Part shown: positions 1 to 64,000 of the stretch, one piece after another
Layout: each line of letters starts with the position of its first letter
How positions within the stretch are numbered: position 1 is the stretch's first letter
From: Dehalobacterium formicoaceticum
GTDB taxonomy: Bacteria; Bacillota; Dehalobacteriia; Dehalobacteriales; Dehalobacteriaceae
NCBI RefSeq assembly: GCF_002224645.1
Contig: NZ_CP022121.1
Span: 248,001-312,000 of the forward strand
Direction of reading: 5' to 3'
DNA length: 64,000 bases
Notes under the pieces: model-generated
The model's input: the letters and a program-made list of their open reading frames with translations, nothing else
Database searches by the model: none
Told to the model about the DNA's origin: nothing
Translations under genes and position numbers: made by a program

Positions 1-539
1 ACTACCAGATCCATGGGAATATCATACGGATCCGGATCTAAGGAGGGGACGATCTGCATAGCGAAGGCCACAGCGATTTTCGGGGTTTGCTCCTTTAAGC
101 GGGGTAAAAAGCGGTCATAATAGCCCCCGCCGTAACCCAGTCGGTTGCAAGCTTCGTCAAAGGCTACCCCGGGGACAATGACGCAATCAAGTTCCTCCGG
201 TGCTACGGGCCGCATTTTATCTGCTTTTGGTTCCAAGATACCCCATGTGCCCGGCGCCAAATCCTCTTCCAGGTCCCTCAGTTCAGAAGGAACGATGACG
301 ATATTTTTTGGCTCACAGACGGGTATCACTACCCTTTTATTTTCCTGCCACAGGTGCTCGATTAAAGGCATGACATCCACCTCATTACGAAACGGAAGAT
401 AAAGCATCACTGTACTTGCTTTTTGAAAGCTCGGAAATTGTAAAATTTTTTCGCAAATAATTTTGCTTTTTTCTCTTACTTGATTCCGATCCAGAGATCC
501 CCTTATTTTTAAAAGTTCTTTGCGCTGCTTCTTTTTCAT
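1..539 (-). CDS. 5-formyltetrahydrofolate cyclo-ligase (C-terminus cut by window edge)
   Basis: ATP-dependent conversion of 5-formyl-THF to 5,10-methenyl-THF (MTHFS/YgfA family) in cytosolic one-carbon metabolism. The minus strand reads from an ATG at 539, preceded by GGGAGGG, with a basic start (MKKKQRKELLKIR). It then shows YLPFRNEVD, VIPVCEP and the family signature VPGVAFDEACNRLGYGGGYY, with the glycine-rich ATP/substrate loop and YYDRFL. About 179 codons are present and the gene runs off the window, so only the last few residues should be missing. It follows tsaD in the same direction but is separated by a 409-bp AT-rich gap. The identification is firm. Confidence 0.9.
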   Translation of the reverse strand, partial: MKKKQRKELLKIRGSLDRNQVREKSKIICEKILQFPSFQKASTVMLYLPFRNEVDVMPLIEHLWQENKRVVIPVCEPKNIVIVPSELRDLEEDLAPGTWGILEPKADKMRPVAPEELDCVIVPGVAFDEACNRLGYGGGYYDRFLPRLKEQTPKIAVAFAMQIVPSLDPDPYDIPMDLV

Positions 540-719
540 AGAACCCTCCCATTAATATTCATTTATTATTCTGCATATTTATTCATGGATGTTAACTCCA
601 CGATATCCGAAATCAGGTATTTTTTCTTAGTAAATCCATAAATTTTTCTTTGTGAAGCATTTCTTTTTCGTTTGTCAAGATCAAATAGGTTTGTTCTTCA
701 TTTTTGTCTGTCCACCGGT

Positions 720-868
720 CTATCCACAGCTGATAAGCTCTTTAGCTGGCGTTTTATATAGTTATCCCCAGAAACCCTATTTTATTCCCCAGATAAGCTA
801 TTTTTTCTTCCACACCTTTTCATCCCCATCGCTCTAAGTTATTAACAAACTTATCCACATTATCCACA
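720..868. promoter_or_regulatory. Cluster of DnaA-box-like sites in gene-free 540-948 gap
   Basis: The 409-bp gap between tsaD and the cyclo-ligase holds two perfect, directly abutting DnaA boxes (TTATCCACA at 851-859 and 860-868). It also has one-mismatch copies at 720-728 (CTATCCACA) and 762-770 (TTATCCCCA), and weaker two-mismatch copies near 806-814 and 874-882. All read in the same direction in an AT-rich context. This could be a DnaA titration or regulatory cluster. There is no dnaA/dnaN neighbourhood to suggest a canonical oriC. The only ORF here (652-837) is low-complexity and has no ribosome site. Confidence 0.55.
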
Positions 869-948
869 GTTTCTTCGTCCACAAGTGGGTAATTAGCTAT
901 GGTTTAAATACTTAATGTTTTTCTGTAAAATACCCTGGGTTTTATTAT

Positions 949-1965
949 TCATGAGGTGAATAATGATAAATTGGGTACCGCATTTAAGGTCAAATCGGAA
1001 AATTCCCCTCTGAGATACTTATAGTAAGCAGCACAGCCAATCATCGCCGCATTATCCGTGCACAAAACAGGAGACGGCCATAACACATTGATGTTTTCTT
1101 GCCCCGCTTTTTCTTGCAGCATTTCTCTTAATCTGAGATTGGCCGCGACTCCACCGGCTAAAAGAATCGTTGGCACCTTTTTCTTTTTTGCCGCAACCAC
1201 GGCCTTGGTTGCCAATACATCCCCAATGGCCTCCTGCAAACCAGCCGCAATATCAGGGATATCATAGGCTTCGTCCTTCATTTTGCATTGATTCAAATAA
1301 TTTAACACCGAAGACTTCAAGCCGCTGAAGCTAAAATCAAGACTGTCTTTTTCTAACCAAGCTCTGGGAAATACCAGCTTCTCTCTGTTACCTTGAAGGG
1401 CAGCCTGCTGAATCTGCGGTCCCCCCGGATAACCCAGGCCTAAATGCCGGGCAACCTTGTCAAAGGCTTCCCCCGCTGCATCATCCCTGGTTTGCCCTAA
1501 TAATTCGTATGCACCCCTTTTAGGGAGATAAACCAAACTGGTATGTCCCCCCGATACAACCAAAGCCACCAAGGGGAAAGCTAAATCAGGATATTCCAAA
1601 AAACCGGCATGAATATGCCCCTCCAAATGATGCACTCCGATGAGTGGTTTTTCTATGGCATAGGCCGCCGCTTTGGCATAAGAAAGGCCGACCAATAAGG
1701 CACCAACTAAGCCAGGCCCGTAGGCAACCCCAATCCCGTCAATATCCTTAAAATCCGCTTCTGCCTCACTTAATGCTTCTTGAACCACAAAAGGCAGAGC
1801 TTCTAAGTGTTTTCTGGAAGCAATTTCCGGAACTACACCGCCATATTTTTTATGGATCTCGATTTGTGATGAAATAATATTAGATCTGATGACTCTTCCG
1901 TCTTGAATAACAGCAACAGAGGATTCATCACAACTGGTTTCAATGGCTAAGATATTTACCGCCAT
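949..1965 (-). CDS. tsaD: tRNA N6-adenosine threonylcarbamoyltransferase TsaD
   Basis: Transfers the threonylcarbamoyl group from TC-AMP to A37 of ANN-decoding tRNAs, working with TsaB and TsaE, which are encoded just upstream. The 338 residues are the usual full length. The start (NILAIETSCDESS) is the ASKHA nucleotide-binding fold, the metal-binding HxxxH is seen as HHLEGH near residue 110, and VVSGGHTSL, GEAFDKVAR and the late LAGGVAANLRLR and DNAAMI motifs are present. The ribosome site AAAGGAG sits 6 nt before ATG. It is separated from rimI by a 50-residue ORF with its own terminator, so it may also have its own promoter. Confidence 0.97.
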   Translation of the reverse strand: MAVNILAIETSCDESSVAVIQDGRVIRSNIISSQIEIHKKYGGVVPEIASRKHLEALPFVVQEALSEAEADFKDIDGIGVAYGPGLVGALLVGLSYAKAAAYAIEKPLIGVHHLEGHIHAGFLEYPDLAFPLVALVVSGGHTSLVYLPKRGAYELLGQTRDDAAGEAFDKVARHLGLGYPGGPQIQQAALQGNREKLVFPRAWLEKDSLDFSFSGLKSSVLNYLNQCKMKDEAYDIPDIAAGLQEAIGDVLATKAVVAAKKKKVPTILLAGGVAANLRLREMLQEKAGQENINVLWPSPVLCTDNAAMIGCAAYYKYLRGEFSDLTLNAVPNLSLFTS

Positions 1966-2014
1966 ATTAATCTCCTTTACTTTTATTAAAAAATAGCTTC
2001 CCTAAATTCTGAAA

Positions 2015-2040
2015 AAATAAAGCCCATATGGGCTTTATTT
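2015..2040. terminator. Bidirectional rho-independent terminator
   Basis: A perfect 11-bp inverted repeat (AAATAAAGCCC, loop ATAT) is flanked by A and T runs on both sides. On the minus strand it starts 3 nt past the stop codon of the 50-residue ORF and ends in six Ts. It therefore separates that ORF from tsaD. Confidence 0.8.
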
Positions 2041-2043
2041 TTA

Positions 2044-2196
2044 TTATGATACGAAAGCTAAAGTTAAGGCAATGACTCCGATCAAGCAAACTGCAAATAC
2101 ACCATATCCAATAAAAGTATATTTATGGACATCTTCCGGTGTTTGAGGGATGGGATATTTTCTCATCAACTCCATTGGTTCTTCATGTCCTGCCAT
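2044..2196 (-). CDS. Small single-span membrane protein (50 aa), unknown function
   Basis: A short ORF supported by a strong ribosome site (AAAGGAGG, 6 nt before ATG). It encodes 50 residues: a polar N-terminal half (MAGHEEPMELMRKYPIPQT) and one predicted transmembrane helix at about residues 28-48 (FIGYGVFAVCLIGVIALTLA). It ends immediately before a strong terminator, which supports it as the last gene of the tsaE-tsaB-rimI transcript or as a short unit of its own. I do not recognise a named family. The N-in or N-out orientation cannot be told from sequence alone. Confidence 0.75.
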   Translation of the reverse strand: MAGHEEPMELMRKYPIPQTPEDVHKYTFIGYGVFAVCLIGVIALTLAFVS

Positions 2197-2229
2197 GTAA
2201 TTACCTCCTTTCTTTCCTCAATTCATGTT

Positions 2230-2700
2230 CTAATCTTCCGTAAACTTTTCCACCAATGTCTTCCACATAATAATGGCATCTTCTTTGGTATCAGTATAAT
2301 AACCACGACGCAGCCCTGCAGCTTCAAAGCCCATCCTTTGGTAAAGCTTTTGGGCTGACAAATTAGATGGCCGTACCTCTAAGGTCATACGCAGCGCTCC
2401 CCGCATGATACCCTGGACAATTAAATGGAGGAGCAGATTTTCTCCGATTTTCCGTCCCCGATAATCCGGATGAACTGCTATATTGGTAACATGGGCTTCG
2501 TCAATGATGATCCACATTCCTCCATAGGTAATAACTTGGCCATCCAGCTTTCCGACGCAATAATAGGATAGTGAATTATCATATATTTCACTAATAAATG
2601 CCTGTTTGCTCCATGGTGTGGGAAAAGAACATTGTTCAATTTTTATAACCTGCTCCAAATCTTCTTCTTGTAAAGGCACAAAATCAATATCCATCATCAT
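2230..2700 (-). CDS. rimI: Ribosomal protein S18 alanine N-acetyltransferase RimI
   Basis: A GNAT-fold acetyltransferase that acetylates the N-terminus of ribosomal protein S18 and possibly other substrates. The 156 residues are typical in length. Visible are the acetyl-CoA loop region (VHPDYRGRKIGENLLL, the R/QxxGxG/A motif), EVRPSNLSAQKLYQRMGF in the usual GNAT C-terminal position, and GYYTDTKEDAIIM, characteristic of RimI. The ATG overlaps the end of tsaB by 4 nt, indicating translational coupling. Three consecutive ATGs (2700, 2697, 2694) leave the exact start open. The conserved tsaE-tsaB-rimI order supports the call. Confidence 0.95.
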   Translation of the reverse strand: MMMDIDFVPLQEEDLEQVIKIEQCSFPTPWSKQAFISEIYDNSLSYYCVGKLDGQVITYGGMWIIIDEAHVTNIAVHPDYRGRKIGENLLLHLIVQGIMRGALRMTLEVRPSNLSAQKLYQRMGFEAAGLRRGYYTDTKEDAIIMWKTLVEKFTED

Positions 2701-3410
2701 AAACAGACCTCACCATGGGTCTTTACCCACTTCACTTCCGCTTCAGATGGTCTTAAATAAAAAGGTTTAATCTCAAAAATACTGGTTTCCTGCCCCCGCT
2801 GAAACTTGCTTAATCCTAAAAGTGCCACCTGGGCACCATGCAACAAATTGTGGCTTGCCGGGGCAAAAACTGCTTTTTCTTTCATACGATCTAAAATAAA
2901 CTCCTGATAAACAGGCACCCCGTCACCTAAAAAGGTGACCTTTTCCTTTAAAACCAAAAGCTCTGTCACTAGTTTCTCCGGTGTCACAGCCTGATAAGGA
3001 GATAAACGGGTCATGCGCCCGGCCTCATACCGGTACATTGCGGTATAGACTTCATTTTTTCGTGCATCAAGAATGGGGCAGATCAGATTCGGCACCCCGG
3101 GCAGATTCTCCGCTAAAGCATCCAGAGTAACAACACCCGCCACCGGCAGATCCAAAACCTGAGCCAAACCTTGTACCGTTGCCAATCCAATGCGCAGCCC
3201 GGTAAAAGAGCCGGGACCTATGGTCACAGCAATTCCCTGAATGTCTGCCCATGGTATATTGGCATTTTTTAAAAGACTGTCCAATAAAGGAAGTAAACTC
3301 TGGGAATGTGTTTTTCCATTATTTAACCAATTTTCTGCCAAAACACCTGTCTCATCTGCAATTGCCACGCCGGCTGCCTTGGTAGCTGCATCAATCCCTA
3401 ATATTTTCAT
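2697..3410 (-). CDS. tsaB: tRNA t6A threonylcarbamoyltransferase complex dimerization subunit TsaB
   Basis: Non-catalytic ASKHA-fold partner of TsaD needed for t6A37 formation. The 237 residues match the family length. The N-terminus ILGIDAATKAAGVAIA and the motif GPGSFTGLRIGLATVQGLA near residue 70 are diagnostic. The C-terminal part, where TsaB varies most, ends in KPFYLRPSEAE, also typical. It overlaps tsaE by 20 nt and rimI by 4 nt, so all three are likely translated from one transcript. Confidence 0.96.
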   Translation of the reverse strand: MKILGIDAATKAAGVAIADETGVLAENWLNNGKTHSQSLLPLLDSLLKNANIPWADIQGIAVTIGPGSFTGLRIGLATVQGLAQVLDLPVAGVVTLDALAENLPGVPNLICPILDARKNEVYTAMYRYEAGRMTRLSPYQAVTPEKLVTELLVLKEKVTFLGDGVPVYQEFILDRMKEKAVFAPASHNLLHGAQVALLGLSKFQRGQETSIFEIKPFYLRPSEAEVKWVKTHGEVCL

Positions 3411-3876
3411 CGTTTTCTAACGCTCCGATCACATTTGCCCATTTCCTACCTACATCCATAAAATACAAAATACGAAATTCATCACCGGATGGTTCCCATC
3501 CCTTTTGAATATCGATTTTCAGGTAAGAGTCAGGTAAAATTGAGGCCACCCGCTCCGGCCATTCGATCAAAGTAATCCCGGAAGAATGAAAATATTCTTC
3601 CATACCCAGTTCCTCCAGATCCTCATCCTCTTCCAACCGATACGCATCCATATGATATAAGGGATAGGTTCCTTGATATTCATTAATGATGGTAAAAGTG
3701 GGGCTGGTAATCTGCTCCTGCACTTTTAAGCCCTGGGCTACGCCCTTAGCAAAACTGGTTTTGCCCGCACCTAACTCTCCCGTGAGTGCAACAACAATCC
3801 CAGGGGTCAGATAAGCTGCCAGACGTTCACCCCACCTAAAAGTCTCTTCGGGACTTTTTGTTCTGATCGTTAGCAA
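3391..3876 (-). CDS. tsaE: tRNA t6A biosynthesis ATPase TsaE
   Basis: P-loop ATPase that drives the TsaB-TsaD complex. It carries Walker A GELGAGKTSF near residue 38, SPTFTIINEY, the YHMDAYRL motif and LIEWPERV, all in the family order. The reading frame is open from 3903, but the best start is a TTG at 3876. GGAGAGGGAG lies 5 nt upstream of it, and the protein then begins MLTIRTKSPEETF like other TsaE proteins (161 residues). It overlaps tsaB by 20 nt. A non-coding gap of about 80 nt separates it from the amidohydrolase upstream. Confidence 0.94.
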   Translation of the reverse strand: MLTIRTKSPEETFRWGERLAAYLTPGIVVALTGELGAGKTSFAKGVAQGLKVQEQITSPTFTIINEYQGTYPLYHMDAYRLEEDEDLEELGMEEYFHSSGITLIEWPERVASILPDSYLKIDIQKGWEPSGDEFRILYFMDVGRKWANVIGALENDENIRD

Positions 3877-3955
3877 GATTTCTCCCTCTCCTCTAAGAAG
3901 CAAAAAAATATATTTCCATTATAACCAAAATATAAAGCTTTAGCCAACCATATCC

Positions 3956-5098
3956 TTAAGCCGGTTCCCCCTGGTCATGATAAACAACACTGCCGTCTAT
4001 GATCACCGTTTCCACAATGGACTCCATAGCTAGAATACTGCCGCTAACAATAAGGATATCCGCATCTTTACCCACGGAAAGGCTGCCCACCCGGTGGTCA
4101 ACCCCAAGAATTTCTGCCGCATTGATGGTAATTGATTTCAGGGCCTCTTCCTCTGACATCCCAGCCCGGCAAACCAGCGCAGCACAAAGGGAAAGGTACT
4201 GAATGGGCACTACCGGATGATCTGTTGTTAACGCCACTTTCACACCGGCTTGGGCTAATAAACCGGGTGTTTTCCAGCTTTTATCCTTCATCTCCACTTT
4301 GGCCCGATTCACCAGATGGGGTCCGGAAACCACCGGAATGTTCCTCTCAGCCAATTCCTTTCCGATATTTTGACTGTCCGTTCCATGAATAATAATGACC
4401 GGCATATCAAATTCCTGGGAAATTCGCACCGCCGTCAAGATATCATCGGAACGATGAGCATGAGCATGAAGGGATATTTCTTTATTCATCACTTTCACGA
4501 CCGGTTCCAAAAGAAGGTCCCGTTCTTTCGGTGTCGCAGCATAATTTTGTGCCTTGGAAAACATCTCCCGGAGCATTCCTGCTGTAGCCATACGGGTAGA
4601 AGGAGTTTTCTTTTGTTCTCCATAAACACGTTTGGGATTTTCCCCAAAAGCAATTTTCAATCCCGCCGGTTCTTTTAAAACCATTTGATCCACAATATGT
4701 CCATAGGTTTTCAGGATCGCCACCTGTCCTCCGATTACGTTGGCGCTGCCGGGAGCAACAGCAACGGTGGTAACGCCTCCGCTGATGGCATCGCCAAATG
4801 CCAGATCCAGAGGATTAACCCCGTCTATGGCGCGGAGATGAGGGGTCAGGGGATTGGTCATTTCGTTGGTATCATCTCCCTCATATTGATAAACCTCTTC
4901 TGCAATCCCCATATGGGTATGGGCATCAATTAATCCCGGCATCACTACCTTGCCCTGGGCATTAATGACATCTGCTCCCTTGGGAATCAATATATTATCA
5001 CCAATGGCTACAATCTTGCCCTGGTCAATTAACAGAGTCCCTTTTTGGTAAGTGTTTCCTTCCATGGTCATGATTTTTCCATTTGCAACAGCCAGCAT
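3956..5098 (-). CDS. Amidohydrolase family protein (imidazolonepropionase-like)
   Basis: A metal-dependent hydrolase of the amidohydrolase superfamily, 380 residues. The TIM-barrel metal ligands are visible: DAHTHMG (HxH, about residue 62), a HAHAHRSDD segment, IIHGTD, and the catalytic Asp in TTDHPVVP. The N- and C-terminal beta-sandwich strands are present (GKIVAIGDN; VGKDADILIVSG). Relatives are common in Clostridia and are annotated only as amidohydrolase; the substrate cannot be read from sequence. The ribosome site GGAGG is 9 nt before the ATG. It lies immediately after a 22-codon ORF coupled to the C26 peptidase, so the three may form one unit. Confidence 0.85.
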   Translation of the reverse strand: MLAVANGKIMTMEGNTYQKGTLLIDQGKIVAIGDNILIPKGADVINAQGKVVMPGLIDAHTHMGIAEEVYQYEGDDTNEMTNPLTPHLRAIDGVNPLDLAFGDAISGGVTTVAVAPGSANVIGGQVAILKTYGHIVDQMVLKEPAGLKIAFGENPKRVYGEQKKTPSTRMATAGMLREMFSKAQNYAATPKERDLLLEPVVKVMNKEISLHAHAHRSDDILTAVRISQEFDMPVIIIHGTDSQNIGKELAERNIPVVSGPHLVNRAKVEMKDKSWKTPGLLAQAGVKVALTTDHPVVPIQYLSLCAALVCRAGMSEEEALKSITINAAEILGVDHRVGSLSVGKDADILIVSGSILAMESIVETVIIDGSVVYHDQGEPA

Positions 5099-5115
5099 TA
5101 AAATCTAACCTCCTA

Positions 5116-5184
5116 TCAGTTAAACAATAAAACTTTCGCCATAAAAAGCCAAAACCCTGCAATGATCACCAAGGAAAGTTTCAT
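5116..5184 (-). CDS. Possible 22-residue hydrophobic peptide coupled to the C26 peptidase gene
   Basis: The ATG overlaps the TGA of the C26 peptidase gene (ATGA), the usual arrangement for translational re-initiation. The 22-residue product begins MKLSLVIIAGFWLFMAK and is almost wholly hydrophobic, enough for one short membrane helix. It has no clear ribosome site of its own, and its stop lies just before the GGAGG of the amidohydrolase gene. It could be a small membrane peptide, a coupling device that carries ribosomes to the next gene, or chance. Confidence 0.35.
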   Translation of the reverse strand: MKLSLVIIAGFWLFMAKVLLFN

Positions 5185-5882
5185 CGCCGGCAAGATTGAA
5201 TAAACGCCTGAAACAAACGATAGCTTCCGATATCCTGCCGCCAAAGGCATTCCGGATGCCACTGCACACCTAAGGCAAAAGAATGTTCTTCCCCTTCAAT
5301 TCCTTCAACCACGTGATCCGCGGCAACAGCAGAAACCTGCAATCCCGGAGCAGGAGTTTTCACTGCCTGATGGTGAAAGCTGTTTACCTGGATATGATCC
5401 CCCGACATAATCTGGCTTAGTCTTGTTCCGGGAACCAGATTAACGGAGTGGGTCAGACACTCCCTGGGGGCCTCCTGGTCATGCTTCAACGCGGGCACCA
5501 TCTGGCTTTTAATATCCTGGAATATCGTACCACCCAGGGATAGATTCAATACCTGACAACCCCGGCATACTGCCAGGATCGGTTTTCCTGAGAAGAAGAA
5601 TTCCCTGCTCCAAGACAATTCAAAAGCATCCCGTTCCGGTGTAATTTCCCCCATGCCCAGAATGGGTTCTTCACCAAACAGCAGGGGATTGACATCCACT
5701 CCTCCCGATAAAATCAGTCCGTCAATGCATTTCAGATATTTTTCCCTGATGCTCTGCCGGGCTGTGGGAGGTATCAGTAAAGCTGCTCCACCCACCGCTT
5801 CAATCGCCTTAATATAGAAGTTCCGGACATAAAAATTCAGCCCATCTTCTCCGCAGGTAATCCCAATCAAGGGTATTTTCAA
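5181..5882 (-). CDS. Gamma-glutamyl-gamma-aminobutyrate hydrolase family (peptidase C26)
   Basis: Class I glutamine amidotransferase-like hydrolase acting on gamma-glutamyl amide bonds (PuuD/YvdE type), 233 residues. The fold markers are present: GITCGED at the start, LSGGVDVNP near residue 55, the nucleophile in AVCRGCQVLNLSLGG (Cys about 107), and the His/Glu of the triad in GVQWHPE near the C-terminus. The substrate is not determined by sequence. It is preceded by GGGAGGAGATATC upstream of the ATG. A weak terminator separates it from the EndoA gene upstream. Confidence 0.9.
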   Translation of the reverse strand: MKIPLIGITCGEDGLNFYVRNFYIKAIEAVGGAALLIPPTARQSIREKYLKCIDGLILSGGVDVNPLLFGEEPILGMGEITPERDAFELSWSREFFFSGKPILAVCRGCQVLNLSLGGTIFQDIKSQMVPALKHDQEAPRECLTHSVNLVPGTRLSQIMSGDHIQVNSFHHQAVKTPAPGLQVSAVAADHVVEGIEGEEHSFALGVQWHPECLWRQDIGSYRLFQAFIQSCRR

Positions 5883-5911
5883 GATATCTCCTCCCTGAAA
5901 GTAAAAATAGC

Positions 5912-5931
5912 CAGGCTATAAGCTCAGCCTG
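5912..5931 (-). terminator. Weak terminator after the EndoA toxin gene
   Basis: A 6-bp inverted repeat (CAGGCT ... AGCCTG, 8-nt loop) is followed on the minus strand by GCTATTTTTAC. It lies just downstream of the toxin stop codon. The stem is short and the T run imperfect, so partial read-through into the C26 gene is likely. Confidence 0.45.
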
Positions 5932-5941
5932 ACCAAAAACT

Positions 5942-6292
5942 CTATACTTCTATTAATCCCAAACTAATCTCCAAAGCCCGGTCGACACGCTGCATGACAT
6001 CCTCACCGATGACAGCTATCTTTTGTTGCAGGCGGCTTTTATCAATGGTGCGCACCTGCTCCGCTAAAATGACCGAATCTTTTTCCATACCGGTTTTTTC
6101 TTTGGGCAGTTCCACATGCGTAGGAAGTTTTGCTTTATTGATTTGGGAGGTAATTGCGACCACAATTGTCGTCGGACTATATTGGTTGCCAATATCATTT
6201 TGCACAACTAAAACAGGCCTGGTGCCTCCTTGCTCCGAGCCCTGAACGGGATTTAGTTGAGCAAAAAATACTTCCCCGCGTCGTACAATCAT
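5942..6292 (-). CDS. ndoA: mRNA interferase EndoA (MazF-type toxin)
   Basis: Sequence-specific endoribonuclease toxin, 116 residues, close in length and sequence to Bacillus EndoA/PemK. The start [21 protein letters not shown] is the conserved strand-loop, followed by [10 protein letters not shown] with the catalytic Arg, and VVAITS with the catalytic Thr. [15 protein letters not shown] is also typical. It overlaps the antitoxin gene by 4 nt. The alr-antitoxin-toxin order is the standard one in Firmicutes, so this is a housekeeping chromosomal copy, not a recent import. Confidence 0.95.
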
Positions 6293-6567
6293 TTTCCACG
6301 CTCCACCCGGCTTCCAGCCGTGTTCTCGAACACTTCACTTTCCATAGAGAAGCATTCACAGGCAATGGATAAATTAATCACAGCCATCTCCTGATAACCT
6401 TTTTTCATTTGCTCCTGAAGAATACGACGGCGGCGCTCTACAATATAGAATTGCATCGCCTCTCGGATAAATTCACTTCTATTTCTCTTCTCGTCATTAA
6501 CAATCCCATCGAATTCTTGAAGCAGCTGATCAGGAACGCTAATCATAATCCTTCTTAAATTGGGCAC
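6289..6567 (-). CDS. ndoAI: EndoAI-type antitoxin (ribbon-helix-helix, CopG/MazE role)
   Basis: Antitoxin that binds EndoA and autoregulates the pair. The N-terminal ribbon-helix-helix is visible as [19 protein letters not shown] and [16 protein letters not shown] variable C-terminal tail contains the [15 protein letters not shown] motif shared with Bacillus EndoAI. The frame is open from 6582, but GGAGGT sits 7 nt before a GTG at 6567, which I take as the start (92 residues, [11 protein letters not shown]). It lies 107 nt downstream of alr and overlaps the toxin gene. Confidence 0.92.
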
Positions 6568-6674
6568 AAGGTACACCTCCATAAGATATATCTCCAGAGT
6601 TAAAAATATTATATACGTTTTTCCATATTATTTGCAACATCTCCATAACTTTAAATTCAGGTAAATATTGGTAA

Positions 6675-7820
6675 TCAGTTTTCATTGAGATAGATACGAG
6701 GAACTCTTTCGCTGAGCATGCACACAATTTCATAATTAATCGTCTGCAGCATTTCGGCAATTTCCTCTACTGCAATACGTTCCTTCCCTTGGGAACCAAA
6801 AATTACGGCCTCGTCATCAATTTTCACCTGGGGTACCGTTGAGGCATCCACCATGAGCTGATCCATACAAATCCTGCCCACTGTAGGTACTCTTTGCCCT
6901 CCCAAAAGCACTTGACTCTTGTGGGTCAAGGATCTGGGATAACCATCTGCATATCCTAAGGGCAAAGTGGCGATCACCCTTTTATCTTGCGCTGTATATT
7001 TGCGCCCATAACTGATACACGCACCTGCTTCCACTTGTTTAACGAAGGAAACCCTGGCTTTCAATGTCATCGCTGGGATGAGTTTAATGCGATCCCGCTC
7101 TACCTCCTCTGATGGATACAAACCATACAAAATAATCCCCGCCCGCACCATATCAAAATGGGTTTCCGGCAGATCAATCAACCCGGCACTGTTGGCGGCA
7201 TGCTTGAGAGGAATATCAATTCCTTCTTGCTCCAACTGAGAGATGAATTCCTTAAACAGGGTTAATTGTTTTCGGGTATAAGTCTTATCAGCTTCATCCG
7301 CTGCAGAAAAATGAGTAAAAAGCCCCTCCACTGTCAAGCCGGGCAGGGCGACAATCTTTTTAATCGTTTCGATTGACTCTTTTTCAGGGAGAAAGCCGAT
7401 GCGACCCATACCGGTATCAATTTTAACATGTCCGTACGCCTGCTCCCCTCTCTCGACTGCTGCCCGCGACAGAGCCTCGGCCATCTCCCAGGTATAAAGA
7501 GTGGTTGCGATTCTATAATCCAACACTTCCTGTACCTCGTCCGCCGGTGTATATCCCAGGACAATAATGGGGGCTTCAATGCCTTGTTCCCTAAGGCGCA
7601 CCCCTTCACCCAGGGTGGCTACCCCCAGATATTCCGCCCCATGTTTTAAGGCCGTACGGGCAATTTGAAAGGCTCCATGGCCATATCCATTGGCCTTGAC
7701 AATGGCCATCAGCTTCGTTTTCGGTTTTAGCAAACCTTTAACAGCCTGAACATTATGAGCCACCGCTCCCAAATCCACCTCCGCCCATACCGGGCGGGCA
7801 ATCTCCTTCATCATCATCAT
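6675..7820 (-). CDS. alr: Alanine racemase
   Basis: PLP enzyme making D-alanine for peptidoglycan. 381 residues with the N-terminal PLP-lysine motif MAIVKANGYGHG near residue 42, the barrel segments KIDTGMGRIGF and HAANSAG, the catalytic Tyr region ISYGRKY, and the C-terminal GRICMDQLMVD. Four ATG codons in a row (7820-7809) overlap the stop of nnr. The GAGGG lies directly before the first ATG, so ribosomes more likely start at the third or fourth ATG, shortening the protein by two or three residues. Confidence 0.96.
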   Translation of the reverse strand: MMMMKEIARPVWAEVDLGAVAHNVQAVKGLLKPKTKLMAIVKANGYGHGAFQIARTALKHGAEYLGVATLGEGVRLREQGIEAPIIVLGYTPADEVQEVLDYRIATTLYTWEMAEALSRAAVERGEQAYGHVKIDTGMGRIGFLPEKESIETIKKIVALPGLTVEGLFTHFSAADEADKTYTRKQLTLFKEFISQLEQEGIDIPLKHAANSAGLIDLPETHFDMVRAGIILYGLYPSEEVERDRIKLIPAMTLKARVSFVKQVEAGACISYGRKYTAQDKRVIATLPLGYADGYPRSLTHKSQVLLGGQRVPTVGRICMDQLMVDASTVPQVKIDDEAVIFGSQGKERIAVEEIAEMLQTINYEIVCMLSERVPRIYLNEN

Positions 7821-9367
7821 CCCTCATATCCCAAAAATATTTTCGGCAAATATTCAATAATATCTCCGGCAGCTAAGCCGGTTTGACTTCTTTCAGCTGC
7901 CGCCAAATCACCTGCCTGCCCATGAATATAAACGGCTAAGGTCACTGCCGACACCCCTTCCAGGCCCTGAGCTAAGAATGCCCCAATCATACCCGCCAAC
8001 ACATCGCCGCTGCCTCCTGTCGCCATCCCGGAATTACCGGTGGTATTCACATAAAGGTGCCCTTCCGGGGTGGCAATTAAGGTTCTTGCTCCTTTAAGCA
8101 CCACAATACTCCGATACCTCCTGGCACATTCTGTTACGGCTCCAACCCGGTCATTCTGAATCTCAGCAACGGTTTTTCCGATCAAACGGGACATTTCTCC
8201 CGGATGGGGGGTTAGGATCACCGGATAACTGCTGTTTTCCAGGAGCTCCCCACATTCTTTCAAGGTATAAAGAGCATCCGCATCCACAACAAGGGGACAG
8301 GGTACATCCCTGACCAAGCCCCGGACTAGCCCTTGTGCTTCCTGATGGCGGGATAAGCCCGGCCCTAGGACTGCCACTTTACGGGGCAGGATCTTTCTTA
8401 AGAGTTCCAGTGATTCTGTTGAAATACTTCCTTCCTGCGTCTCCGGCAAGGGCAAAGACATGGCTTCCGTCAGCTTATTCTCCAAGATCCCATTAAGTCC
8501 CGCGGGAATCGCCGCCGTGACCAGCCCTGCCCCGGAACGTACCGCTGCCCAGGAAGATAAAGCGACGGCTCCGGTCATGCCCGGCGAACCTCCGATCACC
8601 ACCACATGGCCATAGGAACCCTTATGACCATCTTTTTCTCGCAGGGGAAAAAGATTTCGGCAGAACTTTTGGTCTAATAAATCCCGGGTAAACTGTCCCT
8701 GGGAAATCAATTCATAGGGAAAAGAAATATCAGCTGTAATCAGCTTTCCCACAAATTTAGCCGCCGGATCTAACACCATACCGATCTTAGGCAGCCCCAT
8801 AGTTACAGTTACCTGCGCCTGGATACAAGGCCCCTTGACCCGTCCCGTATCTGCTTCCATGCCGGAGGGTAAATCAATGGCCAGAACAGGCTTTCCAGAT
8901 TCATTAACTAAATCAATGAGCCTGGCCACCGTCCCCTGGGCCTGGCCTTTGAAACCGGTGCCAAAGATCCCGTCGATGATTAATTCCGTGTACATCAACC
9001 CCACCTTCACCAAATTCAAATCCCGGTCGGTAGTGATTAATTGATAACGCAGATTCATCTTACGAATAATGTTCCAGTTGATCAGTGCATCCCCCTGTAA
9101 CTCTTCCGGTTTGCAAAGGAGAAATACTTTAACGTCACAACCGGCATTGGCCAGATGTCTTGCAATGACCAGGCCATCTCCCCCATTATTTCCTTTGCCG
9201 GCCAAGATTAAGATCCGTCCCCGATTTAAACTCTCGGGAAATTGTTCCCGAATCACAGACATGAGGGCGGTTCCTGCATTTTCCATTAAAACGATGCCCG
9301 GAATTTCGTAATCATTGATGGCAGCGTGATCCAATTGTCGCATTTCTTCCGCTGTAACCAATTTCAT
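7817..9367 (-). CDS. nnr: Bifunctional NAD(P)H-hydrate epimerase / ADP-dependent NAD(P)H-hydrate dehydratase
   Basis: Repairs hydrated NAD(P)H. The N-terminal YjeF epimerase domain covers about residues 1-215 (LVTAEEMRQLDHAAI, ILAGKGNNGGDGLVIARHL). The C-terminal ribokinase-like dehydratase covers about 235-510 (HKGSYGHVVVIGGSPGMTGA, ILTPHPGEMSRLIG, VLKGARTLIATPEG, GNSGMATGGSGDVLAGM with the catalytic Asp). The frame is open from 9391, but the ATG at 9367, 4 nt past the acpS stop and preceded by GGGAGTGACAGG, gives the conserved start MKLVTAEEM (516 residues). The gene follows acpS, as in Bacillus. Confidence 0.95.
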   Translation of the reverse strand: MKLVTAEEMRQLDHAAINDYEIPGIVLMENAGTALMSVIREQFPESLNRGRILILAGKGNNGGDGLVIARHLANAGCDVKVFLLCKPEELQGDALINWNIIRKMNLRYQLITTDRDLNLVKVGLMYTELIIDGIFGTGFKGQAQGTVARLIDLVNESGKPVLAIDLPSGMEADTGRVKGPCIQAQVTVTMGLPKIGMVLDPAAKFVGKLITADISFPYELISQGQFTRDLLDQKFCRNLFPLREKDGHKGSYGHVVVIGGSPGMTGAVALSSWAAVRSGAGLVTAAIPAGLNGILENKLTEAMSLPLPETQEGSISTESLELLRKILPRKVAVLGPGLSRHQEAQGLVRGLVRDVPCPLVVDADALYTLKECGELLENSSYPVILTPHPGEMSRLIGKTVAEIQNDRVGAVTECARRYRSIVVLKGARTLIATPEGHLYVNTTGNSGMATGGSGDVLAGMIGAFLAQGLEGVSAVTLAVYIHGQAGDLAAAERSQTGLAAGDIIEYLPKIFLGYEG

Positions 9368-9371
9368 CCTG

Positions 9372-9743
9372 TCACTCCCTTTCCGCAACACAAAAAGCTA
9401 CCGCATAATTTTTACAATGGGACAAGGTGATCTCCCAATTGATAATTTTTAATTCTTCTTCGATTATTTTAGCCTTACCCCCAAGGACAACGGAAGGCTT
9501 TCCTAAGGGGTCCGATAGAATTTCGATCTCTTGCCAACCACATCCTCGAAATCCCGTACCTAATGCTTTGGAGACCGCCTCTTTGGCGGCAAAACGCACC
9601 GCCAGTGAAGCAAAAAAATTATGTCTTTCCCGGCACAAGGCAATTTCTTGCTCCGTAAAAACCCGCGTTAAAAAAGAGGGCCTTTGGGCAGCCTTTTTAA
9701 TCCGGGAAATCTCAATAATATCCGTCCCCAAACCGCAAATCAT
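9372..9743 (-). CDS. acpS: Holo-[acyl-carrier-protein] synthase
   Basis: Transfers phosphopantetheine from CoA to acyl carrier protein. The protein begins MICGLGTDIIEISRIKKA, with the Mg-binding Asp of GTDIIE, and has RFAAKEAVSKALGTGFRG near residue 52, the second active-site motif. The ATG at 9743 gives 123 residues; an in-frame TTG at 9761 would add six residues that the family lacks. It is the first gene of the acpS-nnr-alr-antitoxin-toxin run. The upstream gap faces the divergent promoter at 9846. Confidence 0.95.
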   Translation of the reverse strand: MICGLGTDIIEISRIKKAAQRPSFLTRVFTEQEIALCRERHNFFASLAVRFAAKEAVSKALGTGFRGCGWQEIEILSDPLGKPSVVLGGKAKIIEEELKIINWEITLSHCKNYAVAFCVAERE

Positions 9744-9845
9744 GTATTTCACTTCTTTCAAAATTCAATCGTATAACTTCATTCATTATAGCACTTAGCC
9801 TTTCGGGAGTAAATTTTTTTGCCTAATACGTCCGCTAATTTGGCC

Positions 9846-9874
9846 TTGACTTTTGCACCGGCAAATCATAATAC
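9846..9874 (+). promoter_or_regulatory. Sigma-A type promoter
   Basis: A near-consensus -35 TTGACT (9846-9851), a 17-bp spacer and -10 TAATAC (9869-9874) lie 35 nt before the start of the truncated M20 gene. It is divergent from acpS. It may now mainly serve the downstream yyaL gene. Confidence 0.75.
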
Positions 9875-9908
9875 TATTTTTATAAGTATCGTAGAAAGGA
9901 GCATTTTT

Positions 9909-10076
9909 ATGTCAATCCTTTTAGATCAAGCGAAATCAATTGAAGAATTTATTATTCATTTCAGGAGAGATTTACATGAAAATCCTGAACTCAGCGGGCA
10001 GGAATTAATTAAAGATTTCCATATACATGCACTGGTATATGGAAATCCTTTATTAATATCTTCTTTTATCCGATAA
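9909..10076 (+). pseudogene. Truncated M20 family metallopeptidase/amidohydrolase (5' end only)
   Basis: The ATG at 9909 follows AAGGAG and a good promoter. The first 33 residues read as the start of an M20D amidohydrolase: DQAKSIEEFIIHFRRDLHENPELSGQE, where FRRDLHENPELS is the diagnostic motif. After SGQE the sequence leaves the family and stops within 23 codons. About 350 residues with all metal ligands are missing, so this is a deletion remnant. The join region holds a perfect 13-bp inverted repeat at 10014-10047. The remaining ORF is 55 codons and is not expected to be active. Confidence 0.8.
10014..10047. repeat. Perfect inverted repeat at the M20 deletion joint
   Basis: Thirteen-bp arms (GATTTCCATATAC and its complement) flank an 8-nt loop ATGCACTG. 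There is no T run, so it is not an obvious intrinsic terminator. It lies exactly where similarity to M20 peptidases ends and may mark the rearrangement that truncated the gene. Confidence 0.7.
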
Positions 10077-10145
10077 CTAAAAGGATACGGAAAATATTAC
10101 TGGAGAGAATAAATTGAAGTCTAACAAAATGGGAGGTCATGCTCG

Positions 10146-12188
10146 ATGGCTAAGAATGGACAACCAAATAGATTAATCCATGAAAAATCGCCCTACCTGT
10201 TGCAACATGCTTACAACCCTGTGGACTGGTTTCCCTGGTCAGAAGAAGCTTTTACAAAAGCAGAAGCTGAAGCCAAACCCATTTTTTTGAGTATTGGATA
10301 TTCCACCTGTCACTGGTGCCATGTGATGGAAAGGGAATCATTTGAAGATCAGGAAATCGCAGAAATCCTCAACCGCTCCTTTATCTCTATCAAGGTAGAC
10401 CGGGAGGAACGTCCTGATATTGACCATATTTATATGACGGTTTGTCAGGCGATGACCGGACAAGGCGGCTGGCCCCTCACTGTGGTCATGACCCCGGAGA
10501 AGCAACCCTTTTTTTCCGGCACCTACTTTCCCAAAACAGGGCAGGGCAGAATGGTTGGCCTTCGGGAAATTCTTCTGCAAATCGCTGATTTATGGAACAC
10601 CGATAGGGTAAAAGTGCTCGCTGCCGGTAAAAATATTTCTCAAACCCTTGAGGACCATTTATCCCATGCAGAGTCCTCTGGAGATTTGGATGAAGCAGTG
10701 CTCCAAGATGCCTTTCATACCCTAAAAGAAAACTTTGACCCGGTTTACGGTGGTTTTGGCCAGGCACCTAAATTTCCTACCCCGCAAAATTTATGTTTTC
10801 TTTTACGCTACTGGAAAGTCTATCATGAAGACCAGGCTTTAAAAATAGTCGTGGAAACCCTGACCCATATGTTTCAGGGCGGAATATATGATCATATCGG
10901 CTATGGTTTTGCCCGTTATTCTACCGATGAAAAATGGCTCATCCCCCATTTTGAAAAGATGCTCTATGATAACGCTCTCTTAGCGATTGCTTACCTGGAA
11001 ACTTATCAGGCAACGAAGAACGAACTTTTTAAGGAAGTGGCGGAAGAAATTCTCACCTACATACAGCGGGACATGACGGCACCGGAAGGAGGTTTTTACT
11101 CCGCGGAGGATGCCGACTCAGAAGGGGTGGAAGGAAAATTCTATCTTTGGACTCCCGGGGAAATCAAAGCTATATTGGGAGAAAATGATGGGGAAGCTTT
11201 CTGCCGTTTTTATGATATTACCCAGAAAGGAAATTTTGAAGGAGAAAATGTTCCTAACCTGATCAACCAGAAAACCTTATCTCAAACAAAAATCTTTCAG
11301 GAACAAAGAGCTAAGCTTCTTGAGGAACGAGAAAAAAGAATCCATCCCTTTAAGGACGATAAAATTCTCACCTCATGGAATGGCTTGATGGTCGCGGCAT
11401 TCAGCATTGCCGCTCGTGTCTTAGAGGACGAAAAATGGGCTCAAGGGGCAGCAAGATGTGCAGATTTTATTCTTAAAAAATTACGCAATGATAACGGCCG
11501 CCTATTGGCTCGTTTCCGGCAAGGAGAAGCGGCTTATCTAGGGTATATCGACGATTATGCTTTTCTGACCTGGGGACTCATTGAAATGTATCAGGCAAGT
11601 TTCCAGCCTAAATATTTACAAGAAGCGCTGCTTCTTTCCCAGGATCTCGTCACTCATTTTTATGATGATCAAAAAGGCGGATTTTTCCTCTATGGGGATG
11701 ACGGGGAACAGCTTATTGCCCGCCCTAAAGAAATCTATGATGGAGCCACGCCTTCCGGGAATTCCGTAACTGCCCTCAATTTTTTGAAACTGGCCCGTCT
11801 TACCGGGCAACATGAATGGGAGGAAAAAGCCCTCGGGATTCTGCGCACCTTTTCTCCGACGGTTAGCCAATACCCATCAGGATATTCTTATTTGCTCATG
11901 GCACTGCTCTTTCGTCTCAGCGATACTCAAGAAATTGTACTGGTAAGCCCCAATGGTCTTTCCAGTCTGAGGGAAATGATCCGGGAAATCAATCATCAAT
12001 TTCGTCCCTTCACTGTAGTTCTGGCAGCAGATCAAACTCTAGAAAAAGATATTCCTTTTATGAAAGGGTATACCCCACAAAATGGCCAAGTTACTGCCTA
12101 TGTGTGCCGTAATTTTTCCTGTCAAGCTCCTATTACTGATATAAACCAGCTGCAAACACTTCTTGATGACTCTCAAATTCAGATGTAA
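10146..12188 (+). CDS. yyaL: Thioredoxin-domain protein of the YyaL/DUF255 family
   Basis: 680 residues, the normal family length. The N-terminal thioredoxin-like domain (about residues 1-160) contains [16 protein letters not shown] with the CxxC pair and [11 protein letters not shown]. The rest is a six-hairpin glycosidase-like alpha/alpha barrel ([41 protein letters not shown]). The family has human and archaeal relatives (spermatogenesis-associated protein 20), but its reaction is not established. GGGAGGT lies 9 nt before the ATG. It sits downstream of the truncated M20 gene and promoter, with no terminator between them. Confidence 0.9.
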
Positions 12189-12202
12189 GCAATAATTTGT
12201 TG

Positions 12203-12241
12203 ATCTTATAGTCATATTATGATACGGTATGACTATAAGAT
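12203..12241. promoter_or_regulatory. Perfect 14-bp palindrome upstream of the Phd/ParE pair (likely operator)
   Basis: ATCTTATAGTCATA and its exact complement flank an 11-nt centre (12217-12227) that contains a TATGAT -10-like hexamer. It lies 22 bp before the antitoxin start. Antitoxins of the Phd/YefM family repress their own operon by binding such palindromes, so this is the natural operator candidate. It could also act as a terminator hairpin for yyaL, though no T run follows. Confidence 0.6.
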
Positions 12242-12262
12242 ATGCTAAATAGAGGTGATACT

Positions 12263-12541
12263 GTGGGAACGACAATCAGACCTTCAGCAGATTTAAGAAA
12301 TCACTATAATGAAATTTCCAAACAGTGCAAAGAAACAAGAGAAGCAGTTATTATTACCGTGAATGGAAGAGGTGATACGGCAGTTCTTGGATTGCAGGAT
12401 TACTATCAGATGAAATCTGAACTGGAATTACTTAGAACCCTTGCAGAGGCGGAAGATGATGTAAAAAATGGGCGGACTGCACCAATGCAGCCTTCGTTTG
12501 ACGATCTCCGTGCATCTTTACTTGAAAGGAAGCACGAATGA
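12263..12541 (+). CDS. Phd/YefM-family antitoxin
   Basis: 92 residues beginning MGTTIRPSADLRNHYNEISKQ, the usual Phd/YefM N-terminal DNA-binding fold, followed by AVIITVNGRGDTAVLG and an acidic C-terminal helix that would clamp the toxin. GAGGTG lies 5 nt before the GTG at 12263, which I prefer to the upstream start at 12242 with no ribosome site. It overlaps the toxin gene by 4 nt, and a palindromic operator candidate lies just upstream. It is expected to neutralise the toxin and repress the pair. Confidence 0.88.
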   Translation: MGTTIRPSADLRNHYNEISKQCKETREAVIITVNGRGDTAVLGLQDYYQMKSELELLRTLAEAEDDVKNGRTAPMQPSFDDLRASLLERKHE

Positions 12542-12849
12542 AGTATACAATCTTACGAACGGATAAAGCAGAGGAACAGCTCCGTGAAATTATTTTTTAT
12601 ATTGCAGATGATTCCGGAAATGTTGATATTGCATTAGGATATCTGGATAAGATTGAAACAGCAATTAATCGTCTTCAGGAGTTTCCGGAGTCGGGAAGCA
12701 TTCCCAGATATTCGATTTTAAAAAAGCAAGGCTATAGAGTAGTGATTGTTGAAAGGCATCTTGTATTTTATAAGATAAATGAGGAAGATAAGTTAATTAT
12801 TATTTATGCCATTGTGGGTGGAAGACGAGAATATCATAATTTAATATAA
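12538..12849 (+). CDS. RelE/ParE-family toxin
   Basis: 103 residues with the RelE/ParE fold: an N-terminal helical pair (DKAEEQLREIIFYIADD), LDKIETAINRLQEFPESGS, and the C-terminal strands GYRVVIVERHLVFYKI and IIIYAIVGGRREYHN. The GRREY ending is typical of ParE-like toxins that target gyrase or, in RelE-like members, ribosome-bound mRNA; sequence alone does not decide which. It is translationally coupled to the antitoxin gene. The AT-rich composition differs from neighbouring genes and suggests horizontal gain. Confidence 0.88.
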   Translation: MKYTILRTDKAEEQLREIIFYIADDSGNVDIALGYLDKIETAINRLQEFPESGSIPRYSILKKQGYRVVIVERHLVFYKINEEDKLIIIYAIVGGRREYHNLI

Positions 12850-13006
12850 GCCGATATTATTTATTTCCTCTAAATCAACTGCGAGGACGCCTTGACGAAT
12901 AATGAGCCCCCCGAAATCTGTTTATGCCTGGCAGAACTTTTGGCCAAATTTTTCGTCTAAGAACAAAAAGGTAAATGAAGGGGTTGATTCCGTGGGGAGA
13001 GTTGAT

Positions 13007-13882
13007 GTGAAAAAATTTAGCATGATTTTGATCTTGCTGCTCTTATTTCTTTCCGGGTGCGGGAGCAGTACTAATGAAAATTCTGCGCCGGATTTTGCAG
13101 GTGGGGATGGTGGGGATGTTGCCCCAACCGAAGAACAGAAGACAACCGAAGTGCAGGACACTATGGGAAATCAGGATACTCAGATTACCCTGAAGGACCG
13201 CAAGATCATTTATACTGCTGAGGTAAATTTGCGGGTGGATGACATTGAAGGGATCGGGGAGAAAATTAAAAACAAGACCATGGAATTGCAAGGTTTTCTG
13301 GCAGATTATGCCGTGCACATCAACGAAAATACCGCCAATGCCAATATGTCACTGAAGGTTCCCAGTCAAAACTATCAAGCTTTGTTAGATTTTGTTGTCC
13401 AACAAGGCAAACCTGATTATAAACGAGAATATACCAATGACGTCACCACCCAATATGTGGATCTGGATGCCCGGGTTACAGTGCTCCGAGCTGAGGAAGA
13501 AAGCTTATTGAATTTACTTAATCAGGCGGACAAGGTAGAGGATATCCTTAAAGTCCGAGCTCAAATTACTTCCACGAGACAAGAAAGGGAGTCCCTGGAA
13601 GGGCAGCTCAAGGCATTAAAGAATGACATTGAATATGCTACTATTCAGGTAAGCCTTTATAAACCCCGAAACAGTGACGCCAATATTAATATGGAGAATC
13701 TCAATATTTTTTCTCGCAGCTGGAGTGGTTTTATTTATGGCTTTAATTCCTTATTAGCAAAAACAGGGAATGTGGTGGTGTTTTTCTTTACCGCCCTACC
13801 CACACTGGCGCTGGTTGCTTTAGTTGTATTAGGGCTGGTTTGGATTATAAGAAGAAGAAATAACAAAGGAAAAGATTCATAA
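13007..13882 (+). CDS. DUF4349 domain lipoprotein
   Basis: A predicted exported lipoprotein anchored at both ends. The signal peptide LILLLLFLSGCGSS carries a lipobox, the mature start is low-complexity, and the DUF4349 domain (about residues 60-260) shows DRKIIYTAEVNLRVDD, the YVDLDARVTVLRAEEESL heptad segment and VRAQITSTRQERESLEGQL coiled coil. A C-terminal transmembrane helix (VVVFFFTALPTLALVALVVLG) ends in RRRNNKGK. The frame is open from 12902, but the GTG at 13007, 6 nt after GGGGAGAG, places the signal peptide at the N-terminus (291 residues). Function unknown; relatives are cell-envelope proteins. Confidence 0.85.
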   Translation: MKKFSMILILLLLFLSGCGSSTNENSAPDFAGGDGGDVAPTEEQKTTEVQDTMGNQDTQITLKDRKIIYTAEVNLRVDDIEGIGEKIKNKTMELQGFLADYAVHINENTANANMSLKVPSQNYQALLDFVVQQGKPDYKREYTNDVTTQYVDLDARVTVLRAEEESLLNLLNQADKVEDILKVRAQITSTRQERESLEGQLKALKNDIEYATIQVSLYKPRNSDANINMENLNIFSRSWSGFIYGFNSLLAKTGNVVVFFFTALPTLALVALVVLGLVWIIRRRNNKGKDS

Positions 13883-13890
13883 TTCTGATA

Positions 13891-14478
13891 TCACTGGGAC
13901 CGGGCGCAGCAAACTGCGACCCGGTCTTGACCCCCATAGGTGCAGGTATACAAAATCAGATCCCAATTACTGTTTTTTAATTCATCCGCCGCCGTCGGCT
14001 TTACAAGAATGATCTCTTCAACCTTATAGGTGTTTTCAATTCCGTCCATATCGGTAAAAAAAACAGCATCGCCCTTTTCCAGCTTTGACAAAGTACCGAA
14101 ATGGCGTTTGTAGTTATGTCCGGCGATAACCAGATTTTCGTTCCAGGTGGAACCGAAATGGCGGCAGGGAGCTATTTTCAGCCTTTCCTCGTCCCATGAT
14201 GATATTACAGGAAGCTCCAGACCCAGAGCAGGAAGGGAAAGATAGCCGATATAATCATGTCCGTCGATTTCCCTGACCGTCATATCATCGCCGGGAAACC
14301 GCCCCAAACCCTGATTTTGATCCACTATGGCAGCTTGCACATCAGGCAGCAACACTCCGGTGGCCTGTCCCGCCAAATAATCTTCATAAAGGTTATGCAC
14401 AAGCAAGAGCAATGCCGCACCAACCAACACAGCTCCTGCCATCATAAGTTTCTTTCCCTTGCCCGTTTTATTTCGCAT
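13891..14478 (-). CDS. Sortase family transpeptidase
   Basis: Cysteine transpeptidase that anchors surface proteins to the cell wall. 195 residues: N-terminal membrane helix (about 11-29), then the beta-barrel with catalytic His121 (VIAGHNYKRHFG), Cys179 (LYTCTYGG) and Arg186 (DRVAVCCA). All catalytic residues are intact. The ATG lies at the end of a duplicated 19-bp unit that also supplies a weak ribosome site. Its likely substrate gene and signal peptidase directly upstream are broken, so this sortase may be orphaned. The class (B- or D-like) is not clear. Confidence 0.9.
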   Translation of the reverse strand: MRNKTGKGKKLMMAGAVLVGAALLLLVHNLYEDYLAGQATGVLLPDVQAAIVDQNQGLGRFPGDDMTVREIDGHDYIGYLSLPALGLELPVISSWDEERLKIAPCRHFGSTWNENLVIAGHNYKRHFGTLSKLEKGDAVFFTDMDGIENTYKVEEIILVKPTAADELKNSNWDLILYTCTYGGQDRVAVCCARSQ

Positions 14479-14513
14479 GTTCTTTTCTCTTATTCATGTT
14501 CTTTTCTCTTATT
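14476..14513. repeat. Exact 19-bp tandem duplication at the sortase start
   Basis: Two exact copies of a 19-bp unit (plus strand CATGTTCTTTTCTCTTATT) abut. One copy supplies the sortase start and ribosome site; the other encodes the KRKEHE tail of the upstream surface-protein remnant. It is probably a replication-slippage product. Confidence 0.85.
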
Positions 14514-14882
14514 AAGGAAAGTCCATTGCCAACCCAGGGCAAAGAGGATCAGGCCAATAACCGCTAGTAAAGGAATTGGCCAGTTAAGCTGCCCTGCTTT
14601 GACCAGCAGACCTCCACCCTCAGGGGGAGTCGTCGGTCCGGCAAGGGCAGGTGTCGATGAGCAGCCCCCGGTTTAAGAGGTGACGAGGGCACAGACCAGG
14701 GAGGCACATCTATCCCCGGCGGGTTGGGCGGTCCCGTGGGTGAAGGTATCACAGGAACGGGATCCGTCGGATTAGAAGGATCACCTGGATCAGATGGTTC
14801 CAATACTCCGGGTGGTTCTTGCTTGGCGCTATTGGTAATCGTGGTCGTGGTGCCGGATGTGGCGTAGCTTACCGTAAATCCT
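14490..14882 (-). pseudogene. Remnant of a sortase-locus surface protein (C-terminal part, frameshifted)
   Basis: The first part, read in one frame, gives GFTVSYATSGTTTTITNSA, like the last strand of a Cna-B/pilin-type repeat, then a Pro/Asp-rich wall spacer (PSDPGDPSNPTDP). In the next frame the sequence continues PALAGPTTPPEGGG, a membrane helix (NWPIPLLAVIGLILFALGW) and a basic tail NKRKEHE before the stop. The two halves join if one G is added to the five-G run near 14670. The N-terminal bulk is gone: the left part is fused directly to signal-peptidase sequence at about 14882. A cell-wall-anchored protein is inferred; no clear LPxTG was found. Confidence 0.7.
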
Positions 14883-15097
14883 AATATCCCCGTCATGCAA
14901 GGTGGGCGTCATAGAGCTGCCGTAAATCTGGAGCACAGGCAGCCACAGGGTGCGACAAGGATCGCTACCGCCGCCACTGTGATCAAGGTGTAGATCGTGC
15001 TGCGCAGTACTTTGAAATATTGGTTGCGGTGACGTTCCCTTTTTAACTCAGCTTCTAAAAGGGGGGTATGGACGGTCTTTTATAATTGTTTTTCTTC
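14883..15097 (-). pseudogene. Remnant of a SipW-like signal peptidase I
   Basis: Fragments in three frames give, in order, KKKNNYKRPSIPP, LEAELKRERHRNQYFKVLRS, a membrane helix TIYTLITVAAVAILVA, then LWLPVLQIYGSSMTPTLHDGDI. The last is the signal peptidase I active-site segment, with the nucleophile Ser in GSSMTPTL. At least two one-base losses (one near a C6 run at about 15064, one near 14953) break the frame. After GDI the rest, including the catalytic Lys, is deleted and replaced by surface-protein sequence. It begins just after the stop of the coiled-coil gene. Confidence 0.75.
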
Positions 15098-15100
15098 TTA

Positions 15101-15610
15101 TTAATTTTCATCTATAGTTTCCTTTTGTTTACTCAGTTTGTTCAAAAGGAAGAGAAGCTCCTGGGATCCGTTGTACTCTTCATGGTATGCCTCAAGCTTT
15201 TGAAATATCTCGTCCCAATATGCTACCGATTCTCTTTCTGCGGCGGCGACCATCTGATCGCACTTTTCCTGCGTCTCAGAAAGAACCTGTGCCGCCTTTT
15301 CCTGACTTTCGGCCAAAATCCGGGTGCTGACTGCCTCTTGCTCCGCTCGGATTTCTTCCAGTTCCACATTAAGTCTTTCAATGTTATCCAGATATTGGAC
15401 ACAGGAGTTTTGAGCAGCCTCAAACAGGCCATTAATTTGAAGAGCTGCTTCCGCAATGGAACCGGCCTTATTTATTTTTATTTCTCTTTGTTACAGCTGA
15501 TCCAAAGCGTCATTTAATTGTTGCTGCAGATTTTCATTCTCTTTGCTTTGGTCAATCAGCATTTCCAGCAAATCGGCCCGCTTCAATTTTTTCAGTTCGA
15601 TATCAGTCAT
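15101..15610 (-). pseudogene. Coiled-coil protein of the SipW/sortase locus, interrupted by an ochre codon
   Basis: From ATG at 15610 the frame reads MTDIELKKLKRADLLEMLID, with a heptad-rich N-terminal part ending in LNDALDQL. It then meets TAA at 15493-15491 and continues in the same frame as QREIKINKAGSIAEAALQIN and a long coiled coil (AEQEAVSTRILAESQEKAAQ) to the stop at 15101. The full reading is 169 codons, and related proteins in such surface-protein loci read through this region without a stop, so a single substitution appears to have broken the gene. Only the 39-residue N-terminal part could be made without read-through or re-initiation. Confidence 0.8.
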
Positions 15611-15629
15611 ATGCACCATCCTGACCTTG

Positions 15630-16154
15630 TTAAAAAGGAACAAAAAAATGGCAGCCAGTTTTGGAAGACATTATTATATACAAACTCAAAACGCAGTCCC
15701 AATTAGAAATCTGCGTATCTGTCATATTAATCAATCTGGTTGACTCAATTATTACTTCCTGATATCTCTTCTCAATAAAAGTCATATATAATAATTGATT
15801 GATTGCAATTTCATAAAGCCATGGTTTTTTTTGGAAATCAGGTAAATCTATTAATTGATCCGTCGTTTCTTTAAGCGCAACAAAATCATTAGTACGCCGG
15901 TAAAATTCAAAATCCTTGATGCTTTCCCGTACTGTGATCGGATCAGCACAGTCAAGATATTGGTAGAAGTCAAACAGATCCACACCAAGCTTATTCCCCA
16001 ATTTTCGGGTCATTTCTGTCGCCGGTTCGCGTTCCCCTTTTTCTATTAGATAAATATACTTTTCTGAACACACATTTTCGGCTAAACGGTTACGGCTCAT
16101 TCCTAATCCGATTCGATACATTTTAATAATCATACCGATATGGCTATGACTCAT
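15630..16154 (-). pseudogene. XRE-family transcriptional regulator, C-terminally truncated
   Basis: The N-terminal XRE helix-turn-helix is clear (IGMIIKMYRIGLGMSRNRLAE, then SEKYIYLIEKGEREPATEM). It is followed by helical repeats resembling the TPR region of Rgg/PlcR-type regulators (about residues 75-165). The frame then ends in SSKTGCHFFVPF, unlike the family, directly against the coiled-coil gene. A deletion has probably removed the rest of the repeats. The DNA-binding domain is intact, so residual repressor activity is possible. It is the first gene of the surface-protein locus and likely its former regulator. Confidence 0.7.
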
Positions 16155-16327
16155 TTCTTACCCACCTCGAAACAATATCTTCTTCTGCATATTTGATGCA
16201 CTGCGCGGTTTATTATAATTCCTGATCTTTGTAATCTGTTTTTGCTGGAACTTTGATTATTATACCATATTTATTAATTAATTTGGTATTATTGTTTAAT
16301 AATGCTAATTTTAATTAATACTTCATA

Positions 16328-16357
16328 GGCATGAAAAGGCATGAAAAGGCATGAAAA
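16328..16357. repeat. Three tandem copies of a 10-bp unit
   Basis: GGCATGAAAA is repeated three times without spacers in the gap between the XRE gene and the hem operon, abutting the hem terminator. No function can be assigned. It may be a slippage product or a protein-binding array. Confidence 0.8.
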
Positions 16358-16386
16358 AAAAGTTCTCCAACGAAATTGAAGAACTT
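16354..16386 (-). terminator. Rho-independent terminator of the hem operon
   Basis: On the minus strand AAGTTCT and AGAACTT pair around a 13-nt loop and are followed by eight Ts. It lies about 105 nt past the hemY stop codon. Between them no ORF is seen. Confidence 0.75.
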
Positions 16387-16490
16387 AACAGGGTAAGGAG
16401 TTTTTAATTAACGATTTAATCTTAATCCAAAATGATTAAGGTTTTCCCATGAATAGGGTTAAAATTTTATTAAGAAAACCCCATGATTTT

Positions 16491-17894
16491 TCATTTACCA
16501 AGGTAAGCGATGATTTCCTCCGCTCCCTTTACTCCATCATTGATACAATCGGGAACACCAATCCCCCGGTAAGAACCGCCTGCCACAACCAATCCAGGGG
16601 TCTTGTCCAAACGCTCGGTCAATTCCTGCATGCGGTCCAGATGACCAATAGTGTATTGAGGACGGGCTTCAATCCAGTGGTGGATCCAGTAGCGCTCCGG
16701 AGTCGCTGTAATGCCCAGGATAGAGCTTAGCTCCTCTTTGGCCCAGCCCAATAACTCTTCATCAGGCACAGAGGCATAATGAGATTTTTTAGCTCCGCCG
16801 AAAAATACCCGCAATAAGGTATATTCTTCTCCAGGCACCCGATGATTCCATTTAACAGAGGTAAAGGTCACGGCGTTCATTTTTGTTTGCTCCACATAAG
16901 GGATCAGGACACCAAAGGACTTGGCCTGGGGTACCTCGCGGCTTTTATAGGCAAAAGAAATTGTTGCGGAAGAAGCCATTGGTGTGGCGTGAAGAAGATC
17001 CGCCCCCTGGGGGTCAATTGTTTCTAATAAGGCAGCAGCCTGAGGGGCCGGAACAGCTAGAATCACTCCATCAGCCAGAATATCCTCCTCTCCTGCAATT
17101 TCTACGCGAAAACCGGTATCTGTAGATGTAATCCTTGTTACTTCCTTCCCTTTAAGCACCTGCCCCTCCAATTTATTTTCCAGGGTGGTTACCAGTTCCC
17201 CCATGCCGCCTTTAAAAGAGATAAAATGACTTTTGGGTATTCCTTCCCGGGGGGAGGGCTTTCTTTTCTTTGCCTTCCTTCTTCCGGCCAGCATGGCCCT
17301 AACAAGACTCCCATGATCTCTCTCCATATCAAGGAAGCTGGGAAAGCTGGCTTTCAGGCTCATGGTTTCCGGTGCTCCCCCATGAATACCCCCAATCAGG
17401 GGTTCCGCAATTTTATTCATCGCTTCATGGCCCAAACGTCGTACCACAAAGCTATGCAGGGTTTCGTCCTCCTGCTCCTTTTTTCGGGGCAGGACAAAAT
17501 CCAAACCCATCCGGAACTTACCCGGCCAGGATATTAAGGGACTTAAAGCAAAGGGGACAATTTTCGTGGGCACCAGCAGCATCAATCCCTCGGGGAGAGC
17601 ATGAAGCCTTTTATCGGAATAGATGTAGGTTCCTTTATGTTCATCATTGGTGCCAATTAAGTGATGGGTAAGACCAATTTTTTGCGCTAACTGAATCACG
17701 GAGGGTTTGGTAGAAATAAAACAATCCGGACCTTCTTCAATCACAAAACCATCATCATATTTTGTTTGGATCTTGCCTCCCAAGCGAGTGTCCTTTTCGA
17801 TCAGTGTATATTCAATTTGTGCTTTACTTTCCTGCAAGGTATAGGCGGCGGCCAATCCGGAAATACCTCCGCCTACAATGACAACCTTTTTCAT
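16491..17894 (-). CDS. hemY: Protoporphyrinogen/coproporphyrinogen III oxidase, HemY type
   Basis: FAD-dependent six-electron oxidation of a porphyrinogen to the porphyrin in haem synthesis. 467 residues with the N-terminal dinucleotide-binding motif VVIVGGGISGLAAAYTLQ, DTRLGGKIQT, EEGPDCFI, and the C-terminal FAD segment GLVVAGGSYRGIGVPDCINDG. Gram-positive HemY enzymes (CgoX) often act on coproporphyrinogen; the substrate here is not decided because no hemQ is in the window. Characterised HemY enzymes use O2, notable in an apparent anaerobe. It ends the hemE-hemH-hemY run, 12 nt after hemH. Confidence 0.93.
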   Translation of the reverse strand: MKKVVIVGGGISGLAAAYTLQESKAQIEYTLIEKDTRLGGKIQTKYDDGFVIEEGPDCFISTKPSVIQLAQKIGLTHHLIGTNDEHKGTYIYSDKRLHALPEGLMLLVPTKIVPFALSPLISWPGKFRMGLDFVLPRKKEQEDETLHSFVVRRLGHEAMNKIAEPLIGGIHGGAPETMSLKASFPSFLDMERDHGSLVRAMLAGRRKAKKRKPSPREGIPKSHFISFKGGMGELVTTLENKLEGQVLKGKEVTRITSTDTGFRVEIAGEEDILADGVILAVPAPQAAALLETIDPQGADLLHATPMASSATISFAYKSREVPQAKSFGVLIPYVEQTKMNAVTFTSVKWNHRVPGEEYTLLRVFFGGAKKSHYASVPDEELLGWAKEELSSILGITATPERYWIHHWIEARPQYTIGHLDRMQELTERLDKTPGLVVAGGSYRGIGVPDCINDGVKGAEEIIAYLGK

Positions 17895-17906
17895 GATATC
17901 ACTCCA

Positions 17907-18827
17907 TTACTTCATAGCCAAAACCAATTCTGCCAGCCCTTGAATGAATTCAGGATCATCATTCAGGGCAGAGGTACGGCGCAAATCTATCTTACCTAGT
18001 TTAGCCGGTTTCTTTAATTCTATATCCAAATCGTACAGGGTTTCCATATGGTCGGAAATAAACCCGACGGGGGCAATCAAAGCCTGCTTTTCTCCCTGGG
18101 CAGAAAGTTCATCTAACATTTCTTCCACCTGGGGCCCCAACCAATGACCCGGCCTTTTGCCTTTGCTCTGATAAGCCAAATGAAACTTTTTATGAGCCAA
18201 CTTATTGATGATCAACTGCACCGTCTCTTGAAACTGCTTTTCATAACAGGCTGCATCATCCGGGGGATCACTAGGTAAACTATGAGCAGTAAAAATGAGG
18301 GGCACTTCCGCCCCAGGAGGGAAATCTTGCAAAACCTCGGTAATTTTTCTTGCCCAGGCTTTGATAAAGAAAGGCTGACTGTGCCAATGATCAAGATAAT
18401 CCACCTTTATCTGGGGATAGGCATTAACTCTTTTTTCTGTTTCAGCCTGATATGCTCCCGTGCTGACCTTTGAATAAAAAGGTGCCAGGGTAATCCCAAT
18501 AATCTGCTCTATGCCATCCCGGACCATTTGATCCACTGTATCAGCAATAAAAGGTTCACTATGAAGCATGCCTAGGTAAACGGGAGCATGCTGGCCCAAT
18601 TTTCTTAATGATTCCTCTAATTTCTTTCCTTGGGTGATGGTGGCGGCAAGATATGGAGAGCTTCCACCGATAGCTTGATATCTGGCTTTCATCTCCAAGA
18701 TCACCTGCCCCGGGGGGTTCTTGCCCCGAAAAATATGGGTAATAAAGGGCCCCACCTGCGCCATATTACGTGGTGCACCAAATCCCAGTAGAAGAATGCC
18801 TGTTTTGCCTGTTTTCACTATGCTCAT
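17907..18827 (-). CDS. hemH: Ferrochelatase
   Basis: Inserts Fe2+ into proto- or coproporphyrin (CpfC in the Gram-positive route). 306 residues, the usual bacterial length. Seen are LLLGFGAPRN at the start, the YQAIGGSSPY porphyrin-site segment, the catalytic His in FTAHSLP (about residue 184), AYQSKGKRPGHWLGP, and VGFISDHMETLYDLDIE with the conserved acidic metal-path residues. The SKGK variation is at a position where many family members have SRVG. It lies between hemE and hemY, 30 nt after hemE. Confidence 0.94.
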   Translation of the reverse strand: MSIVKTGKTGILLLGFGAPRNMAQVGPFITHIFRGKNPPGQVILEMKARYQAIGGSSPYLAATITQGKKLEESLRKLGQHAPVYLGMLHSEPFIADTVDQMVRDGIEQIIGITLAPFYSKVSTGAYQAETEKRVNAYPQIKVDYLDHWHSQPFFIKAWARKITEVLQDFPPGAEVPLIFTAHSLPSDPPDDAACYEKQFQETVQLIINKLAHKKFHLAYQSKGKRPGHWLGPQVEEMLDELSAQGEKQALIAPVGFISDHMETLYDLDIELKKPAKLGKIDLRRTSALNDDPEFIQGLAELVLAMK

Positions 18828-18857
18828 CTTTTCCTCCCTAAACGGTACCCATCAGGC

Positions 18858-19889
18858 TCAATTGCGCCGGGAATATTCATGGACGGTTTCCACCAAGGCA
18901 ATGACCTGCTCCACCTGACTCTCTTTATTGATACCATGACCCAAATTAAAAATATGCCCCGGACGATTCCCCGCCTGATCTAAAATCTTGCGCACCTTGT
19001 CCTGCATAATTTTAGTGGGGGCAAAAAGAACCGATGGATCCAGATTGCCCTGAATCCCTCTATCAAAACCTATGCGGGACCACGCCTCATCAAGATTGAT
19101 GCGCCAATCAATGCCAATTACATCCCCTCCCGCTTCGGCAACTGCTTCCAGAAGGGTGGATCCGTTATTGGCAAAATGAATCACCGGCACCCCGGTATCT
19201 TTTAAGCCATCGATGATCTGCTTGGAATAAGCCAGCACATATTGCCGATAATCATCCTGATGCAGGGCACCTACCCAAGAATCAAATAGCTGGATGGCCT
19301 GTGCCCCTGCTTTAACCTGAGCCCGGAGATAATTTAAGGTCACAGCCGTTACCTTATCCATTAATTGATGCCAAACCTGGGGCGCGCCCCACATCATTTT
19401 TTTACATTGGTGATAATCCCGGGAGCTGCCTCCTTCAATGATATAGCTGGCTAAGGTAAAGGGAGCACCGGCAAAACCGATCAAAGGGAGCTTCCCTTCT
19501 AATTCCTTACGTACCAAACGGATGGCTTCCATCACGTAGGGGGTCATTTCTTCTCCCCCCAGGATCGGAATCCGGTCTACATCCCTTTGTGAACGTACCG
19601 GATTATGAATACAGGGACCTTCCCCTTTGGTAAATTCCAGCTTAAGTCCCATCCCATCCAAGGGAAGAAGAATATCCGCAAAAATAATCGCGGCATCTAC
19701 CCCCAGACGGTTAACGGGCTGAAGTGTTACCTCTGCTGCTATTTCCGGATTACGGCACATTTCTAAAAAGGTATGATTATTGCGTATTTTCATATAATCT
19801 TCCATGTAACGGCCCGCCTGGCGCATTAACCAGACAGGCGTATATTCCACTGGTTCCCTGCGGCAGGCTCTGAGAAAAACATCGTTCAA
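18858..19889 (-). CDS. hemE: Uroporphyrinogen decarboxylase
   Basis: Decarboxylates the four acetates of uroporphyrinogen III to coproporphyrinogen III. 343 residues. The N-terminal substrate-binding motif is intact (TPVWLMRQAGRYM), as are AAIIFADILLPLDGMG, FAGAPFTLASYIIEGG, LFDSWVGAL and the C-terminal FNLGHGI. It heads the hemE-hemH-hemY cassette and follows the metallophosphoesterase gene by 13 nt. The earlier haem genes (hemA-D) are not in the window. Confidence 0.97.
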   Translation of the reverse strand: MNDVFLRACRREPVEYTPVWLMRQAGRYMEDYMKIRNNHTFLEMCRNPEIAAEVTLQPVNRLGVDAAIIFADILLPLDGMGLKLEFTKGEGPCIHNPVRSQRDVDRIPILGGEEMTPYVMEAIRLVRKELEGKLPLIGFAGAPFTLASYIIEGGSSRDYHQCKKMMWGAPQVWHQLMDKVTAVTLNYLRAQVKAGAQAIQLFDSWVGALHQDDYRQYVLAYSKQIIDGLKDTGVPVIHFANNGSTLLEAVAEAGGDVIGIDWRINLDEAWSRIGFDRGIQGNLDPSVLFAPTKIMQDKVRKILDQAGNRPGHIFNLGHGINKESQVEQVIALVETVHEYSRRN

Positions 19890-19902
19890 AAAATCATTCC
19901 TC

Positions 19903-20643
19903 CTAACTTGTGTGCACCTCTTCTTCCAGCAATAAAGGCTGAAAATTAAGATAATCTCCGCTGACTAAAGAAAAGTTAATACCCCATTTTTTCTCGGGCA
20001 GGCGCAGATGAAATGCTCCCTGATGGAGATGCCCGTATATACATTGTTCCACGCCGTATTCCTCCAACAAATCAATAAAACCGCTTCTATCATGAAGATC
20101 ATTGCAGGGCATAAAGTGAAACATAGCAATAATCTTCCTGGCCCGATGATCCGCGTACTTTAAGGACAGGGCCAGTCGATTTAGCTCCCTTTGATAAATC
20201 TTTTTATCATGCTGATTAAACCCGGTACTGCCGGGACATACCCAGCCTCTGGTCCCGGCAATATATATATCTCCCAGCAAAACACCGTCATTTTGAATCA
20301 CTTGAACGTTTTGCGGTAAAACCTGGCGTACTTTGCTGATGCTTTGCCACCAATAATCATGATTGCCTTGAATCATAATAATCTTTCCCGGTAAAAGGCT
20401 TAAAAACTCCAGATCAAAGCCCACCTCTTCCATGCTCATTGCCCAGGAAATATCCCCCGGCACTAAAACAACATCCTCAGGTCTTACCCTGTCGATCCAG
20501 TTCCGATATATTTTTTCCACATGCTGATGCCAGTGTTCCCCAAAAACATCCATGGGCTTATGTTCACTGAGATGTTGCCATGCCCCGGGAACGACTGATT
20601 GACACAAGGATAAATGCAAATCTCCCAATCCAAATATTCTCAT
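19903..20643 (-). CDS. Metallophosphoesterase
   Basis: 246 residues with all five calcineurin-type metal motifs: FGLGDLHLSL (GDxH), VLVPGDISWAM (GDxxW), MIQGNHDYWW (GNHD), AMFHFMPCND, and IYGHLHQGAF (GHxH). The substrate is unknown; relatives are annotated only as phosphohydrolases. It lies between the DUF1294 gene and hemE with short gaps on both sides, so it is probably part of the same transcript, but a link to haem synthesis is not shown. Confidence 0.9.
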   Translation of the reverse strand: MRIFGLGDLHLSLCQSVVPGAWQHLSEHKPMDVFGEHWHQHVEKIYRNWIDRVRPEDVVLVPGDISWAMSMEEVGFDLEFLSLLPGKIIMIQGNHDYWWQSISKVRQVLPQNVQVIQNDGVLLGDIYIAGTRGWVCPGSTGFNQHDKKIYQRELNRLALSLKYADHRARKIIAMFHFMPCNDLHDRSGFIDLLEEYGVEQCIYGHLHQGAFHLRLPEKKWGINFSLVSGDYLNFQPLLLEEEVHTS

Positions 20644-20663
20644 AAGCTCTTCACCACTTACTA

Positions 20664-20960
20664 TTATATCAGTTTTCCCAAGGTTACAACCCCATATTTA
20701 CTCCATAACCCCCAAATGATTACGATATGAAGCAGAAAAGAAGCAAGATAAACTGCCGCGAAGTAATGGTGCTTTGTTTTATGGCGAAAAAGCCTCATCC
20801 CAACCCAAGCTCCGAAAAAACCTCCAAGGATGCCAAGGAGCAAAAGAGATTTTTCGCTAATTCTTCTTCCCCTCTTTTGGGACTGCCTTTTATCCCATCC
20901 CATCAATAGAAATGTCACAGCATTTAAAACCAGATAATAAATGAAAATGATTTCCTGCAT
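20664..20960 (-). CDS. DUF1294 family membrane protein
   Basis: A 98-residue protein with three predicted membrane helices: IIFIYYLVLNAVTFLLMG, LLLLGILGGFFGAWVGM and AAVYLASFLLHIVIIWGLW. Between the first two lie DKRQSQKRGRRISEKSL and the family motif GGFFGAWVGMRLFRHKT. The frame is open from 20984, but AGGAGG just before the ATG at 20960 decides the start. Function unknown. It is the first gene of the run leading into hemE. Confidence 0.88.
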   Translation of the reverse strand: MQEIIFIYYLVLNAVTFLLMGWDKRQSQKRGRRISEKSLLLLGILGGFFGAWVGMRLFRHKTKHHYFAAVYLASFLLHIVIIWGLWSKYGVVTLGKLI

Positions 20961-21013
20961 ATTTCCTCCTGATCCAAAAGCCATATCTTATCTATATTAC
21001 CACAGCCCAGACA

Positions 21014-21039
21014 GAAAAAAAAGCGCCTGAAAAGGCGCT
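21014..21039 (-). terminator. Rho-independent terminator of pduL
   Basis: A 7-bp GC-rich stem (AGCGCCT/AGGCGCT) with a GAAA-type loop is followed on the minus strand by a run of eight Ts. It lies 15 nt past the pduL stop codon and insulates it from the DUF1294-hem run. Confidence 0.9.
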
Positions 21040-21053
21040 CTTTTAATCAAGAT

Positions 21054-21659
21054 TTAATCCCGATTAACAATATAAGCAAAATCCCCGTTTTTCGCCATGG
21101 CGGCATTGGCTTCGTCGGTATCAAGGTGGAAATCAAGCTTGTGGGTATCCCCTACCCGGGCTATCACACCGCAGAAAATAACTTCCTTCTCTCCCTTAAC
21201 CAGAAGGTCAATTTTGTCTCCATCCTTGATGTTCATCCGCAGTCCGTCTTCCGTATGGAAATGAACGTGGGTTTTGGCTACAATGCAACCCTCATTAATC
21301 ACCAGAGGGCCTTTAGGACCAATCAGCACACAACCGGGAGTTCCCGCCAGATTACCGGATTCCCTTAAAGGTGCCTTGATTCCCAACTGACGGGCTTCTG
21401 TTTGGCTCAGTTCCACCTGGGTTTGTTTGCGTGCCGGTCCTAAAATGCGGATTCCTTGCAATACACCCTTATTTCCCACGACAGTTAATACTTCATTAGC
21501 GGCATACTGGCCGGGCTGAGATAAATCTTTGATTTCCTGGAGTTGATACCCTTCTCCGAATAAAACATCAATATGTTCCTGACTTAAATGGATATGTCGA
21601 TTTGAAATCCCCAAAGGCACCTGCCTTTCTTTTTGTCCGCATGCACATCCGTCACACAT
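21054..21659 (-). CDS. pduL: Phosphate propanoyltransferase/phosphotransacylase PduL
   Basis: Interconverts acyl-CoA and acyl phosphate, structurally unrelated to Pta. 201 residues. The two PduL domains are visible, with zinc-site His motifs SNRHIHLSQEHIDVLFG near the N-terminus and AKTHVHFHTEDGL in the second half, plus LDFHLDTDEANA. The N-terminus is a short Cys-rich stretch (MCDGCACGQ) and not the amphipathic encapsulation helix of microcompartment forms. No shell genes are nearby. It is therefore likely a cytosolic enzyme making ATP from acetyl-CoA or propionyl-CoA together with an acetate kinase elsewhere. Confidence 0.93.
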   Translation of the reverse strand: MCDGCACGQKERQVPLGISNRHIHLSQEHIDVLFGEGYQLQEIKDLSQPGQYAANEVLTVVGNKGVLQGIRILGPARKQTQVELSQTEARQLGIKAPLRESGNLAGTPGCVLIGPKGPLVINEGCIVAKTHVHFHTEDGLRMNIKDGDKIDLLVKGEKEVIFCGVIARVGDTHKLDFHLDTDEANAAMAKNGDFAYIVNRD

Positions 21660-21840
21660 TTAGAAAACCTCCTTAAATAATCTTTTATTTACTTGTACTT
21701 GTTTTTTGCTGTATTTTGCTGCATCTGAAAATTTTATATCAAACCATCAGCAGCTCTTCTTATAACTTTGTGCTAATTAGCACAATTATAACAACTTATA
21801 TTGGCAATCACAATGCTAAATCTTTGCTTTATTAACATAT

Positions 21841-23571
21841 TTAGCTCTTTAATTTTACAAATAAGATCGAGGGTGTCTTTTTGTCCCTTTGAACCTGAGA
21901 ATAATCGATAATGGCTTTGCTTTCTTCTTTATGCATGGTACGTATAAGCTCTCCCTGGATATCAAAATAATGATGAAAGCTTACCACTGTAACTTTTTTG
22001 AATATTTCCTTAGGGGTCATGCCCTTAGCCCAGTTAAGGTAATGCGCCAAATCCAGACTGCGATCCTGCTCCCGGCTGCCTCCTAACCAAGGAGGTAGGG
22101 TATTACGCTGTTCCCCGGTCAGCCAGTCCAGTTTCAATAAATCAAGGTGCAATGTTTCGTCTTCATCGGGCAAAACACTTTTCAGATACCGAAATAAAAG
22201 CCTAGTTCTTTCCTGTCCTCCCAGCAACTTTTCTGCCCCTTCTTGCTTCCAAAAGTCTGTTAAGCCGGAAAAAAATCGGAAAGCTCCCTTGCCACAAGCG
22301 GGGATAGCATAGCTTAGGATATGACGGTATTTCCCCGAGTTATAGATCTGCTCCAGGACGTTTTCAATCTTTTTTAATTGAACCAGTTCATCAAAGGAAA
22401 GCACTTTCGTCTTTAGAATCTCGTAAGGAACATGATCCTCAAAAGATAAACCGTATTCTTCGCTTTGCGCCCGGAGTCCTGTTCCCGGTAACAGCTTTAA
22501 GAAGCCCAGCTGGAGATGATGGGGCGCTAAATCGTAAACCTGATTAAATGATTTTTCAAAGGATTTCATATCCTCCCCGGGCAGCCCGGCAATTAAGTCT
22601 AAATGGATATGGATATTGCCTTTTTCTCTTAACTGTGTGACTTGAACGCCAACCCGGGTAAAATCCATCTTTCTCTTGATGGCATCCAGCACTTGGGGAT
22701 TGGTTGATTGAATCCCAATCTCCACCTGAAAGAATCCTTCAGGTGCCTGTCCCATTAATGCAATGCTCTCATCATCCAAAAAATCCCCGGCTATTTCAAA
22801 ATGAAAATTGATTTTATGTTCCTGAAATTTTAGCAGAAAAGCGAGGAGTTCTTTGGTGCGCTTCATGTGACAATTAAAGGTACGGTCGACAAACTTGATC
22901 TGCTTCGCCCCGGCCAGGATCATTTTCTCCAAGTCTTCTTTGACCCGTTCCAAAGAAAAAAACCTTACCTGATGAGTAGTTGAAGACATGCAATACTGGC
23001 AGTTAAAAGGACATCCCCGGCTGGCTTCATAATAAATTATTTTTCCGGCAAACCCTGCCAAATCCTCCGGCGTATAGGGAAAAGGAATTTGATCCAATTC
23101 CCGGATCAAGGGCCTTGCCGAATTAGGGATTATCTGCTTCTCCCGTCGAAAAATCAGTCCGGGAAGATTGGTCAATGGTAACCCCCGACTGATACTTTCT
23201 ACCAGTTGGTGAAAGGTTTCTTCCCCCTCTCCTGCTACAATCCCATCGATCCAAGGATTTTCCCGGATAATTTCCTCCCCGTCAAAGGACACCTCCGGTC
23301 CGCCCAAGAGGATAAAGAGTTGGGGCTGCACTTTTTTCAGGATGCGGCCCAGCTTAAAAATCATCTCCCGATTCCAGATATAACAAGAAAAGCCGATTAG
23401 ATCCGCCTTTTCTCCATAGAGATCACCGGCAATATCCAATAGCTGCTCATTAATGGTATATTCTTTGATTAATATTTCCGCTTCCGGAACAGCACAATAA
23501 TTTTTTAAATAATATAAGGACAATGCTGAATGAATAAATTTGGCATTGAGGGTGGTCAACACAATTTTCAT
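21841..23571 (-). CDS. B12-binding domain radical SAM protein (DUF4080 type)
   Basis: 576 residues in three parts: an N-terminal cobalamin-binding-like Rossmann domain (about 1-140: DLIGFSCYIWNREMIF, FILLGGPEVSFDG, GIVAGEGEETF), the radical SAM barrel with the cluster motif CPFNCQYCMS near residue 193 (CxxxCxxC), and a C-terminal DUF4080 region. There is no DxHxxG cobalamin-ligating motif, so the cofactor may bind base-on or not at all. The reaction is unknown. The gene starts 11 nt after degV, indicating co-transcription. Confidence 0.9.
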   Translation of the reverse strand: MKIVLTTLNAKFIHSALSLYYLKNYCAVPEAEILIKEYTINEQLLDIAGDLYGEKADLIGFSCYIWNREMIFKLGRILKKVQPQLFILLGGPEVSFDGEEIIRENPWIDGIVAGEGEETFHQLVESISRGLPLTNLPGLIFRREKQIIPNSARPLIRELDQIPFPYTPEDLAGFAGKIIYYEASRGCPFNCQYCMSSTTHQVRFFSLERVKEDLEKMILAGAKQIKFVDRTFNCHMKRTKELLAFLLKFQEHKINFHFEIAGDFLDDESIALMGQAPEGFFQVEIGIQSTNPQVLDAIKRKMDFTRVGVQVTQLREKGNIHIHLDLIAGLPGEDMKSFEKSFNQVYDLAPHHLQLGFLKLLPGTGLRAQSEEYGLSFEDHVPYEILKTKVLSFDELVQLKKIENVLEQIYNSGKYRHILSYAIPACGKGAFRFFSGLTDFWKQEGAEKLLGGQERTRLLFRYLKSVLPDEDETLHLDLLKLDWLTGEQRNTLPPWLGGSREQDRSLDLAHYLNWAKGMTPKEIFKKVTVVSFHHYFDIQGELIRTMHKEESKAIIDYSQVQRDKKTPSILFVKLKS

Positions 23572-23582
23572 GATAAACCTTT

Positions 23583-24449
23583 CTATCGTTCCTGCCCAAA
23601 GAAAAATAAGGCCAAGGTTCCCGGGCCGGCATGAGCTCCAATCACCGGTCCGATAAAATTAATTATGACATCTTTGACAGGGGTGCAATCCATAATTATT
23701 TCTTTTAAATAGTTAGCATCCTCCAGGCAATCTCCGTGGCTGATACCGATGATCTGCTTTTCCGGTTCCACAATCCGTTCCTGCAAAATATCCGCCAGGT
23801 TTTTTATTGATTTTTTCCTGCCCCGAACCTTGGTAACGGGAATCAGTCGTCCCAGATCATCCACATGCAGGATCGGTTTTATTTGCAGCATGGAGCCCAC
23901 AAAAGCGGCTGCTCCGGAAACCCGTCCCCCTCTTTTAAGATGGTGGAGATCTTCCACCGTAAACCAATGATTGACTTTCAGCTTATTTTCTTCGACCCAG
24001 GAAACGATTTCCTCCTTGCCTGCTCCATTTTTCTGCATTTCTACAGCAGAACGGAGGAGCAAACCCTCGCCCAAGGAAGCACTCAAGGTATCAATGACCG
24101 TAATGTCTCCTTCGGGGTATTCCTCCAGAACCATCTTACGGGCTAAAATTCCATTGTTATAGCTATTGCTGAGCGCGGAAGAAAAGGATAAAAATATGAC
24201 CCCGATTCCTTCCTTGACATATTTCTGGAACATGGCAACTATCGTATGGACATTAAGTTGGGAGGTTGTGGGCATTTCTCCTTCCCGTACCCGCTGATAG
24301 AACTCCCCATATGATAGACTAACGCCAAAATCATCGAAATATTCCTTGTCCTGCAAAGAAAAGGAATATTGCATAACGGGAATCCGACTACTTGCAACAT
24401 AATCCCCGGGTAAATCACTGCATGAGTCACCGATAATCACTGTTTTCAC
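23583..24449 (-). CDS. DegV family fatty-acid-binding protein
   Basis: 288 residues with the DegV/FakB fold: VIIGDSCSDLPGDYV at the start, PTTSQLNV near residue 60, the fatty-acid-headgroup site FLSFSSALSNSYNNG, HLKRGGRVSGAAAFVGSMLQIKP, and IGPVIGAHAGPGTLALFF at the end. FakB-type proteins present fatty acids to the FakA kinase. No fakA is in the window, so this is inferred from the family. It probably forms an operon with the radical SAM gene. Confidence 0.93.
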   Translation of the reverse strand: MKTVIIGDSCSDLPGDYVASSRIPVMQYSFSLQDKEYFDDFGVSLSYGEFYQRVREGEMPTTSQLNVHTIVAMFQKYVKEGIGVIFLSFSSALSNSYNNGILARKMVLEEYPEGDITVIDTLSASLGEGLLLRSAVEMQKNGAGKEEIVSWVEENKLKVNHWFTVEDLHHLKRGGRVSGAAAFVGSMLQIKPILHVDDLGRLIPVTKVRGRKKSIKNLADILQERIVEPEKQIIGISHGDCLEDANYLKEIIMDCTPVKDVIINFIGPVIGAHAGPGTLALFFFGQER

Positions 24450-24539
24450 CAGTCAAATTCCTCCTGAACACCTTTATCATTCACTATTCCTTCTCCCCTC
24501 CATTTTAAGATGTTCATGGACTAAAATCAACTTTTATCG

Positions 24540-25544
24540 TTAAATCATTGCCAAATCGATCAGATAAAAGATACATCCGGATATCATTGCTGTAATCGGA
24601 ATGGTGAGGAGCCAGGCCATCAGGATTTCCTGAGCCACGATCCAGCGCACAGAGGAAAGCCTCTTCGCTGCACCTACCCCCATAATAGAAGTGGAAATAA
24701 TATGGGTTGTACTCACGGGCGCATGAAACATGGTCGCGGTAAAAATCACTGCTGCCGCTCCTGTTTCTGCGGCAAATCCATTTACCGGTGCTAAACGAGC
24801 CATATTCAGTCCCACTGTTTTAATGATTTTCCATCCTCCAAAGGAAGTGCCGGCAGCCATGGCTAAAGCGCAGGCTGCTTTTACCCATAGAGGAACCTCA
24901 AACTGGGCAATGAGTCCCCCGCTTAACAAGGCCATCGTGATGACCCCCATGGATTTTTGGGCATCATTCGCCCCGTGGTTAAAGGCCATCAAAGCTGCGG
25001 AAATAATCTGTGCTTTGGAAAAAACTCTTTTGACCCTCTCCGGATGCCAGGTTTTTAGTAACAGGTTCAATAGATTCATAAAGCAAAAACCTACGAGCAA
25101 GCCAATGCAAGGGGATAAAACCAACCACAGAAGAACTTTGCTGAAAAAGCCCTGCCAATTGACAATCGCCAAAGAACCGGCGGCGGCAATAGCTGCGCCC
25201 AGCAAGCCGCCGATCAGCGCATGAGAACTGCTGCTGGGCAATCCTCCATACCAGGTGATCAGATTCCAAATAATCGCGCCCAAAAGGGCTGCAACAATAG
25301 CAGTTTGGGGAATGCTCTCCGGGGGAACTAATCCGGCACCGATGGTTTCCGCCACTTTGACGGAAATAAAAGCGCCTAAAAAATTCAGGATTGCTGCCAT
25401 GGTGATGGCGGCAGCAGGTGACAAGACCCGGGTAGCAACAGAGGTAGCTATGGCATTGGCGGTATCGTGAAACCCATTGATAAAGTCGAAAATCAAGGCC
25501 AGAGCTATAATGGTCATGGTCATCATCCAGATGCTCTCAGGCAT
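24540..25544 (-). CDS. pit: PiT-family inorganic phosphate transporter
   Basis: 334 residues with about ten membrane helices and the two duplicated PiT signatures: FDFINGFHDTANAIAT near the N-terminus and MAFNHGANDAQKSMGVI in the second half. It imports phosphate (metal-phosphate complexes) driven by cation gradients. The start overlaps the DUF47 gene by 8 nt, the usual PiT-DUF47 pairing. No Pho box was recognised upstream of the cluster. Confidence 0.94.
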   Translation of the reverse strand: MPESIWMMTMTIIALALIFDFINGFHDTANAIATSVATRVLSPAAAITMAAILNFLGAFISVKVAETIGAGLVPPESIPQTAIVAALLGAIIWNLITWYGGLPSSSSHALIGGLLGAAIAAAGSLAIVNWQGFFSKVLLWLVLSPCIGLLVGFCFMNLLNLLLKTWHPERVKRVFSKAQIISAALMAFNHGANDAQKSMGVITMALLSGGLIAQFEVPLWVKAACALAMAAGTSFGGWKIIKTVGLNMARLAPVNGFAAETGAAAVIFTATMFHAPVSTTHIISTSIMGVGAAKRLSSVRWIVAQEILMAWLLTIPITAMISGCIFYLIDLAMI

Positions 25545-26160
25545 GTTTAATAATTACTCCTTCAATCGTATCGGCCACGTTTTTACAAACTTCCAGGATA
25601 TTTCTCAGACGCTCATAGATCTCTTTCCATTTTATGACCTCAATGGTCGGGATAGAAGCACTGAATAATCCTCCGAGGGCTTTCCTGAATACGACCTCTG
25701 CTTCTTCCTCCAATCGATTGATTTCCACAATGATTTTCTGTAAATTCTGGTTCTGATGAACAACTTTAAATTCTTTTATTAAGCAAATAACCTGGGCGGT
25801 ACTTTTGACTACCAGATCGCTTATTCCCTTGGCCTCAGATGTTGCTCTCTTGATCTGAAACATATTAAAACGGTTGGCGGCAGCTTCAATATCATCGGCA
25901 ATATCATCCATTCTTTTGCCGATAATGTAAATATCTTCTCTGTCAATGGGAGTGATAAAGGTTTTGTTCAGTTCCTTAAAAATGCGCTGCAAGGTCTGAT
26001 TGCATTTTACCTCCGCTGCTTTAATTTCTTTAACTTTATCTTCTCCATCAGCCGGTTCGTAAATAAAATTTCTCAGCATTTCTCCGGAAGTATGAATTCT
26101 TTTGGCCAGCAAAACAAACAAGTCATAAAACCTATCATCCTTAGGAGAAAATTTAAACAT
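25537..26160 (-). CDS. DUF47 family protein (PhoU-like, PiT-associated)
   Basis: 207 residues, all-helical, starting FKFSPKDDRFYDLFVLLAKRI. It contains EREDIYIIGKRMDDIADDIEAAA-type PhoU-like E/DxxxD metal motifs (the IDREDIYIIGKRMDDIAD segment) and a C-terminal KWKEIYERLRNILEVCKNVADTIE segment. DUF47 proteins are thought to regulate or couple to the adjacent PiT transporter. It overlaps pit by 8 nt and starts 3 nt after the DUF3786 stop. Confidence 0.92.
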   Translation of the reverse strand: MFKFSPKDDRFYDLFVLLAKRIHTSGEMLRNFIYEPADGEDKVKEIKAAEVKCNQTLQRIFKELNKTFITPIDREDIYIIGKRMDDIADDIEAAANRFNMFQIKRATSEAKGISDLVVKSTAQVICLIKEFKVVHQNQNLQKIIVEINRLEEEAEVVFRKALGGLFSASIPTIEVIKWKEIYERLRNILEVCKNVADTIEGVIIKHA

Positions 26161-26163
26161 TCT

Positions 26164-26760
26164 TTAACCCCCATTCCTGAATCTTTGAGCAACGGCAATG
26201 CCTAACATGTATAAGGTTGATGTTGATAAATGACAGCTCACCTGATTATCAAACAAAATATTAGCCCGGGCGGGAAATTCTTCATCTTTTCCCCAAATCA
26301 AAATCTGCATAGAAATTTTGGGCAGAACCTGAATCCTAAAAGCGGCATCCCCACCCTTAATGGCAACTCCCTCCAGGGCTTCTCCCTTTTTTCGAAACAA
26401 AGAAATATCTTCCCCGAATTGTTCTGCCAAAGGCTCAAAAGCTTCCTTGATAAAGGGCTGATAGTGGTGCTGCCCCTCCGGCAGCTCCAGAAAGGAAACC
26501 CAGCCTTGCCCGGTGTGGGGAAGGATCGTACTTTCCGCCAAATACTGATATATGATAATCTTTTCTTCCATGGACAATTCATCCGGAAAAATCTCTCCGG
26601 TCGGCCAATAAACCTGAATGGGTATATTCAAATAGTTGAATTTTAAAAAAGGTTCTTCCCAAATAACATTGGCCAAATCCGCCATCACTTGAGGCCTTCG
26701 ATTTTGAAAAGCTGTCAGTGAATAATTAAAGGCATCCTGAAATTGATGTCTTTCTTTCAT
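26164..26760 (-). CDS. DUF3786 domain protein
   Basis: 198 residues matching DUF3786 of anaerobes: an N-terminal helix, the strand pair YLNIPIQVYWPTGEIFPD, the middle motif IIIYQYLAESTILPHTGQGW, and late VLPKISMQILIWGKDEEFPA and STLYMLGIAVAQR. Function is unknown; in other anaerobes relatives lie near corrinoid or metal proteins. Here it is first in a three-gene run with DUF47 and PiT, which may be simple adjacency. Confidence 0.8.
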   Translation of the reverse strand: MKERHQFQDAFNYSLTAFQNRRPQVMADLANVIWEEPFLKFNYLNIPIQVYWPTGEIFPDELSMEEKIIIYQYLAESTILPHTGQGWVSFLELPEGQHHYQPFIKEAFEPLAEQFGEDISLFRKKGEALEGVAIKGGDAAFRIQVLPKISMQILIWGKDEEFPARANILFDNQVSCHLSTSTLYMLGIAVAQRFRNGG

Positions 26761-26968
26761 ATTTGCTCATCCCCTTATATTTTTCATAGGGAAACGCCTT
26801 CCCCATATTGTATGATCGGTGTCTCTTTATTCTTCCTCACCTGCAATCATATCCCTCTCACTTGATCTTGACAATGCTGCAATGCTTTTTGAGCAATAAC
26901 ATGTTCTTCTCTCTTAAAAACCCTTCTTCTAAAGAAAATTCTCTTCAAAATTAATTTGTGATATTTTG

Positions 26969-26977
26969 TGATATAAT
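26969..26977 (+). promoter_or_regulatory. Extended -10 promoter
   Basis: TGATATAAT (TGnTATAAT) lies 35 nt before the start of the small basic protein gene and overlaps the second copy of a direct repeat TTGTGATAT at 26956-26974. No good -35 is seen. The rest of the gap 26761-26990 holds no ORF or hairpin that I recognise. Confidence 0.5.
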
Positions 26978-27011
26978 GATACCCTAAGGCTTGTTAATTG
27001 GAGGGGTCCTG

Positions 27012-27173
27012 ATGACGGATAAAACCAGAGAAATTATGCAAAGAATTATAGATGAAAAAAAACAAAAAAGTGCTTCCCAGGGATTGAACAAACGGGCTCC
27101 GGCCAGCATCGGCAGCAATCAGCCGGGTATTAAGAAAAAGAAACCGAAAAAAGGCGGCTTATTTGACAAATAG
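27012..27173 (+). CDS. Small basic protein (53 aa), unknown function
   Basis: GGAGGGG lies 5 nt before the ATG at 27012. The product starts MTDKTREIMQRIIDEKKQKS and ends in a lysine-rich tail KKKKPKKGGLFDK. It has no membrane helix. The charge pattern suggests nucleic-acid binding, but no family is recognised. It lies 43 nt before topB on the same strand and probably shares its transcript. The good ribosome site and an extended -10 promoter support a real gene. Confidence 0.65.
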   Translation: MTDKTREIMQRIIDEKKQKSASQGLNKRAPASIGSNQPGIKKKKPKKGGLFDK

Positions 27174-27216
27174 CAATGAATGTAAATGAAAGAAATGGAA
27201 TTGAGGGTTAATGACC

Positions 27217-29286
27217 ATGAAGAAACTCGTTTTAGCCGAAAAGCCCAGCGTAGCCCGGGAAATTGCACAGGTATTAAAATGCACCCATAAAAATAAAGGC
27301 TTTATTGAAGGGCCTGATTATGTGGTCACCTGGGCTTTAGGACATCTCGTCACTCTGGCGGAGCCGGAGGACTATCACGATAAATATAAGGAATGGCGTC
27401 TGGAGGATCTCCCCATGATTCCGGGACGGATGAAGCTCAAGGTGATCCGGCAGACCTCACATCAATATCAAACGGTAAAAAAACTGATGAAACGGAATGA
27501 TATCAGCGAATTGGTAATTGCCACCGATGCCGGGCGGGAAGGAGAACTGGTGGCGCGCTGGATTATGGTGCTGGCTGATTGGAAAAAACCTTTCAGCCGC
27601 TTATGGATTTCTTCCCAAACAGATGCGGCCATTCGGGAAGGGTTCGCTCATCTAAAGCCGGGTAAAGATTATAATAAGCTGTATGATGCGGCTGTCGCCC
27701 GGGCAGAAGCAGACTGGTTAGTGGGGCTCAACGTCACCCGCGCCTTAACCTGTAAATTTAATGCCCAGCTCAATGCGGGCCGGGTACAAACACCCACCCT
27801 GTCCATGATTGTCCAAAGAGAAGAGGAGATTAACAATTTTCGGCCTGTTGACTATTGGACCATTCGGGCAGATTTTGGATCATTTTTTGGGGACTGGCGG
27901 GATTCATCGGGACAAAGCCGGATTTTTAATCTTGCTCAAGGGGAAGAAATCCTTGCCCGCATCCAGAATCAAACCGGGACCATTAAAGAAGTTAAAACGG
28001 AAAAGAAAAGCGAACCGGCGCCTCTCGCTTATGATCTGACGGAACTACAGCGGGATGCCAACCGACGTTTTGGCTGGGCCGCTCAGAAAACCTTATCTGT
28101 ACTCCAGAATCTTTATGAACAGCACAAGCTAGTCTCCTATCCCCGGACAGATTCACGGTACATTACCTCCGACATGGCACCCACTCTCCCGGCTCGCTTG
28201 AAAGGGATGGCTGCCGGCTCCTATCTGTCTTTGGTGCAGCCCCTTCTAGGGAAAACCCTGTCACTAACCAAACGGTTTGTGGATAACAGCAAGGTGACGG
28301 ATCACCACGCCATTATTCCCACAGAACAGCCCTTAAACCTGGCCGCCCTCAGTCATGATGAAAAAAACCTCTATGATCTGATCGCCAAAAGATTTATTTC
28401 TCTGCTTTATCCGCCTTATCGTTATGAGCAGATCACCCTGGTGACAGAAGTCAAGGGAGAAAAATTCTATGCTAAGGGGAGAAGAGTAATCGATCAGGGA
28501 TGGCGTGCCGTAAGCGCTCCGTCAAAAGAAAAGGACGAAGTCTCTGATGATCAGGTGCCGGAACAATCATTGGATCTGTTTAAAAAAGGAGAAACAAAAC
28601 AGGTTAAGAAGGTGCTCCTGAAAAGAGCTAAAACCAAGCCCCCTGCCCGATACAACGAAGCTACCCTCCTTACTGCCATGGAAAACCCCGGTAAATTCAT
28701 TGAGGACGAGGAACTGCGGGAAACCATGAAAGGAAGTGGGCTGGGGACACCGGCAACCCGGGCGGAAATCATTGAAAAATTGCTCCATACCAGCTACATC
28801 GAACGCCATGGTAAGGAACTGGTGCCAACCTCAAAAGGAAAGCAATTAATCAAATTGGTCGCACCTGATTTGAGATCCCCGGAGTTAACCGCCAAATGGG
28901 AACAACAGCTTTCCGATATTGCCCAGGGCAAAGGGAAAAAGGAGGCTTTTATCTCCGACATTCAGGCCAACACGGAGCACCTGGTAAAAGAAATCGCAAA
29001 CGACGAGGAATCCGTTTATAAAGCAGATAATATCAGCAAAACCAAGTGTCCTATGTGCGGTAAATACATGCTCCTGGTCAACGGAAAAAGAGGGCGCATG
29101 CTCTCCTGTCCCGACCGAGGGTGTGGATACCGGCAGCAGGAAAAGCAAGAAGAATTCGGTAATTTCCGCAGTTCCAAAAAGGCCAGCATGGTTAATCAAA
29201 AGCTGATTAATACTTATTCCGACAAAGAGGATGTAGGAACCAGCTTAGGCGATCTTTTAAAAAAAGCTATGGCCAAGAAAAAGTAG
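27217..29286 (+). CDS. topB: DNA topoisomerase III (type IA)
   Basis: Relaxes and decatenates DNA. The Toprim domain opens the protein (KKLVLAEKPSVAREIAQVL) with ATDAGREGELVARW near residue 105. The active-site Tyr is in LVSYPRTDSRYIT (about residue 310), and GLGTPATRAEIIEKL is the conserved type IA motif. The C-terminal zinc ribbon CPMCGKYMLL...CPDRGCGY carries four Cys, and the extreme end is lysine-rich. An ATG at 27211 is also in frame, but spacing to GAGGG favours 27217 (689 residues). A hairpin terminator follows at 29307. Confidence 0.95.
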   Translation: MKKLVLAEKPSVAREIAQVLKCTHKNKGFIEGPDYVVTWALGHLVTLAEPEDYHDKYKEWRLEDLPMIPGRMKLKVIRQTSHQYQTVKKLMKRNDISELVIATDAGREGELVARWIMVLADWKKPFSRLWISSQTDAAIREGFAHLKPGKDYNKLYDAAVARAEADWLVGLNVTRALTCKFNAQLNAGRVQTPTLSMIVQREEEINNFRPVDYWTIRADFGSFFGDWRDSSGQSRIFNLAQGEEILARIQNQTGTIKEVKTEKKSEPAPLAYDLTELQRDANRRFGWAAQKTLSVLQNLYEQHKLVSYPRTDSRYITSDMAPTLPARLKGMAAGSYLSLVQPLLGKTLSLTKRFVDNSKVTDHHAIIPTEQPLNLAALSHDEKNLYDLIAKRFISLLYPPYRYEQITLVTEVKGEKFYAKGRRVIDQGWRAVSAPSKEKDEVSDDQVPEQSLDLFKKGETKQVKKVLLKRAKTKPPARYNEATLLTAMENPGKFIEDEELRETMKGSGLGTPATRAEIIEKLLHTSYIERHGKELVPTSKGKQLIKLVAPDLRSPELTAKWEQQLSDIAQGKGKKEAFISDIQANTEHLVKEIANDEESVYKADNISKTKCPMCGKYMLLVNGKRGRMLSCPDRGCGYRQQEKQEEFGNFRSSKKASMVNQKLINTYSDKEDVGTSLGDLLKKAMAKKK

Positions 29287-29306
29287 CCTCGTTAAAATAA
29301 AAGTGC

Positions 29307-29345
29307 AGGGACGTCTTGGATTTCACTCCATGACGTCCCTTGTTT
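29307..29345 (+). terminator. Rho-independent terminator of topB
   Basis: A perfect 9-bp stem (AGGGACGTC/GACGTCCCT) with a 16-nt loop is followed by TGTTT. It lies 20 nt past the topB stop. The short T run makes efficiency uncertain. Confidence 0.7.
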
Positions 29346-29361
29346 AGACCAAAACTTTGCA

Positions 29362-29389
29362 TTGACGAAATTCTTCATTTTGTTATAGT
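29362..29389 (+). promoter_or_regulatory. Promoter of the 2-oxoacid:ferredoxin oxidoreductase operon
   Basis: -35 TTGACG (29362-29367), a 16-bp spacer and -10 TATAGT (29384-29389). Transcription from here would give an untranslated leader of about 150 nt before the first gene. Confidence 0.65.
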
Positions 29390-29443
29390 ATATTTAGTTA
29401 GAATGATATCTTTTTCTACATCCTTTGTGCATCCATAAAACTG

Positions 29444-29529
29444 AGATGCAGCGTTAGTTTAGGAAATACCTGCATCTAATAACAATGGATAAGCTTTGGA
29501 AATTATCCGGGGGGTCTGCGGAACTCCCC
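29444..29529 (+). promoter_or_regulatory. Structured mRNA leader of unknown class
   Basis: Three hairpins can be drawn in the leader: AGATGCAG/CTGCATCT (29444-29477, perfect 8 bp), GGATAA/TTATCC (29487-29508), and GGGG/CCCC (29511-29529), which ends 5 nt before the AAGGAGG of the first gene. I recognise no T-box, SAM, THF or TPP riboswitch motif. There is no T run after the last stem, so control, if any, would be at translation. Confidence 0.4.
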
Positions 29530-29548
29530 TGTTAAGGAGGTCCCTTTA

Positions 29549-30103
29549 ATGTTAGAAATGCGCATTCACGGCCGGGGCGGACAAGGTGTGGTCACCCTGG
29601 CTGAGCTTTTAGGCAAAGCTGCGCTGAAGGCAGGACAAGAGGTACAAACCCTGCCCTTCTTTGGTGTGGAACGAAGAGGCGCTGCCGTCAAAGCCGCTGT
29701 TCGCTTTGACACAAAGCCCATTAAGGTTCATTCCCAATCTTATCATCCTCATATTCTGGTGCTTATGAATCAAAACCTGCTCCCCATCGGCTTGGGAGAC
29801 GGGATCGCCCAGGAGGGGATCATTATCTCTAATGGCACCCATCCCCTGGCCATTGACCAAAAACAATGGCTGGTAGACGCCACCGGCATTGCTTTAGATA
29901 GTGATCTTGTCATTGGGGGAGAACCTTTTATTAATGTGCCCATGTTGGGGGCACTCGCCCGGATTCTGGAGATTCCTTTTCCCTTGGTAGAGGAAACCAT
30001 CCGGGAGCAATGGACTGAAAAAAAAGCCCTTCCCAATGTGAGGGCAGCCCAGAAATCCTATGAATCTGTCAAAGTTGTACAGGGAGGTGCTATCCATGAC
30101 TAA
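29549..30103 (+). CDS. 2-oxoacid:ferredoxin oxidoreductase, gamma subunit
   Basis: 184 residues with the gamma-domain signature at the start: MRIHGRGGQGVVTLAELLGKAA, then TLPFFGVERRGAAVKAAVRFD and PHILVLMNQ. The subunit carries the domain that binds part of CoA and stabilises the complex. AAGGAGG lies 8 nt before the ATG. It heads a gamma-delta-alpha-beta operon and overlaps the delta gene by 8 nt. The complex oxidises a 2-oxoacid to acyl-CoA and reduces ferredoxin; pyruvate or a branched-chain 2-oxoacid are the likely substrates. Confidence 0.92.
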   Translation: MLEMRIHGRGGQGVVTLAELLGKAALKAGQEVQTLPFFGVERRGAAVKAAVRFDTKPIKVHSQSYHPHILVLMNQNLLPIGLGDGIAQEGIIISNGTHPLAIDQKQWLVDATGIALDSDLVIGGEPFINVPMLGALARILEIPFPLVEETIREQWTEKKALPNVRAAQKSYESVKVVQGGAIHD

Positions 30104-30353
30104 ATCTGTCGTCTTTCCTCTATCCCAACCGACAAGAGGAGCCGGTGGCCCTACCGGTACCTGGCGCACTATCCGCCCGGTTTTAGATCCTGAAAAATGC
30201 AATGGATGTCTCTTATGCTGGATCTTTTGTCCGGAGGGTGTCATCCGCAAAGAAGATCGCAGCGTTGATTATGATTATTGCAAAGGCTGTGGTATCTGTG
30301 CGGTGGAGTGTCCCCAGAAGGCATTTACTATGGTAAAGGAGGAGGAGGAATAA
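30096..30353 (+). CDS. 2-oxoacid:ferredoxin oxidoreductase, delta subunit (ferredoxin-like)
   Basis: 85 residues with two [4Fe-4S] motifs: CNGCLLCWIFCPEGV and CKGCGICAVECPQKA. It passes electrons from the TPP site to ferredoxin. The frame is open further upstream, but the ATG at 30096, after AGGGAGG and overlapping the gamma stop, gives the conserved start with GPTGTWRTIRPV. The TAA stop shares one base with the alpha-subunit ATG. Confidence 0.94.
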   Translation: MTKSVVFPLSQPTRGAGGPTGTWRTIRPVLDPEKCNGCLLCWIFCPEGVIRKEDRSVDYDYCKGCGICAVECPQKAFTMVKEEEE

Positions 30354-31480
30354 TGAAAAAAATTCTTGATACGGGAAATGCGGCTTGTGCTCTGGCAGTT
30401 AAAGCTGCCCATGTGGATATGATTGCCGCTTATCCCATTACTCCTCAAACCTCGATTGCAGAAAAGCTGGCTTCTTATATTGGTTCTGGAGAAATGAACG
30501 CCAAGTATCTCCCTGTGGAATCAGAGCACAGCGCATTAAGCGCGATTTCGGCCGCATCCACTGTCGGTGCCAGGGTCTTTACCGCCACCTCATCCCAGGG
30601 TTTATTGTATATGCATGAAATTATTCATTATGCGGCCGGAGGACGGCTGCCTTTGGTTATGGCCAATGTGAACCGTGCCGTATGTGCTCCCTGGTGTCTT
30701 TATGTGGATCACCAGGATTCCATTTCCCAGCGGGATACCGGCTGGATTCAGTTCTACGCTGCTTCCAACCAGGAAATTTATGATACTGTCTTCTTGGCCT
30801 ATAAGGTAGCCGAAGCAAGCAATGTTCCCGTGATGGTCAACTTTGACGGCTTCTTGCTCTCCCATTCCATGATGCCCTTCCAACTGGTGGAACAGGAAGT
30901 GATCGATAAGTTTTTACCTCCCTATGAGCCCGCTTGGCAACTTCATCCAAAATGGGGCGGTACCTTTGCCAACGTGACCCCTTCCCATGAATATGTGCCT
31001 ATTCGCACCCGGCAGGCCGAGGATATTATGAAAACCGGTGATCTGATCAAGAAGTTCAGCCGGGAATATCAGGAGCTGACCGGTCATTGGCACGGTGATC
31101 TTTTCGATGTTTACCGTCAGGACGGGGCAGAGGTCTTTCTCCTCTCCATGGGCTCCATGGCTGCGGAAATGGAAATTGCCGTCGATATGCTGCGAGAAGA
31201 AGGAATTCCTGCCGCTGGACTCCGTCTCCGCGTCTTTCGCCCTTTCCCGGGAGCAGAACTTTCTCAGATCTTGCCTCAGGGTGCCAAATTATTGGTCTTT
31301 GACCGCAACTGTGCCTTCGGTACGGGCGGGGGTGCTCTCTTAAGCGAAGCCAAGAACGCTTTGTTTGACCGCAGAGACAATCTTAAAGTAGCGGGACAGA
31401 TTATGGGTTTAGGCGGAGAAGACCTGCCTGCCGCATATTTAGCGCAAAAAGCCCGGGAAATGATGGAGGTGATAAAATGA
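30353..31480 (+). CDS. 2-oxoacid:ferredoxin oxidoreductase, alpha subunit
   Basis: 375 residues; begins MKKILDTGNAACALAVKAA with the diagnostic AAYPITPQTSIAEKL and VESEHSALSAISAAS, then TATSSQGLLYMHE. It holds the pyrimidine-binding TPP domain and the C-terminal transketolase-like domain (MAAEMEIAVDMLREEG). The ATG at 30353 follows AAGGAGGAGGAG. Relatives are often annotated pyruvate:ferredoxin oxidoreductase (porA), but VorA-type enzymes share this architecture, so I do not assign a symbol. Confidence 0.94.
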   Translation: MKKILDTGNAACALAVKAAHVDMIAAYPITPQTSIAEKLASYIGSGEMNAKYLPVESEHSALSAISAASTVGARVFTATSSQGLLYMHEIIHYAAGGRLPLVMANVNRAVCAPWCLYVDHQDSISQRDTGWIQFYAASNQEIYDTVFLAYKVAEASNVPVMVNFDGFLLSHSMMPFQLVEQEVIDKFLPPYEPAWQLHPKWGGTFANVTPSHEYVPIRTRQAEDIMKTGDLIKKFSREYQELTGHWHGDLFDVYRQDGAEVFLLSMGSMAAEMEIAVDMLREEGIPAAGLRLRVFRPFPGAELSQILPQGAKLLVFDRNCAFGTGGGALLSEAKNALFDRRDNLKVAGQIMGLGGEDLPAAYLAQKAREMMEVIK

Positions 31481-32409
31481 GTGTAAAACTGAAAGATTTT
31501 TCTGAAACTGAATTTGTCGTCTCCGGCTCGGCAGCCTGTGCCGGTTGTCCTTCTGTCATGGCCTTGCGTGTGGTTGGGAAAGCCCTGGGGGAAAACGCCA
31601 TTATGATTATGACTCCCTCCTGTGCCGTAGCCAGCATCGGGCTATTGCCCAAATCCTGTTATTCCGTGCCCACCCTGAACATTTGCTTCGCCTCAGCCGG
31701 CGCTTCTGCCGGCGGTATGTCTCTGGCTTTGGACGCTCTTTATGAAAAAGGCCGTCTCCAGGGAGAAAAGCCCACCGTGTTTAACTGGGTGGGGGATGGC
31801 GGCACTTATGATATCGGCTTCCAAGGTATTTCTGCCGCAGCAGAAAGAAACGATGATTTTATCCATTTTTGCTACAACAATGAGGCTTATTCCAATACAG
31901 GGGTACAAAGAAGCGGGGCGACACCCCTTTATGCCACCACCACTACCACCCCTTTTGGCAAAGAAGTTAACCGGAAGAATCTGCCCCTTTTGATGCTGGA
32001 GCACCGGATTCCTTATGTAGCCACTGCTTCTCTGGCCTATCCCATGGATTTGTACCGCAAAGTAGCCAAGGCCAAGAGCATCAAAGGCTTCAAATATATT
32101 GAGGTTCATGCCCCCTGTTATCCCGGATGGAAATTTGCTGCCAGTGATACAGTGCAGATGAGCCGATTAGCAGTAAAATCCGGCGCCTGGATGCTGTGGG
32201 AAGGAGAATACGGCAAATTAACCCTGAATAATCCCACTGCCCTGTATGCCCAAGGAAAAGCAGCAACCATTCCTGTGGAGGAATATATCGGGTGCCAGGG
32301 TCGCTATGCCCATTTGATGAAAAGCCCGGAAAAAGATACCTACCTGGCAGAATTAGAAGAAGAAGTTAAACGAGGATTAATCTTTATGGCTGGACGAGCA
32401 GAATTATAA
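31477..32409 (+). CDS. 2-oxoacid:ferredoxin oxidoreductase, beta subunit
   Basis: 310 residues, the TPP pyrophosphate-binding subunit. The TPP motif is GDGGTYDIGFQGIS to FCYNNEAYSNTG. Cysteines in SAACAGCPSVMALR and a late CYPGW match the [4Fe-4S] ligands of PorB. It overlaps alpha by 4 nt and is followed 10 nt later by a strong terminator, so the operon is exactly four genes. The PorB-like EAYSNTGVQRSGATP favours pyruvate as substrate, but not conclusively. Confidence 0.94.
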   Translation: MSVKLKDFSETEFVVSGSAACAGCPSVMALRVVGKALGENAIMIMTPSCAVASIGLLPKSCYSVPTLNICFASAGASAGGMSLALDALYEKGRLQGEKPTVFNWVGDGGTYDIGFQGISAAAERNDDFIHFCYNNEAYSNTGVQRSGATPLYATTTTTPFGKEVNRKNLPLLMLEHRIPYVATASLAYPMDLYRKVAKAKSIKGFKYIEVHAPCYPGWKFAASDTVQMSRLAVKSGAWMLWEGEYGKLTLNNPTALYAQGKAATIPVEEYIGCQGRYAHLMKSPEKDTYLAELEEEVKRGLIFMAGRAEL

Positions 32410-32419
32410 AAAATCAAAG

Positions 32420-32464
32420 AAAGACCTGTCACGAAACATTATTGAAAGTTCGTGACAGGTCTTT
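32420..32464. terminator. Strong bidirectional terminator
   Basis: A perfect 16-bp stem (AAAGACCTGTCACGAA and its complement) with a 13-nt loop lies between the convergent beta-subunit and hepT genes and ends 3 nt before the hepT stop codon. It likely serves both. Confidence 0.85.
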
Positions 32465-32467
32465 GAA

Positions 32468-32872
32468 TTATTTCTTTAGCATAATTTTCGAAAATTCAAG
32501 TAAGTCTTCTAAATGGTTCTCAATCACCTTCTGTACTATTTCCAGATTCATCTTTTGATAATCATGAACAGCTATATTTCGAAAACCTACCATGCTCTTC
32601 AAGCTTTTTGCCAGGTGTTCATCAATAATCTTATTATCATATAAAAAATCAAATACATCCTTCGTGCTTTGTGGTATTCCAAATTTATTTTCCAAAACAT
32701 AATGCATGGCTAAATCAATACTTGCTTCACAAGCCCTTTGAATATTCAAGATAATTGAATCCTGTTTGGTATAATTACTCAGGTTTTCTGGTGTATTCTG
32801 ATATTCCTCTTTTACCCTGTTTATACATCTCTCAATAGTCTGACCCTTATTAAGAACAACATCATTTACCAT
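32468..32872 (-). CDS. hepT: HepT-like toxin (HEPN domain RNase, DUF86)
   Basis: 134 residues with the HEPN fold. The catalytic RX4HXY motif is intact as RNIAVHDY near residue 100, preceded by SIILNIQRACEASIDLAMH. HEPN toxins of this family cleave RNA, and are kept silent by the MntA partner, which AMPylates the Tyr in the motif. The frame is open from 32890, but AGAGGG spaced before ATG 32872 and an 11-nt overlap with mntA decide the start. AT-rich composition suggests mobility. Confidence 0.92.
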   Translation of the reverse strand: MVNDVVLNKGQTIERCINRVKEEYQNTPENLSNYTKQDSIILNIQRACEASIDLAMHYVLENKFGIPQSTKDVFDFLYDNKIIDEHLAKSLKSMVGFRNIAVHDYQKMNLEIVQKVIENHLEDLLEFSKIMLKK

Positions 32873-33266
32873 AAACAGTCCCTCTTTCAATTATCTTATC
32901 AATAATATCTTTTCGCTCTTCATTTAATCTTGCATATTTTTTTAAGACTAAAAGCTCATAATTCATCCTTCGCAGTTCATCTTTGCAATACACTATTTTA
33001 CCTTTGCCTACCACCTGAGACTGAAATACCGTCGATGATTTCCCCAGATCGACCAGATCTACTCTTTTATTTAAAATATCCGCCAATTCTTGACCAATTA
33101 TAAATACGTCATAACTATCGATATTTTTATTACTGAGAAAGGCAATATCAATATCACTATCTCTATGAACCACTCCCTTAACTGCAGAGCCAAATATATA
33201 AATAACATCCGGTGATATTTTTTTTATTAAATATTGCTTGATCAGTTCAATATCCCTATCCTGCAT
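32862..33266 (-). CDS. mntA: MntA-like antitoxin (minimal nucleotidyltransferase)
   Basis: 134 residues with the nucleotidyltransferase motif GSX10DXD: FGSAVKGVVHRDSDIDIAF near residue 26, and a later VDLVDL supplying the third acid. In characterised pairs it transfers AMP to the HEPN toxin. It precedes and overlaps hepT by 11 nt. GTGGAGAG lies before the ATG, and TGATATACT upstream (around 33311-33319) resembles an extended -10 on the minus strand. Confidence 0.92.
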   Translation of the reverse strand: MQDRDIELIKQYLIKKISPDVIYIFGSAVKGVVHRDSDIDIAFLSNKNIDSYDVFIIGQELADILNKRVDLVDLGKSSTVFQSQVVGKGKIVYCKDELRRMNYELLVLKKYARLNEERKDIIDKIIERGTVYGK

Positions 33267-33452
33267 TAAAATCTCTCCACTTTTAGATTTCTAATTTTAT
33301 TGTAACAGTATATCATATATTGTTAATAAATTAAATCCTCGGTAAACCTTTCCAATAAGGCTGTCCGAAGTTCGACAGAGTTGCTGGGATAATCCCACTA
33401 TTTCCCTGTGTGATTTTCGCATATCTTAAACGAAATTATTGATAATAAGAAT

Positions 33453-33881
33453 ATGAATAAAACAATCACACCATATAAATACTTGATTTATGGTCTGCTG
33501 GGCATCTGTCTGGAAATTTTTTGGACCGGCTTTCAATCTCTTCTTTATTCCGACTACACTATGGAAGGGAGAACCTATGTCTGGATGTTTTTCATCTATG
33601 GTCTCGCGGTCTTTCTGGAACCGCTTCAAGACAAATTGAAAGAAGAAAACTTTTTCTTCCGGGGCACAATTTACATGCTGCTGATTTTTTTTGTAGAGCT
33701 GGCCGCAGGTCTCATGCTGCGTTCCTTAATCGGGGAGTGTCCATGGAATTATGGTGCTCACGGCTTGATATACAGCATTATTACCCCCTACTTTATTCCT
33801 GTTTGGTTTGTCCTGGGGCTGATGTTTGAAAAGGTGCATGATTTTCTTGACGCAATCTTTTCCCTCTATCACCAAAGTTAA
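33453..33881 (+). CDS. CmpB-like putative ABC transporter permease (PF06541 type)
   Basis: 142 residues, four predicted membrane helices (TPYKYLIYGLLGICLEIFWTG, VWMFFIYGLAVFLEPL, RGTIYMLLIFFVELAAGLML and a last one at ITPYFIPVWFVLGLMFE). The ECPWNY motif between the third and fourth helices is typical of the CmpB family. Function is not established and no ATPase gene is beside it. Two short hairpins (CTGTC/GACAG near 33360-33380 and a TGGGATAATCCCA palindrome near 33385) lie in the 190-bp gap upstream. Confidence 0.8.
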   Translation: MNKTITPYKYLIYGLLGICLEIFWTGFQSLLYSDYTMEGRTYVWMFFIYGLAVFLEPLQDKLKEENFFFRGTIYMLLIFFVELAAGLMLRSLIGECPWNYGAHGLIYSIITPYFIPVWFVLGLMFEKVHDFLDAIFSLYHQS

Positions 33882-33913
33882 ACTATGACCTGTGATATTA
33901 AAATCAAGTGTCT

Positions 33914-34927
33914 TTAAAGTCGTCTAAAGTCCAGAAGCTCCACCTGTGGGGCCAGAAAGTTTTCCTGAAGGGGTTCATCCTTCATCAGATCCGTACTGAT
34001 GTATTTTTTGTTGTCATCTACCAGCATCGTCACCACAGAACCATTACCCCCCAACTGGGATTGGGCTTTGACCGAACCCAAGAAATTGGCTCCTGAAGAA
34101 ATACCCACTCCGATCCCCAGATCCCGAGCCATTTTTTGCGCCATAATAATGGCATCCCCATCATCTACCCCAATAACCTGATCCAGTTTATCCACCTTCA
34201 GGACAGGGGGGATAAATTCATCTGAAATCCCTTGGATGCGATGATGCCCTGTTTGAAAACCGGTGGAGATAGTGGGAGAATTAGATGGTTCCAGAGGATG
34301 AACCTTTAATTCGGGGTTTTTTTCCTTTAAATATGCCCCCGCACCCATCACTGTACCGCCGGTGCCTACACCGGCGACCAGTGCATCTGGTATGATGTCG
34401 TGCTTTTGGAGCTCCTGCCAAATTTCCGGACCGGTGCTGAGATAATGGACTTCGCAATTATCCTGATTGGAAAATTGATGAGGCAGGAAGGAGTCTTTCA
34501 CCTGAGCTGCTCTTTCATCGGCCATCTTGATGCAGCCCAAAAAACCTCCTTCCTCTTTACTGACAAGAATACTCTCCGCCCCGTAACCTTTGATCAGATT
34601 AATTCTTTCACTGCTCATCCAATCCGGCATAAAAATGGTGACTTGGTAACCTAAAGCCCGGCCAATGGCGGTAAAAGAAATGCCCGAATTGCCGCTGGTC
34701 GCTTCGATAATCCTGCTCCCTGGTTTTAAAGCACCTTTTTCATATGCCTTAAAAAGGATGTGCAGAGCCATTCTGTCTTTAATGCTCCCGGTAAAATTAT
34801 AACGCTCATCTTTAGCATATATTTCCCGAACTTGTCCCTGATAGCGAAATTTAATTTCCAGCAAAGGAGTTTTCCCAATCATTTGGGCAAGGCATGCAAA
34901 GCCCTTTTCCTCACAGTCTGAATACAT
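33914..34927 (-). CDS. PLP-dependent cysteine synthase family protein
   Basis: 337 residues, fold type II. The Schiff-base lysine is K50 in RYNFTGSIKDRMA, with the substrate loop EATSGNSGISFTA and the phosphate-binding loop GVGTGGTVMGAGAYL. Close to CysK/CBS enzymes that make cysteine from O-acetylserine. The N-terminal NFTGSIKDR differs from the typical NP(A/G)GSVKDR, and the C-terminus lacks a CBS domain. No serine acetyltransferase is nearby, so a role other than cysteine synthesis is possible. Confidence 0.88.
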   Translation of the reverse strand: MYSDCEEKGFACLAQMIGKTPLLEIKFRYQGQVREIYAKDERYNFTGSIKDRMALHILFKAYEKGALKPGSRIIEATSGNSGISFTAIGRALGYQVTIFMPDWMSSERINLIKGYGAESILVSKEEGGFLGCIKMADERAAQVKDSFLPHQFSNQDNCEVHYLSTGPEIWQELQKHDIIPDALVAGVGTGGTVMGAGAYLKEKNPELKVHPLEPSNSPTISTGFQTGHHRIQGISDEFIPPVLKVDKLDQVIGVDDGDAIIMAQKMARDLGIGVGISSGANFLGSVKAQSQLGGNGSVVTMLVDDNKKYISTDLMKDEPLQENFLAPQVELLDFRRL

Positions 34928-35175
34928 AGTTTTCCTCCTAAAATTTTAATATGCAGCCTATTCACTATGAAATGAAGACTTTCTTAATTATTGTATTGGA
35001 ACTTATCATTATACTTTATTTTTTCTCTCTTCTTGTTATATAATAAGAACAAAAACAAGGTAATCAAGGAATAACCCGGTTCAACTTCCAGTAACATGCA
35101 GAACGGTGAGATGGAAAGGGGTGGTTTTTAAAGACTTCACGAAAAATCTGTATTTGATGAAAAGGAGGGTTTCCT

Positions 35176-36378
35176 ATGATCAAACTAAAAAAAACACTTG
35201 GATGTTTCCTGTTGATCACAGCAATGTTGCTGGTGTTTTCCTGCGCAGCCCTTGGGGATCAATATGAAGACTGGTTTGCCCCGGGCAGTGCCCTCAGTGG
35301 AGATAATGTGGTTGTATCTGCTGAAAAAAATGTGAAAGGCCCGGGATTTTACAGCGGCAGTACCGTTCACCTTCAGGGAAACATTGACGGAACCACCTTT
35401 GCTGCCGGTCAGTCTGTTATTGTTGACGGGATTATTAACGGAGATCTTATTGTCGCCGGTCAGTACGTTCATATCAACGGAAAAGTCACAGGAAATATCT
35501 ATGCCGCGGCACAAAACTTGGAAATCAAAGGAGCTGTGACGGGAGACGTTTTTGGAGTTGGACAGATGGCCACCGTTACTTCCGATGCCCTGCTTTCCAG
35601 AGATGTGTTTCTAGCGGGAGAAACCGTTACCTTTTCCGGTGCAGCCGGCCGTCAGCTTTTTGTCGGTGTCAACAGAATGATTTTGCAAGGAACAGTCGGT
35701 GACAACGCCAACATCGCCGCCGAAAATATTTCCATTCAGGATACTGCCGTTATTAAGGGGAATCTTAATTACAACAGTGCTAATGAAGCACTGATTTCAT
35801 CCCAAGCTCAGATCACGGGAGAAAGAAACTGGCATAAAAGCTCCCCCGGACAAGCCAAAGATGAAAAGAGACCGATGATGCCCTGGCAGGGTGCATTGAT
35901 GAACATGCTATGGAGCATTGCCTCCGCCTTGCTGCTCTGGTTTGTCATCAAAATATGGCGCCCTGAAGCATGGGCAAAAACAACCCGGACTATTACCCAG
36001 CAGCCTTTGAAAACCATCGGGGTGGGGGCACTGGTACTGATCCTGACCCCTATCGTCGCCATTCTTCTCATGGTAACGATGATCGGCATTCCCTTAGGCA
36101 TTATTTTAGGCTTAATTTACAGTGTCAGTCTCTATCTGGCAAAAATCGTTGTGGCCGTCTTTATCGGAGCATGGGTCGCCAATAAATTTTCCTGGCCGGA
36201 AAAGCACAAGGGTGTCTGGCTGGCGCTTCTGGGGTTAGTAATCTATAGTGTCGCAAGCATCATACCCTGGGTCGGCTTCCCCGTAATTTTGATCACTCTC
36301 CTTACCGGCTTAGGTGCCATCGCCCTCAGTTTTGGTCGGCCAAAAAAACAAGAGGAAACACCTGTAGTGCCGGAATGA
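35176..36378 (+). CDS. Polymer-forming (bactofilin-domain) membrane protein
   Basis: 400 residues. An N-terminal signal peptide (about 1-27: LGCFLLITAMLLVFSCAALG) is followed by a bactofilin-like beta-helix with repeating GxI/V strands (VHLQGNIDGTTFAAGQSVIV, IVAGQYVHINGKVTGN, about 50-215). About four C-terminal membrane helices follow (from LWSIASALLLWFVIKIW to the end). An extracytoplasmic beta-helix tied to the membrane is inferred. AAGGAGGG lies 8 nt before the ATG. A TATAAT at about 35038 may be its -10. Confidence 0.85.
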   Translation: MIKLKKTLGCFLLITAMLLVFSCAALGDQYEDWFAPGSALSGDNVVVSAEKNVKGPGFYSGSTVHLQGNIDGTTFAAGQSVIVDGIINGDLIVAGQYVHINGKVTGNIYAAAQNLEIKGAVTGDVFGVGQMATVTSDALLSRDVFLAGETVTFSGAAGRQLFVGVNRMILQGTVGDNANIAAENISIQDTAVIKGNLNYNSANEALISSQAQITGERNWHKSSPGQAKDEKRPMMPWQGALMNMLWSIASALLLWFVIKIWRPEAWAKTTRTITQQPLKTIGVGALVLILTPIVAILLMVTMIGIPLGIILGLIYSVSLYLAKIVVAVFIGAWVANKFSWPEKHKGVWLALLGLVIYSVASIIPWVGFPVILITLLTGLGAIALSFGRPKKQEETPVVPE

Positions 36379-36392
36379 CTTTTATTAATCAT

Positions 36393-37316
36393 TTAACATG
36401 AATCTTGCCGAAAACCATGACGATCGTCATGGTTTTTTCCTGCATAGAGATAAATTATTCCGCCCAAGATTAAGGATGCTCCGATAAACTGGGATAAAGT
36501 GAGATGCTCCTTTAAAACTACCATCGCTAAAAAAATGGCAAAGGGAATTTGAAAAGTACCAATCACCGCAGACTTACTGGCGCCAATTAAAGATATCCCT
36601 TTAAATAAGAGGAGATAGGAACAGACTGAAGTTAAAAATGCCATGGCAAATCCCAGCAAAAGGGCATGCTTGGAGACCCCTTGAAATAAAAAATAGGGCG
36701 GCTTGATAATCAAGCAGGTGAGCAGCGCAAACATCTGGGTAAAAAAAGTTACTTCCAGGGGAGAGGAGAGCTTTAAATTCCTCTCCCCATATAAACTAAA
36801 AAAGGCATAGCAAAGGGTGGAAGCAAAGATAAGCAGCACTCCTTTTAATGAAACATCACCCTGTCCGAAACTCTGCAAATCTATGGTCAGAAGAACTCCA
36901 ATAAAAGTTAAGAACAGACAAATAAAATGGGTTTTTCCCAAGCGCTCCCGGAAAAAAATTCTTGCCCCTAAAGCGACAAAGGCCGGATAAGTGTAAAAGA
37001 TCACCGTCCCCACAGCGGCGCCGATATATTGGTACCCGGTAAAAAGAAAGGCTGCACCTCCAAAGGCACCAATACTCCCCTGAAGAGCTAAAGAACCTAA
37101 CTTCTCCTTTGTCATCGGTTGTTCCGGATGCTTGTTCCTGCCCAGAAGATAAAGAGGCAGCAGCAATGCTACGGACCAGAGGTATTGCAAGGACAAAAAT
37201 TGCCAATTGCTTAACTGCACCTGATAGGCTAATTTAATAATAATAGGGCCGGCAGCAAAAAGCATCGCTGAGGCTAATGTGAAAATTACCCCAGCATGTT
37301 CCGAAGAAATTTTCAT
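36393..37316 (-). CDS. EamA family transporter (DMT superfamily)
   Basis: 307 residues with ten predicted helices and two EamA repeats (FTLASAMLFAAGPIIIKLAY ... LTFIGVLLTIDL; GVLLIFASTLCYAFFSLYGE ... FIGASLILGGIIYLYAG). Exporters of amino acids or metabolites are common in this family; the substrate is unknown. The last 15 residues are encoded by the palindrome at 36411-36436, which looks like a terminator. The start overlaps the MFS gene by 4 nt. Confidence 0.9.
   Translation of the reverse strand: MKISSEHAGVIFTLASAMLFAAGPIIIKLAYQVQLSNWQFLSLQYLWSVALLLPLYLLGRNKHPEQPMTKEKLGSLALQGSIGAFGGAAFLFTGYQYIGAAVGTVIFYTYPAFVALGARIFFRERLGKTHFICLFLTFIGVLLTIDLQSFGQGDVSLKGVLLIFASTLCYAFFSLYGERNLKLSSPLEVTFFTQMFALLTCLIIKPPYFLFQGVSKHALLLGFAMAFLTSVCSYLLLFKGISLIGASKSAVIGTFQIPFAIFLAMVVLKEHLTLSQFIGASLILGGIIYLYAGKNHDDRHGFRQDSC
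36411..36436. terminator. Bidirectional terminator palindrome lying inside the EamA coding end
   Basis: A perfect 26-bp palindrome (arms AAAACCATGACGA) is followed on the plus strand by TT and flanked by A/T runs. On the plus strand it lies 32 nt past the bactofilin stop. On the minus strand it is still coding for the last residues of EamA (KNHDDRHGF). Confidence 0.75.
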
Positions 37317-38704
37317 GACAGCCCTCCCTGTTCTTCTTTCAAATGATTAGGCAGGAAAAAAGAAAATAGGAAACAAATCAAGGCAATCACCACGAAAGCA
37401 ATGAATAGGGCATGGATGGAAAAATTTAAAGCTAAAATATCCTGCCCCGTTCCCGAGGATCCATGGAATGTATAAAAGCGTGCCATAAATAAATTAAGCA
37501 TACTGCCTAAAGCACCAACACCAATGGTTTGACCCACTGTACGCACCAAGGCATTAAGAGCCGTGGCTGCTCCCCGTTGTTCATAACCCACAGAAGACTG
37601 GACCATAAGGGTGAGGGCTGTAAAACATCCGCCAAAACCAAGTCCCAATAAAAAAACGATGATCCCGATCAAAAATAATGAAGTTTGGGGATCCAAAAAT
37701 ATCAGCATGAAACAGCTTGCCAAAATAACTCCAAAGGAAAGGATCATCACCCACCGCTCCCCGTAACGGGGAATGGCTTTAGCGAGAAAGAAAGCCGCAA
37801 TCAGCCAGGAAATGGACATGGGGGCCATGGTCAAGCCGGAAATGGTGGCTCGGTATCCCAGGACACTTTGAATAAAAAGAGGCAAATAAACATCCCCGCC
37901 CATCAGAACTGCCGAGGCAAGAAAACTTAGGCCATTAACCAGGACACTGTCCTTGGTAAGAATTTCAAGAGGAATTACAGGTTCCTTGGCTTTTTTTTCG
38001 ATAGAATAAAAAAAGATCAGTGCTATCAGAAAAATAATGAAAGAATACCATTTGACTAAGCCACCTAAAAAGGCGGTAATAGCGATAGACAAAAAAGCAA
38101 TGCCCCCATAGTCAATGGTATGCTCCTGCCTGACAAAATCTTCCGTAAGATTCTTCTGCAAAATTACCAGAGACAAAATACCGAAAGGAAGATTGATGAA
38201 AAAAATCCAGTGCCAGGAAGTGTAGTCAATGAAAAAGCCCCCCACCAGCGGTCCGGCGATACTGGCTATGCCCCATACCGAACTTAACAGGCCTTGAACC
38301 CGTGCTCGTTCCGAAAGGGTAAAAATATCTCCCACAATAGTATAAGTTACGGTAAAAATTCCTCCGGCTCCTAATCCTTGAATGCCACGGAAAATAATTA
38401 ATTGGATCATATTTTGGGAAATCCCGCAAAGACAGCTCCCGATGATAAAAATAATAATACCGATGGATAAAGTTTTCCTACGGCCATACATATCAGCAAA
38501 TTTCCCATAAATGGGCGTCGTTACGGCAGAGGTTAAAAGATAAATAGAAAAAACCCAGCTCATAATCCGAAAACCTTGAAGCTCCCGTACGATGGTAGGC
38601 ATTGCCGTGGTCACCACAGTACCCTCCACTGCACCAAGAAACATGGCCACCATTAAAGCAATGATAATGTTTCTTTTCTTTCGCTCATTGAGAATAATTA
38701 CCAC
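37313..38704 (-). CDS. MFS drug:H+ antiporter (DHA2/EmrB type, 14 helices)
   Basis: 463 residues. The N-terminal motif C-like ALMVAMFLGAVEGTVVTTAMPTIV and motif A GKFADMYGRRKTL are typical of DHA2 exporters, and GILSLVILQ and FFLAKAIPRYGERW follow. Likely exports a hydrophobic compound. The track start is a GTG with AAAAGGAT immediately before it, giving poor spacing, so the true start is uncertain within about 15 codons. It is translationally coupled to the EamA gene. Confidence 0.9.
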   Translation of the reverse strand: MVIILNERKKRNIIIALMVAMFLGAVEGTVVTTAMPTIVRELQGFRIMSWVFSIYLLTSAVTTPIYGKFADMYGRRKTLSIGIIIFIIGSCLCGISQNMIQLIIFRGIQGLGAGGIFTVTYTIVGDIFTLSERARVQGLLSSVWGIASIAGPLVGGFFIDYTSWHWIFFINLPFGILSLVILQKNLTEDFVRQEHTIDYGGIAFLSIAITAFLGGLVKWYSFIIFLIALIFFYSIEKKAKEPVIPLEILTKDSVLVNGLSFLASAVLMGGDVYLPLFIQSVLGYRATISGLTMAPMSISWLIAAFFLAKAIPRYGERWVMILSFGVILASCFMLIFLDPQTSLFLIGIIVFLLGLGFGGCFTALTLMVQSSVGYEQRGAATALNALVRTVGQTIGVGALGSMLNLFMARFYTFHGSSGTGQDILALNFSIHALFIAFVVIALICFLFSFFLPNHLKEEQGGLS

Positions 38705-38817
38705 ATCCTTTTATTCCATGAAGCAAAGCCGGATAGTTGCAATCCAACTTTAAAAATGTTATTATAATTTTCAAACCGGGGATTAAAACTTGCCTGAAAT
38801 ACGCGTTTACTTTATTA

Positions 38818-38998
38818 TGTCCTACCTACATTGATGAATTGGGAATCTAATGTCATGCAGCTGTCGAACCGTCCTCGAACGGATGACAAAAACAGACTCA
38901 GGATACCCACCTGCGAGAGCGCAGGTAAGGACATATAAAGGACGGTATTTTGGGCAGTAATTTATTTGATAAATTTATCAATTACCTTTGTTACTGCC
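38818..38998. other. Gene-free structured element beyond the Wadjet operon
   Basis: No ORF is credible in 38705-38998. Inverted repeats are dense: ATGTCCTACCT (38818) against AGGTAAGGACAT (38926-38937), a 7-bp hairpin ACCTGCG-AGAG-CGCAGGT, ACCGTCC (near 38866) against GGACGGT (near 38939), the palindrome TTGATAAATTTATCAA (38966-38981), and outer arms GGCAGTAA/TTACTGCC (38953-38998). The last pair abuts the jetD stop and could end the transcript, although no T run follows. The upstream group fits no riboswitch I know. Confidence 0.45.
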
Positions 38999-40363
38999 TC
39001 ACTTTGAAAAGGACGGGCAGTTTTTTATATACTCCTTCATGTCCTCAACCAATATCGGGATCAACTCTTCCTGATACCCGGCTTTTCCTGCCCATAACAT
39101 CTTCTCCTTTACTGATTGCAATTCCTCTGTCATGACACTGTTTAATTTCTTTAACCGGGTTTCAGAGATCGAAACGGCAGACAAGGATGCTGCATAATCC
39201 TCCGCGCCAAAATGCCAAAGCCTTACCTTCCCGGGATAACGCCGCAGGAGTTGTTGAGCCATTTGCAAACCTTCCGGATCAAAATCTCCCGAGTAATAAA
39301 TAAGAATGTCACTTGCTGCAAGGCGATCCATCATTAACAGGGCGGCCAGCTTAAACTGGCCGTGGGTACAAATCATCGCCGGCCGGCTCCCGGCGCTAAA
39401 ATGATCTAACACAGCTGAAAATACACCTGAATTTTCCAGCACAAATACTCGATGGGGACACTCCTGGCCTTGATCAAATGACATGGGGACAAATCTATTG
39501 ACCTTTACAATTTCCCGAATAGGCACATTCAGTACGATCCCTTGCCGAGCAGCCCATTGCCATATGGGCATTATTTCATCCTGTTCATCAAAAGCCACGA
39601 TCCCCGTAGAGGTAACAAAGTTCAGGATATCATCCCTGAGCAATCCAAAATACTCCATAACTTCGTTCTTTTCTTCCGTTGATGGGGAAGAATTTATCGG
39701 ATAAGTATCATCTGCTTGATTTCTTAAAAATTGCAGAGCGGAGATAAAGAAACGTCCCTGCTCTGTTCCCAAATCAAACCCATGAGGATCCTGGCAGATG
39801 CTATTGGCAAAGATGGGAAGGCGCAAGAAACCATCTTGAGGCAGCCGGGACAAAGCACTCAAGATATTTTTCAATTGGTTTTTCAGGGTTGACGGACTTT
39901 TATCATAGGCTTGGTGTATTCCTCGTGTGCCGGCACCTTTTTCTTGAATATGAGCCAACCACCCCCGGCAATTCTGATGATCATATTTTTGCTCCAGGTC
40001 CTTAAAAAAATCTTCTTTTTGCTCCTGATACTGCTGATAAGCCTCTGCCTTGGTCAAAATATCCTCTTCAAAATAAGCATCTAATAAATCTTTCAGCTTA
40101 ATACCGGCGTATCTGGTTTTATTCAAGGACTGTTCAAAGGTCTCCAGGGAAATCTCAGCCGAAACCTGATGCTTATAATCCTTGGATAAGAGCATGGACA
40201 GAGCTTCCTTTTCTTCCTTGGTCAGGTTGGTGAGGCGTACACTGCCGCCAATCCTGCCCAAACCCCGATACTTTTCGGCAAACAATGGAAAAAGACGGCG
40301 GAATCCTTTTTCACCTTTAAAAAAAGCTGCCGCCTGGCAAGTTTTGGATGGAATTTCAGGCAC
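38999..40363 (-). CDS. jetD: Wadjet nuclease subunit JetD (DUF2399/TIGR02679 type)
   Basis: Topoisomerase VI/Spo11-like nuclease of the Wadjet anti-plasmid complex. About 454 residues: an N-terminal arm domain (to about 200) and a C-terminal Toprim domain with the acidic motif ILIYYSGDFDPEGLQMA (DxDxxG) preceded by FVLENSGVFSAVL with the conserved Glu. The frame is open from 40387, but GAGAGAGG before a GTG at 40363 gives the start VPEIPSKTCQ and an 8-nt overlap with jetC. Its place at the end of jetA-B-C-D is the canonical order. Confidence 0.9.
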   Translation of the reverse strand: MPEIPSKTCQAAAFFKGEKGFRRLFPLFAEKYRGLGRIGGSVRLTNLTKEEKEALSMLLSKDYKHQVSAEISLETFEQSLNKTRYAGIKLKDLLDAYFEEDILTKAEAYQQYQEQKEDFFKDLEQKYDHQNCRGWLAHIQEKGAGTRGIHQAYDKSPSTLKNQLKNILSALSRLPQDGFLRLPIFANSICQDPHGFDLGTEQGRFFISALQFLRNQADDTYPINSSPSTEEKNEVMEYFGLLRDDILNFVTSTGIVAFDEQDEIMPIWQWAARQGIVLNVPIREIVKVNRFVPMSFDQGQECPHRVFVLENSGVFSAVLDHFSAGSRPAMICTHGQFKLAALLMMDRLAASDILIYYSGDFDPEGLQMAQQLLRRYPGKVRLWHFGAEDYAASLSAVSISETRLKKLNSVMTEELQSVKEKMLWAGKAGYQEELIPILVEDMKEYIKNCPSFSK

Positions 40364-43300
40364 CAATAATCGCCTCTCTCTCCTCATTATCGTCCACCTG
40401 ACTAAAGTCCCCTTGGCTTAAAAGATAACGTTTCTGCCCATCCCAGCGGTAGCGCACCACCGTCACATAAGGGGCGTTTTTGGGGCGCACCAGTTCACAT
40501 ATTGATAAAGAGGATACGGTATCGTAGTCACCCCACAGATTTTGAGAATTCATAATAAAATTAAAGCCCAGTTTCTCTACCAAATCAAACATATCCCGAA
40601 TATTGTTTTCGTCCACACCGGCAAAAGCCTCATCTAAAGAGATAATAAAAGGGGCGTCTTCCCGAGCTTCCAGATAGCGGGAATAGGCCGCGGAGAATAA
40701 GGGAATATACATGGCCATGGCTTTTTCCCCTCCACTAAACTGGTAGAAAACATTGTTGGTTAACTCCTTTTTTTGCTCCCCTGCCCTTTGGTAGTAAAGG
40801 GTAAAAGAAAACCATTGCCGATAATCCAGCATTTCCTTGATTACTTGATGAAAGGTCTCCCCATATCCTTTATCCTCCAATACCTCTTTGGCCTGATCCA
40901 CCTTGGCACGAAAATGCTGGGTTACCCGTTCCAGATCCGCTTCTTTGAGCAGACGGGAATCAAGGCGCAGTAAATTTACCAAGTCTTTGGTATCCATTTC
41001 CGCTTCATGTTCAGCAGTTCTGGGTTTCCAGCGCAAAGAAAAAGTAAGCCCGCTAGAGGTATCTCGCTCTTCCATCAGTTCGGATATTTTTTTCACCCAG
41101 CGTTCGGCACGATTAATTTTGCCCCGGATAATCCGCCCCACACTGTTCATAATAATTTCTTCATACAACTCCCGATCTTTTTCATTGAGCAGCATTTGTT
41201 GCAGTTCAATATCCTTATTCATCTGCTCAAAAACGTAATAGGGGCTGACCCGTTTGCCCTGGTATTCCATTAACAGCTGTACCCGGCGTGATTTCTGTTT
41301 GAGCTCCTCCCTCCTAAAATACATCAGAGGATCATCTGCTCCAAGGGGAAGAGTATCCTTTTCCAAGACAGACTCTTGGGTCAAGCGATATTCCATCAAA
41401 ACGCCTTGTTCCTGATAGAAGGTTTGATTTAATCTTTGGGTGATCTTATCCCGATCAGTATTTTCCTTAAGAAGAAAGCCATATTCCTGTAAGATATCTT
41501 TGCCCCATTTCAATAATTGCTCTGCCTGCAAAGTTTCTTCCGGGACAACCTTGGGTACCAGACTAAGTTGCAGCTCTTCCCATAAAATTTCTTGCCATAA
41601 AGCATGAAATTGCTCACTGAGCTTCAGCCTCTTACCCAGTTCCTCCAGCTCTTTAATTCGATTGTCAATTTGATTTTCCATCGTACTCATATTTTTTTCC
41701 AGGGTCCGCAATTCCTTAGGAATCAATTCCAGACGCTCTACCAGATGGGCGATACGCGCTTGAATTTCTTCAGCCCCCATTTCCCGCAAGCGATCTTCTA
41801 CCTGCTGCAAGCGTAAGGCATCCATATCAAGCTCACTCTTCAGAACATTGATTTCCCCTTTTAGCTCATCCACATCTGCCCGTGTTTCTTCCAAGGTTGA
41901 TTGCAATTGCTGCAAAACCTTCTCTCCATTAATAAAATCCTTATGGGTCAGCTCTAGTTGCTGGAGATCATGTCCATAGGACTTGATCCTTTGAAGAACC
42001 AGCTCATAATCTTCCTGCCGGGGAGGAACCGATAGCTCCTCCGTCAAACTACGCAGTCGCTGACGAATATTTTGTAAATTTTCCAGCAGCCGGCGTACTT
42101 TTTCATTTTTCACATCCACTTCATGACTATGAATCTTTTCTTTTTCCTGCAGCCCCTCCAGGACGCGAAATGATTCCCCGGTATCATGATCTTGGGGAAA
42201 CCCTTCATATTCCTCCTGAAGCTTTTTCAACCGTGCCGTCAAGACCTCTTTTTCCTGCTCCAGGTTTTCCTTCTCTTTAATTAAGTCGGCCAATTCCTGA
42301 GCCAATTGCTCCATTACTCTGGCCCGGTAACTGCGTCGTGCTTCTCGGCCAATATAGATGGATCCCTCTGTTTTTGGCGCATGACCCTTGAGCAGATCAA
42401 TACGATAGGTGCCGTCTTCCCGGAGCATCGTGCTCTTGTCCCCTTGGTCATCAATCAAAACACTGCGCAGCACTTGATCAATGTCTGAGGCAGCAACCCC
42501 GCTCCCTTCAACCGGAGTAGGGTAGAGAAAGTCAGCCAGAGTATGGGCAAAAAGATGGGGTTGGGGTTGAATTACCCGATCGAATTGTCCGGTCAGATGA
42601 GCTTGTTTTCCCGAAACCACCAAGGCATCCAAAAGACCCATTTGGGTGATGGCCGCCTCAATGCGTTCCCGATGCTCCGGTGCAATATGATCCTGGAATT
42701 CTACGGAACTAAAAAAGGGTACAAAGGGAATCCCATTTTCTTTCAAAGCCCGGCGTTCCTTATCCGTATCAGAATGACGAGGGGGCTCCGGCTCTTTGAT
42801 CTTTTTCCACGCTTCCACTTCCTCTTGTTTATGAAGAATTGCCTCGTCCTTATCTTTAATTAGGGATTTTTGACCCATGATCTGATAATTTAACTGATTC
42901 TGATAGCGTACCTGGGCCTGGCGCAAAGGTACCAGGACTTCTTCAAAGCGATATTGCTGATAAATTTGCATGATGCGTTGAGATATCAGTTGGATTTCTT
43001 CCTGGGAAAGCCTTAATTCCTGGTTTTCCTTTAACCATTGATGAAAAAGATTAAGCAGCCGATCCTTTTCCTCTTCAAAAAGCTGAGCCCATTTTTTGAC
43101 CTCAAAACGAGTTTGGTCCAATTGCTTCCGGGCTTCACCTAACTCATGATCACCCTCCTGATATTTTTCCTTGGTGTTTATCTCTTCTTGAAAATTTATT
43201 AGGATTTGCTCAATCTTTTTCTGATATTCATTGACTTCTTCCTTCCATAGATAGAAGGAAAAATCCTCTCCGAATTTTCGCCGGAACTCACCAATGGCGA

Positions 43301-44549
43301 TTTCATGACCGGGAAAATAACTTTCCCCTCCCGCATCATCCAGCAAGTCAGCAAGATCCTGGATCTCTGCTTCATATTGAGCCACTTTGTCTCCCTCAAC
43401 CCGTAATTTTCCATCCAGCTCCCGTTCCTTGCTCTGCTTGGTATCCAAGATCCCCCGCTTCTTATTTTTTGTTTCCTCCGTATCCTTAATATGCCCCAGG
43501 ATCCGCTGCCGCTCTTCTTCTGCTTTAAAAACGCTATGCTCCCTTAAGCTCTTCTCTTCTTCCTTTTTGACAATTTGTTCTTCCTCCAGCTGCTTCATCT
43601 GTGCTGCCAAGGTGATCAGATTATCTTGATGCCCTTGCAACTTCTGTTCCAGCTCTTTTCCCTGGCGCACCAATTCTTCTTGTTCTTTATGAGCCGCAAG
43701 TAACCCCTCCGCCTTTTCGGCCAGGACAAATTGATTATAGCGATCATATTGCTGACAAAGTCTTTTCAATGATTGCTGATCCCGTAAAAGTAAATCTAAT
43801 TGTTGCTTGGTTTGATCCATGCTCTCAATGGTATCCGATAAAGGGCGTAATTCCTCGTCCGACAGGCCAGGCAGGGATTCATTTAAGATCTCGTAAATCA
43901 CCGTAGGCTTAAAGTCCTTGGATAATTTAGGGCTTCTCAGCTGGATTAATAATTTAATCAGTTCTTCATATGCCTCCAGTGACTCAAAGCCAAAGATATG
44001 CTTATTCACCAGCTCCATATACTCTTTTTGGCTGCGCACCACCTTGCCCCCCTCTTGCAAGGCGTTTTCCAATTGGATTCTGCTTAAAGGTATTTTTTCC
44101 TGTTGTCCTGTTTCCACATTGTATTCCGTATTATAGAGAAAATAATCCCGCCCGATGCGACGATTATCCAGGATGACGAATCCCCAAAAGTCCAAATTGC
44201 TCTGCCTTTTCGCCCGTAAACCTATACCGGTGGTTAGATACTGATCTGTATCCCGGCGCTTATATTCCAAATAAAGATAGCCGGTGCGCTCATCACGATC
44301 GACAATTTCTTTTTCACCCAACAGATAGTCTTCCATTTTGCGTGCTCTGGAACCGAAAGGATCCAAACGGTCCGGACTCTTTCGTCCATCCAGCAAAACC
44401 GGAATGAAGCTTTGCATGGTTACCGATTTCCCGGAACCGTTGCCACCCCGTAAAAGCAATTTCCCATCTGTTAAATCAAATTCTTCTTCATCGTAATACC
44501 AGAAATTTAATAATCCGGCCCGATGCAGCTGCCATTTATTTTTTGTCAT
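40356..44549 (-). CDS. jetC: Wadjet SMC-like ATPase JetC (TIGR02680 type)
   Basis: The SMC motor that extrudes DNA to sense closed circles. 1397 residues. N-terminal HRAGLLNFWYYDEEEF and Walker A GGNGSGKS (residues 35-42), then long coiled coils (about 250-620 and 790-1000) around a hinge-like middle (AITQMGLLDALVVSGKQAHL). The C-terminal head has the ABC signature QFSGGEKAMAMYIPL and Walker B FIISLDEAFAGVD. The frame extends to 44678, but the ATG at 44549 with GAGGATGAGG upstream and 16 nt after the jetB stop fits the family start. All ATPase motifs are intact. Confidence 0.95.
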   Translation of the reverse strand: MTKNKWQLHRAGLLNFWYYDEEEFDLTDGKLLLRGGNGSGKSVTMQSFIPVLLDGRKSPDRLDPFGSRARKMEDYLLGEKEIVDRDERTGYLYLEYKRRDTDQYLTTGIGLRAKRQSNLDFWGFVILDNRRIGRDYFLYNTEYNVETGQQEKIPLSRIQLENALQEGGKVVRSQKEYMELVNKHIFGFESLEAYEELIKLLIQLRSPKLSKDFKPTVIYEILNESLPGLSDEELRPLSDTIESMDQTKQQLDLLLRDQQSLKRLCQQYDRYNQFVLAEKAEGLLAAHKEQEELVRQGKELEQKLQGHQDNLITLAAQMKQLEEEQIVKKEEEKSLREHSVFKAEEERQRILGHIKDTEETKNKKRGILDTKQSKERELDGKLRVEGDKVAQYEAEIQDLADLLDDAGGESYFPGHEIAIGEFRRKFGEDFSFYLWKEEVNEYQKKIEQILINFQEEINTKEKYQEGDHELGEARKQLDQTRFEVKKWAQLFEEEKDRLLNLFHQWLKENQELRLSQEEIQLISQRIMQIYQQYRFEEVLVPLRQAQVRYQNQLNYQIMGQKSLIKDKDEAILHKQEEVEAWKKIKEPEPPRHSDTDKERRALKENGIPFVPFFSSVEFQDHIAPEHRERIEAAITQMGLLDALVVSGKQAHLTGQFDRVIQPQPHLFAHTLADFLYPTPVEGSGVAASDIDQVLRSVLIDDQGDKSTMLREDGTYRIDLLKGHAPKTEGSIYIGREARRSYRARVMEQLAQELADLIKEKENLEQEKEVLTARLKKLQEEYEGFPQDHDTGESFRVLEGLQEKEKIHSHEVDVKNEKVRRLLENLQNIRQRLRSLTEELSVPPRQEDYELVLQRIKSYGHDLQQLELTHKDFINGEKVLQQLQSTLEETRADVDELKGEINVLKSELDMDALRLQQVEDRLREMGAEEIQARIAHLVERLELIPKELRTLEKNMSTMENQIDNRIKELEELGKRLKLSEQFHALWQEILWEELQLSLVPKVVPEETLQAEQLLKWGKDILQEYGFLLKENTDRDKITQRLNQTFYQEQGVLMEYRLTQESVLEKDTLPLGADDPLMYFRREELKQKSRRVQLLMEYQGKRVSPYYVFEQMNKDIELQQMLLNEKDRELYEEIIMNSVGRIIRGKINRAERWVKKISELMEERDTSSGLTFSLRWKPRTAEHEAEMDTKDLVNLLRLDSRLLKEADLERVTQHFRAKVDQAKEVLEDKGYGETFHQVIKEMLDYRQWFSFTLYYQRAGEQKKELTNNVFYQFSGGEKAMAMYIPLFSAAYSRYLEAREDAPFIISLDEAFAGVDENNIRDMFDLVEKLGFNFIMNSQNLWGDYDTVSSLSICELVRPKNAPYVTVVRYRWDGQKRYLLSQGDFSQVDDNEEREAIIGA

Positions 44550-44565
44550 GACGACCTCATCCTCT

Positions 44566-45747
44566 CTACTCCCCGTCGGCGGCAAAATCTGCCGGATATT
44601 TGCCCACAGTACGCACCAATAATGGGAAAAGTATGATTGTTCCCGTATCCCCTGCTCTTGATGCCATCTGCCAATCAATTAAATGAGCTAATAAATCACG
44701 GGCTATCTGGGGGATGTCTCCTTCCCGATATTGTTTGCTCCACCCAGCACCAAAGCGTTCCTGACAGATTTGCACCCATTTGGTAAAATCAACCTGTGTC
44801 ACCTGAAGTGAACCGTCTGTCTGCCGGGGAAGCTCCATTGTCTGCTGCTGCTCCCGGACAATTTGAGCAAATTGCAGGGCAATGTCGGAGATCGCCTTAT
44901 TATCCGGAAAAAGAGTAAAACGAGCCCTACGTTCCGGCAAGGACAGGAGTGCGGCATTTTTATATAATTCAAATTGAAACCCACTATGGCTTTCAATATC
45001 TTCCCGAATTCGGTTACGGTAATTACGCAGGTAGAGAAAATCCGGATCATCAGAGCTTTTACTATACATCACCGGGGAAAGAAACAAGATGCGATAAACC
45101 CGATGGCGTCGATTGATCCCTACATCTTCCTCTTCCCCCTGCCATTCTGCTGCTAAAATTTCTTCTTTGGTCCTGAACTGAAATAAATCCTTGGGGTAAG
45201 AACGCATGAAATAGCGGGCTGCCAAAGGAACCTCATAAAGGACCTCCGATTCTTCCCGATAGCCAAAATCAGCGATATCTCCATCGACCACCTTGAGAAT
45301 TCCGATATCTACGGCTGTTTGCAGCACGCGCACCAGGGATTTTCGATGCTCATAATGGGTCCAATCCAGTCCATCCTCTCCGGGATAAAGGCTTAACAAG
45401 TCCTCACAAAGATGAGACAGCAAAAATTGTTCATCCACACTTTTGCCCTCCAAAAAGGCTAACAGGCAACAAAAGATCCCATAGTCCCGGGGATGGATAA
45501 AATCCTGGATACCCATCCAAGCCTCCGCTTTAACAGGGATTTTTTCCAGCTTGGCAAAGGAACGATGCACAATAAGACGAAAGCCCAGCTTGTCTAAAAA
45601 ATAGGTGCGGAGCACCTGCTCCCGTTCCCTGATCATCTGATATTTTTCCGGTTCTTTTTCCCGCAACACCCAAAATTGTTCTAAAAGATCTGCTGCCGCT
45701 TCTGCGGCGATCTCATCAAAATAATATTTTTTTGTCCCCGAATCCAT
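44566..45747 (-). CDS. jetB: Wadjet subunit JetB (DUF2398/TIGR02678 type)
   Basis: 393 residues, the KITE-like partner (MukE role) that bridges the kleisin and the SMC head. It matches the DUF2398 family in length and order of features: an N-terminal helical region with FWVLREKEPEKYQMIREREQVLRTYF, the middle LSHLCEDLLSLYP, winged-helix segments, and the C-terminal QICQERFGAGWSKQYREGD. It begins 8 nt after the jetA stop and ends 16 nt before jetC. By itself the sequence shows no enzymatic motif. Confidence 0.9.
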   Translation of the reverse strand: MDSGTKKYYFDEIAAEAAADLLEQFWVLREKEPEKYQMIREREQVLRTYFLDKLGFRLIVHRSFAKLEKIPVKAEAWMGIQDFIHPRDYGIFCCLLAFLEGKSVDEQFLLSHLCEDLLSLYPGEDGLDWTHYEHRKSLVRVLQTAVDIGILKVVDGDIADFGYREESEVLYEVPLAARYFMRSYPKDLFQFRTKEEILAAEWQGEEEDVGINRRHRVYRILFLSPVMYSKSSDDPDFLYLRNYRNRIREDIESHSGFQFELYKNAALLSLPERRARFTLFPDNKAISDIALQFAQIVREQQQTMELPRQTDGSLQVTQVDFTKWVQICQERFGAGWSKQYREGDIPQIARDLLAHLIDWQMASRAGDTGTIILFPLLVRTVGKYPADFAADGE

Positions 45748-45755
45748 TTCATCAC

Positions 45756-47267
45756 CTATTCTAAAAATTGAATCACAAAGTTTGGCATCACCAGATTGCC
45801 GTCCTCTGCCCGCAGGGTAATTTCCTGATCATCAACTGTGATCAGACGAAACTTGCGCCCTGTCTCTGTTTTTGCCATGCGCTCCTGATGGGTCATGGAT
45901 TTTCCGATCCAGCGCAGGAGCGTTTTACGAATATAAGGATCGACCAGGGGCAAATCAGCCAGCACAATTTGATTTTGCTGCACGATTTCTGCCACCAGCT
46001 TTTGTTCTGCTTCCCGCTCTTTTAAATATGCGGTCAGGGTTTGCTGTTTTTCCTGCTGCAGGCTTTTGATAGCACCCGGTTTTGTTTTTTCTCGGTACCT
46101 TCGCACCCGTGGCTTGATCGTCACTTCCGTGGGTTCTTCATCCCAGATCTCGGCATAAATATCTTCTGTGGCCTTCCCGCCGGAAAATAAGTGCCGGGTA
46201 TGAAAAACACCGAAAACAGAAGCTGAAATTTCATGAGCCTCTTCCAAAGTGTCACAACGGGCAAACCAATCAGCCAGAAAAAGATAATCCTGACGCCGGC
46301 TTTTTAAAATATGATGCCGTTCACCGATGCGTTGCGCAAAACGGGTGATGCGGCGTATCGTTTCATTAGTCACGTTTTGGAGATAGATCAGATCACTCTC
46401 CCCACTCTCATCACCTAAAAACCAGGTGGTCAGATCCTGCCACTGACCGAAAAATCTTTCAATTAAACTCTCTTTTGGGGGACGTTCATCCAAGCGCGGG
46501 ATTTTTAGTTCATAATCAGCCAAACGAGTTGTAATCAATTGGATGAGCTGATCCGGAGCATCTGCCAGCAGGTTTTCGATACGAAAAGAGGTATGCTGTA
46601 AAGCGGTCATAAAATTACGCAGATAATCGGTAACAGCATCCTTGTAGGATAAAAAAGCTTCGGTCATCATCATTTCTTCTACTTTTTCGCTTTGTAAATG
46701 AGCCAAATAATCTGTGGCTCCTTCTGTTAACTTGCGAAAATTATCATACAATTCCTGCCAGAGGGCATAAAGCTCTTCATCAGACATGTCCTCTACCCCA
46801 TAGATTTTACGGTGCTGATGGGAAGAGTCTGACCGGTATGCCAGCAGCTTTATCAGTGAATTTAAGAGCCGGTCAAATAAAGTTCTTTCCAGGGAACCGC
46901 CAAAGGAATCCCCCATTTCCTCCAATCCCTGAACCATACGTTCTATTTCCACCGTATAAGGCGTACATTGATAGCGAAACTTTTTCTTTTTAAATTCCTC
47001 CACAGAGGTAACCCGGGTCGTATCCTGCCGGGGAATCAGATTTTTCCACTCCACCAGCTGGTTCAAATCCTGCTGCAGCTGTTCTTCCGTATAATCCTGA
47101 AAAAACATGCTTTGCCGAAGATAGGATAAAACCTCTTCGGGGAAGAGATAGTGATGCAGCCGTTCATATTGGGTATAAAAATAGCGCAAAATCCCTCGAT
47201 AACGCCCTACATTGGCTGCCGTTAAATAAGAAACCTCGGTAATGGGTTTTAATACTTTTTCATCCAT
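45756..47267 (-). CDS. jetA: Wadjet kleisin subunit JetA (DUF2397/TIGR02677 type)
   Basis: 503 residues, the kleisin (MukF role) that closes the SMC ring. N-terminal AANVGRYRGILRYFYTQYER and EEVLSYLRQ winged-helix features, a long helical middle, and the C-terminal segment LRWIGKSMTHQERMAKTETG are typical of DUF2397. The ATG at 47267 is preceded by GGTGAGAGGG, which is the last of five 10-bp repeats. A start 12 nt upstream is also open. It lies 39 nt after recD2 on the same strand. Confidence 0.92.
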   Translation of the reverse strand: MDEKVLKPITEVSYLTAANVGRYRGILRYFYTQYERLHHYLFPEEVLSYLRQSMFFQDYTEEQLQQDLNQLVEWKNLIPRQDTTRVTSVEEFKKKKFRYQCTPYTVEIERMVQGLEEMGDSFGGSLERTLFDRLLNSLIKLLAYRSDSSHQHRKIYGVEDMSDEELYALWQELYDNFRKLTEGATDYLAHLQSEKVEEMMMTEAFLSYKDAVTDYLRNFMTALQHTSFRIENLLADAPDQLIQLITTRLADYELKIPRLDERPPKESLIERFFGQWQDLTTWFLGDESGESDLIYLQNVTNETIRRITRFAQRIGERHHILKSRRQDYLFLADWFARCDTLEEAHEISASVFGVFHTRHLFSGGKATEDIYAEIWDEEPTEVTIKPRVRRYREKTKPGAIKSLQQEKQQTLTAYLKEREAEQKLVAEIVQQNQIVLADLPLVDPYIRKTLLRWIGKSMTHQERMAKTETGRKFRLITVDDQEITLRAEDGNLVMPNFVIQFLE

Positions 47268-47270
47268 GAT

Positions 47271-47320
47271 CCCTCTCACCCTTTCTCACCTTCTCTCACC
47301 CTATCTCACCCTATCTCACC
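47271..47320 (-). repeat. Five 10-bp tandem repeats across the recD2 stop and the jetA ribosome site
   Basis: On the minus strand GGTGAGA recurs at an exact 10-bp period five times, ending 4 nt before the jetA ATG. The first copy encodes the last RecD2 codons and its TGA stop; the last supplies the jetA ribosome site. A gain or loss of one copy would shift the RecD2 C-terminus and the leader length. Confidence 0.9.
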
Positions 47321-49471
47321 CTCCCAGCTTACCTCTGGGTTTAATCGTTGGGCCAGCATGGTATTCCTTTTGGTCGTCCTATTGTTTTTCACTGCCATAG
47401 CCACGGCTTTTTTGCTTCCCACCAGGACAAATACCTTTTTTGCCCGGGTAACGCAGGTATAAAGCAGGTTCCTTTGCAGCATCATATAATGCTGAGTCGT
47501 AAAAGGGGCGACCACAATTTTATACTCACTGCCCTGACTTTTGTGAATAGAGGTGGCATAAGCCAAAACCACTTCATCCAGCTCCGTAGCCTCATAAGGA
47601 ACATCATTGCCATCAAAATTTAGGATTAAAGTACGTTCTTCCGGATCCAATTGGGTGATACTGCCAATGTCTCCATTGAAAACGTTTTTATCATAATTGT
47701 TTTTGATCTGCATCACCTTGTCCCCCAGACGATAAACGTAGGCTCCATATTTCAAAGAAATTCCTGAAGGGTTCAGGGCTTCCTGTAAAACCATATTCAG
47801 GTTTGCCGCTCCCGTCTCCCCCCGGTGCATGGGACAGAGTACCTGGATATCCTGCAAAGGATCCACCCTATAATATTTGGGAAGCCTCTTCACACATAAA
47901 TCCTGAATCACTTGAACTACTTGTGTCGGCTCCTCCTCGTCAATAAAGAAAAAGTCGCTATCCTTACCCCCTTTTAATTCAGGGAACTTTCCTTGATTGA
48001 TTTTATGAGCATTGGTGATGATGGCACTCCCCTGAGCCTGGCGAAAAATTTTCGTGAGTTTAATCACATCCACCATGCCGGAATCAATAATATCCTTTAA
48101 TACATTGCCCGCCCCTACCGAGGGTAATTGATCCACATCTCCCACCAGAATTACCACCGTCTCATCAGCTACCCCTCGCAGCAGGTTATACATCAGAATA
48201 ATATCCACCATGGAGGTCTCGTCAATGATCAACACGTCACAGGCTAAAGGATTGTCCCGGTTTCTTTTGTACCCCTCGGGAGGTTTATATTCCAACAAGC
48301 GGTGAATGGTTTTAGCCTCCATGCCCGTTGCTTCCGCCATTCTTTTGGCAGCTCTGCCAGTGGGAGCCGCCAGGAGCACCTGTGCTCCCAATTGTTGAAA
48401 AATCTGAATCATCCCCAAGGTGGTCGTGGTTTTTCCTGTGCCGGGGCCTCCCGTTAAAACCATAAATTTGGAGGTGGCGGCTGTTTGAATCGCATTTTTT
48501 TGTACCTGATCATAAGTGATCTTTTGCTGATCCTGAATATCAACGATAATTTTCTCCGCATCATTGGCCTGGAATGGGCTGGGCTGGGCAGTAATCTCAC
48601 GAATTCGTTTTGCCGCTCCCAACTCACTATGATAAAAAGGGGGCAAAAAAATGGCATCCTCCCCATCTAAAATCACCGTCTGATCCTTAATAATTCGATC
48701 CAGGGTATCATTAAGCAGGGATTGATCAACTTCCAGGATTTTTTCCGCCTCAAGTAATAATTGTTCCCGAAAGGCAAAGCAATGGCCTTCGTTGGACAAT
48801 TGGTTCAGTACATAGACCAGACCGGAGCGGCAGCGGGGGAAGGAATTTTTATCAAAGCCCATTTGCCGGGCAATTTTATCTGCCGTTTTAAATCCAATCC
48901 CCCAGATATCATCCGCCAGGCGGTAAGGATTTTCTTTTACGATTTCGACGCTTTCGTTGCCATAGGTTTTGAATATTTTTACCGCATAGGCCGTGGACAC
49001 TCCATTACTCTGTAAAAAAATCATGACATTTTTGATTTCTTTCTGCTCCTGCCAGGCCTTTTTAATCATTACCAGGCGTTTTTCTCCGATCCCTTCCACC
49101 TGAGTAAGAGCATCCTGCTCCTCTTCCAGAACCCGCAAGGTATCCTCTTTAAAGTGACGGACGATCTTTTTCGCATACACCGGCCCGATCCCTTTAATCA
49201 AACCGCTGCCTAGATATTTTTCAATCCCTGCCACCGTGGCCGGCATGGTTTCCCGGTAATCCTGAACAGCAAACTGTCTCCCGTATTTACTATCCATCTT
49301 CCAATCACCCTTTAGGCGGATAATGGCGCCCACATTCACGGCAGCCAGACTGCCCACAACAGTAATTAAGTCGGTAAAACCCTTCGCCTTAATTTTGATC
49401 ACGGAAAAACCGTTTTCTTCATTTTGAAATGTAATCCTTTCCACTACGCCACTAATGTATTCCATGCCCAT
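47306..49471 (-). CDS. recD2: ATP-dependent RecD-like DNA helicase RecD2
   Basis: 5'-3' SF1B helicase. 721 residues with an N-terminal OB-like and helix-hairpin-helix part (IEKYLGSGLIKGIGPVYAKKI, VEGIGEKRLVMI, GIGFKTADKIARQMG), Walker A LTGGPGTGKTTTTLG, motif II VLIIDETSMVD, DVDQLPSVGAG, and the late YATSIHKSQGSEYK. The longer N-terminal extension without RecBC association marks it as RecD2. A TGGTATGAT extended -10 lies about 60 nt upstream. It is co-directional with jetABCD and may share the transcript. Confidence 0.95.
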   Translation of the reverse strand: MGMEYISGVVERITFQNEENGFSVIKIKAKGFTDLITVVGSLAAVNVGAIIRLKGDWKMDSKYGRQFAVQDYRETMPATVAGIEKYLGSGLIKGIGPVYAKKIVRHFKEDTLRVLEEEQDALTQVEGIGEKRLVMIKKAWQEQKEIKNVMIFLQSNGVSTAYAVKIFKTYGNESVEIVKENPYRLADDIWGIGFKTADKIARQMGFDKNSFPRCRSGLVYVLNQLSNEGHCFAFREQLLLEAEKILEVDQSLLNDTLDRIIKDQTVILDGEDAIFLPPFYHSELGAAKRIREITAQPSPFQANDAEKIIVDIQDQQKITYDQVQKNAIQTAATSKFMVLTGGPGTGKTTTTLGMIQIFQQLGAQVLLAAPTGRAAKRMAEATGMEAKTIHRLLEYKPPEGYKRNRDNPLACDVLIIDETSMVDIILMYNLLRGVADETVVILVGDVDQLPSVGAGNVLKDIIDSGMVDVIKLTKIFRQAQGSAIITNAHKINQGKFPELKGGKDSDFFFIDEEEPTQVVQVIQDLCVKRLPKYYRVDPLQDIQVLCPMHRGETGAANLNMVLQEALNPSGISLKYGAYVYRLGDKVMQIKNNYDKNVFNGDIGSITQLDPEERTLILNFDGNDVPYEATELDEVVLAYATSIHKSQGSEYKIVVAPFTTQHYMMLQRNLLYTCVTRAKKVFVLVGSKKAVAMAVKNNRTTKRNTMLAQRLNPEVSWEGEIG

Positions 49472-49585
49472 TCCTACCTAGTATTAGTCTTTTTATCATA
49501 GTATTCCTTTTATTATCTTCCTCATGATTCTTTTACTATCATACCATTATCAATCAACAAGGTAAAATACTTTGATACATAAAAA

Positions 49586-49621
49586 ATCCCTAACATGCTG
49601 CAGAGCAGACTATTTAGGGAT
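49586..49621 (-). terminator. Terminator of the DUF1992 gene
   Basis: ATCCCTAA and TTAGGGAT pair around a 20-nt loop, and the minus strand continues with a T run (TTTTTT). It lies 14 nt past the DUF1992 stop, upstream of recD2. Confidence 0.75.
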
Positions 49622-49634
49622 TAGAAATATCCTT

Positions 49635-50006
49635 TTACCATCCGAATTTTTGGTATATTTTCTTACGGTAGGTACTTAAAGCCGGACGGGAACGGCGCCG
49701 CTTCTCCATCAAGATGTTAAACCGGATGGCTTTCTCACTTAATTTATTTTTTAAATGCTTCCTTTCTTCGGGAGAATGGCAGCAGTCTATTAAATCCTGC
49801 AGAGAGAGGATCTCTTTCTTTAATTCCAATTCTTCAGGTAAGAAATGAGCATTTTTTAAAATTTTATAACCCATTCTTAATTCTTCAGGTATATTGGACA
49901 GGTTTTCAATTTCTACAGGCTTCCCCGCATACGCTAAATTCTTCAATTCTCCCCGTTCGATCGCTTCAAGAATCTTTTGCTCTGCAATTCTACTGATGAT
50001 ATCCAT
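49635..50006 (-). CDS. DUF1992 domain protein (DnaJ homologue C28-type)
   Basis: 123 residues, soluble. The conserved block IISRIAEQKILEAIERGELKNL is at the N-terminus, with GKPVEIENLSNIPEELRMGYKILKNA following. Family members occur from bacteria to the human DNAJC28 protein, mostly without a J domain; function unknown. The ribosome site GAAAGGATG is close to the ATG. It lies in its own short unit, with a terminator downstream. Confidence 0.88.
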   Translation of the reverse strand: MDIISRIAEQKILEAIERGELKNLAYAGKPVEIENLSNIPEELRMGYKILKNAHFLPEELELKKEILSLQDLIDCCHSPEERKHLKNKLSEKAIRFNILMEKRRRSRPALSTYRKKIYQKFGW

Positions 50007-50098
50007 CCTTTCATCACCCTTCCCCTATAATTCACCTAAATTAATTAGTTTTACCTGCGATGATGGCTAAAAAATCAGGGAAATGTCCCCGCATTGAT

Positions 50099-50760
50099 TT
50101 AAAGATGCATTCTTTTGCTAAGTTCCGATTTTATATTTTCACCTTGAAAGATAATGATGGCTGATAAAAATATAATATTTGCGGCTACACTTATAATGGA
50201 TGGGTATAACACATTTAACCAGCCAAAAAGAATAAACAGAAGCGGCACAATGCCAAATAAACCACCTAATAGAAAATAAACAATATAATCCCTGGCACTG
50301 AGCTTCATTACCTTAGCTGTCACATACAGGGTAAAGATAGCAGCGACACAAACAGCAGGAATCACATAATCTAAAGACCAGCCTTTCCAGCCGATCCTCC
50401 AATCCCATAAAACAGAAAGAATAGAAACAAGGGTTACCAGCCACATAATATTTTTGTGATATTATTTCTTTTCCTTAAAACCAATATAATGCTAAGCCAC
50501 ATGCTCAAGAGACCCAAAAACGTAAAAATTGGCAAATTTATATCAGCAGGAACCAACATGTAAACAGTAAAACTTACCACTAATGCCACAATACTCATAA
50601 AAACTAACATACGCATCACAAGGTGACGATCGTATCCTAATGGTATTTGAGGATATATCCGCATTCCATTGCTGTTATCCGCAGATAGCATATTCTTACA
50701 TAAAGGACATCTTTCCTTGTTTCCACGAATTTTAACCTGACAGTGATTGCAATATTGCAT
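50099..50760 (-). pseudogene. DUF6320 membrane protein with zinc ribbon, split by a one-base frameshift
   Basis: The first part (from ATG 50760, after GGGGGGAACT) starts MQYCNHCQVKIRGNKERCPL, a four-Cys zinc ribbon, and continues with two membrane helices to LVLRKRNNITK before going out of frame and stopping. The second part resumes as NIMWLVTLVSILSVLWDWRI with further helices to the stop at 50099. The two frames join if the five-A run (plus strand T at 50451-50455) had one more base. Together they make about 220 residues, as expected for a zinc-ribbon/multi-helix protein in this operon type. It may be a real lesion or a sequencing slip. Confidence 0.8.
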
Positions 50761-50777
50761 AGTTCCCCCCATGATTG

Positions 50778-52055
50778 TTAAACATTAGAAGAAATTTCAA
50801 CTTCAATTCCCCTTTTGGAAAGGAATTGAAAAAAAGTCTTTTGGATCTCTGTTTCCTTAAACGGTGAGGTAAAACTTATTACGAGCCTGTCTCCATAGGA
50901 GCACATGGTAATCTGAGGCCTCCTGGCGCTGGTACAAAAGCTAAACTGCTTGATATAATGATCAAATTCCAATGGCATCGTTATTCTGCCGATATTTGAA
51001 ATGGCACCGGTTATTTCCCTATCAATTACCTTATCAGCAATGCGCAGGGCATAATCCTTTAAGGGTAAGGGGATTACTTTTGCCACCAGGTTCTTTTCCA
51101 GGGCAATATATTGATTTAACTGCTTAGCCAATTGCTCTTTTTTCATGCCCTCTTTAAAGCCTTCTTTTACAGCGGCGATAATTTCTTCGATTTCAACATT
51201 CTCCTTTGTAAAGATGCTGCCTACATTTATTGTGGTGAAGAAATTTCTGGCCGTCTCAGACTCAAAAAATTGACGCAAATTGACAGGAACTGTTAATGTA
51301 ACAGGATATTTTTTACCCCGTGCCGTCATACCTTTATAGATAGCATATATGAATACTGATGCTATGAAGATGGTCAGGGTAGATTTGTATTTATGAGCTT
51401 CTTCTAAAACAGCCTTGACAGACATACTGCCTTCTATTAATAGGGTCCTGTTTTCTTCTAATCTGGTGCCGCGAATTTGATAGGCCTTGATGCTTTTTAT
51501 TTTTTTAATGTTTTTCAGATTATCTTGAAAAACATGATCTCCTGTAAAATGTCTTTTAAAACTATCGTTCATTTTTTCGCTTAATGAGACATTATTTTGC
51601 AATTCCGGTATTTTGCAGGCAAAAGCTTTCTTATGTTTCATCATCAGATAATGATGTACCATGTTCTGCATAAACCAAAGTGCGCCGGTTCCGTCAGAAA
51701 GGGCATGAAATATCTCCATGTTTATCCTGTTATGATAGTAAAATACCCGAAATAATAGATCCTTTCTATCCTTAAAATAAATTGGTGCGCAAACAGGCTT
51801 TGATTCCATTTCAACAATCGGGCGAATATCACTGGATTCAAGATAGTACCAGAATACTCCCCGCCTTAAGACTGCTTTATATAAGGTGAAGCTCTCCATC
51901 GTAATATCCAGTGCCCGCTGCAGAACTTTCGGATGCACATCTTCTGTGAGCTCACAGGTAACCCGGAAAACTTTTGGATCTTTATCATCATAGGTTGCCG
52001 GAAAAATCTTGGAAGCATTATCCAGCCTTGTCCATTCTACTTTTCTAGATTTCAT
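50778..52055 (-). CDS. Condensation-type acyltransferase (alcohol acetyltransferase-like)
   Basis: 425 residues with the chloramphenicol acetyltransferase/condensation fold. The HxxxDG active-site motif is seen as FHALSDGTGALWF near residue 140, and a later ITMCSYGDRLVISFTSPF resembles the DFGWG-like structural segment. Acyl donor and acceptor are unknown. It overlaps the esterase gene by 11 nt and ends 18 nt before the DUF6320 gene, so the three form an operon. The start at 52055 fits GGGTGTCGAG; a 6-codon-longer reading is open. Confidence 0.8.
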   Translation of the reverse strand: MKSRKVEWTRLDNASKIFPATYDDKDPKVFRVTCELTEDVHPKVLQRALDITMESFTLYKAVLRRGVFWYYLESSDIRPIVEMESKPVCAPIYFKDRKDLLFRVFYYHNRINMEIFHALSDGTGALWFMQNMVHHYLMMKHKKAFACKIPELQNNVSLSEKMNDSFKRHFTGDHVFQDNLKNIKKIKSIKAYQIRGTRLEENRTLLIEGSMSVKAVLEEAHKYKSTLTIFIASVFIYAIYKGMTARGKKYPVTLTVPVNLRQFFESETARNFFTTINVGSIFTKENVEIEEIIAAVKEGFKEGMKKEQLAKQLNQYIALEKNLVAKVIPLPLKDYALRIADKVIDREITGAISNIGRITMPLEFDHYIKQFSFCTSARRPQITMCSYGDRLVISFTSPFKETEIQKTFFQFLSKRGIEVEISSNV

Positions 52056-52989
52056 CTCGACACCCTGATTCAATGATCTCTTCGTTTAAGAATTGATTGA
52101 TGATATTATAGCATTTAATGACATGCTCTGAGTCCCAGGGCAAGGATATAAAACCATGAAGGGCATCTTCCATACGATATATTTTAACCTCATTATGATA
52201 TTCCCTTAACCGCATCCCATACGCCTCCCCTTCATCTCTAAGCGGGTCATACTCTGCTGTAATAATAAGTGTTTTTGGTTGATTAAATAGGTTCTCGGCA
52301 AGTAACGGAGCGGCATAGGGACTGAATCTGTCCTCATCATTGGAAATATACAAATCCCAGTAGTCTTGAATGCGTTTTGACGTAAGCAGATAATCGGTGC
52401 CATTATCCCTGATGGAGTTAAAGGGAGAAGTATCGCTATGATCATAATAAGTTGACGGATAGAGTAATATCTGCTTCGTTGGCAAAAATTCTCCCCGATC
52501 TCGTGCCATCAAGGATACCGCCGCCGCCAGATTCCCTCCTGCACTGTCACCGATCAAGGTGATGTCAGTTTGTTTACACTTTAGTATATCCAGGTTGAGA
52601 AAGATATCCCTTGTAACGTGATAGCAATCCTCTACACCGGCTGGAAAGGGGTGCTCCGGAGCCAATCGATAATTCACAGAAATAACCTTGTGTCCGGTTT
52701 GGTTGGCCATATTTGAACATACGTTGGTATAGGAGTCGATGTTGCCTGTTACCCATCCGCCGCCATGAAAAAAAATCAACACATTATTAGATTTTTGCTT
52801 TTTAGGTTGAAATAATCTCACCTGTATTTCCCGGTCGCCTACCATAACCTTATGATCCATCAAATTGTATAATGGTTTAAAAGATGGATTTATCGCATTG
52901 AGTAACTTACGATATATTTTATAATATTTCTTTAAATTAAGATAAGGATAGGAAAGAGCTTTTAAGATTGTTTTCTTAATTGGATGCAT
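52045..52989 (-). CDS. Alpha/beta hydrolase of the hormone-sensitive-lipase family
   Basis: 314 residues with the oxyanion motif FFHGGGWVTG (about residue 75), the nucleophile in LIGDSAGGNLAAA, and Asp and His in AEYDPLRDE and ALHGF, giving a complete catalytic triad. It likely hydrolyses short or medium acyl esters. The N-terminal 40 residues are basic (KKTILKALSYPYLNLKKYYK). It is the first gene of the esterase-acyltransferase-DUF6320 operon; the pair suggests acyl-group turnover on an envelope lipid or secondary metabolite, which is inference. Confidence 0.88.
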   Translation of the reverse strand: MHPIKKTILKALSYPYLNLKKYYKIYRKLLNAINPSFKPLYNLMDHKVMVGDREIQVRLFQPKKQKSNNVLIFFHGGGWVTGNIDSYTNVCSNMANQTGHKVISVNYRLAPEHPFPAGVEDCYHVTRDIFLNLDILKCKQTDITLIGDSAGGNLAAAVSLMARDRGEFLPTKQILLYPSTYYDHSDTSPFNSIRDNGTDYLLTSKRIQDYWDLYISNDEDRFSPYAAPLLAENLFNQPKTLIITAEYDPLRDEGEAYGMRLREYHNEVKIYRMEDALHGFISLPWDSEHVIKCYNIINQFLNEEIIESGCRDEI

Positions 52990-53179
52990 GGCATCAATCT
53001 CTCTTTCTTTTTATCTATTTTCCAAAATTTCTTTCTCTTCTTCTTTTTCTTTTCTGTCAATCAGAAGCTTTACCCATGCTTTATTTTCAACTTATTATAT
53101 CAAAATATGTATACGTTTTACAGGATAAACAGAGTTCTTGGCACCAAATGGAATTTTTGCTCCAACTGACAACAGCAAA

Positions 53180-53206
53180 GGCAGACAGCTTCATCTGCTG
53201 TCTGCC
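53180..53206 (-). terminator. Hairpin after the DUF2680 gene
   Basis: A perfect 10-bp stem (GGCAGACAGC/GCTGTCTGCC) with a 7-nt loop lies about 50 nt past the DUF2680 stop. The T run on the minus strand is poor (CTTTGCTGTTG), so termination is only likely. Confidence 0.6.
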
Positions 53207-53254
53207 CGGCATTAGCTTTTCTCTTCATTAAACAATTAATTCTCTTTAATTATT

Positions 53255-53749
53255 TTACTTTCCATTAGAGGCACCATTGCCCCAGCCTGCTCCCATACCT
53301 TGACCCATGCCTCTGCCCATTCCTTGTCTCATCATCCCTTGACCCATGCCATTTCCTTTACCATTACAATTACCGATTCCAGCTCCGCATGCACCGTCTT
53401 TTCTGCCAATTCCGGTACCATCGCAAAGAGCTTGACGTTCCTCCATGTTTTGATAGATTTCATCTGCTTGTTCCTGGGTCAGTCTGCCTTCTGCCACTCT
53501 TTGATCAAGAAGGGCCTTTTTTTGCTCCAGCATATCGGCTTTAAATTGATCCAATTGACCGGCATCCTGGGCAATCTGACCATAGGTCTTACCGGCCGCT
53601 CTCTCCTCGTTTACCTGGGCAAGGGTCATGCCCGTAACATCTGATGCGATCTCCGCCGGTGAGCGCAATTCAGCAGCAAGAGCTACACCTGCTGTAGCTA
53701 AAACGCCCACTATCGCAACCGTGGCCACCAATTTTTTTAAATTTTTCAT
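53255..53749 (-). CDS. Secreted DUF2680 protein with a Met/Gly-rich tail
   Basis: 164 residues: a signal peptide (NLKKLVATVAIVGVLATAGVALA, cleavage after AxA near residue 26), a helical DUF2680 core (about 30-110), and a tail with two Cys (NCNGKGNGMGQGM and earlier GACGAGI) and repeats of GMGQGM/QGMGRGM. Met-rich repeats are common in Cu(I) or Ag(I) binding proteins. It is transcribed divergently from a two-component system whose sensor carries the same MGQGM motif. The binding role is inference. Confidence 0.85.
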   Translation of the reverse strand: MKNLKKLVATVAIVGVLATAGVALAAELRSPAEIASDVTGMTLAQVNEERAAGKTYGQIAQDAGQLDQFKADMLEQKKALLDQRVAEGRLTQEQADEIYQNMEERQALCDGTGIGRKDGACGAGIGNCNGKGNGMGQGMMRQGMGRGMGQGMGAGWGNGASNGK

Positions 53750-53824
53750 ACAATTACCACTCCTTATATTTTTATTTGATCTTTAAGCTGACCGACTTTC
53801 TTTAATCCTATTATGCCCTATACT

Positions 53825-53868
53825 TGTGACAAAAGTTTGACAAAACTTTGAAAAAAATTTGATAAAAA
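53825..53868. promoter_or_regulatory. Four 11-bp direct repeats (OmpR/PhoP-type response-regulator site)
   Basis: Four consecutive 11-bp units start at 53825, 53836, 53847 and 53858, each with the core TTTGAnAAAAn (TGTGACAAAAG, TTTGACAAAAC, TTTGAAAAAAA, TTTGATAAAAA). An 11-bp period is what tandem OmpR-family dimers use, as in PhoP boxes. It lies between the divergent DUF2680 and response-regulator genes and overlaps the probable DUF2680 promoter. Confidence 0.65.
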
Positions 53869-53907
53869 AGCATGCCATATCTTTGACACAAATATTTTAG
53901 CCTTTAA

Positions 53908-53916
53908 TGGTATAAT
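53908..53916 (+). promoter_or_regulatory. Extended -10 promoter of the two-component operon
   Basis: TGGTATAAT (TGnTATAAT) lies 28 nt before the CTG start of the response regulator. A TTGACA is present but 22 bp away, so the -35 contact is poor. This fits a promoter helped by the regulator bound at 53825-53868. Confidence 0.6.
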
Positions 53917-53943
53917 AAGATCATCGGAAAGGAGAGGATTCCC

Positions 53944-54636
53944 CTGAGTAAATACATCTTAATTGCTGATGATCATGAAGGTATTCTGGATATATTAAAA
54001 ACCTATGTACAGAAAGAAGGATTTACACCCATTCTGGCTCGTGACGGGGAAGAGGCGTTGGCTTTATTTGCCCAGTATCATCCGATTTTAATCCTGCTGG
54101 ATGTGATGATGCCCAAAAAGGATGGTTTTGAAGTCTGCCGGGAGATCCGAAAAATTTCTAATGTGCCGATCATTATGGTCACAGCTAAAGGCGAAGACGG
54201 GGATCGCATCATGGGTTTGGACATTGGGGCTGACGACTATATTGTCAAGCCCTTCAGTCCTGAGGAAGTGATGGCGCGCATCCGAGCGATTTTAAGACGT
54301 ATGGATCTGTCCGATGATCAGGAAAAAGAACTTCTCACCTTCCCCGGACTGGAAATCAATCTCTCCGACTACGCGGTGAAAATCTCCGGTCAACCGGTAA
54401 GCCTGACAAAAAAGGAAATAGAAATCCTTTGGCTCATGGCTTCTCATCCGGGCAAGGTTTTTTCCCGGGACAATTTGTTAAATCAGGTGTGGGGCTACGA
54501 TTATTATGGAGATGCCCGCACCGTGGATACTCATATTAAGAGACTGCGCTCAAAAATCAGCACCTCCGAAGCCCTGGTTTGGGAGATTAAAACCATTTGG
54601 GGTGTAGGTTATAAATTTGAGGTACAGGATGTTTAA
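53944..54636 (+). CDS. OmpR/PhoB-family response regulator
   Basis: About 230 residues: receiver domain (1-115) with the acidic pair ILIADDHEGI, the phospho-acceptor Asp in LLDVMMPKKDG and the Lys in VKPFSPEE, then the winged-helix DNA-binding domain (130-228) with VWGYDYYGDARTVDTHIKRL. No ATG or GTG fits the start of the receiver. GGAGAGG lies 6 nt before an in-frame CTG at 53944, which gives the full domain (SKYILIADDHEGI), so a CTG start is proposed. A frame start at 54058 would lack the first 38 residues, including the acid pair. Confidence 0.85.
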   Translation: MSKYILIADDHEGILDILKTYVQKEGFTPILARDGEEALALFAQYHPILILLDVMMPKKDGFEVCREIRKISNVPIIMVTAKGEDGDRIMGLDIGADDYIVKPFSPEEVMARIRAILRRMDLSDDQEKELLTFPGLEINLSDYAVKISGQPVSLTKKEIEILWLMASHPGKVFSRDNLLNQVWGYDYYGDARTVDTHIKRLRSKISTSEALVWEIKTIWGVGYKFEVQDV

Positions 54637-56485
54637 AAGAAGTATTACCCTCCAATTAACCGGCGGCGTGGTCATTATTGTCCTGGTTTCCATGCTGGCC
54701 ATTGGCCTCATCTTTATCCAAATGTTTAAGCAATATACCTTCGAAAGCCGTGAGGAAACTATGCTGACCCGGGGCCGAAGCATTGCAGAATTGGTTAATA
54801 TCAATGCAACCGGCGGCCATATGCAGGGTATGGGTGGAATGATGCATAATCTGGATATCCTGGCGGAAGCCAAGATATGGATTATCGATCAGACCGGCAA
54901 TCCTGCTGCCATGTCGGGGATGGGTCAAGGAATGGGCAAGGGGCGCGGGCACATGAATAATTTGAATAACATGAACAATTCCGAACCGCTGCCCCAAGAG
55001 GCGGAAAAGGTCATTGTGGATGTGCTGTCCGGCGGGGAATCGGTGAGTGAAAGTTTCAGCAGCGTTTATCAGGAAGCTACCCTCACTGTCGGAGTGCCTG
55101 TACAAGATTCGTCAGGTCAGATTACCGGGGCCGTACTCCTCCACGCCCCGGTGGCGGGGGTGACTCCATTATTAAATCAAGCCAACCGTATTTTGGTCCT
55201 TAGTTTGCTGGGCGCTCTGCTATTAGCCATCGCTTTGGGTCTGGCCTTTTCCCGCTATTTTGCCCGTCCCTTAAAGACCATGAACCGCACCGCACTGGCT
55301 ATGGCCGGGGGAAATTATGCTGTGCAGACAGGGATTGAACGGGAGGACGAAATTGGTCAATTGGGGCAATCCCTGGATCTTCTGGCACACCGCTTAGGTA
55401 ATACCATCGATCTGCTTTTTCAAGAGAAGAGCAAGTTAAATGATATTATTGCCAGTATGGCGGAAGGTCTGGTCGCCTTTGATCGCGAGTTAAAACCCCA
55501 GAGCATGAACTTTGCCTTGTCTCAGATTATGTATAATGGCTTGCCCTACCCGGATGAAATCCTGGCCAATCATTTTCGGGAACTGAGCCTGGAGGCTGAT
55601 TTAAAAGAAATTATGGAGCAAAAAAAATCCTCCATCATTATGAAGGATTGGAAGGGGAAAAAACTTAAATTTATCCTTTCCCCCATCAGCAACAATCTCG
55701 GAATGGTGACAGGTTGTGTGGCACTGGTGCAAGATGTCAGCGAAAGTGAGCGTCTCGAACAATTGCGCCGTGATTTTGTCGCCAATGTCTCCCATGAATT
55801 TCGCACACCCCTTACCGTCATCCGAGGTTCCCTGGAAGCATTGGTAGACGGTACCATAATTGAAGATCAGGAAAAGAAGCGCTATCTTTCAAGAATGCTT
55901 GCCGAAACCCGTGGCTTAGAACGCTTGGTAGGAGATCTTTTGGATCTGTCCCGCCTCCAATCGGGTAAGATTACCATGAATATAGAAGAAATTCATCTGC
56001 CCACCCTGCTTTCTGATGTGCTGAAAAGTCTCCAAACCTTGGCCGATAAAAAGGAGATTCAAATGCGCTATGATGGGGAAAAAAATTTACCCACGATTCC
56101 GGGAGATTATGACCGCTTGCGCCAAATGCTGGTCATCTTTCTGGATAATGCTATCAAATATTCTCCTCCCCATACTTTAGTCTCTGTCGAAACTAAGGAT
56201 CTGCAGGATCAGACCCTCACCATTAACATCCACGACCAAGGTCCGGGCATTGCGCCGGAACAGCTTCCCCATATTTGGGATCGATTCTATAAAGGAGAAA
56301 AATCTCGCCAGGGCGGCGGGACTGGGCTGGGTCTGGCTATTGCCAAGCATCTGATTGATCTCCATCATGGCAGCGTTACTGTAGCAAGCGTCTTGGATCA
56401 AGGCACCATGATCGAAATCAAGCTGCCCCTGTCCTTTAAGACGCTTAATACGCCAGTGTTTCTCCCGTCTCAAAAAGATAAATAA
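54629..56485 (+). CDS. Sensor histidine kinase with Met-rich extracytoplasmic domain
   Basis: 618 residues: membrane helix 1 (about 9-31), an extracytoplasmic domain of about 150 residues with Met/His-rich stretches (GGHMQGMGGMMHN and AAMSGMGQGMGKGRGHMNN), membrane helix 2 (ILVLSLLGALLLAIALG), HAMP, a PAS-like region (about 275-370), HisKA with the phospho-His in NVSHEFRTPLTVIRG, and HATPase (DNAIKYSP, DQGPGIAPEQ, GGGTGLGLAI). GAGG precedes the ATG at 54629, which overlaps the regulator gene by 8 nt. The last 41 nt overlap the end of addA on the other strand. Confidence 0.92.
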   Translation: MFKRSITLQLTGGVVIIVLVSMLAIGLIFIQMFKQYTFESREETMLTRGRSIAELVNINATGGHMQGMGGMMHNLDILAEAKIWIIDQTGNPAAMSGMGQGMGKGRGHMNNLNNMNNSEPLPQEAEKVIVDVLSGGESVSESFSSVYQEATLTVGVPVQDSSGQITGAVLLHAPVAGVTPLLNQANRILVLSLLGALLLAIALGLAFSRYFARPLKTMNRTALAMAGGNYAVQTGIEREDEIGQLGQSLDLLAHRLGNTIDLLFQEKSKLNDIIASMAEGLVAFDRELKPQSMNFALSQIMYNGLPYPDEILANHFRELSLEADLKEIMEQKKSSIIMKDWKGKKLKFILSPISNNLGMVTGCVALVQDVSESERLEQLRRDFVANVSHEFRTPLTVIRGSLEALVDGTIIEDQEKKRYLSRMLAETRGLERLVGDLLDLSRLQSGKITMNIEEIHLPTLLSDVLKSLQTLADKKEIQMRYDGEKNLPTIPGDYDRLRQMLVIFLDNAIKYSPPHTLVSVETKDLQDQTLTINIHDQGPGIAPEQLPHIWDRFYKGEKSRQGGGTGLGLAIAKHLIDLHHGSVTVASVLDQGTMIEIKLPLSFKTLNTPVFLPSQKDK

Positions 56486-59400
56486 CCTTGTCCTTTACCT
56501 TCTTGCCGGTGAGCATCTCCAGAGCACGGGTATAATAAGAAATTTGCAGACGGTAACGTTCCCGGAGTCCTTCTGACTTTCCGACAGTGACGAAATCAGT
56601 CTTATAGTCCAGAAGGACAAGGCCGTCCTGCTCCTCAAAGTAGCAATCGATCACCCCTTGTAAAAGAATCTTCTCCTTCCGGCAAGCTTCCTCCTCCATG
56701 TTAGGATATAATTCATGACAAGGTATTTCCATAAAAAAGGGTACCTCCCGATAAACCGCCCTTGCTAAAAGAAGTCTTTGGCCCCAGGGAGATGCCAGAA
56801 AAGCACGGATCCTGGCGGGATTAATGCTCGCTGCCTGCTCTGGGGTCAGCAGGTCTTTTGCCTGCATCTCCGCCAGCTGGCCCTCGATATCTTCTCGTTG
56901 ATAATCCAAATGCTGCATGACAAAGTGCATAATAGTACCCTTTTCCGCCCCGCTTAAACCCTTTTTCTGCTGGAGGAAGAGGGGCTTTTGCACCAATGTC
57001 ACCGGATATTCCGGGTAGGGCGTGGTGTCTTCTGTACTCTCCACCTGAAACCATCTTTTCAATTCTGTGACAGTTACCTTGGCCGGTATTCGGGAAACCT
57101 GTTGATAGGGGTAAGCCCAGCTCAATCTATCCTCCAGTTCTTGGGGCAGGGGGCTATCTTCCAGCGAAGGCAGCCCATCCAGCCACCGGATAAACTGGTT
57201 TTCTCCCAGTTCCCGCTCCTCTTTTACGGCAAGAAGATCACCCTTCTTCCATACCCGGATCTGCCACGATGAATCATCCGTGAGTAAGCTGCCGTTTAAC
57301 TCCCCTTCCAGGCCGCCCAGCTCTCTTAAAATTCCGGCATCAGGATGCCTAAGCATTGCTGGACCAAGCCAATCCAGGTAACGATTCCCTTTCAACATTT
57401 CATAAGGAGGCAGCTTATCTCCTGCTGACTGGGCGGCGCTGCCCCACTTGGCCAAGGCTCTTTCCAGATTGGGTACTACTCCGGTGATGATCAGTTTTTC
57501 TTTGGCCCTGGTCATGGCCACATAGAGGATGCGCATTTCCTCCGATAATGTCTCCCTCCTTATTTTCTCCCGAATCGCCAGTTTGGGAGCTGAAGGGTAG
57601 GATAACCTTAGTTCCGGATCTACCACCTCCGGCCCAAAACCCAGATCCTGATGGAGGAGTATTTTCCCATTTAAATCCTGAAGATTGAATTGCTTGCCGC
57701 AGCCGGAGAGAAACACCACGGGAAATTCCAAACCCTTGCTCTTGTGAATGCTCATAATGCGCACCACATTATTATTTTCCCCGAGAATTTTTGCCGCTCC
57801 CATATCACCCTGGCTGGTTTTTAATTTATCCACAAAATTAATAAAATTAAAAAGACCTTTATAACTGGTCGCCTCAAATTGACGCGCTCGTTCAAATAAA
57901 ATGCGCAGATTGGCCTGCCTTTGTTCTCCTGTCGGCATCGCCCCTACCAGGCTATAATAACCAGTCTCTTGATAAAGCTGCCAGATTAAGCGGTCGGTAG
58001 AAAGAACCCGTGATCCTTCCTGAAACCTGGCTAATTGCTCCAAAAATGATGTCGCTTTCGCCGCACCCGGTCCTTGGTTATTGAGACTTAAAGCCTGAAG
58101 AGCATGATAAAGGCTGCCTTTTCGATCCGACAAACGAAGTTCCGCCAGTTCATCCGTGGTCATGGCTACGATAGGCGAGCGCAGCACCCCCAGGAGAGGT
58201 ATATCCTGTAAGGGATTGTCAATAATTTGCAGATAGGACAAAACCACCTGGATTTCCGGTGATTTAAAAAAGCCGGTTCCGGTATCGGCAAAAGCCGGGA
58301 TCCCAAGGTTAGACAACTCCTCCATAAAAACATCCGACCATTTTTTGGTCGTACGCAAAAGAATGACCATATCCTTGTATTCCGGTTTCCGATATTGATT
58401 TTCTTTCTGATCCCAAACCCCAAGGGTCTGTCCCTGCTCATCCGGCCGCAGCAAATCCTGAATTCGGGTCGCCACCAGACGGGCTTCCCACTGAATCTTA
58501 TCCAGTATTTCATCCTCTTCCTCCGGGGATACCTTCTCGGCCTCACCTCGTTCCTGATCCCGTTCATCATCCCCCGGCTCCTCTTTATGATCATGATCAT
58601 CCTCGGTGGTCATCAGGTGGAATTCCATTTTTCCTCCGGCCAAGAGAACCGTGTCCTCCTCACAAGGGGCAAAGACGGCTCCCGGATTCAAAGCTTCTTC
58701 ATCGGTATAATCCAATTCCCCCACCCGCTGGGACATGATCTGCTTAAAAATAAAATTAACTCCATGCACCACTTCCCACCGACTGCGGAAATTTTTATAT
58801 AGCTGGATGCAGCGATAAGGATCGCCTTCTTTTGGAGAATAATGATGATATTTCTCCAAAAATAACTCCGGCTTGGCCTGTCGAAAGCGATAGATGCTTT
58901 GTTTCACATCTCCTACCATAAAGACGTTGGGCTCGCCCAAATCGCCCCGGGAAATCATGCCAATAATCGCTTCCTGAACCAAATTGCTGTCCTGATATTC
59001 ATCCACCAAAATCTCGGCAAAACGCTCCCGATACCCATGTGCCGCAAGGGAAGGCACCGGTATGCCATTTTCATCTTCCTTGGTTAGAATCTCCAGACAA
59101 AAATGCTCCAAGTCGTTAAAATCCACTACTCCTTTGCGGTTTTTCTTAATGGCATATCTGGTACCAAATTCCATCACCAGTTGCGTCAAGGATTTCAGCA
59201 AAGGGTAAATGCCTTCGATCTCCTGATAAATTTCCTGGGAAGGCGCCGTACAGATCTCGGTGCTGATTTTTTTCATGCGCTCCTTCACTTTATCCCGAAG
59301 CGTCTTGGCTCTTTCATGAAGCTCTTTATCCCCATTTTTACCCGCTGAAGACAATCGGGCATATTTCTGATCCTGTACTTCTCGATAAAGGGCATCCCAT

Positions 59401-60233
59401 GTCCCCTCAGAATCTCCCGAACAAAGCTTTTGTAATCCTCGCAGCTGGGACAGCTCTTCCTGGAAAATGGCCAGGTTTTTTTCCAGGCCGGTTGCCCCGG
59501 TAAGAATGTTAACCCCGGTTGCCATCATCTCCTCCATCCCGGTAAGCTCCAGAGATACCGTATCAAGGAGGATCTTGCCCCAGGATGTAGCACCAAAATC
59601 AAAGTCCTCTGATGCGCCGGTCATATGAAAACCCTCTGTCATTTCTGCCAGCCATTTTTCCGGCCAGGGACTGCTTTGGATGAAGCGATAAAGATTCAGC
59701 ACCAGATCCTGCAACGCCTGATCATCCCGATTGCCGCCATAGCATTCCAATAAATTCAAAAAGTCCTGATCCAGGTTTTCATCCTCATAAAGATCTTCAA
59801 ACAAGTGATCCAGCACATCCAGCTTCATCAGGGTTGCTTCCGTTTCATCGGCAATGCGGAAATTAGGATCAAGATCAAGATACTGGAAATTGCTACGCAT
59901 CACTTCCAGGCAAAAGGAATGAATGGTGGTAATATGTGCCTTATTTAACAATGTCAGTTGTCGGTGCATGTTCCGGGATCCCGGATTTTCCTCCAGTGCT
60001 TTGGCAACAGCCCCTGCAATCCTTTCTCTCATTTCTGCCGCCGCGGCATTGGTAAAGGTAACCACCAGCAGTCTGTCAATATCCACCGGATGAACCGGAT
60101 CCGTAATTTTTTTAATGATTCTTTCCACTAAGACAGCAGTTTTCCCTGCTCCTGCCGCCGCCGCCACTAAAAGATTGCACTCCTTGGCCGTGATCGCAGC
60201 CCATTGTTCATTAGTCCACTTTGTCCCTGCCAT
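56445..60233 (-). CDS. addA: ATP-dependent helicase/nuclease subunit AddA
   Basis: 1262 residues. UvrD-type motifs: Q motif KWTNEQWAAITA, Walker A AAAAGAGKTAVLV near residue 28, motif II EILVDEYQDSN, QSIYRFRQAKPELF, and RIMSIHKSKGLEFPVVFL. The C-terminal nuclease shows GVIDCYFEEQDGLVLLDYKTD. It processes double-strand ends in recombination and repair with AddB, whose TAA overlaps its ATG by one base. The last 41 nt overlap the convergent kinase gene. Confidence 0.96.
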   Translation of the reverse strand: MAGTKWTNEQWAAITAKECNLLVAAAAGAGKTAVLVERIIKKITDPVHPVDIDRLLVVTFTNAAAAEMRERIAGAVAKALEENPGSRNMHRQLTLLNKAHITTIHSFCLEVMRSNFQYLDLDPNFRIADETEATLMKLDVLDHLFEDLYEDENLDQDFLNLLECYGGNRDDQALQDLVLNLYRFIQSSPWPEKWLAEMTEGFHMTGASEDFDFGATSWGKILLDTVSLELTGMEEMMATGVNILTGATGLEKNLAIFQEELSQLRGLQKLCSGDSEGTWDALYREVQDQKYARLSSAGKNGDKELHERAKTLRDKVKERMKKISTEICTAPSQEIYQEIEGIYPLLKSLTQLVMEFGTRYAIKKNRKGVVDFNDLEHFCLEILTKEDENGIPVPSLAAHGYRERFAEILVDEYQDSNLVQEAIIGMISRGDLGEPNVFMVGDVKQSIYRFRQAKPELFLEKYHHYSPKEGDPYRCIQLYKNFRSRWEVVHGVNFIFKQIMSQRVGELDYTDEEALNPGAVFAPCEEDTVLLAGGKMEFHLMTTEDDHDHKEEPGDDERDQERGEAEKVSPEEEDEILDKIQWEARLVATRIQDLLRPDEQGQTLGVWDQKENQYRKPEYKDMVILLRTTKKWSDVFMEELSNLGIPAFADTGTGFFKSPEIQVVLSYLQIIDNPLQDIPLLGVLRSPIVAMTTDELAELRLSDRKGSLYHALQALSLNNQGPGAAKATSFLEQLARFQEGSRVLSTDRLIWQLYQETGYYSLVGAMPTGEQRQANLRILFERARQFEATSYKGLFNFINFVDKLKTSQGDMGAAKILGENNNVVRIMSIHKSKGLEFPVVFLSGCGKQFNLQDLNGKILLHQDLGFGPEVVDPELRLSYPSAPKLAIREKIRRETLSEEMRILYVAMTRAKEKLIITGVVPNLERALAKWGSAAQSAGDKLPPYEMLKGNRYLDWLGPAMLRHPDAGILRELGGLEGELNGSLLTDDSSWQIRVWKKGDLLAVKEERELGENQFIRWLDGLPSLEDSPLPQELEDRLSWAYPYQQVSRIPAKVTVTELKRWFQVESTEDTTPYPEYPVTLVQKPLFLQQKKGLSGAEKGTIMHFVMQHLDYQREDIEGQLAEMQAKDLLTPEQAASINPARIRAFLASPWGQRLLLARAVYREVPFFMEIPCHELYPNMEEEACRKEKILLQGVIDCYFEEQDGLVLLDYKTDFVTVGKSEGLRERYRLQISYYTRALEMLTGKKVKDKVIYLFETGETLAY

Positions 60234-63200
60234 TACTCATCACCACCCTTTAGCATCTTCCATACCTCTTGATCCTTGTGCTCATAGAATAGCCGATAGG
60301 TATTTTCCTTGCGCATCGGGTCAAATTGGCAAACGGCAGAAAAACTGCAATAGGCACAGGAAGTATGGTCTTTTTTCTTATAGGGTTGTATGGAAACATT
60401 ACCCTGCATCATCTCTTGGCATAAACCTTTGAGCAGATGACCGACATATTTTCTTAACAACTTAAACTGATCCAGGGTAGCCGCTGAAGCTCTGCCTAAT
60501 GTTCCATCCTTATTGATTCTGGCCGGAATGATCAGAGAATCCCCTTCCATGGTTTGATCCATGGCCCTGATTAATTTTACATCGGCCAGGAGCAGTCCTC
60601 TCATTTTTAGCTTTTTCATAATGGCCTGCTCAATTTCTTCCTCGGTGATTTTTCCCTTTTCCCTGATGATCGGGTCATCAATCCGAAAATATAGCATCCC
60701 TCCCGGCAATAAAGGAGACGATTCCCCGCCACCCTCCTGGCTCCAGATAGCATCCAAATAAGTGATTAGTTGGATCTGCAAACCGTAATAAAGATCCGAC
60801 AGTTTAAAATCCTTAGCTCCTGATTTATAATCTACGATGCGTAAATAAGTGCCTTCCTCCGTTTTACAAGCATCCACCCGGTCAATGCGCCCGGTTAATT
60901 TTATTTGTGCCCCAGAGTCCAATTGGATGGTGATAGGGGGGAAATTACCCTCTTCGCCAAAAGCCATTTCATAGCCGATGGGATCAAAGCTACTCCTTCG
61001 AATATGCTCGGCAATGAGCCATACCGCTCTGGTCATCACTCTTTTCATCCTGATTGCCAGGGCCGTGTATCTTTTAGACCCGGCCAGCCCTGACCCCTGC
61101 ATCTCTTCCAGCATTTCATCAATAATCAAAGAAACTTGCTCCCCGCACCAGGGACGATCCATGGTGCGCCAGGAAATTTCCCCTTCCTCCATCAAACTGG
61201 AAAAGCGTTCAATCACTCCATGCATAAAGGTGCCCACATCAGGCGGGCTTAAACGAAATATCTTTCTTTCCTGAGCTTTCAGGCCATATTGCATATAATA
61301 GGCAAAGGGACAGGTTGTGAATTTTTCCAGACGGGACACGCTGGAATAGACAGGATCCCCATAAAGAGCATCGATGTTAACTTTACTTACAGGCTGAGCC
61401 AGGTTCTGATATAAAAAGGCTGCTCTCATTGACAAGCATTTTCCCCGCCACTCCTCTTGGCTTTCAAACCAACGATATACCTGGGGCCATATCGGAGAAA
61501 TCTCCCCCCCATCTGCTTTTTGACGCAGAGCAGAGATCATATGCTGAAAGGTTGTTTTCCTTCCTATCATCAGCTCACTGGCATCAGCCGGGACATTTTC
61601 CCCCGGAGATATATAACTGGATTCTTTAATACGAGGAAATATCTTCCTGAGCCGGGAAATAATCATGGAGGGTCGCATCGCCTTTCCCTCTTGATCAGCA
61701 ATGGGCCAGCTTAAACGCAAAAATTTCTCCGGGATCGTCAGGGCGCGATAAATTAAGTATTGCTCATCAAAGGCCTTCCTCCTGGTATCCCCGGCTAACT
61801 CAATTCCGGCTCGGGTAAAAACATCCCGATCCAGGTCGGAAAGAATCCCCTCCTCCATTCCGGAGGCAGGAAACACCCCATCATTCATACCGAGGATAAA
61901 TAAGGCCTGGATCTCATGACTTTTGGACCGCTCGACATTTCCCACCAAAACCTGATCTAAAGATGGGGGCACCAGTCCTACCTGATATTCTTCCAGTCCG
62001 ATCTTCAAAATGTTAGCAAACCGTTCCAGGCCAAAGGTTTCCTCGTCCATAGCCTCTACCATCTGATCAAAAACTGCCATTACAATATTCCACACCTGAC
62101 CATACTCATTGGCTAAATTTAATTCACCTATCTCCCTAAAATGATCAATATAAGCTTCGATGCGCTCCGGCACCCCAATCCGACAAAGAAAATCATATAA
62201 GGCGCTGCATATTTCCCTTGCTGTTCTTCTTCCCTTTGTGGTCTTACGAAAAACGAGGAGGGGTGTTACCACTTGAATGCGAATGCGGTTGATTTCCTCC
62301 AATCGTTCTTTTTCCTGATCGGACTCCCTATCATCCGGCAAAAAATTAGTGCTCATCTGCCAATCCTGTCCATCCGTCCAGCGCCGACCCCTGATACCGC
62401 AAGCAAGCACATAATTTTCTAAAATATCAATGTCATCTCTGGATACATCAGTCAATCCGGTTTTCAGGTAACTGAATACATCCTCATAGGTCCAGTTTTC
62501 AATAAACAGGTCCAGCATTGATAAGATTAAGCGCACCAAGGGATGATTGGTGATATCGATTTTACGATCAATGAAGCAGGGGATCTCGTATTCGTCAAAG
62601 ATCACCTGAATCAATTGCTCATAGTCGGCCAGGTTGCGCACTACCAAACCAATATCACGATAGCGCAGTCCCTGATCCCGGCATAAGGAAAGAATATCTT
62701 GAGCGGCTCCTTCAATCTCGGAAAAAACATTAGCGTAAGAAAATAACGCAATATTCTCTGTCTCAGCCGAAAAAGTCCGGCACGGAAAATCATTTAAGTT
62801 CTTCTCTAAATGGGCCAGTTCCGGACTATTTCTAAATCGGAACAAAGGCTGCTCCTCCAATAATACAGATGGTTCAATGACAATCTCCTGATCATCGGCA
62901 AAGTTCGTTAATCTCCGATAAACCTGTTTTACCCCGAAAAAAACATCGTTGCCCTGATGTCTTTTTGCCCCCTCTAAGTGATCAGTACAAAGACTGACAT
63001 TGACCCGGCACGCCTTTTGCAGCAGCCTCTCCAACACCAAATATTCCTGAGGGGTAAAACCGGTAAAGCCATCCACCCAGATTTCACTTCCATCGTAGAG
63101 ATCTGCAACCTGCAACTTTTCTCCGGCCATAGTCAGGTCATCATCCGTGTCCCGATACCTTTCGGCAATAGTTTCTTCAAAAGCTGCATAAACACCATGC

Positions 63201-63675
63201 AGCTCCTGCAATTTTTCTTTGAGGGGTTGATCTTCTCCTAAATCCTCACCGAATTCCTTCAGCATCCGGGGCGTCACTTGGTAACGCTTAAATTCACTAA
63301 TCAAGGTGGATAAGGTATTGACAAAGCCCGGACGCTCTGCCGATTTGGCAAAATATATAAACTCACCTTTCATTTTATCCAGAATGCGATAAAGAAGCAT
63401 ACATTTACCTGCCGTATGAATATGGGGATAAGTAATCCCCCCTAACTGGTTAAAGATACGAAAAGCCATGCGCTGAAAGCTTAAAACCTGGGTCTCTATA
63501 CTCCCCCCCGACCTAACATCGTAATTAAGTCTTTCTCAGCCTGAAAGGAAAATTGCTCGGGCACTAAGAGAATTATAGAATGAGAAACCTCCTCTTCAAT
63601 CCGTGCTTTTATTTCTTCTAAGCAGTAACGAGTCTTCCCGCTTCCCGCCCTGCCATAAATAAATCTTAGACTCAT
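60233..63675 (-). pseudogene. addB: Helicase/exonuclease subunit AddB, frameshifted in a G run
   Basis: The upstream frame (ATG 63675) gives [20 protein letters not shown] with the Walker A motif, then [19 protein letters not shown], and runs to GRGGV before a stop. The downstream frame continues as [19 protein letters not shown], exactly the AddB order. Adding one G to the seven-G run (plus strand C at 63503-63509) restores about 1147 residues. The rest is intact, including the DYKSGAKDFK nuclease and the [4Fe-4S] cysteines (FTTCPFAYY and CAYCSFSAVCQFD). Whether this is a lesion or a base-calling error cannot be told; a start at ATG 63469 would lose the Walker A motif. Confidence 0.9.
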
Positions 63676-63854
63676 GATCACTTACTCCATTTCTTTGCTA
63701 AAACAGGGATTTATTTATCATTTACTTTACTATTTTACTATTTCGACAGCTTGTTTCCCTATCCTTTATTAAGGGGAAATGCGTGTTTATTAAATTGCGA
63801 ATTTCATTTTTATGCGAAAAAGCAATATCATCAATTTAATAATGCTTAAAATAA

Positions 63855-63895
63855 AAATGGGCTATCTAAATCCTACTTAGACAGTCCATTTTTTT
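63855..63895. terminator. Bidirectional terminator near the right edge
   Basis: An imperfect stem (AATGGgCTaTCTAA against TTAGAcAGtCCATT) is flanked by A and T runs on both sides. On the minus strand it ends in TTTTTATTTT and would stop transcription coming from beyond the window. From 63896 to 64000 no gene is resolved: short minus-strand frames end in stops and nothing is recognised. Confidence 0.65.
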
Positions 63896-64000
63896 AAACG
63901 TCTTAAATTAAGGAACCCTAATTACATGGGCAAAAGGCCCTGCAATGATTCTGGAAAGTGCAAGCACTTTAATACTAGAACACAGTCAACGCTGCCACTG

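Follow-up and report, generated by a model that had tools for sequence, protein, structure and literature searches.

A complete and apparently functional Wadjet type II operon predicted between recD2 and the 6S RNA gene of Dehalobacterium formicoaceticum

The jet operon of D. formicoaceticum was analysed within the window, the whole stretch of 64,000 nucleotides under study, and its sequence marks it almost certainly as a Wadjet type II system that is complete and apparently functional. The genes jetA, jetB, jetC and jetD are all full-length and uninterrupted and follow one another on one strand as A-B-C-D. The jetA gene (45756..47267, minus strand) encodes a kleisin-like subunit of 503 aa (DUF2397 / TIGR02677) from an ATG start, and an alternative GTG start at 47279 is also possible. 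It is followed by jetB (44566..45747, minus strand), which encodes a KITE-like subunit of 393 aa (DUF2398 / TIGR02678), by jetC (40356..44549, minus strand), which encodes an SMC-like ATPase of 1397 aa (TIGR02680), and by jetD (38999..40387, minus strand), which encodes a CAP-Toprim nuclease subunit of 462 aa (DUF3323 + DUF2399 / TIGR02679). The mechanical open reading frame of jetC begins with a TTG at 44678; homology to the solved JetC could be observed only from the ATG at 44549 (MTKNKWQ). The spacing is tight, with 38 nt from recD2 to jetA, 8 nt from jetA to jetB and 16 nt from jetB to jetC, and the reading frames of jetC and jetD overlap by 32 nt. Tandem Repeats Finder revealed a 10-bp tandem repeat at 47274..47322 (minus-strand unit GTGAGATAGG-like, 4.9 copies, score 77, 89% matches), which reaches from the last recD2 codons to the jetA start. 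On the coding strand the repeat is rich in purines, and it carries repeated Shine-Dalgarno-like GAGAGG/GAAAGG; its copy number might vary, thereby tuning jetA translation.

The PADLOC search revealed the type 2 model as the top match for each of the four proteins, with E-values of 1.1e-191 for JetA2, 6.9e-156 for JetB2, 0 for JetC2 (1680 bits) and 5e-150 for JetD2, a range of 5e-150 to 0 that is far outside chance. The best scores on type 1 models were 5e-20 (JetC1) and 6e-6 (JetD1); the type 2 models outscored them by hundreds of bits, and the proteins did not fall within type I. Pfam analysis assigned JetA to PF09660 (DUF2397; 1.2e-146), JetB to PF09661 (DUF2398; 1e-113), JetC to SbcC_Walker_B and JetD to PF11796 + PF09664 (DUF3323+DUF2399). 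All of the NCBIfam families scored above their curated cut-offs, namely TIGR02677 for JetA (420.8 bits against 165.85), TIGR02678 for JetB (298.9 against 124.65), TIGR02680 for JetC (972.7 against 462.85) and TIGR02679 for JetD (234.2 against 196). The PADLOC best matches and these NCBIfam scores together identify the system as Wadjet type II. The original prediction had described a complete four-gene JetABCD Wadjet of these families on one strand, which PADLOC, Pfam and NCBIfam all bear out; its coordinates (38999-47267) proved correct, and the subtype number that it had left to a search with PADLOC or DefenseFinder models is thereby supplied. Related loci were gathered from a collection with one genome per species, and 80 were kept. 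Of these 80 loci, 78 have all four genes on a single strand with the order A-B-C-D; the remaining two have contigs of insufficient length to reveal all four. A second Wadjet in the genome was considered and rejected on the basis of a genome search that returned only one DUF2399 match. Apart from JetC, an SbcC-type Walker B matched only in a 1072-aa frame elsewhere in the genome, which is probably SbcC.

JetA, JetB and JetC matched PDB 9qe0/9qe1 over their full length, and the chains there are likewise named JetA, JetB and JetC. Against 9qe0, E-values of 1.1e-133 for JetA (chain E), 1.1e-111 for JetB (chain D) and 0 for JetC (chain A) were obtained. We regard these entries as the Neobacillus vireti type II complex (nvJET). 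The window JetC aligns with nvJET JetC through the hinge region, and a channel-less hinge as in nvJET would be expected from this alignment. The nvJET complex cuts naked circular DNA, is without a central hinge channel and is unable to bypass DNA-tethered obstacles (PMC12647877). The motifs of the window JetC comprise a Walker A (GGNGSGKS), a signature (FSGGE) and a Walker B (IISLDEAFAG), and these patterns recur in almost every member of a set of 76 related JetC proteins.

The JetD sequence was aligned with 40 others from related loci, giving 41 sequences, and another set consisted of 77 sequences. Among the residues invariant in the 41 sequences were E318, N319, G343, Y365, G367, D368, D370 and G373, together with others, and D368/D370 sit in the motif GDFDPEG. 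Intact ATPase and Toprim motifs had been predicted, and the Walker A, signature and Walker B motifs as well as the JetD acids could all be found; a loss of the Toprim acids, which would have spoken against the prediction, was contradicted by the retention of E318, D368 and D370. The sequence search of the PDB with JetD gave no relative, the only match being a chance one (E=0.16). Because no type II JetD was found by this search, the fold was compared by means of a model. The AlphaFold model built on the 41-sequence alignment had a mean pLDDT of 94.2 and a pTM of 0.85. Its best Foldseek matches were the topoisomerase VI A subunit, 8b7f (the C. glutamicum Wadjet nuclease), Spo11 and 7til (P. aeruginosa JetD), all with E < 0.001. 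Comparison using VIA-align gave the highest Z score against topoisomerase VI-A 1d3y_A (Z 15.7, rmsd 4.1, 251 aligned), followed by the C. glutamicum JetD-type nuclease 8b7f_A (Z 14.6, rmsd 7.3, 264 aligned) and P. aeruginosa JetD 7til_B (Z 12.6, rmsd 14.4, 279 aligned). According to the model, the predicted fold of JetD is CAP + Toprim, of the topoisomerase VI-A/JetD kind. The CAP and Toprim domains may be arranged differently in the two type I JetD chains, which would explain their large rmsd.

The operon is flanked upstream by the recD2 helicase gene (47306..49471, minus strand; TIGR01448 E=8e-280), and a 6S (SsrS) RNA gene on the plus strand (38788..38960; Rfam RF00013, 63.2 bits against a gathering score of 46.4) converges on jetD. 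The 6S RNA gene is located between jetD and an MFS transporter gene. In a relative of the same family without jet genes (G001), 6S comes immediately after addB-addA-recD2 and has the same relative orientation as here (L089), whereas in the window the jet operon occupies the interval between recD2 and 6S. The operon is therefore a discrete module that was gained or lost. The 16-nt string ATATAAAAAACTGCCC is shared, in one reading frame, by the end of recD2 in G001 (...GNIKNCP*) and the end of jetD in the window (...EYIKNCPSFSK*). The junction with the shared string lies at 38999-39050 in the window and at L089:13150-13245, and gives a precise boundary between the occupied and the empty site. 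Two histories would produce this junction: insertion of the module into the last recD2 codons of the window, or a deletion in G001 that joined recD2 to the jetD tail. The recD2 tail of another relative, G003 (EQKSPAWD), showed no clear likeness to the window or to G001. A class-wide search for RecD2 revealed a strong full-length match in only 3 of 43 genomes, all belonging to the window's own family.

Since recD2 and jetA share a strand and are 38 nt apart, with recD2 upstream, co-transcription is likely, and the jet operon is probably transcribed together with and downstream of recD2. This arrangement, along with the position of addA and addB (56445-63469) about 7 kb further upstream of recD2, would suit a working unit of recD2-jetABCD, in which a co-transcribed RecD2 helps to process or degrade plasmids cut by Wadjet. 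Such a unit is very unlikely, however: no RecD2 match was found beside jet at any of the 80 related loci, both G001 and G003 possess recD2 without jet, the recD2 of G001 adjoins addAB and 6S, and the adjacency resembles an insertion site. RecD2 as a general Wadjet partner was ruled out on the same 80 loci. Given the lack of RecD2 matches there, the recD2 neighbour is regarded as the site and not as a part of the system, and recD2 was judged to be a housekeeping gene outside it. In the region 50778-63469 of the window, addAB is set apart from recD2 by genes for a response regulator, for a sensor kinase and for an esterase, and by a further gene for a 431-aa protein (50778-52073) that had no Pfam or NCBIfam match; in G001, addB-addA-recD2 are contiguous.

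For the phylum survey, TIGR02680 matches above the cut-off were counted in 299 sampled genomes, and 43 of these carried one. The set is thus common, and the earlier suggestion of a rarer subtype does not hold. Within the window's class, the system was present in this genome only (1 of 43), a JetA search of the class being in agreement; the class survey of 43 genomes also gave a marginal Toprim-only match in a second genome. This sporadic presence, together with a close relative without jet, could point to a decayed Wadjet remnant that is no longer active. That reading is even more improbable than a recD2 unit, as the four frames are full-length, each checked ATPase and Toprim motif is present, and the tight spacing and gene overlap are retained. 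The least probable explanation is a MukBEF/MksBEF-type chromosome-organising condensin without a nuclease, which had been named beforehand as the finding that would overturn the prediction: JetC is distantly SMC/MukB-like as an ATPase, and a common ancestry links the Wadjet and Mks complexes (PMC10586767), but in its simple form this reading is overturned by an intact JetD, and the scores of all four proteins on the type II Wadjet models range from about 1e-150 to 0. The type II Wadjet assignment is accordingly kept, and the locus is a well-preserved type II member in a lineage otherwise without jet genes. It belongs to a well-described kind, and it contributes to Wadjet biology a further type II member together with a mapped position, between recD2 and 6S.

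The type II operon would be expected to act as follows. JetC, the SMC ATPase, would form an ATP-driven DNA loop-extruding motor with the kleisin-like JetA and the KITE-like JetB. On a small closed circle, this motor would run out of DNA, upon which JetD would be released, and the CAP-Toprim nuclease would then cut the circle in a sequence-independent manner. In types I and II, JetABC extrudes DNA loops with ATP, and completed extrusion on a small circle triggers JetD (PMC10586767, PMC12647877). By analogy with the N. vireti and type I systems, we infer that the present complex assembles, extrudes loops, cleaves circular DNA and excludes plasmids; judged from these characterised relatives, the host would resist small plasmids. 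A native effect of jetABCD deletion has been documented for another Bacillota Wadjet. The genome of D. formicoaceticum DMC (CP022121) consists of a single circular chromosome of 3,766,545 bases (PMC5597755), and no plasmid has been reported for this strain. A single plasmid-free chromosome agrees weakly with plasmid exclusion and, as one genome, is no proof of it. The words Wadjet, plasmid, CRISPR and restriction do not occur in a published genome comparison of the class (PMC10327494). The analysis settles the subtype of the system, and the operon would account beforehand for a practical obstacle in D. formicoaceticum.

The JetD model shares the CAP-like + Toprim fold of the topoisomerase VI A subunit and Spo11 (Z up to 15.7), and type I JetD is reported to be without the catalytic tyrosine, unlike topoisomerase VI A / Spo11 (PMC10586767). 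The Wadjet type I systems (E. coli GF4-3, P. aeruginosa PA14 and C. glutamicum MksBEFG) have the same layout of SMC, kleisin, KITE and CAP-Toprim nuclease, and the fold of the JetD model matches 8b7f and 7til; however, the protein families differ, and only the weak JetC1 and JetD1 scores given above link the sequences. The closest loci could be found in Desulforamulus putei, Tepidibacillus decaturensis and Clostridium thermobutyricum (L006-L008), with identities of 55-59% for JetC, 57-63% for JetA, 63-66% for JetB and 46-51% for JetD. The gene order and the single strand are alike in these loci, whereas the flanks differ and recD2 does not adjoin theirs. The Wadjet II of N. vireti (nvJET) consists of the same families, and its JetA, JetB and JetC are homologous to those of the window over their whole length, in a host of a different class.

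What the first reader, a model, noticed from the sequence alone, without database searches (positions are those of the whole stretch)
47271..47320. 10-bp tandem repeats join the recD2 stop codon to the jetA ribosome site
Five exact-period copies of a GGTGAGA unit span from the RecD2 C-terminal codons and stop to 4 nt before the jetA ATG. Every copy is itself Shine-Dalgarno-like. Ten is not a multiple of three, so slippage would change the RecD2 C-terminus and the spacing or number of ribosome-docking sites for JetA. This is a plausible slipped-strand switch for the whole defence operon, or a multi-site standby ribosome platform.
Basis: partly seen in the sequence, partly recalled or inferred. 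Interest (0 to 1): 0.6.

Follow-up and report, generated by a model that had tools for sequence, protein, structure and literature searches.

The report
Repeat at recD2-Wadjet operon seam
Five near-identical 10-letter repeats join a DNA-repair gene to an anti-plasmid defence operon; they look like duplicated copies of the defence operon's own ribosome-binding site at the seam between the two, and adding or losing one copy would not alter the repair protein, so they are probably not an on/off switch.

Summary
The array is real: five units of exactly 10 bp on the minus strand (47270-47319), running from the last RecD2 codons to 2 nt before the jetA ATG (47267). A three-unit pattern of this unit occurs only here in the 3.77-Mb genome, but short-period arrays of similar score occur elsewhere in a 444-kb sample. 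The "switch" reading fails one premise: all ten single-unit losses or gains in silico leave the RecD2 C-terminus unchanged; only the 38-nt stop-to-start gap changes, by 10 nt. Context explains the array better. In one family relative, recD2 is followed at once by a convergent 6S RNA gene. Here the type II Wadjet operon jetABCD sits exactly between recD2 and that 6S RNA, and the array is the recD2-side seam. Some distant jetA genes carry a single GGTGA ribosome site at about the same place, so the array most likely arose by tandem duplication of jetA's own site. It probably now serves as a C-free leader that supplies recD2's stop and jetA's ribosome site. A multi-site standby platform and a unit-number-dependent G-quadruplex remain untested. 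No second strain could be examined.

The parts
47270..47319 (-). Array of five 10-bp units: unit 1 47319-47310 GTGAGATAGG, unit 2 47309-47300 GTGAGATAGG, unit 3 47299-47290 GTGAGAGAAG, unit 4 47289-47280 GTGAGAAAGG, unit 5 47279-47270 GTGAGAGGGA. No C in all 50 nt.
47306..49471 (-). recD2 (RecD2/YrrC-type helicase, 721 aa); last residues GEIG and the stop (47308-47306) are encoded by the array
45756..47267 (-). jetA (DUF2397; JetA2), ATG 47267; an in-frame GTG lies 12 nt upstream at 47279 inside unit 5
   Evidence: most aligned relatives begin with the residues MDE or alike at the corresponding ATG
44566..45747 (-). jetB (DUF2398; JetB2)
40356..44549 (-). jetC (SMC/MukB-like; JetC2); start ATG 44549 inferred from where the profile match begins; the longer ORF starts TTG 44678
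38999..40387 (-). jetD (DUF3323 + DUF2399; JetD2); profile matches end at residues 450-456 of 462; the tail YIKNCPSFSK lies in DNA shared with the recD2/6S boundary of a relative
39015..39038 (-). 24-nt stretch at the 3' end of jetD that matches the last codons of recD2 in relative G001 at 22 of 24; it is the far seam of the jet block
38788..38960 (+). 6S RNA (RF00013), convergent with jetD; the orthologous 6S in G001 is convergent with recD2
47299..47325 (-). Canonical G-quadruplex motif GGG-A-GGG-TGAGATA-GGG-TGAGATA-GGG made from recD2's GGGAGG and units 1-2; lost if one of the two identical units is removed

Best explanation
The array is the seam between recD2 and a type II Wadjet operon placed between recD2 and its convergent 6S RNA gene. 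It most likely arose by tandem duplication of jetA's own ribosome-binding stretch (GGTGA) at that seam. It works as a passive leader: unit 1 encodes RecD2's last residues, unit 2 gives RecD2 its stop, and unit 5 gives jetA its Shine-Dalgarno, 38 nt downstream of that stop. jetABCD would then be transcribed by read-through from recD2 and translated from unit 5, with little dependence on how many units stand in between. Shown: array, gene order, single-unit changes leave RecD2 intact, single GGTGA sites in some distant jetA leaders, 6S next to recD2 in one relative. Inferred: direction (gain here rather than loss in the relative), origin by duplication, read-through transcription, little effect of unit number.
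For: (1) In G001 (same family) recD2 ends at L018:5221 and a convergent 6S RNA starts at 5247. In the window the corresponding 6S follows jetD and aligns to it over 229 positions at 76% identity, while recD2 aligns up to codon 'RL' and then stops. (2) The far seam matches too: 22 of 24 nt between G001's recD2 3' end and the window's jetD 3' end, in the same frame; jetD profile matches end at residues 450-456 of 462, just before or inside that tail, and three of four relatives' JetD C-termini that could be read differ there. (3) jetA is found in 1 of 43 genomes of the class but in 66 of 398 spread over the phylum; JetA identity exceeds RecD2 identity to several of the same genomes (G343 65 against 48%, G181 62 against 44%, G249 53 against 39%). 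(4) Among 33 other jetA leaders, 11 hold GGTGA within 60 nt and none holds it at 10-nt spacing; L006, L008 and L026 have it 11-12 nt before the ATG, near unit 5. (5) 10 of 10 single-unit events keep the RecD2 tail. (6) The terminator scan of 46800-50200 found no site between recD2's end and jetA. (7) Short tandem arrays at gene 3' ends are not peculiar to this place in the genome (L063 14856, L064 10712 and L064 15058).
Against: The empty-site inference rests on one relative (G001). In G002 recD2 is followed by an Rrf2-type gene, and in G003 recD2 was not found. The sequences also fit a loss of jetABCD in G001 through the short match at the two seams. JetA of G419 is 66% identical while its RecD2 is 67%, so that genome gives no sign of transfer. 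Most jetA leaders (22 of 33) have no GGTGA within 60 nt, so the ancestry of the unit is plausible, not proven. No transcript data: read-through and use of unit 5 are inferred. The scan does list promoter-like hits inside recD2, for example at 48225, so an internal promoter is possible.
Confidence: 0.6

Rival explanations
1. Multi-site standby platform: the C-free leader with five SD-like sites lets ribosomes that finish RecD2 or arrive anew dock, slide and re-initiate on jetA, so the units raise JetA output roughly with their number.
For: All five units pair with the canonical anti-SD at -8.5 kcal/mol or better; the stretch just upstream reaches -12.3; no C in the 50 nt. The stop-to-start gap of 38 nt is short enough for re-initiation (general knowledge).
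Against: No such platform in 33 other jetA leaders, so jetA does not need it. Repeats of an SD-like unit will be SD-like whatever their role. Part of the leader is predicted to pair with the start of jetA (-9.6 kcal/mol over 90 nt), so it is not wholly open. My paper search (titles and abstracts of the listing only) showed no described case of this kind.
Confidence: 0.18
2. Slipped-strand contingency switch of the Wadjet operon.
For: Direct repeats with exact period; the longest perfect tract is two units plus seven nt; the gap and the number of sites would change.
Against: RecD2 unchanged in 10 of 10 single-unit events; jetA frame and proximal SD untouched. Units 3-5 differ from units 1-2. 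No unit-number data. One paper of 5.39 million held both 'Wadjet' and 'phase variation' (listing only: a review with one mention of Wadjet).
Confidence: 0.08
3. Unit-number-dependent G-quadruplex: recD2's GGGAGG plus the two identical units form a G4 in the mRNA, 32-58 nt upstream of the jetA ATG and over the RecD2 stop, which affects termination or re-initiation; loss of one identical unit removes it.
For: Canonical motif at 47299-47325; G4-aware folding prefers it (-11.4 against -7.8 kcal/mol); deletion of one identical unit removes the motif and the prediction.
Against: Two such motifs in the window, against a mean of 2.38 (maximum 9) in 50 Markov simulations, so its presence is not surprising. 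Two loops of 7 nt make it weak. Translating ribosomes would unwind it.
Confidence: 0.06
4. The array is older than the jet insertion, a repeat at the recD2 3' end into which jet was later joined.
For: In G419 a different tandem array (30-bp unit, 3.4 copies) begins at the recD2 3' end, so recD2 3' ends may be prone to such duplication.
Against: No such array after recD2 in G001 or G002; the unit's shared motif resembles jetA leaders, not recD2 ends.
Confidence: 0.08

Closest known systems
Type II Wadjet (JetABCD) anti-plasmid systems
   Same: Gene order A-B-C-D, all four best matched by the PADLOC type 2 models
   Different: Joined directly behind recD2 with a 10-bp array as the junction; in the DNA fetched, recD2 was found next to 0 of 33 other jetA genes (upstream DNA was only 210-960 nt in 4 of them)
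Phase-variable loci with tandem repeats in a leader, e.g. pil1 of Streptococcus gallolyticus (PMC3894217; abstract and found passages read)
   Same: Short tandem repeats in transcribed leader DNA upstream of an operon, overlapping a stop codon of an upstream reading frame
   Different: pil1 has 22 GCAGA repeats, out-of-frame changes that move the stop, and a terminator that the ribosome opens. Here: 5 impure units, the stop is restored after every single-unit event, and no terminator was found in the gap
Ordinary short tandem duplications in intergenic DNA
   Same: Period, copy number and score like other arrays in 444 kb of the same genome
   Different: This one is made of SD-like units and supplies a stop and a ribosome site to two genes

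Membership tests
Type II Wadjet system | jetA, jetB, jetC, jetD in one run on one strand with type 2 profiles | tested here: met
   E-values 1.5e-191, 6.9e-156, 0 and 5e-150 for JetA2, B2, C2, D2
Type II Wadjet system | Cleaves circular DNA / blocks plasmids | not testable with these tools
   needs an assay
Slipped-strand contingency (phase-variable) locus | Repeat number varies between cells or strains | not testable with these tools
   one genome of the genus held; strain EZ94 exists in print but its sequence is not on hand
Slipped-strand contingency (phase-variable) locus | Unit gain or loss changes a reading frame | tested here: not met
   10 of 10 single-unit events leave RecD2 unchanged; jetA starts downstream of the array
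Slipped-strand contingency (phase-variable) locus | Unit gain or loss changes promoter or SD spacing so as to alter expression | tested here: inconclusive
   the proximal SD keeps its place; the stop-to-start gap changes by 10 nt; effect on expression unknown
Slipped-strand contingency (phase-variable) locus | Many identical units in a row | tested here: not met
   five units, only two identical
Ribosome standby site | Open single-stranded region near the ribosome site that raises translation | tested here: inconclusive
   C-free array, but a 90-nt leader is predicted to pair partly with the start of jetA (-9.6 kcal/mol); no translation data
RNA G-quadruplex | Four runs of three G with loops of 1-7 | tested here: met
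   47299-47325, minus strand; formation not tested

The most novel reading that the evidence does not exclude
The number of array units tunes an anti-plasmid Wadjet operon without any frame change: slippage between the two identical units makes or breaks a G-quadruplex over the RecD2 stop and changes the number of ribosome docking sites, so that JetA re-initiation varies between cells.
Probability: 0.06. Interest if true: 0.6.

Novelty: new member of a known kind. Interest (0 to 1): 0.28.

Why it matters
If the passive reading is right, this is a legible example of how a defence operon is wired into a host transcription unit: recD2 takes its stop codon from the newcomer's leader and jetD takes its last codons and stop from the DNA at recD2's old end, next to the 6S RNA gene. 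That is of use to those who study how defence operons settle next to housekeeping genes. If the unit number did tune JetA, it would be a frame-independent way to vary plasmid immunity between cells; a spontaneous loss of jetABCD in another Clostridium went along with much easier plasmid uptake, in a strain that had also lost other defence genes (PMC12287153, abstract and found passages).

Tried and rejected
Considered and rejected: RecD2 frame switching. A genome-wide family of this repeat (only here). A mobile element of phage or plasmid origin that carries this jetA: no match in the phage collection, none confirmed in viral contigs, and only matches below 60% identity in 19 plasmid records. 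A clean target-site duplication at the two seams: none seen by eye. A terminator or attenuator between the genes: none found by the scan. A described link between recD2 and Wadjet: no paper held both words. 6S/ssrS as an integration site for islands: 13 papers by listing only, none followed up. A six-term search on repeats and SD spacing gave no paper; a looser one gave the pil1 paper.

Mistakes and limits: jetA was translated from a wrong end, so its jetA start list is void; one search repeats it correctly. The recD2 part used the right sequence. Start codons were picked by a script. L006 and L026 show the same leader, so 33 other leaders are 32 distinct ones at most. Only 29 of the other genomes' jetA matches were fetched as loci, the best-scoring ones. 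JetD of L023 could not be read at the C-terminus: the script read the wrong strand. In one search the segment ended soon after the jetA ATG, so the cases with no or one unit are reported there as 'no stop'; reading on by eye, with one unit RecD2 would stop at the TGA over jetA codons 2-3, and with none the two frames would fuse.

Full report
What is there. The minus strand from 47319 to 47270 holds five units of exactly 10 bp, GTGAGATAGG twice, then GTGAGAGAAG, GTGAGAAAGG and GTGAGAGGGA, followed by TC and the jetA ATG at 47267. TRF gives it score 77, the top row of the window. A three-unit pattern is found nowhere else in the 3,766,545-bp genome. Unit 1 encodes part of RecD2's last residues GEIG, unit 2 holds its TGA, and unit 5 lies directly before jetA.

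Is it more than chance? Yes as a pattern (4 matches against a mean of 0.35). It is not unique as a kind: 3 of 200 simulated 64-kb sequences reach its TRF score, and the window plus 380 kb of the same genome hold five period 8-12 arrays with score 77 or more, this one included. Three other short arrays in the sample overlap the 3' end of an ORF (L063 14856, L064 10712, L064 15058).

Would slippage switch anything? I removed or doubled each unit in turn in a script. In all ten cases RecD2 ends NPEVSWEGEIG*, and the gap to the ATG is 28 or 48 instead of 38 nt. With two units removed, 9 of 10 combinations keep GEIG and one gives GERR. With one unit or none RecD2's stop leaves the array. jetA's frame is never touched because it starts after the array.

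The neighbourhood. jetA, jetB, jetC and jetD match the type 2 Wadjet models. The family has four genomes held, and jetA is in this one alone; it is in 1 of 43 genomes of the class and in 66 of 398 of the phylum sample. In G001, recD2 is followed after 25 nt by a convergent 6S RNA. In the window that 6S lies behind jetD. The two 6S regions align at 76% over 229 positions; the recD2 genes align up to codon 'RL' near the end. A further 24-nt piece, 22 of 24 identical, links the last codons of G001's recD2 with the last codons of the window's jetD, in the same frame. JetD profiles end at residues 450-456 of 462. So the jet block sits between recD2 and 6S, and each border gene ends in DNA of the other side: recD2 stops in the jet leader, and jetD stops in the old recD2/6S border. 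A DMT permease lies near the same 6S in G002 too (L078, 56% identical), where recD2 is elsewhere.

Gain or loss? The rarity of jetA in the class and the higher identity of JetA than RecD2 to G343, G181 and G249 speak for gain by transfer. G419, with 66% for JetA and 67% for RecD2, gives no such sign. The seam sequences alone would also fit a loss in G001. I put gain at about 0.85.

Where does the unit come from? Of 33 other jetA leaders, 11 contain GGTGA within 60 nt of the start and none has it in a 10-nt series. In L006/L026 and L008 it stands 11-12 nt before the ATG, near the place of unit 5. Duplication of jetA's own ribosome site is the simplest origin. It is an inference.

How it most likely works. 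A C-free leader (A 17, G 26, T 7, C 0) with a strong proximal SD in unit 5 and no terminator found in the gap should let the recD2 transcript run into jetABCD and ribosomes start at jetA. The outer units are probably passengers. The standby platform would need a graded reporter response. The G-quadruplex motif (47299-47325) depends on both identical units and is favoured in G4-aware folding (-11.4 against -7.8 kcal/mol), but such motifs are no more common in the window than in simulations (2 against a mean of 2.38).

What is known. The closest described device is the pil1 leader of S. gallolyticus (PMC3894217, abstract and passages), where repeat number moves a leader-peptide stop relative to a terminator. 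The features tested here differ. I found no paper with both recD2 and Wadjet and one review with both Wadjet and phase variation (listing only). The paper on the class Dehalobacteriia did not contain the words defence, defense, Wadjet or CRISPR (word search only).

Verdict.

Noticed in passing
L081 (G419) 3640-3742: A different tandem array (30-bp unit, 3.4 copies; TRF also reports a 61-bp period to 3760) begins at the recD2 3' end in this distant genome, over its last codons and stop as read. Two of the recD2 3' ends seen here carry arrays; none does in G001 or G002.
   Followed up: partly
window 39015-39038: The 3' end of jetD overlaps a likely terminator of the convergent 6S RNA (CTGCC...GGCAG followed by TTTTTTATA on the plus strand, read by eye); in G001 the last codons of recD2 do the same.
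   Followed up: partly
window 38788-38960 and G000:C1:2786503-2786682: Two 6S RNA genes in each of the four family genomes; the one beside recD2/jet is the lower-scoring of the two.
   Followed up: no
L062 12176-12237, L065 3911-4026 and 6477-7054: Repeated elements with GAACCGTCCCCTGTTC-like cores in tandem copies elsewhere in this genome.
   Followed up: no
window 56311-56331: A second canonical G-quadruplex motif, plus strand.
   Followed up: no
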